Of a stretch of 42,542 nucleotides of DNA, positions 1 to 42,542 are shown one piece after another. Origin of the DNA: a virus. Numbering within the stretch: the stretch's first letter is position 1; each line of letters opens with the position of its first letter. Where the stretch lies: positions 1 to 42,542 of the IMG/VR virus record IMGVR_UViG_3300010399_000017; one strand, given 5' to 3'. A program made the translations under genes and the position numbers. The notes beneath the pieces were generated by a model, which saw only the letters and a list, made by a program, of their open reading frames with translations, searched no databases and was not told the origin of the DNA.

Positions 1-25
1 CCGTCAGAACATGGACGCAGGCGCC
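1..25. repeat. Terminal overlap of circular contig, copy 1
   Basis: These 25 bases are identical to 42518-42542. A gene reads through the join without a break when the overlap is collapsed. The repeat is therefore best read as the overlap left when a circular (circularly permuted or circularised) genome was assembled. It is too short to be taken as a physical terminal repeat. Confidence 0.9.
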
Positions 26-31
26 CGCTAG
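1..31 (+). CDS. C-terminal end of the junction-spanning small head-region protein
   Basis: This is the 3' end of the gene that starts at 42243. After removing the 25-base overlap, the frame continues with an arginine codon (26-28) and stops at TAG (29-31), giving a 101-residue protein. The portion seen here encodes only the last ten residues. The protein lies between portal and scaffold genes, so a head or connector role is likely from position, but I do not recognise the family. Confidence 0.85.
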   Translation, partial: RQNMDAGAR

Positions 32-64
32 GCGCGAACCGCCGCGGGGAAAGGGAATCCTACG

Positions 65-778
65 ATGGCAGACGAAGCCCAGAACCAACCTCCGGTGCAG
101 CCCCTGAACCCCGATCTTGCGGGTTATCCCGACACCAACTCACTGGTGCAGGGCTACCGCAACTCGAGCGAAGAGGGGAAGCGCCAGCGCGAGCGCGCGG
201 ACAAGGCTGAAGCCCTGCTGGCCCAGGTATTGACCCAGCAGAACGGGGCGAACCCCCGGCAGACCGTCCCCAATCGTGCCACGGCAGCCGACCGGTTGAT
301 CGAGTTCGGCATCCCCGTGGATGCGATGCGTGAGGTCGTTGGAGAGCAGATCGCGGAAGCATTCCGCCCGATCTCCAACGGTATCCGGGCACGTCAGCAG
401 ATCGTCGGGGCACACCCGGACTATGTCCAGTTCGAGACCGACGTGGCGGCATTCCTGGAGAGCGATCCGGAACTCAAGTCGGATTACGACCGCATGTTCG
501 AAGCGAGCCCGGTTCGTGCCATGGAGTACGCCTTCTTGAAGTTCGGGGACTCACGGCGGAGAACTCTGGGGGATCAGCAACCTGCGAACCCACAGGGTCG
601 TGCCGACGCGAGCATCCCAACGAGCCGTGCCGGAGAAGGGCGACGCGCCCCGCAAGCGGACTCCCAGGTTCAGGAAGCCTTCGAACGCTTCCAGAAGTCG
701 GGGTCCTCGAGGGACGCACAAGCCTACGCCCGCGCACGTCTTCATGGCGTGATCTCGGATCAGTTCCTGAACCAGTAG
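65..778 (+). CDS. Putative scaffolding / capsid assembly protein
   Basis: A 237-residue protein immediately upstream of the major capsid gene, the usual place for a scaffold. The N-terminal 30 residues are polar and proline-rich. Residues about 36-60 are highly charged and likely helical (KRQRERADKAEALLAQV). The middle (about 75-165) looks like a folded helical segment, and residues 165-200 are again disordered and basic before a helical C-terminus. Low-complexity ends and a helical core fit scaffolding proteins, which guide capsid assembly and then leave. Start ATG at 65 follows a GAAAGGGAA element. The call rests mainly on position and composition. A minor capsid protein is the alternative. 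Confidence 0.55.
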   Translation: MADEAQNQPPVQPLNPDLAGYPDTNSLVQGYRNSSEEGKRQRERADKAEALLAQVLTQQNGANPRQTVPNRATAADRLIEFGIPVDAMREVVGEQIAEAFRPISNGIRARQQIVGAHPDYVQFETDVAAFLESDPELKSDYDRMFEASPVRAMEYAFLKFGDSRRRTLGDQQPANPQGRADASIPTSRAGEGRRAPQADSQVQEAFERFQKSGSSRDAQAYARARLHGVISDQFLNQ

Positions 779-803
779 GGGCTGATTCAGGAGGTATAGG
801 GAT

Positions 804-1775
804 ATGCCGGGCGGTTTTACCCTTCCTGCCAATCTATACTCCGCATTTGACGCGGGGTTCTGGCCGTCGGGAACGGCGGTCAACCATGAGGACCTGGTCG
901 ATGTCGTGACCATCCTCGATTCGTTCCAGACGCCGATGTTCTCATCGGCACCGAAGATCCGCGCCAAGGACGTGGTCCACTCGTGGACCATCGACACCTT
1001 GGCTGCGACGGCAACGGCGGGTGTCCCGGAAGGTGTCGACTTCTCCGGTGACACACTGACGGGCCCGAGCCGGTTGGTGAACGGCACGCAGATCTTCCGT
1101 CGTGACGTACTGGTTTCGGACCGCGAGCGGGATGCGAATCCTGCGGGCATCCGAGATATGTACGAGCACCAGGTGATGAAGGAGTTCAAGGTTTGCGCCC
1201 GCAACTGCGAGAGCAGGCTTTGGGCATCGACGCTGGCTTCGACGGCTTCGGCTTCGGGCGCGGAGGCGTTGTCGAACGCGCCTTTGATGGCCGGATTCCG
1301 CGGCTTCGGTATCACCACGGCGGCTTCGGCCTCTGGCGGTGTGACCACGGCTGACATCGTGACGCTGTCGCAGACCCTGTTCGAGAACGGCGCGGAGCCG
1401 GACTCGATCTGGTTCGCGCCGGCCAACAAGCGTCAGTTCGTGAATGCGACTGTCAGCTCGGGCTCGGGCAACGTCCGCAACATCGCGGCGACCGACCAGC
1501 GGCTGGTGGCGAACATCGACGTGTTCGAGACGCCGTTCAACCAGTTGTACGCGGTCATCACTGACCGTTTCATCCCGATCTCGACCAACTCGGCTTCCGG
1601 TGCGTACTACATCGGGGACCGCAGCATGGCCAAGATCGCGTTCTTCCGCCCCCCGCAGCACAAGCCGATGGGTAAGGCGGGCGATCACACGCGCGGCCTC
1701 GTTTTGTTTGAGTGCACCCTTCAGCTCGACCATCCGTCGAGCTGGGGCGCGATGTTGGGCGTGACGAACGGTTAA
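804..1775 (+). CDS. Major capsid protein, SU10-like family
   Basis: A 323-residue protein with a very strong ribosome site (AGGAGGT, 13 bases before ATG). Residues 56-66 and 91-105 (around TQIFRRDVLVSDRERD) resemble the SU10-type major capsid family (DUF5309), in which a tryptophan-containing strand is followed by a conserved TQIFRK-like strand. The C-terminal half contains YYIGDRSMAKIAFF and a final strand with HPSSWG, as expected for an HK97-fold subunit that builds the icosahedral shell. Length fits the family. It follows the putative scaffold and precedes a 105-base gap with a stem-loop. Family assignment is by recognition of motifs, not by a search. Confidence 0.85.
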   Translation: MPGGFTLPANLYSAFDAGFWPSGTAVNHEDLVDVVTILDSFQTPMFSSAPKIRAKDVVHSWTIDTLAATATAGVPEGVDFSGDTLTGPSRLVNGTQIFRRDVLVSDRERDANPAGIRDMYEHQVMKEFKVCARNCESRLWASTLASTASASGAEALSNAPLMAGFRGFGITTAASASGGVTTADIVTLSQTLFENGAEPDSIWFAPANKRQFVNATVSSGSGNVRNIAATDQRLVANIDVFETPFNQLYAVITDRFIPISTNSASGAYYIGDRSMAKIAFFRPPQHKPMGKAGDHTRGLVLFECTLQLDHPSSWGAMLGVTNG

Positions 1776-1793
1776 GCATCCCCCGATTCCGTA

Positions 1794-1855
1794 GCTCGTC
1801 GGTCTATCCTGTGGGCCCCTTCGAGGCTGTTAAGTCTTCAGGGCGACCGACGAGC
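1794..1855 (+). promoter_or_regulatory. Long stem-loop after the major capsid gene
   Basis: Perfect 11-base arms (GCTCGTCGGTC at 1794-1804 and GACCGACGAGC at 1845-1855) enclose a 40-base loop. A second inner stem (CCTG 1808-1811 with CAGG 1839-1842) can extend the structure. No T-run follows, so it is not a standard terminator. In an mRNA it could protect the 3' end of the abundant capsid message or mark a processing site. Confidence 0.6.
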
Positions 1856-1880
1856 GCGGGATCAGGAAAGGAAGTGGACC

Positions 1881-2261
1881 ATGCCGGTTGACAGAGAGAA
1901 TGGCAGCCCTCCCTACATCGCCAATCCGGCGACGGGGAACAAGCACAGCCAGACGCGCGCGCTCCGTATCATCGCTCGCAATCAGGGTTACGACCCCGAC
2001 GCCATCTATGCTTCCGATGGCAGCAGTCGCGTCGTGGGCTCGATGCAGCCTTGGGACCGCGATCCGACCACGTTGTCGCATTCCGTTGCTCGAGAGATTC
2101 CGGGCGGCGTCGTGAACAACTGGCAGGATGGCGGCGACATCGCCACGAGCCTCGGGTTCGACCAAGCACCTCCGTTCTCCCATCCGGATCCGGAGAAGGA
2201 GAACAAGGTGCGGCACACGTCGGGGGCGGACCCGTTCCCGGGTATGCCGGGAGCGAAGTAG
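1881..2261 (+). CDS. Hypothetical protein in capsid region
   Basis: A 126-residue soluble protein with a strong upstream AGGAAAGGAAG element. It has no signal peptide, membrane segment or cysteines. Residues about 15-75 contain a mixed helix/strand pattern (TRALRIIARNQGYDP, then PWDRDPTT); the last 50 residues are rich in proline, glycine and charge and look disordered. It is the first of three small genes after the capsid gene, so a capsid decoration or head-completion role is possible from position only. I do not recognise the family. Confidence 0.75.
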   Translation: MPVDRENGSPPYIANPATGNKHSQTRALRIIARNQGYDPDAIYASDGSSRVVGSMQPWDRDPTTLSHSVAREIPGGVVNNWQDGGDIATSLGFDQAPPFSHPDPEKENKVRHTSGADPFPGMPGAK

Positions 2262-2263
2262 CC

Positions 2264-2419
2264 ATGGCCACCGCACCGATTCAGGGACAGGAGCAGACGG
2301 AGCAGCGCCCGAACTTCCATACCGAAGGCGAAGGAACGGTCTTCAAGGGGGCGCCGAATGAAGACTTCTCTGGCGGTAAGGCAATCTCTCCAGAGTTCAA
2401 GAAGGCGCTCAACCAGTAG
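2264..2419 (+). CDS. Small hypothetical protein sharing VFKGAP motif
   Basis: A 51-residue, glutamine- and glutamate-rich peptide starting two bases after the stop of the upstream gene. It carries GTVFKGAPNED at about residues 25-35. The next gene has the same VFKGAP hexapeptide near its C-terminus. The protein is predicted disordered and has no membrane segment. Tight spacing on both sides indicates co-translation with the capsid-region operon. Function unknown; a short virion-binding or assembly peptide is one possibility. Confidence 0.7.
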   Translation: MATAPIQGQEQTEQRPNFHTEGEGTVFKGAPNEDFSGGKAISPEFKKALNQ

Positions 2420-2429
2420 GAGGTTCACA

Positions 2430-2750
2430 ATGGGAGTGGTCATGCGCGGAGGGACGTCTGGGTGTCGCCACGATTACTTGGCCCCGGTGCCGAGTTCGGG
2501 CTCGAGCCAGCCGGTGCTGGACACCTCGGGCTCGGCCACCCAGCCGGGTGTCTACACCAAGGCGAACGACTTCTCCAAGAAGCACCGGGAGCAGGCGACC
2601 CCGGACTTCCTGCCGACGTCTGCGAGCATTCCCGAGGGGTCCACGGACGTACAGGACCCGAAGGCGACCACCGGGGGGTCTCAGGACGTCTTCAAGGGTG
2701 CTCCCGACACGGGAACGAAGGGTGGCCCTGCAGTCCCGGGTCATGACTGA
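2430..2750 (+). CDS. Hypothetical disordered protein, VFKGAP motif
   Basis: A 106-residue protein with an excellent AGGAGG site 7 bases before ATG. It is rich in serine, proline, threonine and glycine almost throughout and is probably unfolded alone. Residues about 89-96 read QDVFKGAP, matching the preceding small protein, so the two may bind the same partner or derive from one ancestor. The end overlaps the next gene by 8 bases. I do not recognise a family; the position points to the head or neck. Confidence 0.7.
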   Translation: MGVVMRGGTSGCRHDYLAPVPSSGSSQPVLDTSGSATQPGVYTKANDFSKKHREQATPDFLPTSASIPEGSTDVQDPKATTGGSQDVFKGAPDTGTKGGPAVPGHD

Positions 2751-3222
2751 GTTCTTCTACGCGGGCAACTCGGGCAAGACGGAGTTAGACGACTCGTTGA
2801 ACCCGGACATGCTCATGGCTGCGAACCCGGCCTACTATGGCCCCAAGTTCCAAGCCATCGCTGACCTCAGGAAGCTGGATGATGGGACGCTCCACAAGGG
2901 GAACGAGTTCCGCCGCGTGGCGAGCTTCGTCAACATCCCGCTTTTCCGTGGAGCCGTGAACCTCTTCAATCCCGACTTCATGAAGGACAAGAAGAAGTTC
3001 TACGAGTTCCTGGACCGGCACTTGGAGTACTGCACCTACGACCGCAGGAACCGGGGGATGATGACGGCTGGGGATCGTGCCAAGCTGCCACTCTCGGTGC
3101 TGGGTCTGGATTACCCCGGAGGGCCGGAGACGGCGGAAGGATGGGACCCGGTGGATGTCGAGCCCATGGATGCGGTGGTGGTCAAGGCGGAGGATGAAGC
3201 CGTGAAAGAGGCTCAGGGATGA
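2743..3222 (+). CDS. Hypothetical head-region protein
   Basis: A 159-residue protein. The open frame extends further upstream, but ATG 2743 is chosen because it gives a sensible N-terminus (MTEFFYAGNSGKTELDD) and the usual short overlap with the upstream stop. The central part is mixed alpha/beta, with FRRVASFVNIPLF and a helix FMKDKKKFYEFLDRHLEYC. The last 25 residues are acidic. No recognised domain. Being between capsid and tail connector genes, it may be a neck or head-completion protein. Confidence 0.7.
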   Translation: MTEFFYAGNSGKTELDDSLNPDMLMAANPAYYGPKFQAIADLRKLDDGTLHKGNEFRRVASFVNIPLFRGAVNLFNPDFMKDKKKFYEFLDRHLEYCTYDRRNRGMMTAGDRAKLPLSVLGLDYPGGPETAEGWDPVDVEPMDAVVVKAEDEAVKEAQG

Positions 3223-4544
3223 GGCCACTGAAGATCTACACGCTGATTCCCCACCGCCACTCAGCATCGTTCTACTACCGCTGTTCGCTCCCCATCGACA
3301 CCGCTGCCGTGTTGGGCTTGCCGATCAAAGCGGTCATCGACGTCAACGACGCCTCGGTCACGGCAGAAGAGCGGGTCAAGCAGTTCTGTGACGCGGACAT
3401 TATCATGCTCTACCAGCCTGTCGGGGAGCATCCCGTTAACAACATCAACGGCATCAACTCGTTCCTGCCCTCGAAGAGTGATGGGGAGTGGAAGTGGGCG
3501 CCCTCGGTGGTGGTGGAGACGGACGACAACCTGTTCAACGTCTCGCCTCTGAATCAGGCGTTCAAGTCACTTGGTTGCCGGGACATGAACGGCAATCTCC
3601 TGCCCATCGGCCACACCATCGGCGTGGTGCAGGACGGGATGCGGAAGATCCTGTGGAAGGACGGGGAGAAGGGATTTTCCCTGATCCGGAACCGCCAGAC
3701 CGTTGCCAGCTTCAAGCGCGTGCTGCAGATGGCGGACCAGGTCCAGTGCTCGACTCCCGAGGTCCAGAAGGCGGTGGAGAAGGAACTGACTCCAAGGCGT
3801 ATCCGCACGTTCCCGAACATGGTGCGGTTCGACCACTACCCGCAGGTGGCACTGGCTGAAGAGCCCGACAAGATCAAGATCCTCTGGCAAGGTGGCATCG
3901 CCCACTACGAGGACTGGTTCCCGCTGAAGGACGCTGTGGGCCGCATCACCAAGAAGTACCCGCAGGTCCACTGGATCATCTGGGGCTCGCAGTACCCGTG
4001 GGTGAACGAACTGATTCCTGCCCACCGGTACACGTTCCACGACTGGTGCCCCTACCAGGAGTACAAGCTGCGCCTGTGCATGATGGGACACGACATCTCG
4101 CTGGCTCCCTTGACCGATAACATCTTCAACTGCTGCCGGTCGGGCATCAAGTGGTACGAGGCATCGGTGCTGAAGAAGCCCGCGGCGACGCTGGCGCAGA
4201 ACACCGGGGCTTACAAGGCTGAGGTGCAGGACGAGCAGACAGCGCTCCTGTTCAACAACGCGGCGGAGTTCGAGCAGAAGCTCGAGCGTTTGATCGAAGA
4301 CACGACGCTCAGGAAGACGCTGGCCTCCAACGCCAAGCAATGGATGTCGGAGAACCGGGACGCGATGAAGCTGACGCCCGGTATCATCCAGTCGTGGGAG
4401 CAGATTCGTGAGGACAGGAAGCGCGAGCAGCCGCCGATGAGTGAGGCGGAGTGGACGGAGATCGAGGCTTTAGACCGCGCCGAGCAGGAAGCCGAGATGG
4501 GAGCCACGGATGACGCTGTTCCAGCCCTCGCTGAAAGCGGTTAG
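3219..4544 (+). CDS. GT-B fold glycosyltransferase (GT4-like)
   Basis: A 441-residue protein resembling family 4 (GT-B) glycosyltransferases, which move a sugar from a nucleotide donor to an acceptor. The N-terminal domain has HRHSASFYYRC, and residues about 70-110 carry the domain's acidic patch (VVVETDDNLFNV). The C-terminal domain starts near residue 220 (ILWQGGIAHYEDWFPL) and holds the donor-side segment GIKWYEASVLKKPAATL at about 310-327. The last 50 residues are a charged helical tail. It overlaps the upstream gene by ATGA and runs 35 bases into the connector gene. Finding it inside the structural operon, far from the other sugar genes, suggests that a virion component is its acceptor. 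The substrate is unknown. Confidence 0.75.
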   Translation: MRPLKIYTLIPHRHSASFYYRCSLPIDTAAVLGLPIKAVIDVNDASVTAEERVKQFCDADIIMLYQPVGEHPVNNINGINSFLPSKSDGEWKWAPSVVVETDDNLFNVSPLNQAFKSLGCRDMNGNLLPIGHTIGVVQDGMRKILWKDGEKGFSLIRNRQTVASFKRVLQMADQVQCSTPEVQKAVEKELTPRRIRTFPNMVRFDHYPQVALAEEPDKIKILWQGGIAHYEDWFPLKDAVGRITKKYPQVHWIIWGSQYPWVNELIPAHRYTFHDWCPYQEYKLRLCMMGHDISLAPLTDNIFNCCRSGIKWYEASVLKKPAATLAQNTGAYKAEVQDEQTALLFNNAAEFEQKLERLIEDTTLRKTLASNAKQWMSENRDAMKLTPGIIQSWEQIREDRKREQPPMSEAEWTEIEALDRAEQEAEMGATDDAVPALAESG

Positions 4545-5442
4545 CGCCGCTTGCCGGGAGATCGCGGACTCCGTCGGCGCCTCAGCCGACTCGGAGATGT
4601 TGGTTCGCGCCGGGAACTCGTTGAACGCCGCGCTGCAGCATTTCAACAACCGCGCGAACTGGAACTACACGCTCACCGAGGGCCCGACGCAGATCGTCTT
4701 GGCCCCATTCACCGTGACGGGTATCACCGCGTCTGCGGGCGCAGCGTCGGCGGCTTGCCCAACCGGCCACGGTATCGTCGCTGACGACTTCATCTCCGGT
4801 AATGGGTTCGGTATCGGGATGCGGGTCTCGGCCACGGCAGCGAGCGGATTCGGCTTCTACGGGACCGCCAGTGGCTTCACCGGTACTGCAACTGCCAATG
4901 CGACCTTCACGCGGGATATGTACTCGCTGCCTGCGGACTTCAAGGCCCCGTACAACTTCAGGCTCCTGGCGTCCCAGCGCTATCTGATGCCGGTCGGGAG
5001 AAGGCTCTACGACCGGTCGATCTCCAGCGAGCAGACGAACAACAGCGTCTACTACTACGACGTGTTCATGTTCGGCTCGCGGGGGAAGGTCCGAGTCCTG
5101 CCACCGCCGGCTGCCTCCGACGTGCTGATGACGCGCTACTACCGGCGCATGACGATGATGGACTCGGCCCTGGGGACCGCTGACACGGCGGCTCTGGACA
5201 TCCCTCAGGACTTCGAACTCTACTTGGTGTCATGGGCCAAGTGGCACTTCCTGACGGACAAGGCAGACGTGCCGGAGAAGCGCTCGCAGACATGGCTCGC
5301 CCTTGCTGAAGAGGGTTTGAAGACCATGCTCCAGTTCCAGACCCGCCAGCCGGACGAGGACCTGAGGTTCATCCCCGGGCAGTTCTCGGGGCTCGGGAAC
5401 TTCGGGGATTCTACGGTCGGCTTCGTCGACTGGAACTACTAG
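4510..5442 (+). CDS. Head-to-tail connector (gp4 / tail tubular A-like)
   Basis: A 310-residue protein in the position of the podoviral adaptor that extends the portal ring. The N-terminal helix pair (EMLVRAGNSLNAALQHFNNR) and the C-terminal helix (FELYLVSWAKWHFLTDKAD) with conserved aromatic residues resemble tail tubular A and gp4 adaptors. The region from about residue 65 to 135 is rich in glycine, alanine, serine and threonine and looks like an inserted beta-rich lobe not typical of these adaptors. It starts within the 3' end of the glycosyltransferase gene with a GGGAG site upstream. The role is assigned from position plus helix pattern. Confidence 0.65.
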   Translation: MTLFQPSLKAVSAACREIADSVGASADSEMLVRAGNSLNAALQHFNNRANWNYTLTEGPTQIVLAPFTVTGITASAGAASAACPTGHGIVADDFISGNGFGIGMRVSATAASGFGFYGTASGFTGTATANATFTRDMYSLPADFKAPYNFRLLASQRYLMPVGRRLYDRSISSEQTNNSVYYYDVFMFGSRGKVRVLPPPAASDVLMTRYYRRMTMMDSALGTADTAALDIPQDFELYLVSWAKWHFLTDKADVPEKRSQTWLALAEEGLKTMLQFQTRQPDEDLRFIPGQFSGLGNFGDSTVGFVDWNY

Positions 5443-5446
5443 CGTC

Positions 5447-8029
5447 ATGGGCCGCCTGACGGAGCCCCTGACCTGCGGTCTCGTCACCGACCGCGACCCT
5501 GCACTCTTGAAGCCCGGACAGTTGCAGGGCATGAGGAACCTGGTCTACCGGAACGGCGCCGCTGCCCTCTGCCATGCCAGAGGCCGGTCCCAGTTCGGGG
5601 TGGTCTCCGCCGCCACGACTGCTGTGGCAGGTTTGCGGGACATCCACTTCGACAACGGCGACTTCTACCTGGTGGCGATGGCGGGGACCAAGTACCGCTA
5701 CGCGGCTGTCGGGGCGACGGGGACGTTCGCGGATCTGGCGACCATTACCTCAGGTACGAGCCTCGAGGTGGTCCACTACCGGAACCGGTTCTTCCTGATG
5801 AACGGGGCGTCGGCTGATTCCTCGGCCATCGGGACGAACGTCGTCGCTTACCTGTCAGCGACCAGTGCCGGCTCCGCCATCCAGACCCGGAGCCATGGCC
5901 TCCTGCCAGTGGAAGCGGCTCCGAATGTCGTGACTGCGGCGGGGGCATTCTCCCAGACGGTGACGGGGTACTACGAGTACTGGACGACTGAGGTCGCCAA
6001 GATCACGCAGGATGGGGCCATCCTGACGCTGGAGTCCGCCTATTCCTCGGACAACGGCGTCACCACCGTTCAGATCACCGCCACAGGGCAGCAGCCACTG
6101 ATCTCCCTGCCGACAGTCCGGAACACGAACACGACCCACTGGCGGGTCTACCGAAGCCCTAAGAAGGACCTAGGGACGGACAAGAAGTTCCCGGTCGGAT
6201 TCATGATCGCGGAGCTGGCTACCGGAGCTTCGTCGCACGCTGACACGACGGCCGTGGCATCAGCATCGAGCTTCCCGGCGACGTTCAACTCGACGGGCTA
6301 CTACTTCGGCTGGGCGTCAGCTTCGAGCATGATCTCGGACAACGGCGTCTATGCCTCGGGTACGGTCGGGTCGACCATCACCAATGTCCAGCAGAGCGCC
6401 TACAACTTCTCGCTCGGCGGGTTCACAGGGGTCGTCAAGGGCATCAAGGTCGAAGTTGAAGGCTATGTCAGCGCTGGCTCTGCCCCCTGTCCTGTCACTG
6501 TGACCATCGGTAAGCGGAACGCCAACAACGGTGGACGGCTGTTCCAGACGAACGTTGCTCGCTTCGGTCAGCGTCCCTACTTGGTGGACGTGGCGGCTTC
6601 CAAGAGTGGGCAGTTCACGAGCACAAACTCGGCGGCCCCGACACTGTTGTCACTGGGCGGGTCAGACGACCGCTGGTTCCCGACCAACGACACGGGCCTG
6701 ATCGACACCGACTTCGACGCCACGTTCATGGTCGTCCTGACGGTGGCCAAGGCCAATACGACGGTGGGTGTGGACTTCGTCCGCGTCACTGTCTACTACG
6801 GGGCCTCGGTGGACTCGACGGTCCAGTTCCCGACGGTCGTCTACACGTTCGGCGACATCACGGCCCAGGTCGCCAAGAACTTCCCGCCGCCCTCGTCCAA
6901 CACCGGGGACCTGTTCCAAGACCAGTTGGTGGTGAACGACATCTTGAATCCGAGCATCATCCGGTATTCATCGCCGGGGGATCCGGAGTACTTCCCACCG
7001 ACCTACTACATGGACTTCGAGACCCGGGAGAACGACCAGGTCAAGGCCATCCGGGTCGTCAACAACCGGTTGATCGTGGGGCTCAACACCTCCATCCATC
7101 GCGTGAACTACCTGCCCTCGGAGCGGGACTCGAGTTTCGACCGCGGCAAGGCATCGGAGGTCATCTCGCGCTTCTACGGCATCGTGAACGCGATGTGCTG
7201 CACGACGATCACGATCGATGGGGAAGCGGAGTTGTTGGCCTTCATCTCCAACAAGGGCCTGCACACGACCGATGGGTTCAACTTCATCACCCGGAGCAAG
7301 AACCAGGACTGGCGGCTCTACCAGTCACTGACGGCGACGAGCACGCCCATCGCACTTCTGAACGACCCGGAGAACCGGGAGCTGCTGTTCTACTTCCGCT
7401 GCGATGCGACGGCCTACGGGAACGAGACGTACCAGTGTCTGCACGCGAGCTACGCGCGGGAGGACATCGACCGCGACGGCAACTTCAAGTTCTCGGGTCC
7501 TGTCAACCATCGCAACTTCGCCAGCAGCAACTTCGCCAGTCTTGAGTCGGCGTGGGCGGTGGCGAGGACAGACGGCAGCACGGCCATCTACACGGGCTAT
7601 GGCGGGTCGGGTGCTTCTGCGACGGCTGCGGGGGCGGGGTCGGTGTACTTCGAGACCGGTATCAACATCCCCTCTCAGAACAAGAACCTGCGCTTCAGGA
7701 CCCGTCGTATCTATGCCGCAGGGATCACGGCTGAGTGGACGCTGGACGACATGTACGGGTACTGCGGTGCCAACTCTGATGGGTCCACGAACGACGCGAA
7801 TATCTCCTATGTCTTCATCGGCACCAAGACCAACGACACCGGTCTCATCAATCTTGGTGGAGGAAAGAACATCCAGCTTCAGGGACAACGACTGCACAAG
7901 GTCAGTCCCAAGCTGGTGACGGAGGGGCTGGAGGTCAGCGCCAACATCACGGCGACGGCGAACGACTTCCAGCAGGAGTTCATCGTGCTGGGCTCGAGGA
8001 ACTTGGGTCCCGAGCAGGCGGGGACGTGA
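5447..8029 (+). CDS. Tail nozzle / tail tubular B-like protein
   Basis: An 860-residue, largely beta-strand protein beginning almost directly after the connector gene. The N-terminal segment (LKPGQLQGMRNLVYRNGAA, then RGRSQFG) is typical of podoviral nozzle or hub proteins, whose subunits form the distal tube and carry beta-propeller-like repeats. Aromatic-rich repeats such as GDFYLVAMAG and YRNRFFLMNG (residues 70-125) fit such blades. A middle part (about 280-440) resembles an inserted carbohydrate-binding-like beta-sandwich. The segment FPPPSSNTGDLFQDQLVVND (about 485) resumes the propeller. It ends with GTGA overlap into the next gene. Expected in the virion tail. Confidence 0.7.
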   Translation: MGRLTEPLTCGLVTDRDPALLKPGQLQGMRNLVYRNGAAALCHARGRSQFGVVSAATTAVAGLRDIHFDNGDFYLVAMAGTKYRYAAVGATGTFADLATITSGTSLEVVHYRNRFFLMNGASADSSAIGTNVVAYLSATSAGSAIQTRSHGLLPVEAAPNVVTAAGAFSQTVTGYYEYWTTEVAKITQDGAILTLESAYSSDNGVTTVQITATGQQPLISLPTVRNTNTTHWRVYRSPKKDLGTDKKFPVGFMIAELATGASSHADTTAVASASSFPATFNSTGYYFGWASASSMISDNGVYASGTVGSTITNVQQSAYNFSLGGFTGVVKGIKVEVEGYVSAGSAPCPVTVTIGKRNANNGGRLFQTNVARFGQRPYLVDVAASKSGQFTSTNSAAPTLLSLGGSDDRWFPTNDTGLIDTDFDATFMVVLTVAKANTTVGVDFVRVTVYYGASVDSTVQFPTVVYTFGDITAQVAKNFPPPSSNTGDLFQDQLVVNDILNPSIIRYSSPGDPEYFPPTYYMDFETRENDQVKAIRVVNNRLIVGLNTSIHRVNYLPSERDSSFDRGKASEVISRFYGIVNAMCCTTITIDGEAELLAFISNKGLHTTDGFNFITRSKNQDWRLYQSLTATSTPIALLNDPENRELLFYFRCDATAYGNETYQCLHASYAREDIDRDGNFKFSGPVNHRNFASSNFASLESAWAVARTDGSTAIYTGYGGSGASATAAGAGSVYFETGINIPSQNKNLRFRTRRIYAAGITAEWTLDDMYGYCGANSDGSTNDANISYVFIGTKTNDTGLINLGGGKNIQLQGQRLHKVSPKLVTEGLEVSANITATANDFQQEFIVLGSRNLGPEQAGT

Positions 8030-9246
8030 AAGATTTCCCCGGGATCCCCTTCGCCTCGCTGCCGGATCCCACGGCCCCGGACTTCTCCAACCGACTCCGA
8101 AACATACTCGGCTCCATCGACGCATGGGCACGGGATGCTTCTCAGGGAATGTCACGGCTCAAGGCAGGACAGGCTCCCGGAGGGTCGGGGTCGTCAGTCT
8201 TTGGGAACTCGACGGTCACGCTGGCGAACGCGGGTAGTAACTCGGTCCAGCCGGTGTCCCAGTCCGGGAATATCCAAGAGTGGCGGGACTTCTCGGGGAC
8301 GTTGCGGGTCGCCATCGACCAGTTCGGGTTCCTGCGGTTCACGGCGAGTACGTGGACGATCTTGACGACGAGCGCCAATGCTGGCGTGACCACGGGGGGA
8401 ACCCTGTTCGGTCAGGGCCTGAGCATCATCACCTACCCGGGCGGAGTGACGGTTGCAGGAATCGACGCGACAGGGGCTGCGAGTTTCTCGAATCTTTCTG
8501 TAGCGTCTGGGCAGATTGTTGTGGACGCCGATGGATTCGTCGATTCGTTCACCATCAAGGACAGCGGCACAGGATTCATCGGTACCTTGACTTGGGTGGG
8601 CATGGGCTCGGGTGATGTCGTCACCATCCCCGCAGGTACTGCCACGCTACTTAGCGGCAGCAATACCATCAATGTCAGCAACAAGACGCTCCTGACATCG
8701 ACGGTGGTCCGCTGCAACACCGCTGCCGGGGTGACGTTCCAAGACAACACCGGCACGACGAAGCAGATGCGGTTCGACCTGTCAGGGATCACCGCAGGGA
8801 CCACGAGAGCCCAGAAGTGGCAGGACACCGCAGGCTCAGTGGTCACGGTCGGCAACACGGCGTCGGCCTCGGGTGTCTTGGGGACGATTGCTCTCACCGC
8901 CCAGACCAACAGCATCGCTGTCCAGACCATGCTCACGGGCAATGCTTCGAGCGCCGGACTCTACCGGCTGTCGTTCTACCTGAAGACCACGACGGCTGGT
9001 TCTGGTGGGGACGTGGTCAAGGTGACAGCGGCGTGGAATGACGGCGCGGCCCAGACGCTGGATGTCCCGATGCTCAACGCCACGGCCATCGTCAACAACC
9101 TGGACCTGGGGACCCTGAACGCCTTCGTCCAAGGTTCCATCGTTGTCAAGGCAGCCGCGAGCCAGAACGTGACGTTCACGACCACGGTAACCAAGGCTGG
9201 AACCCCGCAGTACAGCGTGGACGCCCGGATAGAGTCACTCGGCTAA
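8026..9246 (+). CDS. Putative tail fibre / tail-associated beta protein
   Basis: A 406-residue protein starting with GTG that overlaps the nozzle stop codon (GTGA). Residues 1-50 form a polar N-terminus with a helix (FSNRLRNILGSIDAWARDASQGM), a likely attachment region. The remainder is rich in serine, threonine, glycine and valine with alternating strand pattern and no cysteine-pair motif, as in fibre or spike shafts. Residues about 280-400 resemble a lectin-like sandwich (LYRLSFYLKTTTAG, then DVVKVTAAWN). No enzyme signature is visible. A baseplate or fibre role follows from order and composition. Confidence 0.55.
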   Translation: MKDFPGIPFASLPDPTAPDFSNRLRNILGSIDAWARDASQGMSRLKAGQAPGGSGSSVFGNSTVTLANAGSNSVQPVSQSGNIQEWRDFSGTLRVAIDQFGFLRFTASTWTILTTSANAGVTTGGTLFGQGLSIITYPGGVTVAGIDATGAASFSNLSVASGQIVVDADGFVDSFTIKDSGTGFIGTLTWVGMGSGDVVTIPAGTATLLSGSNTINVSNKTLLTSTVVRCNTAAGVTFQDNTGTTKQMRFDLSGITAGTTRAQKWQDTAGSVVTVGNTASASGVLGTIALTAQTNSIAVQTMLTGNASSAGLYRLSFYLKTTTAGSGGDVVKVTAAWNDGAAQTLDVPMLNATAIVNNLDLGTLNAFVQGSIVVKAAASQNVTFTTTVTKAGTPQYSVDARIESLG

Positions 9247-9250
9247 GATA

Positions 9251-9279
9251 TTGACTGGGGGGTTAGGGGTTCCTACGCT
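9251..9279 (+). promoter_or_regulatory. Possible sigma70-type promoter before ejection genes
   Basis: TTGACT (9251-9256), a 17-base spacer, then TACGCT (9274-9279). The -35 box is good, the -10 box weak. It sits in one of the few intergenic gaps of the late operon, just upstream of the gene at 9302, and shares its pattern with the minus-strand promoter at 18452-18480. Confidence 0.35.
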
Positions 9280-9301
9280 CCCCGACGACTGGAGGGTTGC
9301 G

Positions 9302-9901
9302 ATGTCCATGATGCCGAACTTGAGCGGGCTAACCCCGACGTCGGGTCTGACTGCCGGTGGTGGTGCTGCAGCGGCCGGAGGCATGAGCCCGCTCCTGTTG
9401 CCGCTGCTCCTGTCCTTCGGGCCCTCTGTGGCCGGGAAGTTCTTCGGCGACCCGATGGAGAAGCTGAGGCGGCAGATCCTGAGTCTCCTTACCCCCCAGA
9501 TGATCGCCAAGATGACCCAGCAGTTCTACCAGCAGGCCATCTCGAGCCCGGCCTACTCGAACGCCCTGGGGACCATCGCCACCGGGGCCAACGCCACAGC
9601 CAACACGGTGGGGGCGAACCTTGCTGCCCGGGGTCTGGGGACCACCGGTACGGGAGCAGTCCTGAGCGGTCTGACTCCTTCGCTGGTCGGGGCCCAGACC
9701 TCTGGCTTGAGGGCGGGGGCCTACGAGTCCTCGCGGCAGCAGGCGCTGGACACCATCAGCAAGCAGATCGAGGCTCTCTACAAGACCTCGGGACCCTCCC
9801 AGACCCAGCAGTTGTTCTCCGGGGGGCTATCGGCGTTCTCTCCCTATCTGGAGTCCTATCTGCGGAACAAGTTCCCGAGCCTGATGCCGACGAGGCCGTG
9901 A
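9302..9901 (+). CDS. Putative internal virion / ejection protein A
   Basis: A 199-residue protein with a GGAGGG site 7 bases before ATG. An alanine/glycine-rich N-terminus leads to a hydrophobic stretch at about residues 29-45 (PLLLPLLLSFGPSVAG), which could insert in a membrane. The rest is helical and alanine-rich (ISSPAYSNALGTIATGANAT). It begins a set of three consecutive proteins of this style between the fibre-like gene and endolysin. In podoviruses this position often holds DNA ejection proteins, which are released ahead of the DNA and cross the host envelope. No family recognised; the role is inferred from order and composition. Confidence 0.5.
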   Translation: MSMMPNLSGLTPTSGLTAGGGAAAAGGMSPLLLPLLLSFGPSVAGKFFGDPMEKLRRQILSLLTPQMIAKMTQQFYQQAISSPAYSNALGTIATGANATANTVGANLAARGLGTTGTGAVLSGLTPSLVGAQTSGLRAGAYESSRQQALDTISKQIEALYKTSGPSQTQQLFSGGLSAFSPYLESYLRNKFPSLMPTRP

Positions 9902-9902
9902 C

Positions 9903-11216
9903 ATGAACTACAACATCCCGCTGGACCCGGCGGCCTTCGCCACCCTCCAGAACACCATGACCGAGGGGGCGTTGAAGTCGTACATGGAGCGGGCGGCGGC
10001 GGAGACCCAGAAGCAACTGCAGCAGACCACGACCGCGGCCACCCAAGAGGCCCAGAGCGCCTCGCAGGACTACCTGCAGGCGGCCCAGCAGCCGGTCCCA
10101 GAGCCTGATGCACTGGCCCAGTTCGTTCCCTCGCTGCTCGGTAACATCGCCTCGGTCATCTCCCAGAACCCGAGTTACCGCGAGCAGGCGCAGAAGGACA
10201 TCCACGAGAAGCGGCAGGACCTGCGGCAGAAGCGGGCCGACAACCTTATGGCCTTGAAGGATATGTGGGACACGAAAGCGAGGCTGGCGGCGAATGCCGG
10301 GGACCGCGAGGCGGAGATCAATGCGCGGTTAAAGGTCGAGCAATTGTCGAAGATCGCGGAGCAGATGCTCGAGACCCAGCGCGAGGCACATGGGATTGAG
10401 CTCGAGAAGCTGAAGCAGAAGGGTGACCGAGAGCGGGACGTGGCCGCCAAGGAGATCGCTGGTATCCGTGCTGGTCAGGACGCCACGGCAGCGGAGGAAG
10501 CGGCGTTCGGGAATGCGGTCTACACGACCCGGGCTGGGAACACGTTCTTGGACCTGACGAACGTCGGGACGCCGAAGCAGAAGGACAAGGCCACCCAGTA
10601 CGCCGCCACGAACAAGATGACCCCGATAGACAAGAACGCCGCCACCCAGTTGCGGACGATGGACGAAGTGCTCGGGGGATTGGACCAGATTGAATCCGTG
10701 TTGGGACGTGTTCTGCCACACCAGACCGGTAACGTGGTCCGGGACTTCATCACCCGGCAGGCCGTGGGGGCGAAGAACGCCGCCCAAGCTGCGAGCCAGG
10801 CTGGCTCTGAGCAGGCAGCTTTCGGCAGCACCTACCCGCTGGCCATCCGCAGTCTACAGGCTGTGGCGGCAGGGCCGGGGTCCGGGTTCCGGCTGAACCA
10901 GGCAGAGATCAACATGATCCAGAGGCGCTGGCCGCGGTTGAACGACAACATCGAGACGGCCAAGGCGAAGCTCGCCTGGGAGCGCTGGTTCCTTCAGAAC
11001 AAGGAGAACAGCTACTTCAAGCGGGACTGGCGCGTGACCGAGGAACCTATCGTTCCCGGGATGCCGGTTACTGGAATCCTCTCAGGGCCTCAGGGGACGC
11101 AGGGTGTCAGGCGGGTCAAGGTCAAGCGGAAGTCGGATGGGCGGACGGGCTACATCAACGACAACGACCCTGACTTGAAGTCCGGTCTGTTCGTGCGGGT
11201 CCCTGATGGCCAGTAA
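9903..11216 (+). CDS. Putative internal virion / ejection protein B, coiled coil
   Basis: A 437-residue, mostly helical protein. Residues about 18-65 and 95-200 are glutamine-, alanine- and charge-rich, with clear coiled-coil character (KLKQKGDRERDVAAKEIAGI). A less charged region at 230-350 includes LGGLDQIESVLGRVLP. The C-terminal 60 residues look like a compact beta domain (VRRVKVKRKSDGRTGYIND). No transmembrane segment or catalytic motif. It starts one base after the previous stop and overlaps the next gene by 11 bases, so the three are expressed together. Likely packaged in the capsid and ejected with DNA, by analogy of position. Confidence 0.5.
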   Translation: MNYNIPLDPAAFATLQNTMTEGALKSYMERAAAETQKQLQQTTTAATQEAQSASQDYLQAAQQPVPEPDALAQFVPSLLGNIASVISQNPSYREQAQKDIHEKRQDLRQKRADNLMALKDMWDTKARLAANAGDREAEINARLKVEQLSKIAEQMLETQREAHGIELEKLKQKGDRERDVAAKEIAGIRAGQDATAAEEAAFGNAVYTTRAGNTFLDLTNVGTPKQKDKATQYAATNKMTPIDKNAATQLRTMDEVLGGLDQIESVLGRVLPHQTGNVVRDFITRQAVGAKNAAQAASQAGSEQAAFGSTYPLAIRSLQAVAAGPGSGFRLNQAEINMIQRRWPRLNDNIETAKAKLAWERWFLQNKENSYFKRDWRVTEEPIVPGMPVTGILSGPQGTQGVRRVKVKRKSDGRTGYINDNDPDLKSGLFVRVPDGQ

Positions 11217-12492
11217 CTCGTTCGTTCCCGACACGGTCCCGGTCAAGGGCCACTCGCGGAAGATGCCGGCCAAGCGCGACACGGCACGGACGTCATCCTT
11301 CGTTGAGGAGGAGCCGGGGTCTGCGAGCATCCCGCGTCCGGACTTCGCCCCGCTCGAGCAGCAGGCGACCGAGGACCATCCGGAGACGGCATTCGGGCAG
11401 CCCATCAGGCAGCGTCGGGATTTCACTCGGACCGCAGCCAACCTCGCCGGCATGGCGGGGTCCCTGCTGGCTCCGGAGGTCAAGATGGCGGGGCCGATGG
11501 CTGGTCTTGTTGCCAAGGCCCCAGGGTTCATACAGCCGGTACTGAATGCAGCGCCCAGCGCCCTGAATCGTGCTGTCTTTGCTGCCGGCGGGGCTGCTGC
11601 TGTCGATCCCCATGAAGCCCTGCCCAACGCTGTTGCGTCTTTGGCCGGGGAACCTCTGGCTGGGGCCTTGAGTTGGGCAGGCAGAGGAGCGATGGGTGTT
11701 GCTCTCAAGGCTGCCCCGAGAGAGGCAGCGACGGCGGTTCGGGAGGGCATCCCAGCGACTTCAGGGGGAGTCCGCAAGCTGTTCGGGAAGATCGGACAGG
11801 TCGGCAATGACATCAGGGCTGCCGTGACCCGGGCTTCCCGAGGCGGGAAGTTGCGGCTTAATCCGCAGGGAGTGGCGAAAGAAATCGAGAAGCGGGTCCA
11901 AGCCGATCTTGGCAAATCCAGCACCATCGGTGCTGCGGAACTGGACAAGCTGGCAGACCTCAGGGCTCAGTTTGAGAAGAATAGTGGAAGTGCCTTGAAG
12001 TTGGACCAAGCTCATGTGTTCAAGCAGAGCGCTGGGGCTGAAGCCTCGCCACAGTTCGTTCGCCTTGAGAACGGCCAACAGGTCCAGCTCCCGAGCGACC
12101 CGGTCAAGCAGTTGTGGAAGCTGCATGAGTCCGAGGTCTTGAACGAGACGCTCCGCAAGGTGGTTCCTGAGTATGAGAAGTTGAACGCTCGCCAGTCCGA
12201 GTTGATCGCCCTGAAGAACGTGTTGGCTCCTGACATCCCCGGACGTCTGGGTGCTGGGGCCAGGTTCATGCAAGTGGCGACCAGTCCTGCAGCGAGAACC
12301 ATCGGTGGGGCGACGGCTGGGGCGATGCTGCCGGCCCATAGTCCCGGGGCGAGGGTCGAACATGCGATGGCTGGGGCCGCACTCTCCAACCCCGCAGTCC
12401 TTTCCTATCTGGCCTTGATCGCTAACAACCCGGCGCTACTGAGACTGGTCGGACGCAGCGGTCAGGCTGTCTATGGCGCGGTGGGCCAGTGA
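11206..12492 (+). CDS. Putative internal virion / ejection protein C
   Basis: A 428-residue protein with a disordered polar N-terminus (residues 1-70), then an alanine/glycine-rich hydrophobic region (about 75-175) containing short segments that could associate with membranes (LAGMAGSLLAPEVKMAGPM). Residues 200-330 are amphipathic and helical, and the C-terminal 80 residues are again alanine-rich (IGGATAGAMLPAHSPGA). No catalytic signature, including no lytic transglycosylase motif. It overlaps both neighbours. The order and the mixture of hydrophobic and helical segments suggest an ejection protein, but this is inference. Confidence 0.45.
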   Translation: MASNSFVPDTVPVKGHSRKMPAKRDTARTSSFVEEEPGSASIPRPDFAPLEQQATEDHPETAFGQPIRQRRDFTRTAANLAGMAGSLLAPEVKMAGPMAGLVAKAPGFIQPVLNAAPSALNRAVFAAGGAAAVDPHEALPNAVASLAGEPLAGALSWAGRGAMGVALKAAPREAATAVREGIPATSGGVRKLFGKIGQVGNDIRAAVTRASRGGKLRLNPQGVAKEIEKRVQADLGKSSTIGAAELDKLADLRAQFEKNSGSALKLDQAHVFKQSAGAEASPQFVRLENGQQVQLPSDPVKQLWKLHESEVLNETLRKVVPEYEKLNARQSELIALKNVLAPDIPGRLGAGARFMQVATSPAARTIGGATAGAMLPAHSPGARVEHAMAGAALSNPAVLSYLALIANNPALLRLVGRSGQAVYGAVGQ

Positions 12493-13004
12493 CCCTTGAC
12501 CGTACTCAACGTCTATCACCGCACTTCCTACTTCGGGAACTAATCCCCAAGGACTGCACCGAGGTCCCGCCGTGGATCTTGGGGGAGCTGTCGGACCTCT
12601 GTGCAGAACTGCTGGAACCCATACGGGTCAAGTTCGGCCCCCTGGTCATCCACGATGCCTACCGTCCCTCGGAGTTGAATGACCGGGTCGGGGGTGTGAC
12701 GTCTTCTGACCACTTGAATGGCAGGGCAGCCGACTTCCATGTTACGGGGAACCTCGACAGGTCATGGCAGGAGCAGACCATCGAAGCGTTCCACTGGACG
12801 AGGACTTACCTGAATGGCCGGTTCGGCCAACTCATCCTCGAGGACCATCGGAAGGCCCTCTCTAACCAAGCGAAGCTCTGGGTCCACATCGCGATGCCAT
12901 CGGAGAAGCATCCGGGTACGAGCCGGGACTTGAACTCGGTCCTGGTCTCGCTGGAACCCAAGCGGTACGTGTCACTGACGGAGTCGGTCACAGGCGTTGG
13001 GTAG
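12489..13004 (+). CDS. Endolysin, peptidase M15 family (zinc D-Ala-D-Ala type)
   Basis: A 171-residue murein peptidase that would cleave peptide cross-links of peptidoglycan to release progeny. The zinc signature is clear: SSDHLNGRAADFH at residues 72-84 supplies His75 and Asp82, and LWVHIAMP supplies His133. HDAYRP at 55-60 is the conserved strand before the metal site. No signal peptide or cell-wall binding domain is seen, so release should depend on a holin. GTG start overlaps the previous stop (GTGA). Three small membrane-protein genes follow directly, forming a lysis block. Size fits single-domain M15 (Peptidase_M15_3) endolysins. Confidence 0.88.
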   Translation: MTLDRTQRLSPHFLLRELIPKDCTEVPPWILGELSDLCAELLEPIRVKFGPLVIHDAYRPSELNDRVGGVTSSDHLNGRAADFHVTGNLDRSWQEQTIEAFHWTRTYLNGRFGQLILEDHRKALSNQAKLWVHIAMPSEKHPGTSRDLNSVLVSLEPKRYVSLTESVTGVG

Positions 13005-13074
13005 AGAGTGAACTGGGCCGTCGCGGCGGGGAGGTCCCCCCAGACTCGCCGGGCCATGAGTGGGGAGATGGAAG

Positions 13075-13296
13075 GTGACTCAATGGCTGACAGACCCCAA
13101 GAGCATCGCGCTTATAGCTGGAGCAGCGGTGCAACTCATCATCACGGTGTGGCACTCGCGACAGACGGCAGCGGTGGTGGAGGAACTGGTGGAGTGGAGG
13201 CTCCAGGTGGTGGCTACGCTAGCCGCCCTGGAAACCAAGTCGAACCAGGCCCAAGAGGAGATTCTAAGGCTTCGCAACCTGCTGGAGAAAGCGTGA
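13075..13296 (+). CDS. Small membrane protein with coiled coil (spanin- or holin-accessory-like)
   Basis: About 73 residues. A single transmembrane segment near the N-terminus (PKSIALIAGAAVQLIITVW) is followed by a charged helix with heptad pattern (EELVEWRLQVVATLAALE). This is the layout of inner-membrane spanin subunits or XhlA-like holin partners. GTG 13075, 10-15 bases after GGGGAG, is preferred; GTG 13060 is an in-frame alternative that adds five residues. It overlaps the next gene by GTGA. No lipobox-containing partner is visible, so a classical two-component spanin cannot be confirmed. Confidence 0.6.
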   Translation: MTQWLTDPKSIALIAGAAVQLIITVWHSRQTAAVVEELVEWRLQVVATLAALETKSNQAQEEILRLRNLLEKA

Positions 13297-13409
13297 CCAG
13301 CCTGATCTCGCGGATACGGGCCACGAATCGCAGGGCATTCTTTCTCGCAATCGGCAACATCCTCTTCTGGTCAGGGTTGATCGCTGTATTCATGCTGATG
13401 AAACGATAA
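13293..13409 (+). CDS. Single-span membrane microprotein of the lysis block
   Basis: A 38-residue protein starting with GTG in a GTGA overlap with the upstream gene. A basic N-terminus (RIRATNRR) precedes one hydrophobic span (FFLAIGNILFWSGLIAVFM) and a short basic end. The positive-inside rule places the N-terminus in the cytoplasm. Its position between a coiled-coil membrane protein and the holin-like protein suggests a role in lysis, for example a pinholin or antiholin. The function is inferred only from size, topology and neighbours. Confidence 0.6.
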   Translation: MTSLISRIRATNRRAFFLAIGNILFWSGLIAVFMLMKR

Positions 13410-13420
13410 GGAGGTCGCTC

Positions 13421-13789
13421 GTGGATGGATTCCTGAAAGCCCTGCAGGCGGTGTTGAACGCGGTGAACGAGCCCACCATCAAGGCGGCTCTGGGGTTCGT
13501 CACCGGCATGGTGTGGACCCGGTGGCCCAACGCGCAGAAGAAGGCTATTCCCTTCGTCAACTTCATCGTCAGCGCAGCCTTGGGAGCAGCCCAGGTACTG
13601 CTGGCCCTCGCGACAGCCACAGGTCTTCATACGGCTGTTGCTGCGGCTGAACCATCGACGTGGGCCAAGGTGCTGGACGCCATCGTGGGTACGGTGGTGC
13701 CGGTGGTCGTCGCCACGGGAGTCCACACGGGCTGGAAGAACACGCTGGAGTGGATCTCGCAGGGCTACATGCTGTTCAAGAAGAAGTGA
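13421..13789 (+). CDS. Putative holin
   Basis: A 122-residue membrane protein. AAGGAGG lies 7 bases before the GTG start. Two clear spans (about 45-68, FVNFIVSAALGAAQVLLALA; and about 83-102, VLDAIVGTVVPVVVATGVH) follow an amphipathic or weakly hydrophobic N-terminal segment (about 20-32). The C-terminus is short and basic (YMLFKKK). Length, span number and charged tail fit holins, which permeabilise the inner membrane so that the signal-less endolysin can escape. It is close to the M15 endolysin gene. No family assigned. Confidence 0.65.
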   Translation: MDGFLKALQAVLNAVNEPTIKAALGFVTGMVWTRWPNAQKKAIPFVNFIVSAALGAAQVLLALATATGLHTAVAAAEPSTWAKVLDAIVGTVVPVVVATGVHTGWKNTLEWISQGYMLFKKK

Positions 13790-13796
13790 GGGGGCC

Positions 13797-13991
13797 ATGG
13801 CGAAACTGAAGTTGGTGCAGCGGCGTGGAGAAACGACGGGGAAGATCGCATCGGACGTGTTGGCCATCGTGCCGAACGAGCACGCGCATGGACCTCATGC
13901 GGGGCTGGTAGCGGTTACGCAACGGGCAGGGGATCCGAACGTGGAGTTCGAGTTCGCTGACGGCCCCATCGAGGTGTCGGAGGACGAGTAG
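13797..13991 (+). CDS. Small hypothetical protein at end of late operon
   Basis: A 64-residue soluble protein with a GAGGGGG ribosome site. The N-terminus is basic (MAKLKLVQRRGETT), the end strongly acidic (VSEDE). The strand-rich centre could be a small beta barrel. It is the last plus-strand gene before the convergent early operon and is followed by a terminator hairpin. No family recognised. Confidence 0.7.
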   Translation: MAKLKLVQRRGETTGKIASDVLAIVPNEHAHGPHAGLVAVTQRAGDPNVEFEFADGPIEVSEDE

Positions 13992-14019
13992 GGGGACGTC
14001 GTCGAGACGGTACCGTGAA

Positions 14020-14481
14020 TCAGCCGGTGCGAGCCCTGAGGCCGGACCCCTCGGGGCTTTCCCTTTGGTAGCGCTTCAACTCCTGCTGGAGCCAGAGCAG
14101 GGTCAGCCGGCGGTCGATCTTCTTCCCCTTGTTGGCGAAGTAGAAGGCGTCGATCTCCTCCATCCGGCCGGGGAACCGGCTCCGGAACCACGCCTTGGGG
14201 TCGAACCCCGGGGGAGGCTCGTGCCACTTGAACTTGTGGCAGCCCGCACAGAGCGTCTTAGTAGCCAGCGGGACCCAGACAAGGCTCCGATAGCTCCGGT
14301 TATAGACGTGTGACCACTGCAGTCTGGTGGTCTTCCCGCACATTACGCAGCGGTAGCCATCCCTGGCGAAGACCACGGCCCTACAGGCGTCATCGAGCAT
14401 CTTGTTGGTGATGGTGCCGCGGGCGACCAAACGTCGACGACGCAGGGGACCACGCCGTTTCAAGAATCCTCCGCGCTTCAT
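14020..14481 (-). CDS. HNH / NinG-like endonuclease
   Basis: A 153-residue protein. After a very basic N-terminus (residues 1-22), YRCVMCGKTTRLQWSHVYNR (about 44-63) and CAGCHKFKWHEPP (about 78-90) give two CxxC pairs, the WSH histidine and a distal histidine, the layout of zinc-stabilised HNH nucleases and of lambda NinG recombination proteins. A C-terminal helical tail contains RRLTLLWLQQELKRYQRE. Such enzymes cut branched or double-stranded DNA. GGAGGAAGC precedes the ATG. It is the most distal gene of the early minus-strand operon. NinG-like recombination nuclease versus homing-type HNH cannot be separated; the operon context favours the former. Confidence 0.75.
   Translation of the reverse strand: MKRGGFLKRRGPLRRRRLVARGTITNKMLDDACRAVVFARDGYRCVMCGKTTRLQWSHVYNRSYRSLVWVPLATKTLCAGCHKFKWHEPPPGFDPKAWFRSRFPGRMEEIDAFYFANKGKKIDRRLTLLWLQQELKRYQRESPEGSGLRARTG
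14032..14066 (+). terminator. Rho-independent terminator of the late operon
   Basis: Arms AGCCCTGAGG (14032-14041) and CCTCGGGGCT (14049-14058), with one G-T wobble and a 7-base loop, are followed by TTTCCCTTT. The orientation fits transcripts coming from the left. The structure overlaps the 3' end of the convergent HNH gene. Read on the other strand it has no T-run, so it should act mainly in one direction. Confidence 0.7.
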
Positions 14482-14496
14482 GCTTCCTCCCTGAAA

Positions 14497-14793
14497 CTAG
14501 GCCTTCTTGTCAAACGACACGACAGCAACGCCAAGGCCATCTTTCCATCCTTGTTGTGCATGCTTGGGGCAGACCCATGGCCCCGAATCGGTGGCGTATC
14601 GACTCAGAGTTATCGTCGTGATCCCGAGCAGAGAACATGGGTAGCAGACGTTCTTGCCGGCTGCTATCTCTGACTCGGCGGTACGTCCCATGGCTTGCCA
14701 CGCATGTTCCATGGACTTGGGGTCGTCGGCGTCACCCCATAGCTTCCTGATGCCGACCTGCATCTGTCTGGCGTACTCATCAGCGAAGGTCAT
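14497..14793 (-). CDS. Hypothetical protein with zinc-knuckle-like cysteines
   Basis: A 98-residue soluble protein with GGAGG before its ATG, which overlaps the upstream stop (ATGA). The first 50 residues are helical. Residues about 50-56 (CYPCSLLG) and 75-79 (CPKHA) form a C-x2-C ... C-x2-H set likely to bind zinc. No catalytic signature. It is one of several early genes with paired cysteines. I do not recognise the family. Confidence 0.7.
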   Translation of the reverse strand: MTFADEYARQMQVGIRKLWGDADDPKSMEHAWQAMGRTAESEIAAGKNVCYPCSLLGITTITLSRYATDSGPWVCPKHAQQGWKDGLGVAVVSFDKKA

Positions 14794-14975
14794 TTCTCCT
14801 CCCTGAAATAAAGGCCACCGGGAACCGTTTCCCACGATCCTCCCAGCCCGAACTCGACTGCCGCAGGCTGTCCGGTCCCGATGGCCACATTCGCCGTGCC
14901 GCCCGGGGTCATGGTGTATCCCATGGACGTCGCAATCCACCCGCACCACGCCCCAGGCACGACGCACGGCTTCAC
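14790..14975 (-). CDS. Small hypothetical protein
   Basis: About 61 residues with a GTG start overlapping the previous stop (GTGA) and an ATGA overlap into the next gene. The second half (FGLGGSWETVPGGLYFREEK) looks like a small strand-rich domain. An internal ATG at residue 18 (MGYTMTPGGTANVAIGTGQ) could be the true start. No family recognised; translational coupling on both sides supports it as a real gene. Confidence 0.55.
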   Translation of the reverse strand: MKPCVVPGAWCGWIATSMGYTMTPGGTANVAIGTGQPAAVEFGLGGSWETVPGGLYFREEK

Positions 14976-15379
14976 CCATGGATCTTATCGTCTGCAGCGT
15001 CGAAATCGAATTCAGCGTCGATCTCGCGCTTCAACGCATTACGCTTGCTGTTGTTGTCGAAGGCTTCGTAGCAGCGGGCCAGCGCCATCTCGAAGTCGAA
15101 CGACAGGGGCGAAACCCTGACTTCGCTCATGTCCTTCCGGACGAAATTCTCCAATTCCCAGCCGGCCTCGTTGACGGCCCGGAGTTCCCGTATCAGCCGA
15201 GTGAAGTTGGCGGTGACCCGTGCTGACAGGGGTGAGTTGCCCCAAGACTCCCGCAGGGCGGTGAACTGGCGTTTGAGGACGATGCGCTTGGCTTCATCGG
15301 GCTGATGCTCGTGTTTCAGCTCGGTGATGATGACGCGGTCCCAGAGCTCGCCGGGGGAGATCTGCGTCCAGATGGCCAT
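14972..15379 (-). CDS. DUF6165-like protein
   Basis: A 135-residue helical protein. The N-terminus (ISPGELWDRVIITELKHE) and C-terminal region (RCYEAFDNNSKRNALKREID) match what I know of DUF6165 proteins, whose usual signatures are a VSPGELIDKITIL-like start and a TNDxRAxLKREIN-like end. Bacterial members tend to sit in polysaccharide gene clusters, and their biochemical role is not established. That association is notable because this phage carries a large glycan cassette elsewhere. ATG overlaps the previous stop by one base (TGATG). The family call is by recognition only. Confidence 0.65.
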   Translation of the reverse strand: MAIWTQISPGELWDRVIITELKHEHQPDEAKRIVLKRQFTALRESWGNSPLSARVTANFTRLIRELRAVNEAGWELENFVRKDMSEVRVSPLSFDFEMALARCYEAFDNNSKRNALKREIDAEFDFDAADDKIHG

Positions 15380-15570
15380 CAGAGGATCCCCGCATGACGC
15401 GCGTCAGCGGTTGCGAGGCGGGCGACCTCTCTTGCGTGGCGGAGTTGCTTCTTGGTCTCGTTGAACTCCCGGCCCATCTGGCTGGTCTTGGACTCGAGGT
15501 TGTGGAGCTTGACCAGTGCCAGGCTCAGTCCGGCGCGGACCTTCGATTTCCGGCTTTGTGGACGGTGCAT
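15379..15570 (-). CDS. Small coiled-coil protein
   Basis: A 63-residue basic protein, nearly all helix, with heptad pattern (LALVKLHNLESKTSQMG). AAAGGA stands 8 bases before ATG 15570, and a longer frame upstream is disfavoured for that reason. The 15 bases AGACCACGAGAAAGG directly upstream are identical to those in the leader of the first gene of the operon (22705-22719, minus strand). It lies wholly inside the overlap with the gene at 15404-15796, read in another frame. Function unknown. Confidence 0.65.
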   Translation of the reverse strand: MHRPQSRKSKVRAGLSLALVKLHNLESKTSQMGREFNETKKQLRHAREVARLATADARHAGIL

Positions 15571-15796
15571 GGAGGGAATCCTTTCTCGTGGTCTGGGTTT
15601 CCAACATGGCAATGCTCACTGCATGTTCGAGCTTCTCTATCTGCTCCGGCGTCCAATACACCGGCCGCACCGGCAACGGGCCTCTCTGGGCATCCTTCCA
15701 GCCATCTTGGGTCCAGAGCCAGATGGAGCCATCATCAGCGAGGGCGAACTCGGCTCGTGAGCCAGCCAACTGGATGATGCGGCGGGTCACAGCCAT
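15404..15796 (-). CDS. Hypothetical protein, possible AT-hook C-terminus
   Basis: An open frame of 130 residues. The first 80 residues look coding, with FALADDGSIWLWTQDGW followed by a helix (YWTPEQIEKLEHAVSIAML). The last 50 residues are proline-, glutamine- and arginine-rich and overlap the coiled-coil gene at 15379-15570 in a different frame. They end with PRKRGRPPRNR, an AT-hook-like motif that binds the minor groove of DNA. The neighbouring gene at 15984 also ends with such a motif, which argues that the tail may be real and the overlap genuine. Otherwise a frameshift joins the two frames. Confidence 0.55.
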   Translation of the reverse strand: MAVTRRIIQLAGSRAEFALADDGSIWLWTQDGWKDAQRGPLPVRPVYWTPEQIEKLEHAVSIAMLETQTTRKDSLHAPSTKPEIEGPRRTEPGTGQAPQPRVQDQPDGPGVQRDQEATPPRKRGRPPRNR

Positions 15797-15987
15797 TTAT
15801 CCAGCTTCTTGGGGGACGAAGCGAAGATGTCTTGACTGCTAATCTGTTCAAGTACATCGCGCAGGCTTAGAGCTGAATAGACGTCTCCGCAGGGCAAGGC
15901 CAAGTCGCTCTTGGTGTCCACCACCACGATGGACGGTGGCCTCAGTGACCACCATGGGCTGGGCTGAACATCGATCTTGAACCTCAC
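15787..15987 (-). CDS. Small hypothetical protein
   Basis: A 66-residue protein with a GTG start in GTGA overlap with the previous gene. Residues 15-30 form two strands (LRPPSIVVVDTKSDLAL) and the second half is helical (YSALSLRDVLEQISSQ), suggesting a compact alpha/beta fold. No cysteines or membrane segment. Function unknown. The end overlaps the following gene by about 10 bases. Confidence 0.65.
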   Translation of the reverse strand: MRFKIDVQPSPWWSLRPPSIVVVDTKSDLALPCGDVYSALSLRDVLEQISSQDIFASSPKKLDKWL

Positions 15988-16529
15988 GGCCGGGTCCTCA
16001 GCAGGCTGCCCCGGGGCCGACCCCGTCTCTTGGGTACTTCCGGAGCCGGGCCGTTGGGAACGCCAGCCTGAGCCGTCCTAGGACGTCTGGGGCGCTTCCG
16101 GGAGACGGCTGACAGGTCGGCGTCGACCTCCCGGCGGATGGCGAGCAGGATGACCTCCCGGATCTTGGCTTCCTCGGGCTCGGAGAGGGTGACCTCCCGG
16201 CCCTTCCAAGCCGCCAGCCGGTCGATGACGACCAACCCGACCTTGGCCAGAAGGTCGGGCCCGGCTGGCAGAACCCCTGAAACTAGGACCGACTTGGGCT
16301 GGGGGATCAGCGGGCTCGGCTTGGGACCGACCTTGGGCTTGGGCTGCTCGAAATCGACCTCTGGGTCCAGCCACTCCCTGGGGACGTCGGGGTCGGTCTC
16401 GAGGAGTCTCGGGGGCGGGGGGTCCTCGGGGCCGAAGCCCTGGATCTTGTGGGGATCGGGGAGGGGGTCTTTCCCCTGCATGGCCCGGATCTCGTCCAGT
16501 TTACCGGTCAGCGTGTTATCTGGGGACAT
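15984..16529 (-). CDS. Hypothetical DNA-binding protein with AT-hook-like tail
   Basis: A 181-residue protein. The first 85 residues are acidic and proline-rich, probably disordered. Residues about 90-135 form a helical domain (LLAKVGLVVIDRLAAWKG, then EEAKIREVILLAIRREVD). The C-terminal 40 residues are very basic and contain two RPRR/GRPR elements, ending in PKRRGRPRGSLL, a classic AT-hook core. It likely binds DNA, perhaps host or phage chromosome AT-rich tracts. It overlaps the Xre-like gene by 14 bases. No homologous family recognised. Confidence 0.6.
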   Translation of the reverse strand: MSPDNTLTGKLDEIRAMQGKDPLPDPHKIQGFGPEDPPPPRLLETDPDVPREWLDPEVDFEQPKPKVGPKPSPLIPQPKSVLVSGVLPAGPDLLAKVGLVVIDRLAAWKGREVTLSEPEEAKIREVILLAIRREVDADLSAVSRKRPRRPRTAQAGVPNGPAPEVPKRRGRPRGSLLRTRP

Positions 16530-16821
16530 CAGGTACCTCCTCGGGGTTCATCTCCTGCATCTGCTGGACCTGCCGCAGCAGGAGTCTTTCTCTCGCGTCA
16601 CGGCAGGCTTTGGCGATCTCGTCGGGTGTGGCGTTGAAGGCCTTGGCGAGTCTCTCGATGACAGGTTCACTCGGCATGAAGCTACCGCACTCAAGATGAC
16701 GCATGGTGGCGGGGGAGACGGTGGCAGCGAGGGCTCTATCGCGGGCGGTGTGGAATCCTGCCTTGGCCCCGATGGCAGCCAGGGGGGAGGAAGACAATCT
16801 GCGCCCGCGCTTCACTCTCAT
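16516..16821 (-). CDS. Xre-type helix-turn-helix regulator
   Basis: A 101-residue protein. Residues about 28-75 fit an HTH_3/Xre fold: LAATVSPATMRHLECGSF is turn plus recognition helix, followed by PSEPVIERLAKAFNATPDEI, the typical closing helices. A C-terminal helix (about 76-95) may mediate dimers. The N-terminus is basic. No lytic/lysogenic switch partner or integrase is seen, so a transcriptional regulator of the early operon (Cro-like) is likely. Candidate operators are palindromes at 23031-23156. Start ATG overlaps the exonuclease stop (ATGA). Confidence 0.7.
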   Translation of the reverse strand: MRVKRGRRLSSSPLAAIGAKAGFHTARDRALAATVSPATMRHLECGSFMPSEPVIERLAKAFNATPDEIAKACRDARERLLLRQVQQMQEMNPEEVPDVPR

Positions 16822-17540
16822 TCCAAGTCCCTCGCTGCTTCGTAGGCCAGGAGTGCGCCATCGAACAGCCTGTTCCCCGCGGCTCTCTCTTTATCCGAGA
16901 GCAGGTATTCCTGCCCCGGGTCGTTGACGGTGGTGCCGCAGCGGTAGAGCCAGACGTCATGGACGGGGGCGTGGTTCAACTCGGTCCAGATGCGGCCGTA
17001 GGTCTGGGCCTGCGCCACCATCTCTTTGAACGGCCACGATGGGTGCGCCTTCGATGACTTGATGTCCACGACGATGATCCCCTTGGACCCGACGCACGCC
17101 TCGTTGGTGGCGGCGACGTCCATCGTGCCGCCGACCTGCATGTCCTCGGAGACCATCTGCAGCTCGGACGCCACGAGGTTGAAGTGCTTCTCCTCCCACC
17201 AACGGCGGAAGCGGTCGAAGCCGTTCACCGATTGAGCGTAGAGGTCTTCCGGGAGGTCGTCGGGGTCCAAGTCTTCACCCCGGAGCCAGGCCTCGATACG
17301 GGCGTGGGTGATGGTCCCCAGGTCTGCAGCCTTGTCGCGCTTCAACTCGGCGAAGTAGACCGGCTCACCCTTGGCATTGGGTTTCGGGATCGGCATCAAA
17401 GCGTTGTCGCGTTCCACCTGAGCGTACCAGCGCAGAAGCGGAGGCTTTGCCAACGTCCCGAGGACAGTGGTCACGCCGGGACGGCGTTTGCCGGCGGCGT
17501 TGAAGTACTGCTGATGAGGTTTGGCTAGGTTGAGTTTCAT
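16818..17540 (-). CDS. PD-(D/E)XK exonuclease (Cas4 / RecB-like)
   Basis: A 240-residue nuclease with all the elements of the RecB/Cas4-like fold: GTITH at 75-79 (His79), GTMD at 138-141 (Asp141), VVDIKSSK at 157-164 (Asp159, Lys161) and QAQTYG at 177-182. There is no iron-sulfur cysteine cluster as in Cas4. Such phage enzymes trim DNA ends for strand annealing or degrade host DNA. It lies downstream of an SSB-like gene, fitting a recombination module. The frame is open upstream, but ATG 17540 gives the conserved start just ahead of the fold. The start overlaps the stop of the TM microprotein (ATGA). Confidence 0.85.
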   Translation of the reverse strand: MKLNLAKPHQQYFNAAGKRRPGVTTVLGTLAKPPLLRWYAQVERDNALMPIPKPNAKGEPVYFAELKRDKAADLGTITHARIEAWLRGEDLDPDDLPEDLYAQSVNGFDRFRRWWEEKHFNLVASELQMVSEDMQVGGTMDVAATNEACVGSKGIIVVDIKSSKAHPSWPFKEMVAQAQTYGRIWTELNHAPVHDVWLYRCGTTVNDPGQEYLLSDKERAAGNRLFDGALLAYEAARDLE

Positions 17541-17647
17541 TTCGTCACCACCCACGACACCAGCCGCCACACAGCCCAGATGGCAAATCCACCGATAGCA
17601 ATTTGCCCGATAACGGTCAGAACCATTGCGATTTTCACGATCTTCAT
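17537..17647 (-). CDS. Single-span membrane microprotein
   Basis: A 36-residue protein, too short for usual gene calling, but it has a near-perfect ribosome site (AAGGAG, then ACACGAGA, then ATG) identical in style to that of the ssb-like gene. One hydrophobic span covers residues 6-28 (IAMVLTVIGQIAIGGFAIWA), flanked by lysines and arginine. It sits between the SSB-like and exonuclease genes and overlaps the latter by ATGA. Function unknown; phage membrane microproteins often modulate host functions. Confidence 0.65.
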   Translation of the reverse strand: MKIVKIAMVLTVIGQIAIGGFAIWAVWRLVSWVVTK

Positions 17648-17666
17648 TCTCGTGTCTCCTTGAGTT

Positions 17667-17726
17667 TGGGCGGGCCGCCCACACCGACATCCCCGCGGAT
17701 TTAAGCGTGGGCTGGCACCCGCCCAC
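17667..17726 (-). promoter_or_regulatory. Two related hairpins between ssb-like and TM genes
   Basis: Stem one uses GTGGGC / GCCCAC (17707-17712 with 17721-17726). Stem two uses TGGGCG / CGCCCA (17667-17672 with 17676-17681). Both lie in the 82-base gap after the ssb-like stop. Neither has a clear T-run, so partial termination or transcript processing to favour the upstream gene is more likely than full termination. Confidence 0.45.
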
Positions 17727-17729
17727 TTC

Positions 17730-18314
17730 CTAGAACGGTACGTCGCTGTCCTTCTTGACCGGCGTGCCTTCACCGAAGGCCTCGAACGGGTCTTTCCCGA
17801 AGTAGAGGGCCTCCAGCCCGACCCACGTCTCCTTCAGCGCCAGCCACTCGGCCTTGATCTCGGCGGACAGTTCAGCCTTGCCGACGGGGACGACCGAGTA
17901 CTCGACGTCTTTCCCCTCACCGGCAGACGAGACCTTCAGGTCGTAGGTGGTGACATCGCCCCAGTCGTCATCCTCGAGCAGCGTATCCAGAGCGTTGTAG
18001 ATGGTGGCCTGGGTGAACTCCCAGACCTGGATCATGCCCATGGTGTGGTTGTAGACCACCGTGGCCCAGAAGCGCCTTGAGGGCTGTTCCTTGCCATCGA
18101 GCCCGGGGCCCCACTTGGTACCGGTGGGGAAGAACTCGTCATCGCGGATGCGGATGGGTTTCTTCTCAGCGGTGAACTTGACGTGGCCGGTGATGAACTG
18201 GTCGGCGGGGATCAAGATACGGAGCCGGGCCTTGCGGTCCTTGTAGGATTTGAGGTCCTTCGCGTTGAAGAACTTGCCGCGGACGTTATCGGGCTTACCT
18301 GGGATCTTGCTCAT
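17730..18314 (-). CDS. ssb: SSB-like single-stranded DNA-binding protein
   Basis: A 194-residue protein. The core (residues about 20-150) is strand-rich, with aromatic and basic residues that fit an OB fold (RLRILIPADQFITGHVKF; RRFWATVVYNH). It ends KKDSDVPF, very like the acidic DDDIPF tip by which bacterial SSBs recruit partner enzymes. It would coat single-stranded DNA during replication and recombination. Strong AAAGGAGACACGAGA leader before ATG. Located upstream of the exonuclease. The sequence does not closely match E. coli SSB, so the call rests on fold pattern, tail and context. Confidence 0.65.
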   Translation of the reverse strand: MSKIPGKPDNVRGKFFNAKDLKSYKDRKARLRILIPADQFITGHVKFTAEKKPIRIRDDEFFPTGTKWGPGLDGKEQPSRRFWATVVYNHTMGMIQVWEFTQATIYNALDTLLEDDDWGDVTTYDLKVSSAGEGKDVEYSVVPVGKAELSAEIKAEWLALKETWVGLEALYFGKDPFEAFGEGTPVKKDSDVPF

Positions 18315-18610
18315 TCTCGTGTCTCCTTTGGAAGAACGCGCGGCCAACCCGAGACCACGAGAAGGCCATCAAGGTTGCTTGCGGCCCCGAGACGGGGGCA
18401 CCGCGCGAAAGTGTTCTCGTTGGCTCGTGTCTCTCTCGTGTCTCGTGATTCACCGTAGACTCTCGTGCTCGTGGAGTCAACATGATTCAGTGCCGGGTCG
18501 GTGACTTTCTTGCAGTTCACGCCCAGGAAGCAGAGGATCAGGCAGCCGATGACGAACAGGATGGCAGGCACGTAGATCACCAGGTAGCCGACGACGCGCA
18601 GCGCCTTCAC
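18311..18610 (-). CDS. Membrane protein, partner of zinc-ribbon microprotein 1
   Basis: A 99-residue frame starting with GTG in GTGA overlap with the zinc-ribbon gene upstream. An N-terminal hydrophobic hairpin or span (residues 3-30, ALRVVGYLVIYVPAILFVIG) precedes a 70-residue polar tail. The span resembles that of the gene at 21236-21343 (ALRFAGWLVTLAIATLF), whose upstream gene is also a zinc ribbon, so the pair is duplicated. The tail region contains a candidate promoter and CACGAG repeats, so its C-terminal part may not be under protein-level selection. Function unknown. Confidence 0.55.
   Translation of the reverse strand: MKALRVVGYLVIYVPAILFVIGCLILCFLGVNCKKVTDPALNHVDSTSTRVYGESRDTRETRANENTFARCPRLGAASNLDGLLVVSGWPRVLPKETRE
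18424..18473 (-). repeat. Five CACGAG repeats ahead of ssb-like gene
   Basis: CACGAG (minus strand; CTCGTG on plus) occurs at 18424-18429, 18435-18440, 18442-18447, 18462-18467 and 18468-18473. A further copy is at 18316-18321, next to the ssb-like ATG, and copies occur in other early leaders. The cluster overlaps a candidate promoter and could be a regulator or translation-related site. Confidence 0.5.
18452..18480 (-). promoter_or_regulatory. Candidate internal early promoter (ssb-exonuclease)
   Basis: On the minus strand TTGACT (18475-18480) is followed by a 17-base spacer and TACGGT (18452-18457). The spacer holds two CACGAG repeats. It would give extra transcription of the SSB-like, exonuclease and Xre genes. 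The -10 match is only three of six. Confidence 0.35.
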
Positions 18611-18735
18611 GACCGTTTCTTTCCGCAATCGCGACACCGGCGATACGGTGCGACATACCAGACATCTGCTGGCGTTCCCCACCCGTGGGTCCACGCCCAA
18701 TCATGCCACCCGAGCCAACAGAGCACCCGGTTCAC
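18607..18735 (-). CDS. Zinc-ribbon microprotein 1
   Basis: A 42-residue protein, GTG start in GTGA overlap with the upstream gene. It begins NRVLCWLGWHDW and ends RRCRDCGKKRS. Cys6, probably His11, Cys34 and Cys37 are the expected zinc ligands. Two paralogues occur at 19736-19897 and 21340-21471. The format (small, C-x2-L-G-H start, CxxCG end) recalls DUF1660-type phage proteins, whose function is unknown. The following gene encodes a membrane protein, as for copy 2. High density of tryptophan (six in 42) is unusual. Confidence 0.7.
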   Translation of the reverse strand: MNRVLCWLGWHDWAWTHGWGTPADVWYVAPYRRCRDCGKKRS

Positions 18736-19358
18736 GGCTTCTCCCCCATCACGCGGGCCACCGCCTCGCGATGCTCGCTCTCAAGGCTGCCGAGCATCCG
18801 CTGCTGCGCGAACGACCATACGCACCGCTCCCCGAACTCCCGCAGGGCCGACAGGTCGGAGGGGGCGGAGAGGGCGTCACGAGCGATTTGCACTGAGCCG
18901 GGTTCGTCGAATGCGCCGAAGAGCCGTTCCTCCGCGCCCGCATCGTCGAAAGCCGCAATGTTCGTCAGCGCCCGTGTCATCTCCGCGAGCCGCGCCTGCG
19001 CTTCGTCCCGTTCTCTGCGCGCTATCGCCAACTCGCCACCGATTCCGAACCGTCGCTCGTTCTCCCGCTGCGCGTCGGCGAGGGCGGCGAGCACGGTGCG
19101 GAGGTCGCTCTCCCTGACGCCGCAATGCGGGCACGAGTCTGTAGCGTCGTTCCAGCGATTGTCGCTCCGCAGTCTCTCCACCGCCTGCTGCACGGACCCC
19201 TCGGGCTGCGGGGGCGAGTGGTCAAGCGAGCACGATATGTGGACGCTACCGTCCTTGCCCACCATGCGGATGCAGTTCGATTCGATCACGATGGGCGTGG
19301 TGAGAATGGCGTTCTCTACCACCGGCCTCCGTTCCTCGGGCTGCTTCACGTCGGTCAT
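18732..19358 (-). CDS. Hypothetical helical protein with CPHC pair
   Basis: A 208-residue protein. AAGGAGGGG before ATG 19358 fixes the start; the open frame upstream is not used. Residues 1-60 include strands (ILTTPIVIESNCIRMVG) and residues about 75-90 hold DSCPHCGVRESD. The long middle part (95-150) is a charged coiled coil (RRERDEAQARLAEMTRAL). No catalytic motif. The CxxC pair and coiled coil suggest a zinc-stabilised oligomeric protein. Family not recognised. It overlaps zinc-ribbon microprotein 1. Confidence 0.7.
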   Translation of the reverse strand: MTDVKQPEERRPVVENAILTTPIVIESNCIRMVGKDGSVHISCSLDHSPPQPEGSVQQAVERLRSDNRWNDATDSCPHCGVRESDLRTVLAALADAQRENERRFGIGGELAIARRERDEAQARLAEMTRALTNIAAFDDAGAEERLFGAFDEPGSVQIARDALSAPSDLSALREFGERCVWSFAQQRMLGSLESEHREAVARVMGEKP

Positions 19359-19362
19359 CGGG

Positions 19363-19743
19363 TTACCCCTCCTTGTCGAACGCATCGACGGCGGCGCGCT
19401 TCGCCTGCCACTTCGCCCACACCTCGTCGCAGAATGCCGCGGTCGGGACGCACTCCAGCTTCCTCGCAGCCTCGGCGTTGTTCGAGAGCCCGCAGCCGAA
19501 CGCGGCCCCGAGGGTGAACGCAGCATCGAACGCCGTTCGGACCTCCGCCCGGAGTAGGTCGCGCTCGGCGCGGAGACGCTCGACTTGCAGAGCGGCATTG
19601 TGCTCCTTCAGTCGAACGAGTTGCATGGATGGGTCCGCGCGGAAGCAAACGTGGTTCGGGTCCGGCATCCCATCGGCGTCCGCCGGCACGAAGTAGTAGC
19701 ACGATCCGCATTGGACCAGCGGCATCAGCACTCGGTCAGTCAC
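19363..19743 (-). CDS. Hypothetical protein with N-terminal cysteine motif
   Basis: A 126-residue protein with GTG start overlapping the upstream zinc ribbon by 8 bases. Residues 10-40 read VQCGSCYYFVPADADG then HVCFRADP, a C-x2-C ... C set that may bind metal. Residues 45-75 are a coiled coil (RLKEHNAALQVERLRAERD), and the end is helical. Ribbon plus coiled coil resembles the layout of the next gene (18732-19358). No recognised family or enzyme signature. Confidence 0.65.
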   Translation of the reverse strand: MTDRVLMPLVQCGSCYYFVPADADGMPDPNHVCFRADPSMQLVRLKEHNAALQVERLRAERDLLRAEVRTAFDAAFTLGAAFGCGLSNNAEAARKLECVPTAAFCDEVWAKWQAKRAAVDAFDKEG

Positions 19744-19897
19744 GGGCGGCCTCCGTTCGGTACATGACATGGAACTCCAGCTTGCCGCAGCGACGGCAGA
19801 CGAACCCGCAGCCAAGACGCTTCTCCGTATCGCCGTCGCGGATGCTGACGTATCGGCTTGCGCCGTGGAATCCCATCCAGCAGAGCACGCGGCTCAC
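19736..19897 (-). CDS. Zinc-ribbon microprotein 3
   Basis: A 53-residue paralogue of the two short zinc ribbons. It starts SRVLCWMGFHG and continues to CGFVCRRCGKLEFHVM; Cys6, His11, Cys34 and Cys37 align with those of copies 1 and 2, while the central part has diverged and the C-terminus is ten residues longer. GTG start in GTGA overlap with the upstream gene. Unlike copies 1 and 2 it is not followed by a membrane-protein gene. Confidence 0.65.
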   Translation of the reverse strand: MSRVLCWMGFHGASRYVSIRDGDTEKRLGCGFVCRRCGKLEFHVMYRTEAARD

Positions 19898-20244
19898 TTC
19901 CTACCTCCCGGCCCGGCTGCGGCCCCGAACGGCCCGCTGGCGTCGGCGGGCGCGAGCCCTGAGCATTTCGGGCAGCGGACGAAATGCCAACCGTCGCACG
20001 GTTCCTCATGCGGCTTCGCGTGGGCATCCCGCCAGAGGGCTGACAGAACCGGGTGCGAGTCGTTCTCGTGCACCGGAACCCAGCCCGTGCCCTCGCAGTC
20101 TCCGTCGCATCCGTTCGGCGGCCCGAACGTGTCGTATCTGCTCGTGAACTCGTAGCTCATGTCGGGGATAATCTCCCGTATTTTGGCCTTCTCGGATTCC
20201 AAGAGGTCAACTTCCCAATGGCGTGTGTGTTCCCCGTGATTCAT
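19894..20244 (-). CDS. Hypothetical protein with zinc-finger cysteines
   Basis: A 116-residue protein. GGAGGGG lies 8 bases before ATG 20244, which overlaps the previous stop by one base; GTG 20247 is a minor alternative. Residues about 46-53 read GCDGDCEGTGW and 85-98 read GWHFVRCPKCSG, two cysteine pairs reminiscent of DnaJ-type zinc repeats. The tail is glycine/alanine-rich. It probably binds zinc; no further function can be given. Confidence 0.65.
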   Translation of the reverse strand: MNHGEHTRHWEVDLLESEKAKIREIIPDMSYEFTSRYDTFGPPNGCDGDCEGTGWVPVHENDSHPVLSALWRDAHAKPHEEPCDGWHFVRCPKCSGLAPADASGPFGAAAGPGGRK

Positions 20245-20618
20245 CACGGCTTCCCCTCCGAGTCAGGCGCGAGCGAGCGGATGGCGGCGCGGCACGAGAC
20301 GAGTGCGTCGTAGAATCGCTTGACAGCAGGTTCGTGCGCGCCTTCGTCATGGTTGCCGAGCCCCATCCATTTCGCCGCGTTGTTGCCGGTGCCCGGAGTT
20401 GCGTCGCCGAAGATGCCACCGTCCCAAGCGCGGATGACAGCCTCGACTACGGGAACCCAGCTAGCCCGTTCCGCGACCTCGCCAGCGTGACGAGCGCGGG
20501 CGATGGCCTGGGCGACCTTGCGCTCGAAGTTGTGCCAGTCGCCGCGAAGCAAGGTGCGCGCGTCCTCCCAATCCTGCGGCGTGGGCTCTGGCGTGGGCGA
20601 CTCAGAATGCGATGTCAT
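20244..20618 (-). CDS. Hypothetical early protein
   Basis: A 124-residue soluble protein. GGAGGAAGAAG before ATG 20618 marks the start. The N-terminus is proline-rich, followed by a helical core (WEDARTLLRGDWHNFERK) and a segment with WMGLGNHDEGAHEPAVKRFYD. No cysteine pair. It could be a small globular helical protein of unknown role, translated in coupling with both neighbours. Family not recognised. Confidence 0.65.
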   Translation of the reverse strand: MTSHSESPTPEPTPQDWEDARTLLRGDWHNFERKVAQAIARARHAGEVAERASWVPVVEAVIRAWDGGIFGDATPGTGNNAAKWMGLGNHDEGAHEPAVKRFYDALVSCRAAIRSLAPDSEGKP

Positions 20619-20811
20619 CTTCTTCCTCCGGTTCGTCACCCACAACGACGTGTTCGACGGTCCACCATACGCGGAGTTTCTTGTCGCAGGACTCGCAGGC
20701 AGTTTTAAGCGGTTCGTCCCTCCGAGCATTGCCGATCAACTCTGCGAGGTCGGGCTGCGACGATCCGCAGTACGGGCAATCGCTCACTCCGGGCGGCGTG
20801 GGCGCGGTCAT
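20602..20811 (-). CDS. Zinc-ribbon protein with SSB-like acidic tip
   Basis: A 69-residue protein starting at ATG 20811 in ATGA overlap with the upstream gene. Residues 11-16 (DCPYCGSS) and 41-46 (ACESCDKK) give a four-cysteine ribbon. It ends EPEEEDDIAF, an acidic run plus Ile-Ala-Phe that closely copies the SSB tip DDDIPF. This could let it bind the SSB-docking pockets of host enzymes. The ribbon may contact nucleic acid or protein. No known family; the tail similarity is seen directly, the function is inferred. Confidence 0.65.
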   Translation of the reverse strand: MTAPTPPGVSDCPYCGSSQPDLAELIGNARRDEPLKTACESCDKKLRVWWTVEHVVVGDEPEEEDDIAF

Positions 20812-21239
20812 CGGGCCTCCGCGTCGAGCTTGTTGCGCCGGGCACAATCGGCATTCGCGTCGTCCTCGCTTCGAAACCATGCAACAGCCCCGGTAACGGC
20901 AACGATGCTCCCGGCCTCTCGGTCCGTGACGTGATACACGGTCCCCTGTTCGGGCCAGCCTACGACTCTCCACCGCGGCTTCGGCTTGCGCGCGGCCAGC
21001 GACTCGCGGCCCACGTCACAGCACACGCTAGAGGCGACCGGCGCACCATCGTAGCACTTGGACAGTTCCTCGCACGCCTCCAGTGCCCGGCGGTGCAGAT
21101 CGGTCACGAGCAGGTCGGCCGCGTGGAGGGCTTTGGCAGCGTCCATGTCCCCCTGCATCTTGCCGACACCCTCGCACTTCGGGTCGCAGCATCCGGTGCG
21201 GGCTTCGTGAATCACGTCACGCACTTGCTCAAGGCTCAT
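20808..21239 (-). CDS. Cysteine-rich hypothetical protein
   Basis: A 143-residue protein starting at ATG 21239, overlapping the upstream membrane gene by ATGA. It holds CCDPKC at residues 17-22 and CC at about 74-75, with single cysteines in between. The N-terminal half is helical (ALHAADLLVTDLHRRALEA). The C-terminal 60 residues look like a small beta domain (WRVVGWPEQGTVYHVTD; IVAVTGAVAWF). Possibly zinc binding. Family not recognised. Confidence 0.65.
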   Translation of the reverse strand: MSLEQVRDVIHEARTGCCDPKCEGVGKMQGDMDAAKALHAADLLVTDLHRRALEACEELSKCYDGAPVASSVCCDVGRESLAARKPKPRWRVVGWPEQGTVYHVTDREAGSIVAVTGAVAWFRSEDDANADCARRNKLDAEAR

Positions 21240-21343
21240 TGCGGCGGCCCTCCGATGTAGCTCAACAGCAGACAGGACCACAGGAACAGCGTGGCGATGG
21301 CCAGGGTCACGAGCCAGCCGGCGAAGCGGAGCGCGGCCCTCAT
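21236..21343 (-). CDS. Membrane microprotein, partner of zinc-ribbon 2
   Basis: A 35-residue protein with ATG overlapping the stop of zinc-ribbon microprotein 2 (ATGA) and ending in ATGA overlap with the next gene. One span covers residues 7-29 (FAGWLVTLAIATLFLWSCLL). Its start, AALRFAGWLV, resembles the membrane protein that follows zinc-ribbon 1 (KALRVVGYLV), so this is the second copy of the same two-gene cassette. Confidence 0.65.
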   Translation of the reverse strand: MRAALRFAGWLVTLAIATLFLWSCLLLSYIGGPPQ

Positions 21344-21471
21344 GTGCGGACCTTCCCGCAATCACGACACCGGCGAAATGGCGCGATGTACCAGATGTGG
21401 ATGGTCGGTGATCCCCATCCACGGTCCGATTGCCAATCATGCCATCCGAGCCAACAAAGCACGCGGCTCAC
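21340..21471 (-). CDS. Zinc-ribbon microprotein 2
   Basis: A 43-residue protein starting with GTG in GTGA overlap with the upstream gene. It begins SRVLCWLGWHDW and ends RRCRDCGKVRT. Cys6, His11, Cys35 and Cys38 are the likely zinc ligands. It is close to copy 1 (both contain CWLGWHDW and RRCRDCGK) and related to copy 3. The next gene encodes a membrane microprotein, as for copy 1, suggesting that the two products act together at the membrane. Confidence 0.7.
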   Translation of the reverse strand: MSRVLCWLGWHDWQSDRGWGSPTIHIWYIAPFRRCRDCGKVRT

Positions 21472-21701
21472 CGGGCACGCTCCAAGTCGATCATCGCCCA
21501 CAGCGCCCGGTAGATGAGCCTCCGGTGCCGGCCCTGCTGGTGCCCGGCGCGGTGGAGCCAGTAGGTGTATGCCGCGAGCCGGTCCACGAACGGGTCGGGC
21601 GAAGCCCAGGCGGTCTCGGCGGCGAGCTTGCACTTGGCATGACGTTCCATGATGCGGCCAGCGATGGCCACGATGCGGTTGATACGCTGGGCGTCGGTCA
21701 T
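21468..21701 (-). CDS. Hypothetical helical protein
   Basis: A 77-residue basic, helical protein. ATG overlaps the previous stop (ATGA). Residues include MTDAQRINRIVAIAGRIME and LAAYTYWLHRAGHQQGRHRR; the second is rich in histidine and arginine and could touch nucleic acid. Not a recognised family. Flanked by the coiled-coil gene upstream and zinc-ribbon 2 downstream. Confidence 0.65.
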   Translation of the reverse strand: MTDAQRINRIVAIAGRIMERHAKCKLAAETAWASPDPFVDRLAAYTYWLHRAGHQQGRHRRLIYRALWAMIDLERAR

Positions 21702-22072
21702 CGCTCCCCCTTCGCTTTACGGATGGCTTCGGCCAGCTCGGAGGCGAGCGAAGCCTCGCGGTTGCCGTGGCCGGTCAGGTTGAGGTCGGCCTTGTCGGTG
21801 AAGTAATCGAGGGCAGCGCCGGACGCGACAATCAACGGCGCGATTCTGAGCGCCAGTAGAGCATGCTCCTGCACGAGCCTGACGGTCTCCGCCTTGAGTC
21901 GTGCGACCTCGCCCTCAAGTTCCCGGGCGTGAGCCTGCTGGGCGGCGATGGTCTCGGCGGCCATGCGGGCGGCGGTATCGGATGCGTTGATTGTGGCGTT
22001 CAACTCGGCGCGGGTCGCGTTGAGAACGTCCTGCGTTTCGCGGTAGCGGCGTTCGGCTGTGGCGTGGCTCAC
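21698..22072 (-). CDS. Coiled-coil hypothetical protein
   Basis: A 124-residue protein with GTG start in GTGA overlap. Residues 5-75 are a nearly unbroken coiled coil (ELEGEVARLKAETVRLVQE). A short hydrophobic stretch follows (ALLALRIAPLIVASGAALD, about 74-92), possibly a membrane-facing helix, then a polar end. Coiled coil plus hydrophobic segment may anchor at the membrane. No family recognised. Confidence 0.65.
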   Translation of the reverse strand: MSHATAERRYRETQDVLNATRAELNATINASDTAARMAAETIAAQQAHARELEGEVARLKAETVRLVQEHALLALRIAPLIVASGAALDYFTDKADLNLTGHGNREASLASELAEAIRKAKGER

Positions 22073-22377
22073 TTCCCCTCCCCGGCGAGCGCGGCCTTCG
22101 CAGCGGCCAACGCCTTAGCAGCGACAGTTCGCGGATAGGTTACCGGCGGTCCCGAAAGCACGGCGAGCGCATTCACCGCGTCGTGGAGCGCATCCTCAAG
22201 CCTCTGGACTTCGTTCCGCCGGCCCTGAAGCCGCTCTTTCAAGTCGTCCCGCTCGGCGATGAGGGCGCGGAGATCGGCTAGGGCAGCGTCCATTACCGTC
22301 TTTCTGCTGCGACCGGGCGCGATTAGGTAGGCGAGCGCAACGTCTCCGGTCCGGGGCTTCGCGTTCGTGGTGGTCAT
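22069..22377 (-). CDS. Hypothetical coiled-coil protein
   Basis: A 102-residue helical protein. GAGGAA lies 9 bases before ATG, which overlaps the previous stop (ATGA). Residues 34-70 have heptad repeats (LIAERDDLKERLQGRRNEV), and the end is alanine/lysine-rich (AKALAAAKAALAGEGK). The N-terminus begins MTTTNAK, similar to the MTTTTLD start of the gene before it. Function unknown. Confidence 0.65.
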   Translation of the reverse strand: MTTTNAKPRTGDVALAYLIAPGRSRKTVMDAALADLRALIAERDDLKERLQGRRNEVQRLEDALHDAVNALAVLSGPPVTYPRTVAAKALAAAKAALAGEGK

Positions 22378-22592
22378 GACTTGGGTTCCTCGCCAAGATA
22401 GAGGGAAATGGCGCGCTCAACGTCGGTGCCGTACGGGTAGTCACGATGCGTGAAACCCAGCGACGGAGCCTTGTCGTCCATGTCACGGCGGTAGAACGTC
22501 AACGCGATGCGAGCGGCCTCAAGTAGCGCCATGGCATCGCCGGTTCGGTAGCGGAAGTCCGCGTACATCGGGTCCAGAGTCGTGGTGGTCAT
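22374..22592 (-). CDS. Small hypothetical early protein
   Basis: A 72-residue protein. GGAGGA stands 8 bases before ATG 22592, partly inside the end of the first gene of the operon. The sequence is helical with conserved-looking aromatic and acidic residues (MYADFRYRTGDAMALLEAARI; then RDMDDKAPSLGF in the middle). No cysteine pair, membrane span or known motif. Second gene of the operon. Confidence 0.65.
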   Translation of the reverse strand: MTTTTLDPMYADFRYRTGDAMALLEAARIALTFYRRDMDDKAPSLGFTHRDYPYGTDVERAISLYLGEEPKS

Positions 22593-22596
22593 GGAG

Positions 22597-22695
22597 TCAG
22601 TCCTCCCGGCTCTGCGCCACGATGCTGCCGCTGGCATCGGTGATGTGCCAGAACTCGGCCAGTCGTCCCATCGGAATCCAAGTGACCTTTGCCAT
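22597..22695 (-). CDS. First early microprotein / leader peptide
   Basis: A 32-residue peptide (MAKVTWIPMGRLAEFWHITD at the start) preceded by AAAGGGGACACGAG. It lies 50 bases downstream of the strong early promoter, so it is the first translated gene of the minus-strand operon. It overlaps the ribosome site of the next gene, suggesting coupled translation. It may be a functional microprotein or a leader peptide. Confidence 0.6.
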   Translation of the reverse strand: MAKVTWIPMGRLAEFWHITDASGSIVAQSRED

Positions 22696-22704
22696 CTCGT
22701 GTCC

Positions 22705-22739
22705 CCTTTCTCGTGGTCTCGCGGCGTGTCTCGCGCCGC
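22705..22739 (-). promoter_or_regulatory. Early-operon leader: 5' hairpin plus shared leader element
   Basis: The hairpin GCGGCG / CGCCGC (22721-22726 with 22734-22739, 7-base loop) would sit at the 5' end of the early mRNA, where such stems protect against decay. Next to it AGACCACGAGAAAGG (22705-22719, minus strand) is repeated exactly at 15580-15594 before another early gene. Confidence 0.5.
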
Positions 22740-22748
22740 ACGTAGGTC

Positions 22749-22777
22749 AATATAGCCGCGTCCCATCCCAGCGTCAA
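22749..22777 (-). promoter_or_regulatory. Main early promoter, sigma70-type
   Basis: On the minus strand TTGACG (22772-22777), a 17-base spacer and TATATT (22749-22754) give close to consensus boxes at ideal spacing. Transcription would start near 22742 and run through the whole early operon to about 14020. This is the best promoter in the window and implies recognition by the host housekeeping RNA polymerase. Confidence 0.8.
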
Positions 22778-23030
22778 GGGATATTTTCATGAGCACCCTC
22801 AGGTCTCTCTCCGCCCGCCTCGGTAGGAGCCTCGCCGTCAGGTAGTACGCCTACCAAGGAAGATCGCTTTCGCTCTCAGGATGCCTCTACACCCTCTGAT
22901 AAGAGTATCGGTCACTCTATGCGCCATCTATAGGTCCGACTGCGCCACGCTCGATTCTCGAGCCTTGGGCGCAACGGTCTGACCCTGCTACGGCCAGCGG
23001 GGAGGGATTGCCAGCTCCCGCGCCAGGGAG

Positions 23031-23156
23031 TGTGTCAACCTTGACACAGTGCCCCTATGTGCAGTGACCCATGCACAGTGCGTGCAATGAGCTGTGGCAC
23101 AGCATGTTAGGCTCAATGTGTACGATCTGGTACATGTGTCTACTTTGACACAGTGC
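23031..23156. repeat. Operator-like palindrome and direct-repeat cluster
   Basis: TGTGTCAA-CC-TTGACACA (23031-23048) is a perfect palindrome with a 2-base centre. TTGACACAGTGC recurs exactly at 23041-23052 and 23145-23156, the latter again with a facing TGTGTC arm (23135-23140). TGCAC / GTGCA (23072-23086) and TGTAC / GTACA (23119-23134) are further inverted repeats. The density and dyad symmetry fit binding sites for a dimeric repressor such as the Xre-type protein at 16516-16821, or origin-binding sites. Confidence 0.65.
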
Positions 23157-23208
23157 ACAGGTGAGCAGGAATGCCCAGGGGGGAGGGCACCCCGACGCGC
23201 GAGTGCGA

Positions 23209-23237
23209 TTGACAAGTTACCCAAGTCCCGAGATATG
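23209..23237 (+). promoter_or_regulatory. Weak candidate promoter for replication gene (upstream)
   Basis: TTGACA (23209-23214) is a perfect -35 box. With 17 bases of spacing the -10 position holds GATATG, only half matched. It is near the plus-strand replication gene and may act under control of the nearby operator-like cluster. Confidence 0.3.
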
Positions 23238-23262
23238 GCAGAAAAATAGCGCCATAGGGCCC

Positions 23263-23291
23263 TTGACGCCTAGTTAGAGCGGGCATAGGTT
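23263..23291 (+). promoter_or_regulatory. Candidate promoter for replication gene
   Basis: TTGACG (23263-23268), a 17-base spacer, TAGGTT (23286-23291). The -35 hexamer is the same as in the strong minus-strand promoter at 22749-22777. The predicted start is about 120 bases upstream of the replication gene. Confidence 0.4.
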
Positions 23292-23418
23292 GGGGATGCG
23301 GGAGTGAAGAGCCCTGACGCCCCCGGTCCCCGAAGCCTCCCGCAAGAAGCTAGCGACGTGACCATCACCACGTTGCGCCGGGGATCGGGTGTCAGGGCTA
23401 GAGACATGGAGGTTGGGC

Positions 23419-24189
23419 ATGTTCGGGAAGGTCTTCCGAAGTCTTTGGGAGGGGAGCCTTTGCGGGAAGCCAGACGACCAGTTGGTATTCGTGTTCATGC
23501 TGGCGTCAGCGGATGCGGACGGGGTGGTGGACGTGGTGCCGTCGATCATAGCGCACCAGACGGGGCTCGAGTTGGACAGGGTCCAGGGGGCCATATACAG
23601 GCTGATGGAGCCGGATCCTGAGAGCAGGACGACGGACCACGAGGGGCGGAGGTTGTTGGCGGTGGGGGAGCGGTCGTGGGGATGGATGATCGTTAACTAC
23701 AAGAAGTACAGGGCGATGCGGGATGATAGGGAGCGGCGGGAGCAGAACAACAGGGCTCAGGAGAAAAGACGCCGTCAGCCACTGTCAGCCGCCGTCAGCC
23801 AAGGTCAGCCACAGTCAGCCCAAGTAGAAGTAGAAGTAGACGGAGAAGTAGAAGCAGAAGAATCAACAGACATGGCGACTGGCGTCGCCGTGGGTGGGGT
23901 TCTGAACCTCACTAAACGTCAGAGGCCTGTGAAGCGGAAGACCCCGGAGGATGTCGAGTGGGAGCGGACGTTCCACGAGTGGTTCTGGCCCGCCTACTGG
24001 CGGAAGGCCTCGAAGACCGATGCCCTGAAGGCCTGGATGGGAATCGCCCCGAAGACCCAGGACATGGTCGAGTCCATCAACGAGGGGTTGCAGCGGCATA
24101 AGTCGGTGATCCTGTCCCGGGACAAAGACAAGCAACCCCACGCCTCGACCTGGTTGAACCAGCGCAGATGGGAGGACCAAGACGCATGA
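23419..24189 (+). CDS. Replication initiator / replisome organiser (lambda O-like)
   Basis: A 256-residue protein. GGAGG lies 9 bases before ATG 23419. The N-terminal domain (residues 1-100) has the pattern of phage replication proteins with a winged helix (SIIAHQTGLELDRVQGAIYR; MIVNYKKYRAMRD). A linker (115-160) is encoded by five DNA iterons and a purine-rich tract. The C-terminal domain (about 180-256) has aromatic residues and basic ends (FHEWFWPAYWRK), expected to load the host helicase. With no phage DNA polymerase present, it probably recruits the host replisome. Lambda O and DnaD-type organisers have the same two-domain layout with ori in the linker. Confidence 0.7.
   Translation: MFGKVFRSLWEGSLCGKPDDQLVFVFMLASADADGVVDVVPSIIAHQTGLELDRVQGAIYRLMEPDPESRTTDHEGRRLLAVGERSWGWMIVNYKKYRAMRDDRERREQNNRAQEKRRRQPLSAAVSQGQPQSAQVEVEVDGEVEAEESTDMATGVAVGGVLNLTKRQRPVKRKTPEDVEWERTFHEWFWPAYWRKASKTDALKAWMGIAPKTQDMVESINEGLQRHKSVILSRDKDKQPHASTWLNQRRWEDQDA
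23771..23870 (+). other. Probable replication origin: five 10-bp iterons plus purine-rich tract
   Basis: NNNGTCAGCC occurs five times in perfect 10-base register (23771-23820), so all copies face the same side of the helix. It is followed by AGTAGA-type repeats (23821-23870), a purine-rich, less GC-rich tract suitable for unwinding. The 10-base period is not a multiple of three, so the repeat is kept at the DNA level and not for the protein. The arrangement copies that of lambda ori inside gene O. Confidence 0.75.
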
Positions 24190-24611
24190 GACCGCAATCT
24201 CGGACCACAGCACCATCGGTCGACAACGCCTCGATGACCGCATGGGTCGCGGCTTTTCTTTCAGAGAAGCCTCTGACTTCCGTCAGGAAGGTGCTCGAGT
24301 GGCAGGAGTGGGCCATCGCTAAACTTGCATCGGGATGGACTCCGGATGCCGTGAAGAAACGGATCCGGGATGCTTGGGTCGAGTGGGTTCAGGCTGGGAA
24401 CGTTGACCTCGAGCCCATGCCGCCCGAGCTCCTGAAGGCCCTGAACGATGTTTACAAGTTGGCCGATGAAGGCGGTACCCCAGCCCAATGTGCCGTGGTC
24501 TACAGGAGTCTGGCTCGTCAGTACCCGAAACGCCTGTGGCTTGCGGATGCTGCAGCCAAGTGGGAGGAGATGGATGAACGTTGGACCTTGACTCCCGAGT
24601 CCAACGGGTAG
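24186..24611 (+). CDS. Hypothetical replication-region protein
   Basis: A 141-residue mostly helical protein in ATGA overlap with the initiator gene. It contains EWQEWAIAKLASGWTPDAVK and YRSLARQYPKRLWLADAAAK. There is no Walker A motif, so it is not a DnaC/lambda P-type ATPase loader, but the position right after the initiator suggests a partner in replication. Ends with TAG at 24609-24611, after which the same frame stays open to 24887 (see that entry). Family not recognised. Confidence 0.65.
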   Translation: MRPQSRTTAPSVDNASMTAWVAAFLSEKPLTSVRKVLEWQEWAIAKLASGWTPDAVKKRIRDAWVEWVQAGNVDLEPMPPELLKALNDVYKLADEGGTPAQCAVVYRSLARQYPKRLWLADAAAKWEEMDERWTLTPESNG

Positions 24612-24674
24612 CAGCATGACCCCGCCGACGGATTCCCTGAGGTTGGGCCGCGATCTCGTCGGTACACGGACCCG

Positions 24675-24887
24675 TTGGTCGCGGCCTCGAACTTCCGCGG
24701 AGGCCAAGTGACGTTCCCGCCAGAGCACTTCGCTGAACTCACCAAGTGCTACGCGGAGGAAGGCAAGACCGTCGTGGCCTACCGCATGACCGATCCCGGC
24801 TTCCCCCCCTGGGAAGACCAGAACTACCCCAGGCTCGAGGTCGACTGGGTCTACACCGCCCTCACCAACGGAGCCAGCCATGCCTAG
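24675..24887 (+). CDS. Hypothetical protein, uncertain start (TTG or amber readthrough)
   Basis: About 70 residues (VAASNFRGGQVTFPPEHFAE at the start), acidic and aromatic, with PGFPPWEDQNYPRLEVDW. No ATG or GTG precedes this in frame after the previous gene's TAG; TTG 24675 has no convincing ribosome site. The codons between 24612 and 24674 look coding in the same frame as the upstream gene, so it might be a readthrough extension of it, or the TAG might be a sequence error. A competing 31-residue frame (24616-24711) starts at ATG but has a weak ribosome site. No family recognised. Confidence 0.5.
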   Translation: MVAASNFRGGQVTFPPEHFAELTKCYAEEGKTVVAYRMTDPGFPPWEDQNYPRLEVDWVYTALTNGASHA

Positions 24888-25065
24888 CCGGCTCGTGATG
24901 TCCAAGTACAAGCGCGGCGCCCTCCACTCCAGGAGCAAGTCCGGACCCGTCGTCAAGAGCAGGGCCCAAGCCGTGGCGATCCTCATGAGCGAGAAGCGCA
25001 ACGAGGACGAACACGGCGGCCACTACCGCGAGCCCCGGCTCCGGGTCAAGCGTCGTAAGCACTAG
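24880..25065 (+). CDS. Small basic protein (DUF6496-like)
   Basis: A 61-residue very basic protein (many Lys, Arg). The central segment GALHSRSKSGPVVKSRAQAV followed by AILMSEKR resembles the K-H-S-x-S-K-x-G-P-x-V-x-S-R-K-Q-A-I-A-I-A-L-S-E pattern that I associate with DUF6496-type proteins, whose function is unknown. GGAGCCAGCC precedes ATG, which overlaps the upstream stop. It ends just before the first zinc-ribbon adsorption gene. The role is likely nucleic acid or virion-associated, judging only from charge. Confidence 0.6.
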   Translation: MPSRLVMSKYKRGALHSRSKSGPVVKSRAQAVAILMSEKRNEDEHGGHYREPRLRVKRRKH

Positions 25066-25067
25066 GT

Positions 25068-26042
25068 GTGCTCCGCACAGGGAAGTGCCCGGACTGTGGA
25101 GCCGAGATCGAACTCCCCCCGCTCCAGGTCGTCGAAGGCCGCGGTGCCCACACCGCCGACCTCTTCTGCGACAACTGCCATTGGTTCGGTACCGACGAGA
25201 CTTTCAAGACCAAGAGGTCTCTGCTCGTGTGGTCCGGTGGCCCCGGGGGTGAGGACTTGAACGAGGCCCAGACGCGCGCCCTGATCGTCGAGTACTTCAA
25301 GTACCCCGAATGGCATCGCTGGGACCATATCGCTCCCTACGGCACGACCAACACCGAACCCTTCATGGGTTTGAGGAACATCGCCCCCGCAGCAGCAGCG
25401 AACGAGAAGCTGTTCGGGAACGTGCTGACGTTGACCACCGATGCGCTATCGAATGGCGTCTGGGAGGCAAGTCGTCGATGGGATCCCATATTCCCCGGCT
25501 ACCAACAGTCAGGGTCGTTCGGCTCATCATTCTACTTCTCGATGCGGATGAATCGCTCTAACCCCGCCGGGGTCGAGTCAGGCGAGAAGTTCCAAGGCAT
25601 AGGTTGGGGTGATACCTGGAGCATCAACACGCCATGGAACACCAACTATGCCGCGGATGGGACCATGAACGCCACCGTCCAGCTCCGCTACAACTACCCG
25701 CAGACGCGCTTTGAGGTGTTCGTCTACTTCAACGACGGAAATCCCCCGGATGTCTACCCATGCGACTACCAAGCGGCGTTCGAGGTCGACCTGTTCCTCC
25801 CCGAACTGGCCCTTGAATGGGTCCTGAACGAGACTGCGGATACCGCAACGCTCAATGCCTACTTGAATCGTAGGCTCGCCATGAGCATCACCAACGCCAG
25901 ACTGCTGGAAATGCGGGGTTTCAGCACCCAAGGGCCATACATCTTCTGCACCCATGGTTCAGGCGCAGGCAGTAGGATCTCCGAAGCGAGTTGGTACGAA
26001 GGCCATATCTACCAGCCCCTGCCGCTCCCTCCGACAAGCTGA
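25068..26042 (+). CDS. Zinc-ribbon adsorption protein A, carbohydrate-binding-like
   Basis: A 324-residue protein with GTG start. Cys7-x2-Cys10 (CPDCGAEIEL) and Cys34-x2-Cys37 (FCDNCHWF) form an N-terminal zinc ribbon of about 60 residues ending near LLVWSGG. After a linker (60-90) comes a beta-rich domain (about 95-320) with many aromatic residues (PIFPGYQQSGSFGSSFYFSM; WGDTWSINTPWN), like a concanavalin or carbohydrate-binding sandwich. No signal peptide. The ribbon is almost identical in design to that of the next gene. A virion-attached receptor-binding role is inferred. Confidence 0.6.
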   Translation: MLRTGKCPDCGAEIELPPLQVVEGRGAHTADLFCDNCHWFGTDETFKTKRSLLVWSGGPGGEDLNEAQTRALIVEYFKYPEWHRWDHIAPYGTTNTEPFMGLRNIAPAAAANEKLFGNVLTLTTDALSNGVWEASRRWDPIFPGYQQSGSFGSSFYFSMRMNRSNPAGVESGEKFQGIGWGDTWSINTPWNTNYAADGTMNATVQLRYNYPQTRFEVFVYFNDGNPPDVYPCDYQAAFEVDLFLPELALEWVLNETADTATLNAYLNRRLAMSITNARLLEMRGFSTQGPYIFCTHGSGAGSRISEASWYEGHIYQPLPLPPTS

Positions 26043-26054
26043 CAGGAACGTCAT

Positions 26055-27227
26055 GTGCGAACCGTCGTCCCGTGCCCAGACTGTGGAGCCCCGGTCCCCA
26101 TCCCCTTGGTCCAGATCGTCAAAGGGGACTCGGCCGATGTCACCACCATCTTCTGCCGCAACTGCATGTGGACCGACTCCGATGAGATCTTCAAGTCCGG
26201 CCATGGACGTGCCTTGGTCGTCTGGGGCGGGGAGGAACTAGTGGCTGATACGAGACACCCCTACGTCTTCGTCCCCGTCTCCGAGGCGGTGTCGCTCAAC
26301 TCACGCATCAATGCGCTGACCACTGGCGGTACGGTCTGGCTCGAGCAGGGGAACTACGCCGCCGCAGGCGATGTCAGCATCACCCAGTCCAACGTCACCC
26401 TGCAGGGCGTGTCGCTCAACTCGACCTACATCCCCGGCAGTATCACCGTGAACTGCGATGGCCAAGTCAAGGTCCAGAACCTGACCGTCAAGGGGACCGG
26501 CAAGGCTTACGCCATGAAGATGTCCCACTCCGGCGGTATCGCTCGCTGCGAGCTCCGCAATGTCTGGATGGGAGCTTCTACGCCGTCCTCAGGCGATGGA
26601 CCCACCGGTCCCGGTCTCTGGCTCGAAGGTGCGATTGTGACCGTGGTCGACCACTGCGTCATGTCGTACAACGGTGGCGCGGGTCTCTACGTCAACACGA
26701 TCGTTCAGGCCGACTCGACCAACGCCAACACGTTCCGCGATTGCACCTTCAATGGCAACGGGACTTACGGCGTGCACCTGGAGATCGGTGGCGATGCCAT
26801 CGCTGGCTACATGCTGCACAAGTTCGAAGGCGGAAACATGGAGGACAACACGCTCAAGGATGTCTACGCCGATGGCGCGACGTTCATCAAGATCTCAGGC
26901 GTTGACTTCGAGAACAGCACCCATAGCTATATCAGCGGCGAGAACATCTTCTTGAACAACTGCCAGCCCGCGGTCATCGAGGACTGCAACTTCGTCATCG
27001 GAGGCGGTATCACCGTGACTCGTTTCTTCCAGATGGCCGGCTGCGCCCACGGCTTCGTGACCCGGAACCGTCTCTCGAGTGGCGGCGGAGCGACGTGGTC
27101 TCAGGGAGCCGTGGGTGTCTTCGATGACAGTTGCGTCCAATGCCTCGCCTACGACAACAACCTCCTGGGTTCAGGTCCAGGCAGGTTCATCAACAACCGC
27201 GGGTCTTTCCGAGGGTTCACCGCATGA
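26055..27227 (+). CDS. Zinc-ribbon adsorption protein B, beta-helix tailspike-like
   Basis: A 390-residue protein with GTG start (AGGA 9 bases before). Residues 7-37 form a zinc ribbon (CPDCGAPVPI, FCRNCMW) with the same cysteine spacing as the preceding gene. Residues about 75-375 are a right-handed parallel beta-helix of pectate-lyase type, with stacked repeats such as VTLQGVSLNSTYIPGSITVN and FRDCTFNGNGTYGVHLEIGG, as in phage tailspikes that cut or bind polysaccharides. Catalytic residues cannot be placed with certainty. It probably degrades host surface polysaccharide as a trimer. Confidence 0.7.
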   Translation: MRTVVPCPDCGAPVPIPLVQIVKGDSADVTTIFCRNCMWTDSDEIFKSGHGRALVVWGGEELVADTRHPYVFVPVSEAVSLNSRINALTTGGTVWLEQGNYAAAGDVSITQSNVTLQGVSLNSTYIPGSITVNCDGQVKVQNLTVKGTGKAYAMKMSHSGGIARCELRNVWMGASTPSSGDGPTGPGLWLEGAIVTVVDHCVMSYNGGAGLYVNTIVQADSTNANTFRDCTFNGNGTYGVHLEIGGDAIAGYMLHKFEGGNMEDNTLKDVYADGATFIKISGVDFENSTHSYISGENIFLNNCQPAVIEDCNFVIGGGITVTRFFQMAGCAHGFVTRNRLSSGGGATWSQGAVGVFDDSCVQCLAYDNNLLGSGPGRFINNRGSFRGFTA

Positions 27228-28072
27228 CCCGGCCGACCACTCACTGGCAGCGCGGTCTCCAGCACTTCAACGGCGTGCTGTTCCTCCCCAACTCCGTGGA
27301 TGGAACGGGTGGAGGTTTGGGTTCAGCGTGGTCGACCGATACCGCTGCCGCTGGCATCACCATCACCCATACCGGCGGATCGACGGCGTTCGACACGCAA
27401 CTCAAGCGCACCATCTACACGCAGGTGGTCACGGCCACGAACCAAGAACTGGGTCCGCGCTTGAAGAATGCCGGCGATTACCAGTTCTGGCTCGGCAACA
27501 ACACCGTCTCCGACAAGGACTACTTGGGCGGCTTCTACTTCTCGACCATCTTTCGTATCGGGGCGTGGCAGGCTGACACCGGTCGCCTGTTCGCTGGACT
27601 GACCGCGAGCGCCAACCCGGTCTGCATCTCCGACACCGAGCCCGCCAACACCATCGGCCTTTGGCATGAGACGACGGATGGTCAGGATGAGTTGTACATC
27701 GTCGCCGTCACGAACGCAGGCAGTCCCGGAGGAGTCACCAAGGTTCAGATCACGGACAACTCCGGAGCTGTTTCTCCGGCCGTCAATGCTCCGGGTATCC
27801 TCGCCGCAGGGGTAACGCTCATGTTCGAGATGTGGGCGTTCCCGAGTGCCGTGGGCACGGTCAACACCAACATCCGGCTTGCCAAGTTCAACGCCACGAC
27901 CAAAGCGGTCACTGAGGTGGTTTGGCATGCTGTCGGTGGCGGACCCCTGAACACCGCGATGATGGCCCCGCAGGTGCAGATGAGTAACGGGACTGCAGAC
28001 ACGACCGCAGGCCACTACGCCATCGAGGTCGCCAACGTCTACTGCACCTCGCCTTCAGGCGAACTGCTGTGA
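27224..28072 (+). CDS. Lectin-like tail-associated protein
   Basis: A 282-residue protein in ATGA overlap with the beta-helix gene. It lacks the zinc ribbon. The sequence is beta-rich, with aromatic strands (YLGGFYFSTIFRIGAWQ; TLMFEMWAFPS) of a jelly-roll/concanavalin type, suggesting carbohydrate binding. It is placed in the middle of the adsorption locus, so it may be a partner of the ribbon proteins. No active-site motif recognised. It ends in GTGA overlap with the hydrolase gene. Confidence 0.55.
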   Translation: MTRPTTHWQRGLQHFNGVLFLPNSVDGTGGGLGSAWSTDTAAAGITITHTGGSTAFDTQLKRTIYTQVVTATNQELGPRLKNAGDYQFWLGNNTVSDKDYLGGFYFSTIFRIGAWQADTGRLFAGLTASANPVCISDTEPANTIGLWHETTDGQDELYIVAVTNAGSPGGVTKVQITDNSGAVSPAVNAPGILAAGVTLMFEMWAFPSAVGTVNTNIRLAKFNATTKAVTEVVWHAVGGGPLNTAMMAPQVQMSNGTADTTAGHYAIEVANVYCTSPSGELL

Positions 28073-29595
28073 AAGGCCAGTACGTCTGCCCTGACTGTGG
28101 CGCGCCTGTCCACCACGGCGTTCAGATCGTCAGCAACGACAACCCGCCCTTCCAGCGCTTCAAGTGTGAGTCCTGCGGACGTGAGGGCATCACCGAGGAC
28201 CTGGAATACAAGCGAGGACTGACCGTGTTCGCTCATCGTGGACGGCCGCATACACAACCCAAGGGACAGGGCGGTGGTGCAATCGTCACCGACCCCGACG
28301 ACTTCCCGCGTATCTGGATGTACTATGGCACGAACGGCTTCGGCATTCCGGCTCTGACCACGCAGACGTTGCCGGGCACGGAGCCCTCGTGGAACGAGAC
28401 TATTCTCAACAAGATCGCGCGCTGGCAGATGATAACCATCAACACCCAGCCGTTCCTGACGACCGGACTCGAGCAGAACTACGCCATCATCGCCAAGCTG
28501 AGACTGGCGAACCCGACCGTGAAGCTGCTGTTCTACGACCAGGTCACCCAACGCGACATCAACGTCGCGCCCGGCTCGCCATGGACCGCCATCTGGGACT
28601 TCGTCTCCGCAGGTCCAGACAAGCGCATGTACTGTCAGGATGGGACCGGGTGGATCTACAACATCGCCTCACCCATCTTCTGGGACATCGGTGACACCGG
28701 AGCCGCGGCAGGACTCGCAGTCATCTGGAAGGCGTTCTCTCAGGGCAAGGCTGACGGATACTTCTTGGACACCATCGTCAGTCCCGCCAACAGCAACAGC
28801 GTGAACTCATCGCCCTTGAACTACGCGGCGCTAGGCTACGCCAGTCTTCAGGATGCGAAGGACACCGGGCGTGCAGCGAACACGACATTTATCAACGCCC
28901 TGCTCGGCACGGGAGAGGTCTGGATCAACCGTGGTGTTCAAGACGCTCATGTGGCTAATGCCACGACTTTCTCCTGTAATGGCGAACTGTTCGAAGGTTG
29001 GGACCCGACGGCCGGCGGGCTTCAAGACTTCATCCCACTGGACCAGCAATACCCGGGCGGTAACAGCGCTGCGTGGAACTTCAACACCGCCATGACGCAC
29101 GGCTGTCTGTGGCAGGGAGCGAGCCCGACCGGGCGGGGGTCGTTCCTGATCAAGTCCGAGACGCTGACGCCATCTCCGAACCGCACGCATTTGAACCGGT
29201 CCATTCGCTACACGTTAGCGTCCGCCGCCATCTGCGGTGGCATGGCCTACATCGGCAACAATCGTGACGGTACGAACGACCCCGATATGTGGGCCGACGA
29301 GTACGCGGTCAATCTTGCGACCGGGACCTCGGACAGCACGGGTGCGCGCACGAGTCGTGGCTGGTTGGGGAAGCCCACCGAGTTCGGGCACCTGGATGCG
29401 ACCTCAGGGATGTGGGTCCGCCACTTTGACCGCGGCGTCGTCGTCGCCAACGGCCCCGGGTCCACGCAGCAGATCAACCTCGGCAAGCCCTACCGCCGTC
29501 TCCGCGGCTTCTACGACACCTCCGTCAACGATGGTAGCCTTGTCCAGACGCTGAGTGTGCCGGCCAAGGACGGCCGCTTCCTCTTGAACGGTTGA
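28069..29595 (+). CDS. Zinc-ribbon glycoside hydrolase-like protein (GHL15-like)
   Basis: A 508-residue protein, GTG start overlapping the upstream stop. Residues 7-36 form a zinc ribbon (CPDCGAPVHH, KCESCGRE). Residues about 80-420 resemble the hypothetical glycosyl hydrolase GHL15 TIM barrel: strands ITINTQ and KLLFYDQ, an ADGYFLDTI aspartate, VWINRG, NGELFEGWDP glutamate, and a C-terminal sandwich with FDRGVVVANGPGSTQQINLG then YRRLRG and DGRFLL. It probably hydrolyses a surface polysaccharide. Substrate unknown; the family call is by recognition. Confidence 0.7.
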   Translation: MKGQYVCPDCGAPVHHGVQIVSNDNPPFQRFKCESCGREGITEDLEYKRGLTVFAHRGRPHTQPKGQGGGAIVTDPDDFPRIWMYYGTNGFGIPALTTQTLPGTEPSWNETILNKIARWQMITINTQPFLTTGLEQNYAIIAKLRLANPTVKLLFYDQVTQRDINVAPGSPWTAIWDFVSAGPDKRMYCQDGTGWIYNIASPIFWDIGDTGAAAGLAVIWKAFSQGKADGYFLDTIVSPANSNSVNSSPLNYAALGYASLQDAKDTGRAANTTFINALLGTGEVWINRGVQDAHVANATTFSCNGELFEGWDPTAGGLQDFIPLDQQYPGGNSAAWNFNTAMTHGCLWQGASPTGRGSFLIKSETLTPSPNRTHLNRSIRYTLASAAICGGMAYIGNNRDGTNDPDMWADEYAVNLATGTSDSTGARTSRGWLGKPTEFGHLDATSGMWVRHFDRGVVVANGPGSTQQINLGKPYRRLRGFYDTSVNDGSLVQTLSVPAKDGRFLLNG

Positions 29596-29603
29596 GGCAC
29601 AGC

Positions 29604-30431
29604 ATGAGAGTAGAACTCTACTGCCCCAGTTGCGGTGAAGAGGTCCGCCCGACTCTCATGCCGCCGCCGAGTGACTACACCTGCGAAGGCTGCAACGAGA
29701 CGATGCCTCGGACCAAGCTGACCAAGATAAAGGTCCTGAATCGCCGCATCGCGGGCGTGGGTATCGGCAACACCATGACGGCTAGCGTGGTTGGGACCGG
29801 TAGCTTCTTCGACGCCACGCAGGCGACTTCGAGCCTGACCATCCCCAACTGTGTCTTCCGAGCCGGAGATTGTTGTGTTGTCTGTCTTGCGATGGAGCTT
29901 GCTGGTGGAACCAGCGATCCTGCGAGCGTGAGTGTCGGCGGTCAGGCTGCTACCAACAACAACACGAGTGCTGCTGGAGATCTAGGCATCAATCAATGGG
30001 ACCGTGGCAACCTTACGGCTGGTAGCAAATCAGTGGTCATCAGTGTGTTCGGCGCCAATCCCACAGCATGTGCTGCCGTGGTCGTTGCTGTTAGCAGGGC
30101 CAGACTAGCCGTTGACCCATTTGACGGTTTCGGTAGTGGTCAGACTGTAGGAACTACATTCGACAGCGGCTCTTTGGTTCCTTCGTTCAACTTTGAGATG
30201 GCCATTGCCATGGTCGGTTCCGAGCAGAACAACGCTGTCAGTTCTTGGGGTAATGGCTTCACTGCTCTATCCGGTGGTCATGTGGCGACCAATCAGGGTG
30301 GACCGCCTCAAGATGTCACCGTGGATGTTGCCATCAAGGCGCTTTTGAACACTGACCCGGTTCAAGTCACAGGCACGATTGGGTCCAGTGCCCAGAACAT
30401 TGCAGGCATCATCACCATCAGGCCGCAATGA
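29604..30431 (+). CDS. Zinc-ribbon adsorption protein C, beta-rich
   Basis: A 275-residue protein. ATG 29604 (GAGG upstream) is preferred to TTG 29592 because it puts the first cysteine at residue 7, as in the three other ribbon proteins: Cys7, Cys10 (CPSCGEEV), Cys27, Cys30 (CEGCNETMP). The remainder (60-275) is rich in valine, glycine, serine, threonine and asparagine, a beta-sandwich pattern (VVISVFGANPTACAAVVVAV). The gene is visibly less GC-rich than its neighbours, suggesting recent acquisition. Receptor-binding role inferred. Confidence 0.6.
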   Translation: MRVELYCPSCGEEVRPTLMPPPSDYTCEGCNETMPRTKLTKIKVLNRRIAGVGIGNTMTASVVGTGSFFDATQATSSLTIPNCVFRAGDCCVVCLAMELAGGTSDPASVSVGGQAATNNNTSAAGDLGINQWDRGNLTAGSKSVVISVFGANPTACAAVVVAVSRARLAVDPFDGFGSGQTVGTTFDSGSLVPSFNFEMAIAMVGSEQNNAVSSWGNGFTALSGGHVATNQGGPPQDVTVDVAIKALLNTDPVQVTGTIGSSAQNIAGIITIRPQ

Positions 30432-30958
30432 CGACCGAATCCAGACCTCGTGTCACCGTCGATGAAGCGATGGAGATCCTCTCCGACATCGCTCGTAACG
30501 GTGAAGGTGCGGAGAAATTCCGCGCTCTCAAAGTCATCATGGCCCAAGAGACCGGGAGCGTGACCGTGCCCGAGCCGATGAACGACGAAGAGAAGATAGA
30601 GACCCTGTCCATGCTCATGGAGGCCATGGGTCCCGTTGGCTGCCAGTTCGCCTACCGCAGAGCATTTCCATGGGCCAAGGAACCCGTCAATAACGCCGTC
30701 ATCAAGGTCCAGGCGGGGATGCTGGATGTCGACGAGAAGAAACTCCCCAAGACCCTGAAGCATTTGTACCGGCTCTTCCCGGAGATCAAGCGCGGCGGCT
30801 TCCCTACCGGCTACCCGGTGGGCAAGGGGATGGAAGAGAAGAAGCAATGGTGCCAGAAGGAAGCGATGCGGATCCTCTTGGACCGGAAGCAAGCCGAGGT
30901 GGCCCCGCCCCCGAACATGGACGAAGACGATGCTCCAGCCAAACCGACCGAGTCGTAA
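30428..30958 (+). CDS. Putative small terminase subunit
   Basis: A 176-residue, mostly helical protein in ATGA overlap upstream and overlapping the large terminase gene by 29 bases. Such a pair is the rule for TerS-TerL. The N-terminal helices (VDEAMEILSDIARNGEGAE) could form the DNA-binding part, and residues 60-140 carry conserved-looking aromatic and basic residues (FAYRRAFPWAKEPVNNAV). The C-terminal tail is acidic and proline-rich, which in small terminases contacts the large subunit. The call rests on position and size. Confidence 0.55.
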   Translation: MTTESRPRVTVDEAMEILSDIARNGEGAEKFRALKVIMAQETGSVTVPEPMNDEEKIETLSMLMEAMGPVGCQFAYRRAFPWAKEPVNNAVIKVQAGMLDVDEKKLPKTLKHLYRLFPEIKRGGFPTGYPVGKGMEEKKQWCQKEAMRILLDRKQAEVAPPPNMDEDDAPAKPTES

Positions 30959-32666
30959 CGGCTACCGCCAGCGTCGTCACAAGAACTACGGCTGGGACGC
31001 CGTGGCTCATACTCGTCTTCTGCGAGAGTTCTGCCGGAAGGACTTCTGGCTATTCTTCAAGCTCGCCTTCGGTGCGTGGAACAACCCGAAAGGCAAGCGC
31101 TGGATCGACCCTGAAGTCCACAAGCCTCTGGCGACATGGTTCCAGAAGCACGTCGATGAATGGTTCGAGTGGCGACGCCATGGCCTGAAGAAGCAGAAGT
31201 ACCTGGCCATCCTCGTTCACCGCGAGATCGGCAAGACCACGCTCATCACCCGCGCCGGCCAGCTCTGGCTCCACCTACGCGACCCGGAGATGGCCTCAGC
31301 CACCGGAGCCGAGAAGGAAGGTCTCGCGGGGAAGATGCTCGAGGCGATGAAGTCGGTGTTGGATGGCTCCGACCCCCATGCTTTGTGGGCGAGACTCTAC
31401 GGGGACTGGTCGACCTCGGCCCGCAAGTGGAGTGGCAAGGAGATCGTTCACTCGGCACGGAAGAACACGTCTCGACAGGATCCCTCGATGGTCATCTTCG
31501 GCGTCGAGACCTCCATCACCGGCAGTCACCCCGACGCCCTCTTTTACGACGACCCCATCTCCTACGAGCGCTTGACCACGGACACCAACTGGCTGGAGAC
31601 GGTCAACTCGCAGATCAGCTCGCTCATCCCGGTCGTCCAAGGTGATGGATTGGTTGTATGGGTGGGGACGAGGTACGACGAGGAAGACCACTTCGGCGTT
31701 GCCTTCCGGAGCTCGGGTGTCGCCTCGGTATCGGGGATGGAGACGGACTCGATCCCGCTGGACCCCGAAGGCGACATCCACGTCTACTTCTTGGCCGGCA
31801 GGAACGCCAAGGGGGAACCCACGACGCCGCTGGTCTGGCCGGAGTCTCGACTCAAGCGCTTCGAGAAGACCGATCCTCTGCGCTACGCTGCCCAGGTCAT
31901 GAACGACCCGAGCATCTCCGAACTGAATCCCATCACCCGCGACCAGATCCAGCAGTGCGGGGTGGAGAAGAAGGAAGTCCCATGGTCCAACCTCCGCTTC
32001 GCCATCTGCTGTGACACGGCGTTCTCGGATGGCTCGAAGGTGACGTCCAAGGACGAGACGGTGATGATCGTCCACGGCTACCCTCGGAACGGGACAGGGG
32101 ATGTCTACGTCATCGAGGGTCATGGGAACGCGACGATGCGGGCTGAAGACTTCGGTAAGTTGCTGGTCTCCACGGTCCAGCGTTACCGGCGCCAGGGATT
32201 CCACATTCTCGCCATCACGGATGAGAAGACCCGGGCCGGCAAGAAAGATTCGTGGAGACTGGCACTTACCAACTTCTTCTCCGACGTCAACGAGCCCATG
32301 CCTCGCTTCATCGAGTTCGAGCGCGGAGCGACCAAGAAGTACGAGAGACTCCACTCCGCGACCACGTTCTGGGTTGACGGCCATGTCCGTTGGGTCAAGG
32401 ACGCCCCGGGGATAGGGCGTCTATGTGAGCAGATGGCTCGCATCGGGCAGTACGCCGTCAACCCTAAGATCAAGATCGACTGGGCCGACGCCCACTCCGA
32501 CGCCTTCCAGACGGAGCTTTACCAGCCGATGAGACGTCAGGAGCAGCGGACCCCATGGGACCGCGGGGCGACCCCGATTCATGTCGATGGCATGAACCCC
32601 GGGGACTTCGACTCCGACGAGGTGCGGAACTGGCAGTCACTGGTTCCGAGGGAACCCATTCGCTAG
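30930..32666 (+). CDS. terL: Terminase large subunit
   Basis: A 578-residue packaging motor that pumps DNA into the procapsid and cuts the concatemer. ATPase domain: HREIGKTT at 97-104 is the Walker A (a terminase-style variant with His-Arg-Glu in place of glycine), and ALFYDD at 203-208 is Walker B. Nuclease domain: CCDTAFSDG (Asp362) begins the RNase H-like fold, and DWADAHSDAF near 505-520 gives the last acidic residues. Length fits. It precedes the glycan cassette with a 9-base gap; portal is 7.2 kb away instead of adjacent. Confidence 0.92.
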   Translation: MLQPNRPSRNGYRQRRHKNYGWDAVAHTRLLREFCRKDFWLFFKLAFGAWNNPKGKRWIDPEVHKPLATWFQKHVDEWFEWRRHGLKKQKYLAILVHREIGKTTLITRAGQLWLHLRDPEMASATGAEKEGLAGKMLEAMKSVLDGSDPHALWARLYGDWSTSARKWSGKEIVHSARKNTSRQDPSMVIFGVETSITGSHPDALFYDDPISYERLTTDTNWLETVNSQISSLIPVVQGDGLVVWVGTRYDEEDHFGVAFRSSGVASVSGMETDSIPLDPEGDIHVYFLAGRNAKGEPTTPLVWPESRLKRFEKTDPLRYAAQVMNDPSISELNPITRDQIQQCGVEKKEVPWSNLRFAICCDTAFSDGSKVTSKDETVMIVHGYPRNGTGDVYVIEGHGNATMRAEDFGKLLVSTVQRYRRQGFHILAITDEKTRAGKKDSWRLALTNFFSDVNEPMPRFIEFERGATKKYERLHSATTFWVDGHVRWVKDAPGIGRLCEQMARIGQYAVNPKIKIDWADAHSDAFQTELYQPMRRQEQRTPWDRGATPIHVDGMNPGDFDSDEVRNWQSLVPREPIR

Positions 32667-32675
32667 GGAGAGACG

Positions 32676-33929
32676 ATGGAACGCACGAAGCTGAAGGCGA
32701 CCGCGACCAAGGAAGGCACCATGACCATCGACGAGAAGCCCGAGGTGTACGCCAAGCGTACAACCTGCCGTGCCTGCCACGCCGAGAACTTCGAGCCCGT
32801 CATCTCGCTCGGGGACCAATACCTCGTCCGCTTCGTCCCCGCCATCGACCTCTCGCTCCCGAGGGCCCCGCTGGACTTGGTGAGGTGTGCTCAATGCGGG
32901 CTCTTGCAGTTGCAGCACACAGTCGAACCCGACCTCTTGTTCCGCGAGTTCTGGTACCGCTCGGGGATCAACGAGTCGATGCGGGATGCGTTGAGAGACA
33001 TCGTCGACTCAGTGCAGGGCTACAAGCGCGAAGGCTTGTGGCTGGACATCGGGGCCAACGATGGTTACCTGCTTTCCCAGGTCCCGGACAAGTTCAAGCG
33101 CATCGCCTGCGAGCCCGCGCGGAACTTCCACACCGAGTTGCACAAGGTCGCGGACCACGTCATCGAGGACTATTTCACCGCTGACAACGAGTGCCTGTGG
33201 CGCTCCACCCGGGTCGGAGGCTGCGATGTCATCACCTCGGCTGCCATGTTCTACGACTTGGACAACCCCGACCGTTTCGTCGCTGACATCTCGAATGTGC
33301 TGGCCCCCGGAGGTGTTTGGGTCAACCAGCTCAACGACTCCCCCAGCATGGTCCAAGCCAACGCCTTCGACTCCATCTGCCACGAGCACCTCTGCTACTA
33401 CGACATCTTCAGCCTCCGTGAGCTATACGCCCGCCATGGGCTGGTGATCGTCGACGTCACGCACAACGACGTGAACGGCGGCTCGATGCGGGTGTTCGCC
33501 CAGAAGAAGGTGGCAGGCGTTCAGCCCATGAGCATCGCTCACTTCCGCAAGGTCTCGAGCAGCGATGCCCAGCACTTCGCGGTCCGGGTGAAGAAGTGGA
33601 AGCAGGCCATGGGCGAGATCCTCGACGTCCCCGGGAAGCCATGGTGGCTCTACGGCGCGAGCACGAAGGGCTGTGTCCTGCTCCAGTACCTGGACTACCA
33701 AGGGGCCTTCGTCGGCATCGCTGACAGGAACCCGACCAAGCACAACCTGTTCATGTCGGGATCGTGGCTTCCCATCGTCAATGAGGACGAGATGCGGACG
33801 GACAAGCCCCAGAGGCTGATGGTTCTGCCATGGGCGTTCCGGGACGAGTTCGTCAAGCGCGAACGCCCGCTTCTGGATTCCGGGACCGTCATGGTCTACC
33901 CGCTCCCTAACATCGAGTTCGTTCTTTGA
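32676..33929 (+). CDS. C-methyltransferase for nucleotide sugars (TylCIII/NovU type)
   Basis: A 417-residue SAM-dependent enzyme with the three domains of sugar C-methyltransferases: a zinc-binding N-terminal part (Cys31, Cys34, Cys71, Cys74), a SAM-binding core (LDIGANDG at 123-130), and a C-terminal domain with HEHLCYYD, then YGASTKGCVLL. Known members add a methyl branch to keto-deoxy sugars on a nucleotide carrier. ATG 32676 has AGGGAGAG before it; ATG 32721 (residue 16) has AAGGAAGG and is a real alternative. First gene of the glycan cassette; no dehydratase gene for its usual substrate is seen, so a host sugar is implied. Confidence 0.85.
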   Translation: MERTKLKATATKEGTMTIDEKPEVYAKRTTCRACHAENFEPVISLGDQYLVRFVPAIDLSLPRAPLDLVRCAQCGLLQLQHTVEPDLLFREFWYRSGINESMRDALRDIVDSVQGYKREGLWLDIGANDGYLLSQVPDKFKRIACEPARNFHTELHKVADHVIEDYFTADNECLWRSTRVGGCDVITSAAMFYDLDNPDRFVADISNVLAPGGVWVNQLNDSPSMVQANAFDSICHEHLCYYDIFSLRELYARHGLVIVDVTHNDVNGGSMRVFAQKKVAGVQPMSIAHFRKVSSSDAQHFAVRVKKWKQAMGEILDVPGKPWWLYGASTKGCVLLQYLDYQGAFVGIADRNPTKHNLFMSGSWLPIVNEDEMRTDKPQRLMVLPWAFRDEFVKRERPLLDSGTVMVYPLPNIEFVL

Positions 33930-34600
33930 ACGGGCGGGTGCTGGTGATGTGTGCGACTCGGAACCGGCCGCAGCAGTTCGCGGCCATGGTCGAGTCGGTG
34001 CGGAAGACCAGCACCAAGGCCGACCTTGTCGCCTACGTCGATCAGGATCAGCGCGAGATGTACGAGACCGTCGAAGCTGACATGTTCTTCGGCGAACGGG
34101 TCGGGCAATGCCGTTCCCTGAATGAGCTGGCCCGCAGGATGCCCGGCTATTCGGCCTACGGCTCGGCCACGGATGACTGCATCTACGAGACCCCGGGCTG
34201 GGATGCATGGGTCCTGAAGAACGCCCATCGCCTGACCGCCTTCGCCCCGTTCTGCGAAGCCTACGGGCGTATGGACTTCCCCTGGGTCAGTGCGCGTTGG
34301 CTCGAGGCTGCTGGCTATTTCTGCCCGCTGGAGACGCGGCATTTCTACTGGGACGTCGCACTCCAGATCGCCGCTGAAGACGTCGGGCTTCTCTCCGCGA
34401 CCAAGGAACAGTTCCACATCAGCCACAGCAACATGGAGTGGTTCGGTGAGGAGATGAACGACGAGAACGGGTTCAAGACCGGGGTGGGTCTTTCCGCCTA
34501 CTACATTCACCGCGACGCCATGGTGTCGATGATCTGGCTCGCGCATGATCGTCGGGCGTTCGTCGAGAAGCTCCGGTCCAAAGCCTTGGTGGCAGCGTGA
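33926..34600 (+). CDS. GT-A-like glycosyltransferase paralogue a
   Basis: A 224-residue protein, probable TTG start overlapping the previous stop. It has the cassette's GT signature: CATRNRPQQF at 9-18, YVDQDQ at 37-42, GERVG at 56-60, and the acidic metal site TDD at 82-84, then WDAWV. The segment GRMDFPWVSARWL followed by FYWDVALQIAAE is closest to paralogue d (37699-38388). Nucleotide-sugar transferases of the GT2 fold use such DD/DXD sites with a divalent metal. Acceptor unknown. Confidence 0.65.
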   Translation: MNGRVLVMCATRNRPQQFAAMVESVRKTSTKADLVAYVDQDQREMYETVEADMFFGERVGQCRSLNELARRMPGYSAYGSATDDCIYETPGWDAWVLKNAHRLTAFAPFCEAYGRMDFPWVSARWLEAAGYFCPLETRHFYWDVALQIAAEDVGLLSATKEQFHISHSNMEWFGEEMNDENGFKTGVGLSAYYIHRDAMVSMIWLAHDRRAFVEKLRSKALVAA

Positions 34601-35241
34601 ACGGCCGCATCGGGGTGTTGATCCCGACTCGGGACCGCCCGCAGCACTTCGAGCGCGCGGCTAGGTCGGTCTACAAGACCGGACTCAAGGTTGACGTGCT
34701 GGCCTACATAGACGACGACCAGGAGAAGGACTACCCCGACACCATGTCAGGGGTGAAGCGTCTCATCGGTCCCCGCATCGGGCCCGTGGCTTCAGCGAAC
34801 GCTTTGGTCGAGAGGTTCCCGGACTACTCGGTCTATGGGCTCATCACCGACGACACAACCATGGTCTGCCGGGATTGGGACGAATGGGTCTTGGCAGCGA
34901 TGGACTCCATGGCAGGCAGGATCGTTGTCGTCTCCCCGCGCCACAATCTCGGTGAGCATGTCGACATGCCCTTCGTTTCCCGGGAGTGGATCGACACCGT
35001 GGGCTGGTACGCCTGCCCCGACTTTTACCACTTCTGTTGGCCCGTGCTCCTGGGGCTGATGGGGCAATTGACCTGTCTCGTCTACCCACCCGAGCAGGCG
35101 TTCTCGGTCCATCACGAAGGGCTGCCGCACACGAACCTGCAGGCACTGTTCGAGGACAAGATGGGGTTCTTCGACTACGTGGCCCTGAAGATGCCCCCGA
35201 TCATCGACAAGCTGCGTGCGGCGCAGCAATTGCCGGTATGA
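34597..35241 (+). CDS. GT-A-like glycosyltransferase paralogue b
   Basis: A 214-residue protein with GTG start in GTGA overlap. Motifs: PTRDRPQHF at 10-18, YIDDDQ at 37-42, GPRIG at 58-62, TDD at 84-86, WDEWV, and GWYACPDFYHFCW. The last element and the GPRIGP motif make it closest to paralogue e (38385-39035). Tandem with paralogue a, both starting MNGR. Likely cytoplasmic, using host nucleotide sugars. Confidence 0.65.
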   Translation: MNGRIGVLIPTRDRPQHFERAARSVYKTGLKVDVLAYIDDDQEKDYPDTMSGVKRLIGPRIGPVASANALVERFPDYSVYGLITDDTTMVCRDWDEWVLAAMDSMAGRIVVVSPRHNLGEHVDMPFVSREWIDTVGWYACPDFYHFCWPVLLGLMGQLTCLVYPPEQAFSVHHEGLPHTNLQALFEDKMGFFDYVALKMPPIIDKLRAAQQLPV

Positions 35242-35912
35242 GCCGCGGCCCGGTCTACATGCCGCCCCCGGGTACGAACCTCGCCTACAACGGCGAACTC
35301 GCCAACTACGTCATGTCGTTCTTCCCCGAGGGCTATCAGGGCTGGGCTATCGACGTCGGGGCGTCAGACGGGGTCTCAGTCAACTCCACCTACGGGCTTG
35401 AGAAGGCGGCCAAGTGGACCGTCATATCGGTGGAGGCGAACCCCAACTGGTGGCCGATGCTGCAGAAGATGCGGACCTTCGTCGAGCGCTGTGCGGTCTC
35501 CAACTTCTCAGGGGAGGCGACGTTCCACATCAACGACGACGAGCCGGAGTCGTTCTCTTCACTGAAGAAGCCGGACATGACCCGGACCTATCCGGCCCCG
35601 AACAAGACTGAACCAGCACCCAAGCCGGGGAGATCGTGGAGCAAGGCCCAGGTCAAGGTGAAGACTCTGGACGAGATCCTTACCCGCTGGCAGTTCCCGC
35701 AACTGGACGTCCTCTGCGTGGACACTGAAGGGACCGAGCTGGACGTGCTCGAAGGCCTCGACTGGAACCGGTGGAAGCCGAAGGTGGTGGTCATCGAATG
35801 CTGGGAGCCGATGAGCCCCTTGGACCTCTACATGGAGGCGATGTACTACAGGAAGACCGCCAGGAACGTCCACAACGACGTCTGGGTGAGGCGTGATGGC
35901 CATCTACTCTGA
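35238..35912 (+). CDS. FkbM-family methyltransferase 1
   Basis: A 224-residue SAM-dependent methyltransferase. AIDVGASDGVSVNSTYGLE (about 36-54) is motif I, VISVEANPNWW (about 62-72) the acidic ribose-binding loop, and VLCVDTEGTELDVLEGLDW (about 155-173) the FkbM D-x-E-G-x-E core. FkbM enzymes O-methylate sugars and polyketides and are frequent in surface glycan clusters. ATG 35238 overlaps the previous stop (ATGA). First of three tandem FkbM genes, and the most diverged. Confidence 0.85.
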   Translation: MSRGPVYMPPPGTNLAYNGELANYVMSFFPEGYQGWAIDVGASDGVSVNSTYGLEKAAKWTVISVEANPNWWPMLQKMRTFVERCAVSNFSGEATFHINDDEPESFSSLKKPDMTRTYPAPNKTEPAPKPGRSWSKAQVKVKTLDEILTRWQFPQLDVLCVDTEGTELDVLEGLDWNRWKPKVVVIECWEPMSPLDLYMEAMYYRKTARNVHNDVWVRRDGHLL

Positions 35913-36465
35913 CAACGGGGTGGATAAGGCTCTGGAGTCGTTGCTGCCGGCGTTCGGCTACGCTTGTGACGTCGGGGCCAATGACGGGGTCTTCAACAGC
36001 AACACGCTGGCCTTGGAGGAAAAGGGTTGGCTGGTCCTCTGTGTCGAGGCGAATCCGATGTTGGAGGAGCTTGGACGGGCGCGGAGAAAGCTATGGCGGT
36101 CCGTGGCTGTTGGGGACCGGGATATGGACGACGTTGTCTTCCATATCTGTGGTCCGATGTCTCCTTGGCCGAGTCGATCCTCGTTGGGACTTAGGGATGG
36201 CGGAGCCCCGGCTGACCAGACCGCATTCGTCTCTGTACGCAGGTTGGACCGGATTCTCAAGGAAGCCGGCTTCCCAAGGCTCGACCTGCTGACAGTCGAC
36301 GTCGAGAACTGGGAACGCGAGGTCATGGCAGGGTTCTCGGTCGAACGCTGGAAGCCCAAAGTCATCGTGCTCGAGGAATGGACTGACGATAACTTGGCCA
36401 TCCCCGGCTATACGATCCTGAAGAAGCTGTCGTACGACAACATCTACGTGAGAGACGCAGCCTGA
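35896..36465 (+). CDS. FkbM-family methyltransferase 2
   Basis: A 189-residue enzyme. YACDVGANDGVFNSN (about 21-35) is motif I, LVLCVEANP (about 45-53) the SAM ribose site, and GFPRLDLLTVDVENWEREVM (about 127-146) the FkbM core, with Asn-Trp in place of the usual Gly. It is highly similar to gene 3, so the two arose by tandem duplication. ATG 35896 has GGTGAGG upstream; GTG 35893 is an alternative. It overlaps gene 1 by 17 bases. Confidence 0.85.
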   Translation: MAIYSDNGVDKALESLLPAFGYACDVGANDGVFNSNTLALEEKGWLVLCVEANPMLEELGRARRKLWRSVAVGDRDMDDVVFHICGPMSPWPSRSSLGLRDGGAPADQTAFVSVRRLDRILKEAGFPRLDLLTVDVENWEREVMAGFSVERWKPKVIVLEEWTDDNLAIPGYTILKKLSYDNIYVRDAA

Positions 36466-37046
36466 TGGCCTACTACTCGTCCAACGGAGTGGACCGGGAA
36501 GTGGAGCAGTACCTGCCCTCTTGGGGCTACGCCTGCGACGTGGGGGCCAATGACGGGGCTTCCACGAGCAACTCCCTCTGCTTCGAACAGATGGGTTGGT
36601 ACGTGTTGTGTGTGGAGCCGAATCCCAACTTCGCTGAAGAAGCGCGGAAGCACCGGAAGCTCTGGCGGCAGGTCGCTGTCAGCGATAAGAACGGGGAAGC
36701 CCTGTTCACTCAGTTCGGTCCTCACCCATGGGGTGGTTCTGGGCTCAAGGACCTGTTGAACCTCCGCGCCAGTTATCCGCGGGATCACGAGGTCCAGACG
36801 ATGGTCCAGACCCGGACGCTGGACACGCTCTTGGAGGAAGCAGGGTTCCCGAGGCTCGACTACCTGACGGCGGACTGTGAAGGTTGTGAGCCCGAGGTCC
36901 TTGCCGGATTCACGGTCGAACGCTGGAAGCCGCGGGTGATGGTGTTCGAGAACAACAAGGTCCGCAGTCCTTTCAGCATCCCCGGCTACGTTCATGTGGG
37001 CACGCGGGAAGTGGACGAAGTCTACATCCGGCAGACACCAGCATGA
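36465..37046 (+). CDS. FkbM-family methyltransferase 3
   Basis: A 193-residue enzyme. YACDVGANDGASTSN (about 22-36), YVLCVEPNP (about 46-54) and GFPRLDYLTADCEGCEPEVL (about 126-145) match copy 2 nearly throughout, including AGFxVERWKPxV downstream. Here the core keeps E-G. ATG overlaps the previous stop by one base (TGATG). Retention of two close copies suggests methylation of two positions or of two sugars. Confidence 0.85.
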   Translation: MAYYSSNGVDREVEQYLPSWGYACDVGANDGASTSNSLCFEQMGWYVLCVEPNPNFAEEARKHRKLWRQVAVSDKNGEALFTQFGPHPWGGSGLKDLLNLRASYPRDHEVQTMVQTRTLDTLLEEAGFPRLDYLTADCEGCEPEVLAGFTVERWKPRVMVFENNKVRSPFSIPGYVHVGTREVDEVYIRQTPA

Positions 37047-37702
37047 CGAACCGAAGCCCGGTGACGGTCCTGATCCCGACCCGTGGGCGTCCGCAGTGCT
37101 TCAAGGACGCCATCGAGTCGGTGTGGAAGACGTCCTCCGCATGGGTCGTTGCCTACCAGGATGATGACGTCGACATGGCTGGCTACCCCACCGATGGCTA
37201 CAAGCTGATTCATGGGAAGCGCGTTGGAGTCTCGGGGGCCTTGAACGCGATGGCTCAGCATGTCATGGAGGAGCGTCCGTGGACGGAAGTTCTGGCCATG
37301 ATGACCGACGACTCCCTGATGATGACTCCGCGCTGGGACGACTTCGCTATCTCCGTGGCGCGGCGCTTCCACAAGGGGATCGGAGTCATCTCGCCGCGGT
37401 CACACAAGGGTGGGGTCCATCGGGTGGACCAGCCGGCGGTGACTATGGGGTGGTTCAAGCACTATGGCTACTTTGCCTACAAGGAAGTCGGTCACTACTG
37501 CTGGCCCAACGTCATCGGGCTGACCTCGGAACGTCTGTGCCTCTACAAGTGTTCCGCTCAGGAGTGGGAGATCGAGCACCGGCAGGTTGGAGGCCGGGAC
37601 CCGGCCTTTGCCTATGACTCGGAGCGGTTCTACGAGTGGGTTGCTTGGCACATGGAAGAGGCTAGGACGGCACTTGAACGGACGCTTGAGGTAGTGCCAT
37701 GA
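37043..37702 (+). CDS. GT-A-like glycosyltransferase paralogue c
   Basis: A 219-residue protein with ATG in ATGA overlap. Motifs: PTRGRPQCF (about 12-20), YQDDDV, GKRVG, MTDDSLMMTPRWDDF (about 86-100) and a C-terminal GYFAYKEVGHYCWPNVIG. It is the most diverged of the five paralogues. The TDD acidic site and the N-terminal nucleotide-binding strand point to a GT-A fold. It follows the three methyltransferase genes. Confidence 0.65.
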   Translation: MTNRSPVTVLIPTRGRPQCFKDAIESVWKTSSAWVVAYQDDDVDMAGYPTDGYKLIHGKRVGVSGALNAMAQHVMEERPWTEVLAMMTDDSLMMTPRWDDFAISVARRFHKGIGVISPRSHKGGVHRVDQPAVTMGWFKHYGYFAYKEVGHYCWPNVIGLTSERLCLYKCSAQEWEIEHRQVGGRDPAFAYDSERFYEWVAWHMEEARTALERTLEVVP

Positions 37703-38388
37703 CAGTCCTTGCCATCTGTGCGAGTCGTGGACGTCCGAGATGCTTGTCCGAAATGCTAGGGAGTTTCATTTCTACCTCAAGCACAGCTCACATCTGCATC
37801 TACCTTGACGTGGACGACGAGCATAATTACAGCCGTGTGGGACATGACCGCGTGATGTACATGGTTGGGGAAAGGGTCGGTCACCTGGATGCTCTTGACC
37901 GCATCATCGAAACCCATCCCGGCTACAAGGCTTATGGGCTTGCCACAGATGATTGTTCTTTCATGACTGAGGGATGGGATGGTCATGCCGAGAGGCTTGC
38001 GGAGAGTTTTCCTCACGGCATCGGAGCATTCGCTCCGTTCTTTGGTCTCATGGGCAGGATGGACTTTCCATGGGTGACTTCGGGATGGCTGAAGGCACTT
38101 GGGACCTATGCGCCCAACAAGTGCAAGTTCTATTACTTCGACATCGTCATTCAGATCTTGGCTGAACAGCTCGGCATCATGGGTTTTGCTGGAGAGAATG
38201 AGTTTGCCATGCAGCACCATAGCGTGGTGGGGACTGAACAGGACCCAGATCGTGAGAAGGGACTCAAAGACAAGAGCATGGCTGCATTCATCGACGGTCG
38301 GAACACTTGTTATTGGCTGCAGGATGGACGGCGAGAGGCAGTAGCCAAGCTAAAAGCTGCCTTGGCTGCGCGCGAGGTGATGGCATGA
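37699..38388 (+). CDS. GT-A-like glycosyltransferase paralogue d
   Basis: A 229-residue protein, ATG in ATGA overlap. ASRGRPRCL (about 8-16), YLDVDD, GERVG, TDDCSFMTEGWD, and GRMDFPWVTSGWLKALG then FYYFDIVIQILAEQLG. The last elements match paralogue a. The gene is less GC-rich than its neighbours (for example around 37740-37850), which suggests separate transfer or ongoing divergence. Confidence 0.65.
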   Translation: MTVLAICASRGRPRCLSEMLGSFISTSSTAHICIYLDVDDEHNYSRVGHDRVMYMVGERVGHLDALDRIIETHPGYKAYGLATDDCSFMTEGWDGHAERLAESFPHGIGAFAPFFGLMGRMDFPWVTSGWLKALGTYAPNKCKFYYFDIVIQILAEQLGIMGFAGENEFAMQHHSVVGTEQDPDREKGLKDKSMAAFIDGRNTCYWLQDGRREAVAKLKAALAAREVMA

Positions 38389-39035
38389 AGACGCTCGTGC
38401 TCTGCCCTAGCCGGGATCGTCCCCAGCAACTGGACAGGATGCTCAAGTCCGTCATGGACACTTCTCAGGCAGTCGTCGCGGTCTACTTGGACGAAGACAA
38501 CTCGTTCAAGTACCTGGACGTCTTCCCCAAGTACAAGGACCGCGTGCTGGTGACGGTGGGTCCGCGCATCGGTCCTGCCAAAGCCTGTCAGGAGTTGGTG
38601 GTCAGGCATCCCGAGTTCGAGACCTACGGGCTCGGGGTGGACGACTCCATCTTCTCGACCCCTGACTGGGACAGGTTCGTTGATGACTGCCTCCAGAGTT
38701 TCCCGAAACGGTTGGGGGTAGTGAGTGCCTTCCATGGTCATGCGCGCTGGGTGAACTTCGCCTACGTCTCCCGATCATGGATTGAGCATGTAGGCTGGTA
38801 CGTCTGTCCTGACCTTGACCATTTCTGCTGGGACACGGTCTTGGAGATGCTGGGGGACGCGACCAACATCGTCTACGCGACCAAGGAGCAGTTCTTCATC
38901 GATCATCGGGCCGAGCACACGGTCGCTGCGGGCGGTTCTAACATCGAGCCGGACTCAACGAAGTTCCTGTGGTGGTGTGTCATCGGCAGGCACGACCTGG
39001 TCCAGAAACTCAAAGCTCTCATGGTGGAGGCGTAA
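38385..39035 (+). CDS. GT-A-like glycosyltransferase paralogue e
   Basis: A 216-residue protein. ATG 38385 in ATGA overlap is chosen over the longer open frame. PSRDRPQQL (8-16), YLDEDN, GPRIGP, GVDDSIFSTPDWDRFV, and HVGWYVCPDLDHFCWDTVLE. It is closest to paralogue b; since a resembles d, the pair a-b seems to have been duplicated as d-e around the methyltransferase genes. Confidence 0.65.
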   Translation: MKTLVLCPSRDRPQQLDRMLKSVMDTSQAVVAVYLDEDNSFKYLDVFPKYKDRVLVTVGPRIGPAKACQELVVRHPEFETYGLGVDDSIFSTPDWDRFVDDCLQSFPKRLGVVSAFHGHARWVNFAYVSRSWIEHVGWYVCPDLDHFCWDTVLEMLGDATNIVYATKEQFFIDHRAEHTVAAGGSNIEPDSTKFLWWCVIGRHDLVQKLKALMVEA

Positions 39036-39883
39036 TGAGCACCGTGTTCACGTTCCCAGGGAAGATCGGCGATGCACTCCTGCAATGGCCGGTGGCCTAC
39101 CAGTACTGGAAGAAGACCGGACAAGCATTCGAGGTCTGGCTGGACGAGAACCGCTGTAAGCCGCTCCTGCCTCTGTTCAAGGCTCAGCCCTGCGTCATCG
39201 ATGCCAAGCTGATGCCGGGGGTCGAGAACTGGGACTGCGGTGGGCAGCCGTTCCACATGAACCTGCCGACCTCGGCCTTTGAGGGCCACGCCATCTACCA
39301 CTTGGGGCTCAGGGCTTTCCCCACCCGCCAGATCACGCTGGAGACGCTCCAGTACGCGAGGCTCCCAGTCGAGATCGACATGGATGCTTTGACCAACGAG
39401 CCGAGTCTTGTGACCCCCAAGGTCTTGGAGAAGGTGAACCGGCTCATCGTTCACGGTCAGGGGGTGTGTCCCCATACCCGTCAGACGCCCCAGATGTGGC
39501 GGTTCCTGAGCCGTGTCCGGAAAGAGTTGGAGTCCATCTTCGACGAGATCGTGTTCGTGGGCATCGACAGGGACCGGGAGGTCGGGACCAAGACCTACCC
39601 CAACTGGGGCCAGTTTACGGACGCCGGGGACTTCTCGGTCCTCGCGGACTACATGGCCCTGAGCCGGGCGGCGATCACGGTGGGCTCGAGCGTGGCGGCA
39701 TTGGCTGACTGCCTGAAACTGCCGACCATACGAGTCCATGACCCCGTGGCGGACAACGCCCCCAAGGTGATCTGGAGCAACCTCCATCCCGGGAGCATCA
39801 ACGACACCGAGCTAGAGCTCCGCGACTCATGGCCCAAATGGCGGGATTCTGCGCTCTTGAACGCGGTGGTGGTGACGCCGTAG
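39035..39883 (+). CDS. GT9-like glycosyltransferase (heptosyltransferase-related)
   Basis: A 282-residue protein beginning FPGKIGDALLQWPVAYQYWK, the glycine-rich start of ADP-heptose:LPS heptosyltransferase-type (GT9, GT-B) enzymes. A second domain carries LADYMALSRAAITVGSSVAA then CLKLPTIRVHDP, the donor-site region (about 220-250). The family adds heptose or related sugars to lipopolysaccharide core or proteins. ATG overlaps the previous stop (TAATG). It is the last gene of the cassette. Shorter than bacterial GT9 enzymes, so the acceptor part may be reduced. Confidence 0.7.
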   Translation: MSTVFTFPGKIGDALLQWPVAYQYWKKTGQAFEVWLDENRCKPLLPLFKAQPCVIDAKLMPGVENWDCGGQPFHMNLPTSAFEGHAIYHLGLRAFPTRQITLETLQYARLPVEIDMDALTNEPSLVTPKVLEKVNRLIVHGQGVCPHTRQTPQMWRFLSRVRKELESIFDEIVFVGIDRDREVGTKTYPNWGQFTDAGDFSVLADYMALSRAAITVGSSVAALADCLKLPTIRVHDPVADNAPKVIWSNLHPGSINDTELELRDSWPKWRDSALLNAVVVTP

Positions 39884-39902
39884 GCTTCGCGCACCAGGAG
39901 GC

Positions 39903-41825
39903 ATGATGGCGGTCACGACGACCCAGAACCCGAGGAAGCCGGAGGAACTCCAGCGCCGCGTCTCTGATGCGCGCTTGATCGAGCTGGTCGATGCGAGGCG
40001 CCAGCATTCCCTGCGCTACAACCAGGGCATCTTCTCCAAGCTCCAGCGCTGGTACGACACCTACCGCGGGGTGTGGTCGGGCCGCATGGCCCAGTTCCGG
40101 AACAACGTCAACATTCCCTTCACCTTCGCCATGATCCAGTCAGACGTGGCGAGGAAGGTGCAGACGAGTTTCGGGACATGGCCCCTGGTCGGGTTCGAGG
40201 GCTACGACCCGCTGGACGTTGCTAGGGCCAAGAAGAACGAAGTCCTGATCTCCGCCCAGATGAAAGACTGCGACTCGGTCGTGAAGGCGTGCGACTTCTT
40301 CTTGGAAGCCGACATCTGCGGCACCGGGATAGCTCGCATCGGCTGGAAGCAACTGCGGCGGATGAACCGTTACCGGAAGCTGGAGTCGGTGGCCCCGGGG
40401 TTGCAGATCCCGGTGATGAACGAGTCGATGGCAACGCTGTTCGACGGCCCGGACTGGGAGGTCGTCGACCGGTTGGACTTCTGGCAGCCGCAGGGAAAGA
40501 CCCGTATCCCCGACATGCCGTGGGTCATCCATCGCTACTACATCGACATGGACGACCTCTACGACGACGCCAACTCGGACATGCCCTACTTCGATCCCGG
40601 GGCCATCGGGCAGTTGGGTCGCTACCCCCTGCAGGGACAAGCGGCCACGGAGTTCTCCGTCCGGAGGGTGAGTTACCGGAACGAGTACGACTACCAGGCC
40701 CGGCAGTCCGAGAGGTTTGCGAAGCCCGTAGAGGTCTGGGAGATGCACGGACTCGTGCCGCGGGAGTTCGTCCCCGAGGACGGGGTGAGGCACCGGTGCA
40801 TCGCCATCGGCAACGGCCGGGTGGTGATGAAGAACCGTGAGTCGGCATTGGGGAACCAGCAACTGCCGTTCGTGAGCTTCGCCCCGATGCCCGACCCCTA
40901 CAGCTTCGACGGGGTGGCCAAGACTGAAGTAGCCTTTGGGCCCCAGCAAACGGCCAACCGGTTGGCGAACCAGAAGTTGGACGCACTGGACATCCTCATC
41001 GACCCGATGTACGTGGCCAACTCCCAAGCCAACCTGAACACCCAGCACCTGTTCACCCGGTCTGGGCGCATCCTCTTGGTCGACGGCCCGGCGGACGACA
41101 CGAGCATCCGTCCCCTGACCCCGGACATGCGGGGGCTGCAGGCGGCCTACACGGAGATCGGGCAGTTGTTCCAGATGATGCAGTTGGGTACCGGTGAGAC
41201 CGAGACCCTGCTGGGAGGCCCAAGCGGGTCGTCCCGAGAGACGGCCCGGGGCTTCCTTGGACGTCAGGAGAACGCCCTGACCCGCCTGGCCATGGAGTCC
41301 CGACTTGCGGAGGAGGGCTTCATCGAGCCCTTGGCGAATGCTTTCAGGCGTATGGACCAGTTGTGGCTGACGCTGCCGCATGAGGTCCGGATCCTTGGGA
41401 GCATGGCGACGATCAACCCCGGCACCGGACTTCCCTATGAGCAGCAGGACGTGACCATCGACTACGAGGACTTGGCCCCGGACTACAGGGCTCGAGCAGT
41501 CGGAGCCAGCCAGATGATGGGCCGCTCAGTCCGACAGCAGAACCTGGTGGCCCTGTTGCAGATGATGTCGGCGAATCCCGTGTTGCTCCAACTTGTTAAC
41601 TGGGGCAACTTTGCGAGACAGGCGTTCGAGTTGTTCGACTTCCGGAACGTGAACGAGTTGCTGGTGTCCAAGGTACCGGCGGTTAACCAGTTGGCACAGG
41701 AGAACGGTGTTTCACCAGGGGCAGTGGCAGGGGCGGTGAGCAGCCCCTTGGACCAGCTATCCCCAGAGACGCTTGGGGCGTTCATGCAGACCGGTTCATC
41801 GTCCCCGCTACCTAGCTTTTCGTAG
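39903..41825 (+). CDS. Portal protein
   Basis: A 640-residue protein that would form the dodecameric ring at the capsid vertex through which DNA is packaged. AGGAGG precedes ATG 39903 (ATG 39906 is an alternative). The N-terminal part (FRNNVNIPFTFAMIQSDVAR at about 61-80) and the core (GTGIARIGWKQL near 142-153; GPQQTANRLANQKLDALDIL near 342-361, the long stem helix) fit podoviral portals. The C-terminal tail (590-640) is polar and disordered. It is followed by head genes through the contig join. Confidence 0.85.
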   Translation: MMAVTTTQNPRKPEELQRRVSDARLIELVDARRQHSLRYNQGIFSKLQRWYDTYRGVWSGRMAQFRNNVNIPFTFAMIQSDVARKVQTSFGTWPLVGFEGYDPLDVARAKKNEVLISAQMKDCDSVVKACDFFLEADICGTGIARIGWKQLRRMNRYRKLESVAPGLQIPVMNESMATLFDGPDWEVVDRLDFWQPQGKTRIPDMPWVIHRYYIDMDDLYDDANSDMPYFDPGAIGQLGRYPLQGQAATEFSVRRVSYRNEYDYQARQSERFAKPVEVWEMHGLVPREFVPEDGVRHRCIAIGNGRVVMKNRESALGNQQLPFVSFAPMPDPYSFDGVAKTEVAFGPQQTANRLANQKLDALDILIDPMYVANSQANLNTQHLFTRSGRILLVDGPADDTSIRPLTPDMRGLQAAYTEIGQLFQMMQLGTGETETLLGGPSGSSRETARGFLGRQENALTRLAMESRLAEEGFIEPLANAFRRMDQLWLTLPHEVRILGSMATINPGTGLPYEQQDVTIDYEDLAPDYRARAVGASQMMGRSVRQQNLVALLQMMSANPVLLQLVNWGNFARQAFELFDFRNVNELLVSKVPAVNQLAQENGVSPGAVAGAVSSPLDQLSPETLGAFMQTGSSSPLPSFS

Positions 41826-41833
41826 GAGGAATC

Positions 41834-42238
41834 ATGGCTCGCAAGAGTGGATTTGTCCGGGGGGAAAGTACCTACAAGAAGGTGCCCGATACGCTCATGG
41901 GCTTCAAGAAGCAGCCTCCAGACAAGCCTTTCACCGAGCGAGCTGGCAAAGAGTTCCGAGTTCTTGTTGAGCACGAAGGTCAACCAGCATTCAAAGATGC
42001 TGTGAAGGGCCGCAATCCTCAACATGCTTTGGAGGTCGCTACCCGAAACTGGCCTGGAGCCAAGGTCCGTGTGACCAATCTGGTTCGTGGTGTTGGGGGA
42101 GCAGTTCTTTCCCCCGCTGGATTGGCCGAAGATGTTGCCGGAGCCGTGGCAAGGCGGGCTTACAACCCTGACGAGGACTTGGACAAGGCCATCGCCAGAC
42201 CGAGATTGACCAAGCCCGTACGGCGGTCACGGTCATGA
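41834..42238 (+). CDS. Hypothetical head-region protein
   Basis: A 134-residue basic protein with an excellent TAGGAGGAATC ribosome site. Residues 1-35 are lysine-rich and probably flexible. Residues 38-75 look like a small alpha/beta domain (EFRVLVEHEGQPAFKDAVKG; ALEVATRNWPGAKVRVTN). The end is basic (TKPVRRSRS). The gene is less GC-rich than the portal gene. No family recognised; a head-assembly or DNA-contacting protein is possible from charge and position. Confidence 0.7.
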   Translation: MARKSGFVRGESTYKKVPDTLMGFKKQPPDKPFTERAGKEFRVLVEHEGQPAFKDAVKGRNPQHALEVATRNWPGAKVRVTNLVRGVGGAVLSPAGLAEDVAGAVARRAYNPDEDLDKAIARPRLTKPVRRSRS

Positions 42239-42242
42239 CTGA

Positions 42243-42542
42243 ATGCTGACAGACGAAGAGGTGCAGAAGGTTCGTCTTGTCATGGCGAGCCTTGGCTGGA
42301 ATGATGTCATCCGACCGGCCATCGAGAACCGGGGCCGGCAAGCGGTAAAAGCTCTTGTGCTCTCGCGCTCCGAACGGGCGAACCAGTTCAAGGGCACAGA
42401 CTTCGACACGGACGACGATGTCCTGCGCGCTCTCATCCGGGACTGTGAATGGATGGTGGCGGTCTGGCAGAACGAGTTGGCGGTGGCGGAGCACAACAGA
42501 CGGCTTGACGAACTCGACCGTCAGAACATGGACGCAGGCGCC
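42243..42542 (+). CDS. Small head-region protein spanning the contig join (5' part)
   Basis: The frame runs from ATG 42243 to the end of the contig and, once the 25-base overlap is collapsed, ends at TAG 29-31, giving 101 residues. It is helical and acidic (VRLVMASLGWNDVIRPAIEN; RALIRDCEWMVAVWQNELAV), with a heptad-like C-terminus. It sits between portal and the putative scaffold. No ribosome site better than a weak purine stretch is seen; coupling to the upstream gene is likely. Family not recognised. Confidence 0.75.
   Translation, partial: MLTDEEVQKVRLVMASLGWNDVIRPAIENRGRQAVKALVLSRSERANQFKGTDFDTDDDVLRALIRDCEWMVAVWQNELAVAEHNRRLDELDRQNMDAGA
42518..42542. repeat. Terminal overlap of circular contig, copy 2
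   Basis: Identical to positions 1-25. Collapsing it gives a circle of 42,517 bases with an unbroken gene across the join. Confidence 0.9.

Follow-up and report, generated by a model that had tools for sequence, protein, structure and literature searches.

The closest profile to the ribbon family described here is PHROG 15735, whose proteins are about 41 residues long, start with LCWLGxH and carry a later CxxC, as do the ribbons of this locus. It matches 55 of the 67 aligned family members at E ≤ 1 (best 4e-7) and, as a profile of a collection used without a cut-off, gives weak matches to the three ribbons under study (E values of 0.027, 0.022 and 0.4 for ribbons A, B and C). Its example Gordonia phage TinyDot gp65 (E value of 9.5e-12) differs in its setting, the next gene, annotated as hypothetical, lying 154 bp away. 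DUF1660 (PF07874) offers a second comparison. Its proteins from the Lactococcus prophages bIL285, bIL309 and TP901-1 and from phage ul36, which match PHROG 2670, have an N-terminal LC-x-L-x-x-H-x-W with C-x4-H and then CxxC, as here; however, they have GH where our family has GxH, and most Lactococcus members fetched carry a C-terminal tail that is absent here. PHROG 2670 matches 40 of the 67 family members (best 1.6e-4) and DUF1660 matches 10 at E ≤ 1 (best 6.3e-4), while DUF1660 finds nothing in the analysed DNA even at E ≤ 1 and nothing over the Pfam cut-off in 16 records. Profile-profile alignment with 4-5 DUF1660-type sequences places both ligand pairs, C-x4-H and C-x2-C, in register (hhalign probabilities of 61.6 and 76.5, with P = 2e-5 for the latter), in keeping with the resemblance to DUF1660 noticed in a first-pass annotation of this DNA. 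We read the ribbon family as probable distant kin of DUF1660 and not as a member of it. A literature search found no paper on DUF1660/PF07874, and nothing on this ribbon family among the papers listed.

One source (PMC11323111) describes the small proteins TraR and lambda Orf73 as binding host RNA polymerase. As small phage-borne zinc proteins they serve here as a model of mechanism only and not of membership. The zinc site of TraR is a C4-type finger. The conserved candidate ligands of the family are instead C, H, C and C, in contrast to the C4 site of TraR/DksA, and TIGR02419 is matched by one of the 67 members (E value of 0.046). Among general collections, Pfam gives no match for ribbons A and C and insignificant ones for ribbon B, Pfam and NCBIfam matches being weak; a PADLOC scan, which concerns defence and not exclusion, recovers none of the 67 members.

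The window analysed spans an entire IMG/VR virus record (42,542 bases). It encodes an SU10-type major capsid protein (E value of 2e-50), an M15 peptidase and a holin-like protein, the last below the Pfam cut-off, and its source is a tailed phage. The ribbon and portal proteins gave no lead when searched against genome contigs, so that no host was found. Within a minus-strand, leftward cluster of small genes lie three ribbon genes, all with GTG starts:

21340..21471, minus strand: ribbon A, a 43-residue zinc-ribbon microprotein with candidate ligands C6, H11, C35 and C38
19736..19897, minus strand: ribbon B, 53 residues, without a membrane partner
18607..18735, minus strand: ribbon C, 42 residues, the closest paralogue of ribbon A (69% identity)

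All three have C-x4-H followed by C-x2-C in a short ORF, and share an N-terminal (S/N)RVLCW(L/M)G(W/F)H and a later CR(D/R)CGK. The common N-terminal motif was reported correctly at first pass, but the second motif is not the end of every copy, since ribbon B, which retains both the N-terminal motif and CxxC, continues for 14 more residues. Ribbons A and C match each other within the window with an E value of 1e-19; the A/B and C/B scores stand 10.2 and 8.7 s.d. above residue shuffles, and none of 2,000 shuffles reaches either. A 67-row family profile, three rows of which are the window's own copies, matches exactly these three ORFs in the window (E values of 1.1e-14, 2.2e-13 and 1.3e-12). Over 41 codons ribbons A and C differ at 8/7/17 sites by codon position, mostly the third, a pattern as for coding DNA. 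The three genes are real minus-strand paralogues, and the original claim of three ribbon genes with common motifs holds on ORFs, shuffles and profile alike.

The family extends well beyond this record. Its pattern is M-x(2-8)-LCWLGxHxW-x(n)-CxxC, and a degenerate DNA pattern for CWxGxHxW matched at least 118 stretches in viral contigs. Among the matches listed (80 loci), 64 of 81 run into an open frame with CxxC, against a background of 3% for random frames and 13% for frames after any HxW. Over all loci we count at least 77 non-redundant members that have both C-x4-H and CxxC, a count of members that carry the CWxGxHxW core, which the scan required. Starts were assigned by rule, as the most distant ATG no more than 10 residues from the motif or, failing that, the most distant GTG or TTG, and ORF lengths in the set range from 26 to 105 residues. 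The 67-row alignment combines the three window copies with 64 of the 77 members, 13 having been left out by eye as near-duplicates, very short or with long tails. Positions C6, W7, G9, H11, C35 and C38 are invariant across its rows. The pattern through which most rows were collected itself demanded C, W, G, H and W in the first motif, the independent part being the CxxC. The viral contigs that carry a member vary widely in size, reaching about 430 kb. Three more members come from cultured actinobacteriophages, five of the matched cultured phages having been examined. Two of them are Gordonia phage TinyDot gp65 and Curtobacterium phage Trapezoid gp21; the third, in Arthrobacter phage JaNo, is an ORF absent from the annotation that occupies precisely the space from gp54 to gp55, with ATGA overlaps. 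A match in a crAss-like phage runs antisense within a long gene and is excluded from the members. The LCWLGxHxW ribbon family is thus widespread among phages, and that the window ribbons belong to this already known, poorly named phage family is well supported. In the annotated phages examined, its members were missed or labelled hypothetical, and a single assay could name the gene in many genomes.

Structure prediction gives a model of ribbon A with a pLDDT of 73.8 and a more confident one for a 34-residue, short-loop member (pLDDT of 86.6), modelled as a helix-hairpin-strand fold (helix 2-7; strands 13-16, 19-22 and 28-30). Zinc binding is putative, suggested by conservation of the ligands. 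The ribbon would be a compact, zinc-stabilized fold in which a short N-terminal helix with the first Cys is followed by the His, a β-hairpin and a CxxC knuckle, probably too small to house an enzyme active site. The reading we prefer, tentatively and at a little under an even chance, is that the ribbons are small zinc-stabilized adaptors, encoded in an accessory operon, that bind a host target. By analogy with the action of TraR and lambda Orf73 on RNA polymerase, each ribbon might bind one host protein or RNP, and additional copies could diversify or dose that binding. Doubt attaches mostly to the host-binding step, because it is the one that we infer.

Instead of binding a host target, the ribbons might bind DNA or RNA and regulate genes of the phage itself. 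Zinc ribbons from ribosomal proteins and from transcription proteins do come nearest in sequence and fold, though very weakly, and none is significant: the best PDB match has an E value of 0.036 by sequence and 2.9 by fold, and neither ribbon A nor the 34-residue member has a significant fold match there. Family members are also found in dissimilar genomes and beside dissimilar genes, which argues against such a role, and we consider it improbable. Ribbon A has no significant match in a viral structure library either, the best, insignificant rows including other small phage proteins. A second look at PDB folds returned one chain, with Z of 2.3 over 31 residues and r.m.s.d. of 3.9.

Two of the three ribbon genes are followed by a gene for a membrane protein, and a sigma70-like promoter match lies 5′ of the leftward operon. 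Membrane segments were called by Kyte-Doolittle only.

22749..22777, minus strand: sigma70-like promoter match, TTGACG-17-TATATT; the chance expectation of the scan is 0.9
21236..21343, minus strand: membrane microprotein A, 35 residues with a single hydrophobic segment; its gene overlaps that of ribbon A at ATGA
19363..19743, minus strand: gene 3′ of ribbon B, encoding a CxxC protein; starts at 19743 and 19731 are both possible
18311..18610, minus strand: membrane protein C, 99 residues, with an N-terminal helix that resembles membrane protein A, followed by a hydrophilic tail; its gene overlaps that of ribbon C at GTGA and the next gene at ATGA
17730..18314, minus strand: next operon gene, with 59% identity to a gene of a related contig (G005) and weak PHROG matches to single-strand DNA binding proteins

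The first and second ribbon copies, by coordinate, had been taken to be the paired ones; the membrane genes in fact lie 3′ of those at 18607 and 21340, the first and third, whereas the copy at 19736 precedes the CxxC protein, which has no membrane segment over threshold. Duplication of a two-gene cassette, on the other hand, is borne out. The membrane parts of A and C are 46% identical over 28 residues (E value of 6e-6), and their DNA, compared in register, agrees at 52 of 87 positions, against a mean of 31.7 and a maximum of 48 in 5,000 codon shuffles, while the 60 bases upstream of ribbons A and C are unrelated (18/60). The duplicated unit, of about 0.23 kb, comprises the ribbon (69% identical between copies) and the membrane helix (46%); the shorter membrane protein has no counterpart of the longer one's tail. 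Ribbon and membrane helix were therefore duplicated together as one unit, beyond chance, and the locus holds three ribbon paralogues in a tightly overlapping leftward accessory operon in which one ribbon-membrane pair has been duplicated. A third membrane microprotein (17537-17647) was considered as kin of the two partners and rejected (z of about 1). The gene at 17730-18314 gave no lead as bait in viral contigs, nor did Rfam and tRNA scans. An 8-mer, ACACGAGA, is not over-represented in the window when one mismatch is allowed (35 occurrences against 42 expected).

Start-stop coupling had been offered as a sign that ribbon and membrane protein form a complex. Between 22374 and 17730, however, 12 of the 15 junctions are 4-bp overlaps (one of the 12 with an alternative start), and the overlap is therefore uninformative about this pair; we reject it as evidence for a complex. 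The refuting condition named at first pass, lack of conservation of the pair among relatives, mostly goes against the idea as well. The portal protein matches 62 loci in viral contigs, and portal relatives, many of them fragments, were searched with an A/C ribbon profile (37 records) and with the family profile (24 records). Each finds a ribbon clearly in one record, the same one (G013; E value of 6.6e-6 with the family profile), where the product of the gene after the ribbon has no membrane segment; a further relative (G020) shows a weak family-profile match limited to the CxxC part (E value of 0.007). The closest relative covering the region (G005) carries a homologue of the longer membrane protein, with 40% identity over the alignment and the only such homologue among 10 relatives, yet the family profile finds no ribbon in it; the gene preceding that homologue looks, by eye, like one for a phage DNA methylase. 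Searches of viral contigs with the membrane proteins returned this relative only, and with the membrane-part alignment no further partner. The ribbon-membrane pair is not conserved among the checkable relatives, many of which are fragmentary, and the idea of a complex is weakened because of it.

These observations fit an account in which the ribbon and membrane genes are unrelated cargo, copied by a chance short duplication within an operon that is a loose host-takeover set: the pair is not conserved, 4-bp overlaps run through the whole operon, and a ribbon occurs in one of 37 portal relatives, many being fragments. Both genes of both copies, however, are still open and recognizable after divergence, and the boundaries of the duplication are gene boundaries. 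We consider this account rather unlikely. It is compatible with an adaptor role for the ribbons, the rival explanations being non-exclusive. On the adaptor reading itself, the membrane microprotein would be a separate, single-pass inner-membrane protein carried along with the ribbon, a dispensable companion.

Another possibility is a single complex of ribbon and membrane microprotein, tethered to the membrane, that would serve in exclusion or in modifying the envelope and would have been duplicated as a module. Exactly two genes were co-duplicated, and two loci elsewhere in the family point the same way: in a large phage (L003) a membrane helix is fused to a ribbon (7753-7989) directly 5′ of a ribbon gene, and at another locus (L220) a ribbon gene overlaps by 4 bp a gene for a 36-residue protein with a transmembrane segment. 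The ribbon part of the fusion is almost the same as the C terminus of a ribbon at a third locus (L190). Outside the window, 12 of 55 family genes have a membrane gene just downstream, compared with 27 of 330 short genes used as controls (P = 0.006), as determined with a simple home-made gene caller that missed ribbons A and C unaided, these being forced in. This weak excess drops to 9 of 52 and is no longer significant (P = 0.07) when three related locus pairs are merged and the control stays uncollapsed for relatedness, and there is no excess upstream (7 of 59 family genes against 32 of 333 controls). The neighbouring membrane proteins, moreover, are of unlike kinds and look unrelated to one another; the relative with a membrane gene lacks a ribbon, and ribbon B and the ribbon of the other relative lack a membrane gene. 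We reject a general ribbon-membrane pairing across the family, on the merged test and on these two relatives; a membrane link is possible and not the rule, and a tethered complex here has a low probability. The two-gene duplication carries little weight unless a membrane link is shown. Against the adaptor reading, the exact two-gene co-duplication and the helix-ribbon fusion favour a functional membrane link.

A broader proposal would make the ribbons a very widespread, largely unnamed host-takeover family, sometimes tethered to the membrane by fusion, as in L003, or through an overlapping single-pass partner, the tethered form having expanded here into a small multigene set with different targets; we hold this to be quite improbable. 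Most viral records have one ribbon copy, and three profile-recognized copies per record, as in the window, is the maximum seen. Two convincing copies occur in three of 50 records examined by profile (G045, G063 and G071), and the last of these carries a DUF1660-like gene besides its two ribbons.

The exact 8-mer ACACGAGA occurs only four times in the window, always on the minus strand:

17648-17655, minus, exact ACACGAGA
18315-18322, minus, exact ACACGAGA
18434-18441, minus, exact ACACGAGA
22695-22702, minus, exact ACACGAGA

Three of the four copies are located at start codons, where GGAGACACGAGA or GGGGACACGAG precedes or runs into the ATG, and the remaining one (18434-18441) lies within a cluster of repeated CACGAGA (18423-18468) in the longer membrane protein's tail. 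The exact copies possibly represent a shared translation or regulatory element. With one mismatch tolerated, ACACGAGA is not over-represented in the window.

Several further small proteins of the ribbon operon also carry Cys pairs:

18732-19358, minus, Cys-pair protein
19363-19743, minus, Cys-pair protein
19894-20247, minus, Cys-pair protein
20602-20811, minus, Cys-pair protein
20808-21239, minus, Cys-pair protein

Family scans of 18732-19358, 19363-19743, 19894-20247 and 20808-21239 returned no significant match.

Several ribbon genes within 5 kb are also found in another virus, G071 (15063-15179, 18036-18191 and 19519-19617), one of them being DUF1660-like. In Arthrobacter phage JaNo, a ribbon ORF absent from the record's annotation (1498-1608) is bounded at both ends by ATGA overlaps; at the matching place in phage Tophat, a different, longer ORF is annotated. 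The 216-kb viral contig L003 encodes a protein (7753-7989) in which a C-x4-H ... CxxC ribbon is joined to a membrane helix, immediately preceding a separate ribbon gene.

Elsewhere in the window, a run of plus-strand genes between 34597 and 39035 (those at 34597, 37043, 37699 and 38307, with neighbours) resemble one another by eye: brief motifs, TDD and G(P/E)R(I/V)G among them, recur in their products. Judged by eye, they apparently form a family expanded in tandem, perhaps glycosyltransferase-like.

Follow-up and report, generated by a model that had tools for sequence, protein, structure and literature searches.

Why should neighbouring genes of one virus, encoding wholly different domains, begin with the same small cysteine module? 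The question is raised by a five-gene cassette, g1 to g5, in a virus contig of 42,542 bases (IMGVR_UViG_3300010399_000017, positions 1 to 42,542), the whole of which was analysed and is referred to here as the window. A 25-base direct repeat, CCGTCAGAACATGGACGCAGGCGCC, occupies the record ends (1-25 and 42518-42542), as in a circular assembly; hence, this is probably a complete genome, circular as assembled. It encodes a large terminase (phrog_38), a portal-like protein, a major head protein and an endolysin, together with a nozzle-like gene and a fibre gene that were assigned from position and size. The closest cultured terminases are ~22-27% identical, and several of the phages that carry them are, from their names, presumably podoviruses. 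We sought a host through prophages, and the terminase was absent from a collection of 84,980 species genomes. The features considered are:

5447..8029, + strand: probable tail nozzle or tubular protein, from size and position; identity 48-69% across most of the clade
8026..9246, + strand: conventional tail fibre candidate; ~60-residue conserved Cys-free N-terminus, variable middle, C-terminal domain conserved in long-ribbon genomes
25068..26042, + strand: g1; N-terminal ribbon (Cys 7, 10, 34, 37; module ~25068-25247) and a head, put down in the preliminary description as a carbohydrate-binding-like sandwich
26055..27227, + strand: g2; N-terminal ribbon (Cys 7, 10, 34, 37; module ~26055-26234) and a parallel beta-helix head
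~27224..28072, + strand: g3; ribbonless, position conserved in relatives
28069..29595, + strand: g4; ribbon (Cys 7, 10, 33, 36; module ~28069-28248), GH168-like TIM-barrel hydrolase and C-terminal beta domain
29604..30431, + strand: g5; ribbon (Cys 7, 10, 27, 30; module ~29604-29759) and beta-sandwich head
30428..30958, + strand: probable small terminase, by position, with no family match; overlaps g5
30930..32666, + strand: large terminase (phrog_38, E 7e-44), the marker used to find relatives (47 viral loci)

The cassette lies 5' of the terminase genes, with replication-type genes on its other side. Most of its genes overlap or almost touch the next gene, and this dense arrangement, running into the terminase genes, suggests late co-expression. 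Between terminase and portal (32745-39880) are a sugar C-methyltransferase (PF08421/PF13489/PF08484), three FkbM-type methyltransferases (PF05050) and unassigned genes; similar-looking genes are found near the terminase in L017, L042 and L043. These methyltransferases may modify a glycan of the host or the virion. A glycosyltransferase-like gene (3219-4544; phrog_7162, E 1e-24) stands among the structural genes, between those for head and tail.

A four-cysteine module in four of five genes

As a preliminary description of this DNA had noted, four of the five consecutive genes (g1, g2, g4 and g5) open with a C-x2-C...C-x2-C module whose first two cysteines are residues 7 and 10. For g5 this numbering assumes the ATG at 29604; a TTG at 29592 would place the first two cysteines at 11 and 14. 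The ATG is preferred as the start, with support from relatives. The g1 and g2 modules have identical cysteine spacing, again as described, and by alignment are homologous, being 47% identical over 53 residues (E about 1e-14); the shared extent is thus slightly less than the "most of about 60 residues" first claimed. An N-terminal double C-x2-C was found in only 5 of the 47 longest-ORF genes, with 4 of those 5 in the five-gene cassette (hypergeometric 1.4e-4), and of 20,000 shufflings of each protein, 0 to 10 produced the motif within the first 60 residues. We conclude that the pattern is far beyond chance. The double C-x2-C ribbon is absent from g3, both in the window and in relatives; g3 is nevertheless kept beside the ribbon genes and is a possible partner or adaptor of their products.

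In an alignment of 22 ribbons the four cysteines never vary, mean column identity is 35%, and little else is conserved; the loop between the two knuckles varies from 8 to 23 residues. With both C-x2-C knuckles present, the module has the make-up of a C4 zinc ribbon and probably binds zinc. It resembles known zinc-ribbon domains (TFIIS, the Zn_ribbon/DZR families and the ECs_2282 family NF047912) in its two cysteine knuckles, mostly CPxC, and in weak profile matches. Unlike those families, it is the N-terminal module of adhesin-like phage proteins and falls below every curated cut-off, since searches of the window proteins against curated zinc-ribbon families gave sub-threshold matches only. 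AF2 models of g4 and g5 place short strands at the ribbon, with block pLDDT of ~53-82, which would suit a beta-ribbon fold. In the g5 model, residues 43-53 have pLDDT below 50 and form a poorly ordered linker between ribbon and head.

Distribution and shuffling of ribbons and heads

Two scans with the large terminase yielded the 47 viral loci. By pattern, ribbon-headed genes are present in 20 of these, at one to four per contig, several of the contigs being near-duplicates; a ribbon profile added L016 and L044, for a total of over 20 uncultured contigs. In contigs of the terminase clade, every ribbon gene lies in this slot, with replication genes on one side and the terminase on the other. Where terminase identity is ~60% or lower, ribbons are mostly missing, so the trait is clade-limited. 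The most widely distributed cassette gene is g5, and no cultured relatives of the g1, g4 or g5 proteins were found among 50,697 phage records. Other proteins in the loci with an N-terminal double C-x2-C are few: some are small and unrelated, and there is a sugar methyltransferase, encoded next to the terminase, whose spacing differs; L022 has a second, atypical ribbon-like stretch. A short basic-proline N-terminus (L001, L002 and L022) was considered as a second type of tag and dropped, the L022 protein having a C-x2-C...C-x4-C further in.

Ribbons and heads do not keep the same partners. At the same first cassette position, a g1-type ribbon (47-49% identical) precedes a g5-type head in L006, L025 and L026, whereas the g1 head stands behind a different ribbon in L010, L011, L012 and L014. 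In the window, and in L006, L025 and L026, the g2 beta-helix follows a ribbon; its homologues in L010, L011, L012 and L014 (45-51% identity) have none. The g4 head occurs without a ribbon in L001 and L002 (77-80% identity), as does the g1 head in L003. Related phages thus carry ribbons on other C-terminal domains, as the preliminary description had proposed to check, and their ribbons do not seem confined to non-structural cytoplasmic proteins. The earlier claim that one N-terminal tag precedes wholly different domains is borne out by these unrelated heads and swaps, and the swaps, on sequence comparison, argue most strongly for the ribbon as an exchangeable module in its own right.

A conserved N-terminal module, different C-terminal heads and recombination between them are features of modular phage receptor-binding proteins. 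Depolymerases and receptor-binding proteins of Klebsiella phages (PMC8262889) and tailspikes of E. coli phages (PMC10408124) combine a conserved N-terminal anchor with exchangeable C-terminal heads and undergo horizontal transfer; the window likewise joins a conserved N-terminal module to exchangeable specificity or enzyme heads. It differs from those systems in that the module is a four-cysteine ribbon of 50-60 residues, present in up to four copies per genome, and in that the genes lie next to the terminase, apart from the conventional fibre candidate, with a presumed tail attachment. The anchor-plus-head logic is already known; what is most likely added here is a new N-terminal four-cysteine assembly module on modular adhesins. 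As the preliminary description had supposed, we found no account of a zinc-ribbon anchor or tag on receptor-binding or adsorption proteins in the literature searched, although absence there is not proof.

Heads of probable adsorption and glycan-attack type

The heads of g2, g4 and g5 are of adhesion, spike or depolymerase type. For g2, the proposed parallel beta-helix is confirmed by a match to PF13229 (E 6e-8). For g4, the label of GHL15-like hydrolase found no support: we detected no Pfam GHL15 match at E up to 1, in HMMER searches whose filters drop most weak matches, and the AF2 model, itself of low confidence (mean pLDDT 61), instead has the fold of GH168 endo-fucanases (Foldseek E 4.5e-10; VIA Z 18-20, with the next family at most 14.7). 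Like these enzymes, g4 is predicted to have a TIM barrel and a C-terminal beta domain; unlike them, it is phage-encoded and ribbon-bearing, and shares 12-16% sequence identity with them. The catalytic Asp/Glu of the GH168 enzyme FunA are D206 and E264 (PMC11943901). Aligned with 6 homologues, g4 keeps D234 and E309 without exception, and these may be its own catalytic pair.

The g5 model is good (pLDDT 87) and agrees with the beta-sandwich originally suggested. Its head is uninformative against PDB by VIA (best Z 5.4) and matches, in BFVD, predicted minor tail proteins from phages of mycobacteria and Gordonia (for example Tweety, Gaia and Tonenili) at TM about 0.6, "minor tail" being an annotation and not a test. 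Tweety gp21 (296 aa), which agrees in length, differs from g5 in having a different, Cys-free N-terminus. The ribbonless g1-head homologue of L003 forms the C-terminal part of a protein whose gene is flanked by those for head closure (phrog_82, 9e-7) and the tape measure (phrog_2854, 1e-7), which is the setting of a siphovirus head-tail operon.

The cassette adjoins the terminase and is far from the nozzle and fibre genes, and the same slot is of adsorption type: in L046 it holds a ribbonless canonical tailspike (PF12708 3e-17, phrog_2234 9e-14). The C-terminal 48 residues of this tailspike (L046:3831-5333) show similarity to a family of head fibres (phrog_20838, E 4e-6), a hint that products of the slot might attach to the capsid and not to the tail. 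No cassette protein has an evident signal peptide. From sequences and models together, an adsorption or glycan-attack role of the cassette proteins is highly probable, and we consider it likely that they are located in the virion. The swaps, the tail-associated head homologues and the L046 tailspike give good support to the view, put forward at the outset, of an adsorption locus with interchangeable heads.

Possible roles of the ribbon

We favour the following explanation. The phage would be short-tailed, and the cassette would supply its proteins for adsorption and glycan attack, probably expressed late and each made in the host cytoplasm. The N-terminal 50-60 residues would form the four-cysteine, probably zinc-binding ribbon, followed by a flexible linker and an exchangeable head (beta-helix, GH168-like hydrolase or beta-sandwich). 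The ribbon would act as an assembly tag fixing heads to the virion; several heads would be displayed, and recombination would swap heads without changing the attachment part. We give this explanation as a whole an even chance, and a docking role for the ribbon, taken separately, is likewise a balanced judgement. More tentatively, a metal-stabilised ribbon could be a general virion-docking tag, with paralogous ribbons in one particle showing different adhesins and enzymes beside a conventional fibre, and heads swapped behind the tag. Several points speak against reading the ribbon as a tag. Ribbonless heads in the same slot suggest that the ribbon is not needed for head retention; the ribbons have few residues in common besides the cysteines, so that no common docking surface is apparent in the alignment; and a conventional fibre candidate with a different N-terminus is encoded elsewhere.

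The last two of these points bear on whether there is one common tail socket, as the preliminary description proposed. The nozzle candidate (5447..8029) had no database match, and a profile search against PDB gave nothing. The fibre candidate comes after this gene, and its first 60 residues, without cysteine, are kept in most relatives. Its C-terminal domain is conserved in long-ribbon genomes, so the ribbon heads may have taken over from the usual variable fibre tip. In some ribbonless relatives this domain is a separate gene. We ruled it out as a socket exclusive to ribbon phages, since ribbonless genomes have it too. Fibres are 288-410 aa in long-ribbon genomes, including one pieced together across record ends, and 501-966 aa in ribbonless genomes (Mann-Whitney p 0.002); this shortening was dropped as evidence because the long-ribbon genomes all belong to a single terminase clade and p is 0.066 after adding other ribbon genomes. 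With a separate fibre that has a Cys-free N-terminus, and ribbons sharing little beyond cysteines, a common socket is not supported, and docking of all ribbons on a single one is rather doubtful. Ribbon heads could sit on the fibre, the tail hub or the capsid.

Three other explanations deserve weight. The proteins may be virion adhesins and depolymerases whose ribbon is a cap for folding, oligomerisation or stability, with attachment through the head or through another protein such as g3. Heads of g2 type that lack a ribbon in the same slot, g4-type heads that lack one in other contigs, the variable inter-knuckle loops and the conservation of ribbonless g3 beside the ribbon genes would all suit such a cap. 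However, the ribbon invariably stands right at the N-terminus, in g5 a flexible linker sets it off, and it recombines without regard to the head. An anchor would be expected to show these traits, and we consider the cap unlikely. A lower probability still attaches to soluble glycan-active or sugar-binding proteins that are freed at lysis and form no part of the virion, the ribbon having a minor, structural role. Phages are known to make free depolymerases, and the cassette is indeed away from the nozzle and fibre genes; but homologues of its heads occur in a siphovirus head-tail operon and among minor tail proteins, the slot can hold a canonical tailspike, and free enzymes need no common N-terminal tag on heads that only bind.

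Finally, the ribbons might bind nucleic acid or a cytoplasmic protein of host or phage, in regulation or packaging, as many zinc ribbons do, and the heads would then be incidental. Profile searches do find a generic similarity of the ribbons to nucleic-acid and RNA-polymerase ribbons, and the cluster abuts the terminase genes. Yet the ribbon modules mostly carry a net charge of -3 to +2, near neutral or acidic, with up to +8 in one, which lends no support to nucleic-acid binding, the heads are extracellular-type folds and a hydrolase, and many terminase relatives have no ribbon. We regard this explanation as very improbable.

The pattern that favours the assembly tag resembles a mix-and-match kit for gripping bacterial surfaces, in which one cysteine module, which may fix the proteins to the virion, is combined with different sugar-binding and sugar-cutting heads. 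If the ribbon docks, a single particle could carry several unrelated heads by means of a small, autonomous attachment module. The anchor-plus-head principle established for phage adsorption proteins would in that case extend to a metal-ribbon anchor, a concrete and testable tag. Its N-terminal signature would then find adhesins in uncultured phages even where their heads have no recognisable homologue.
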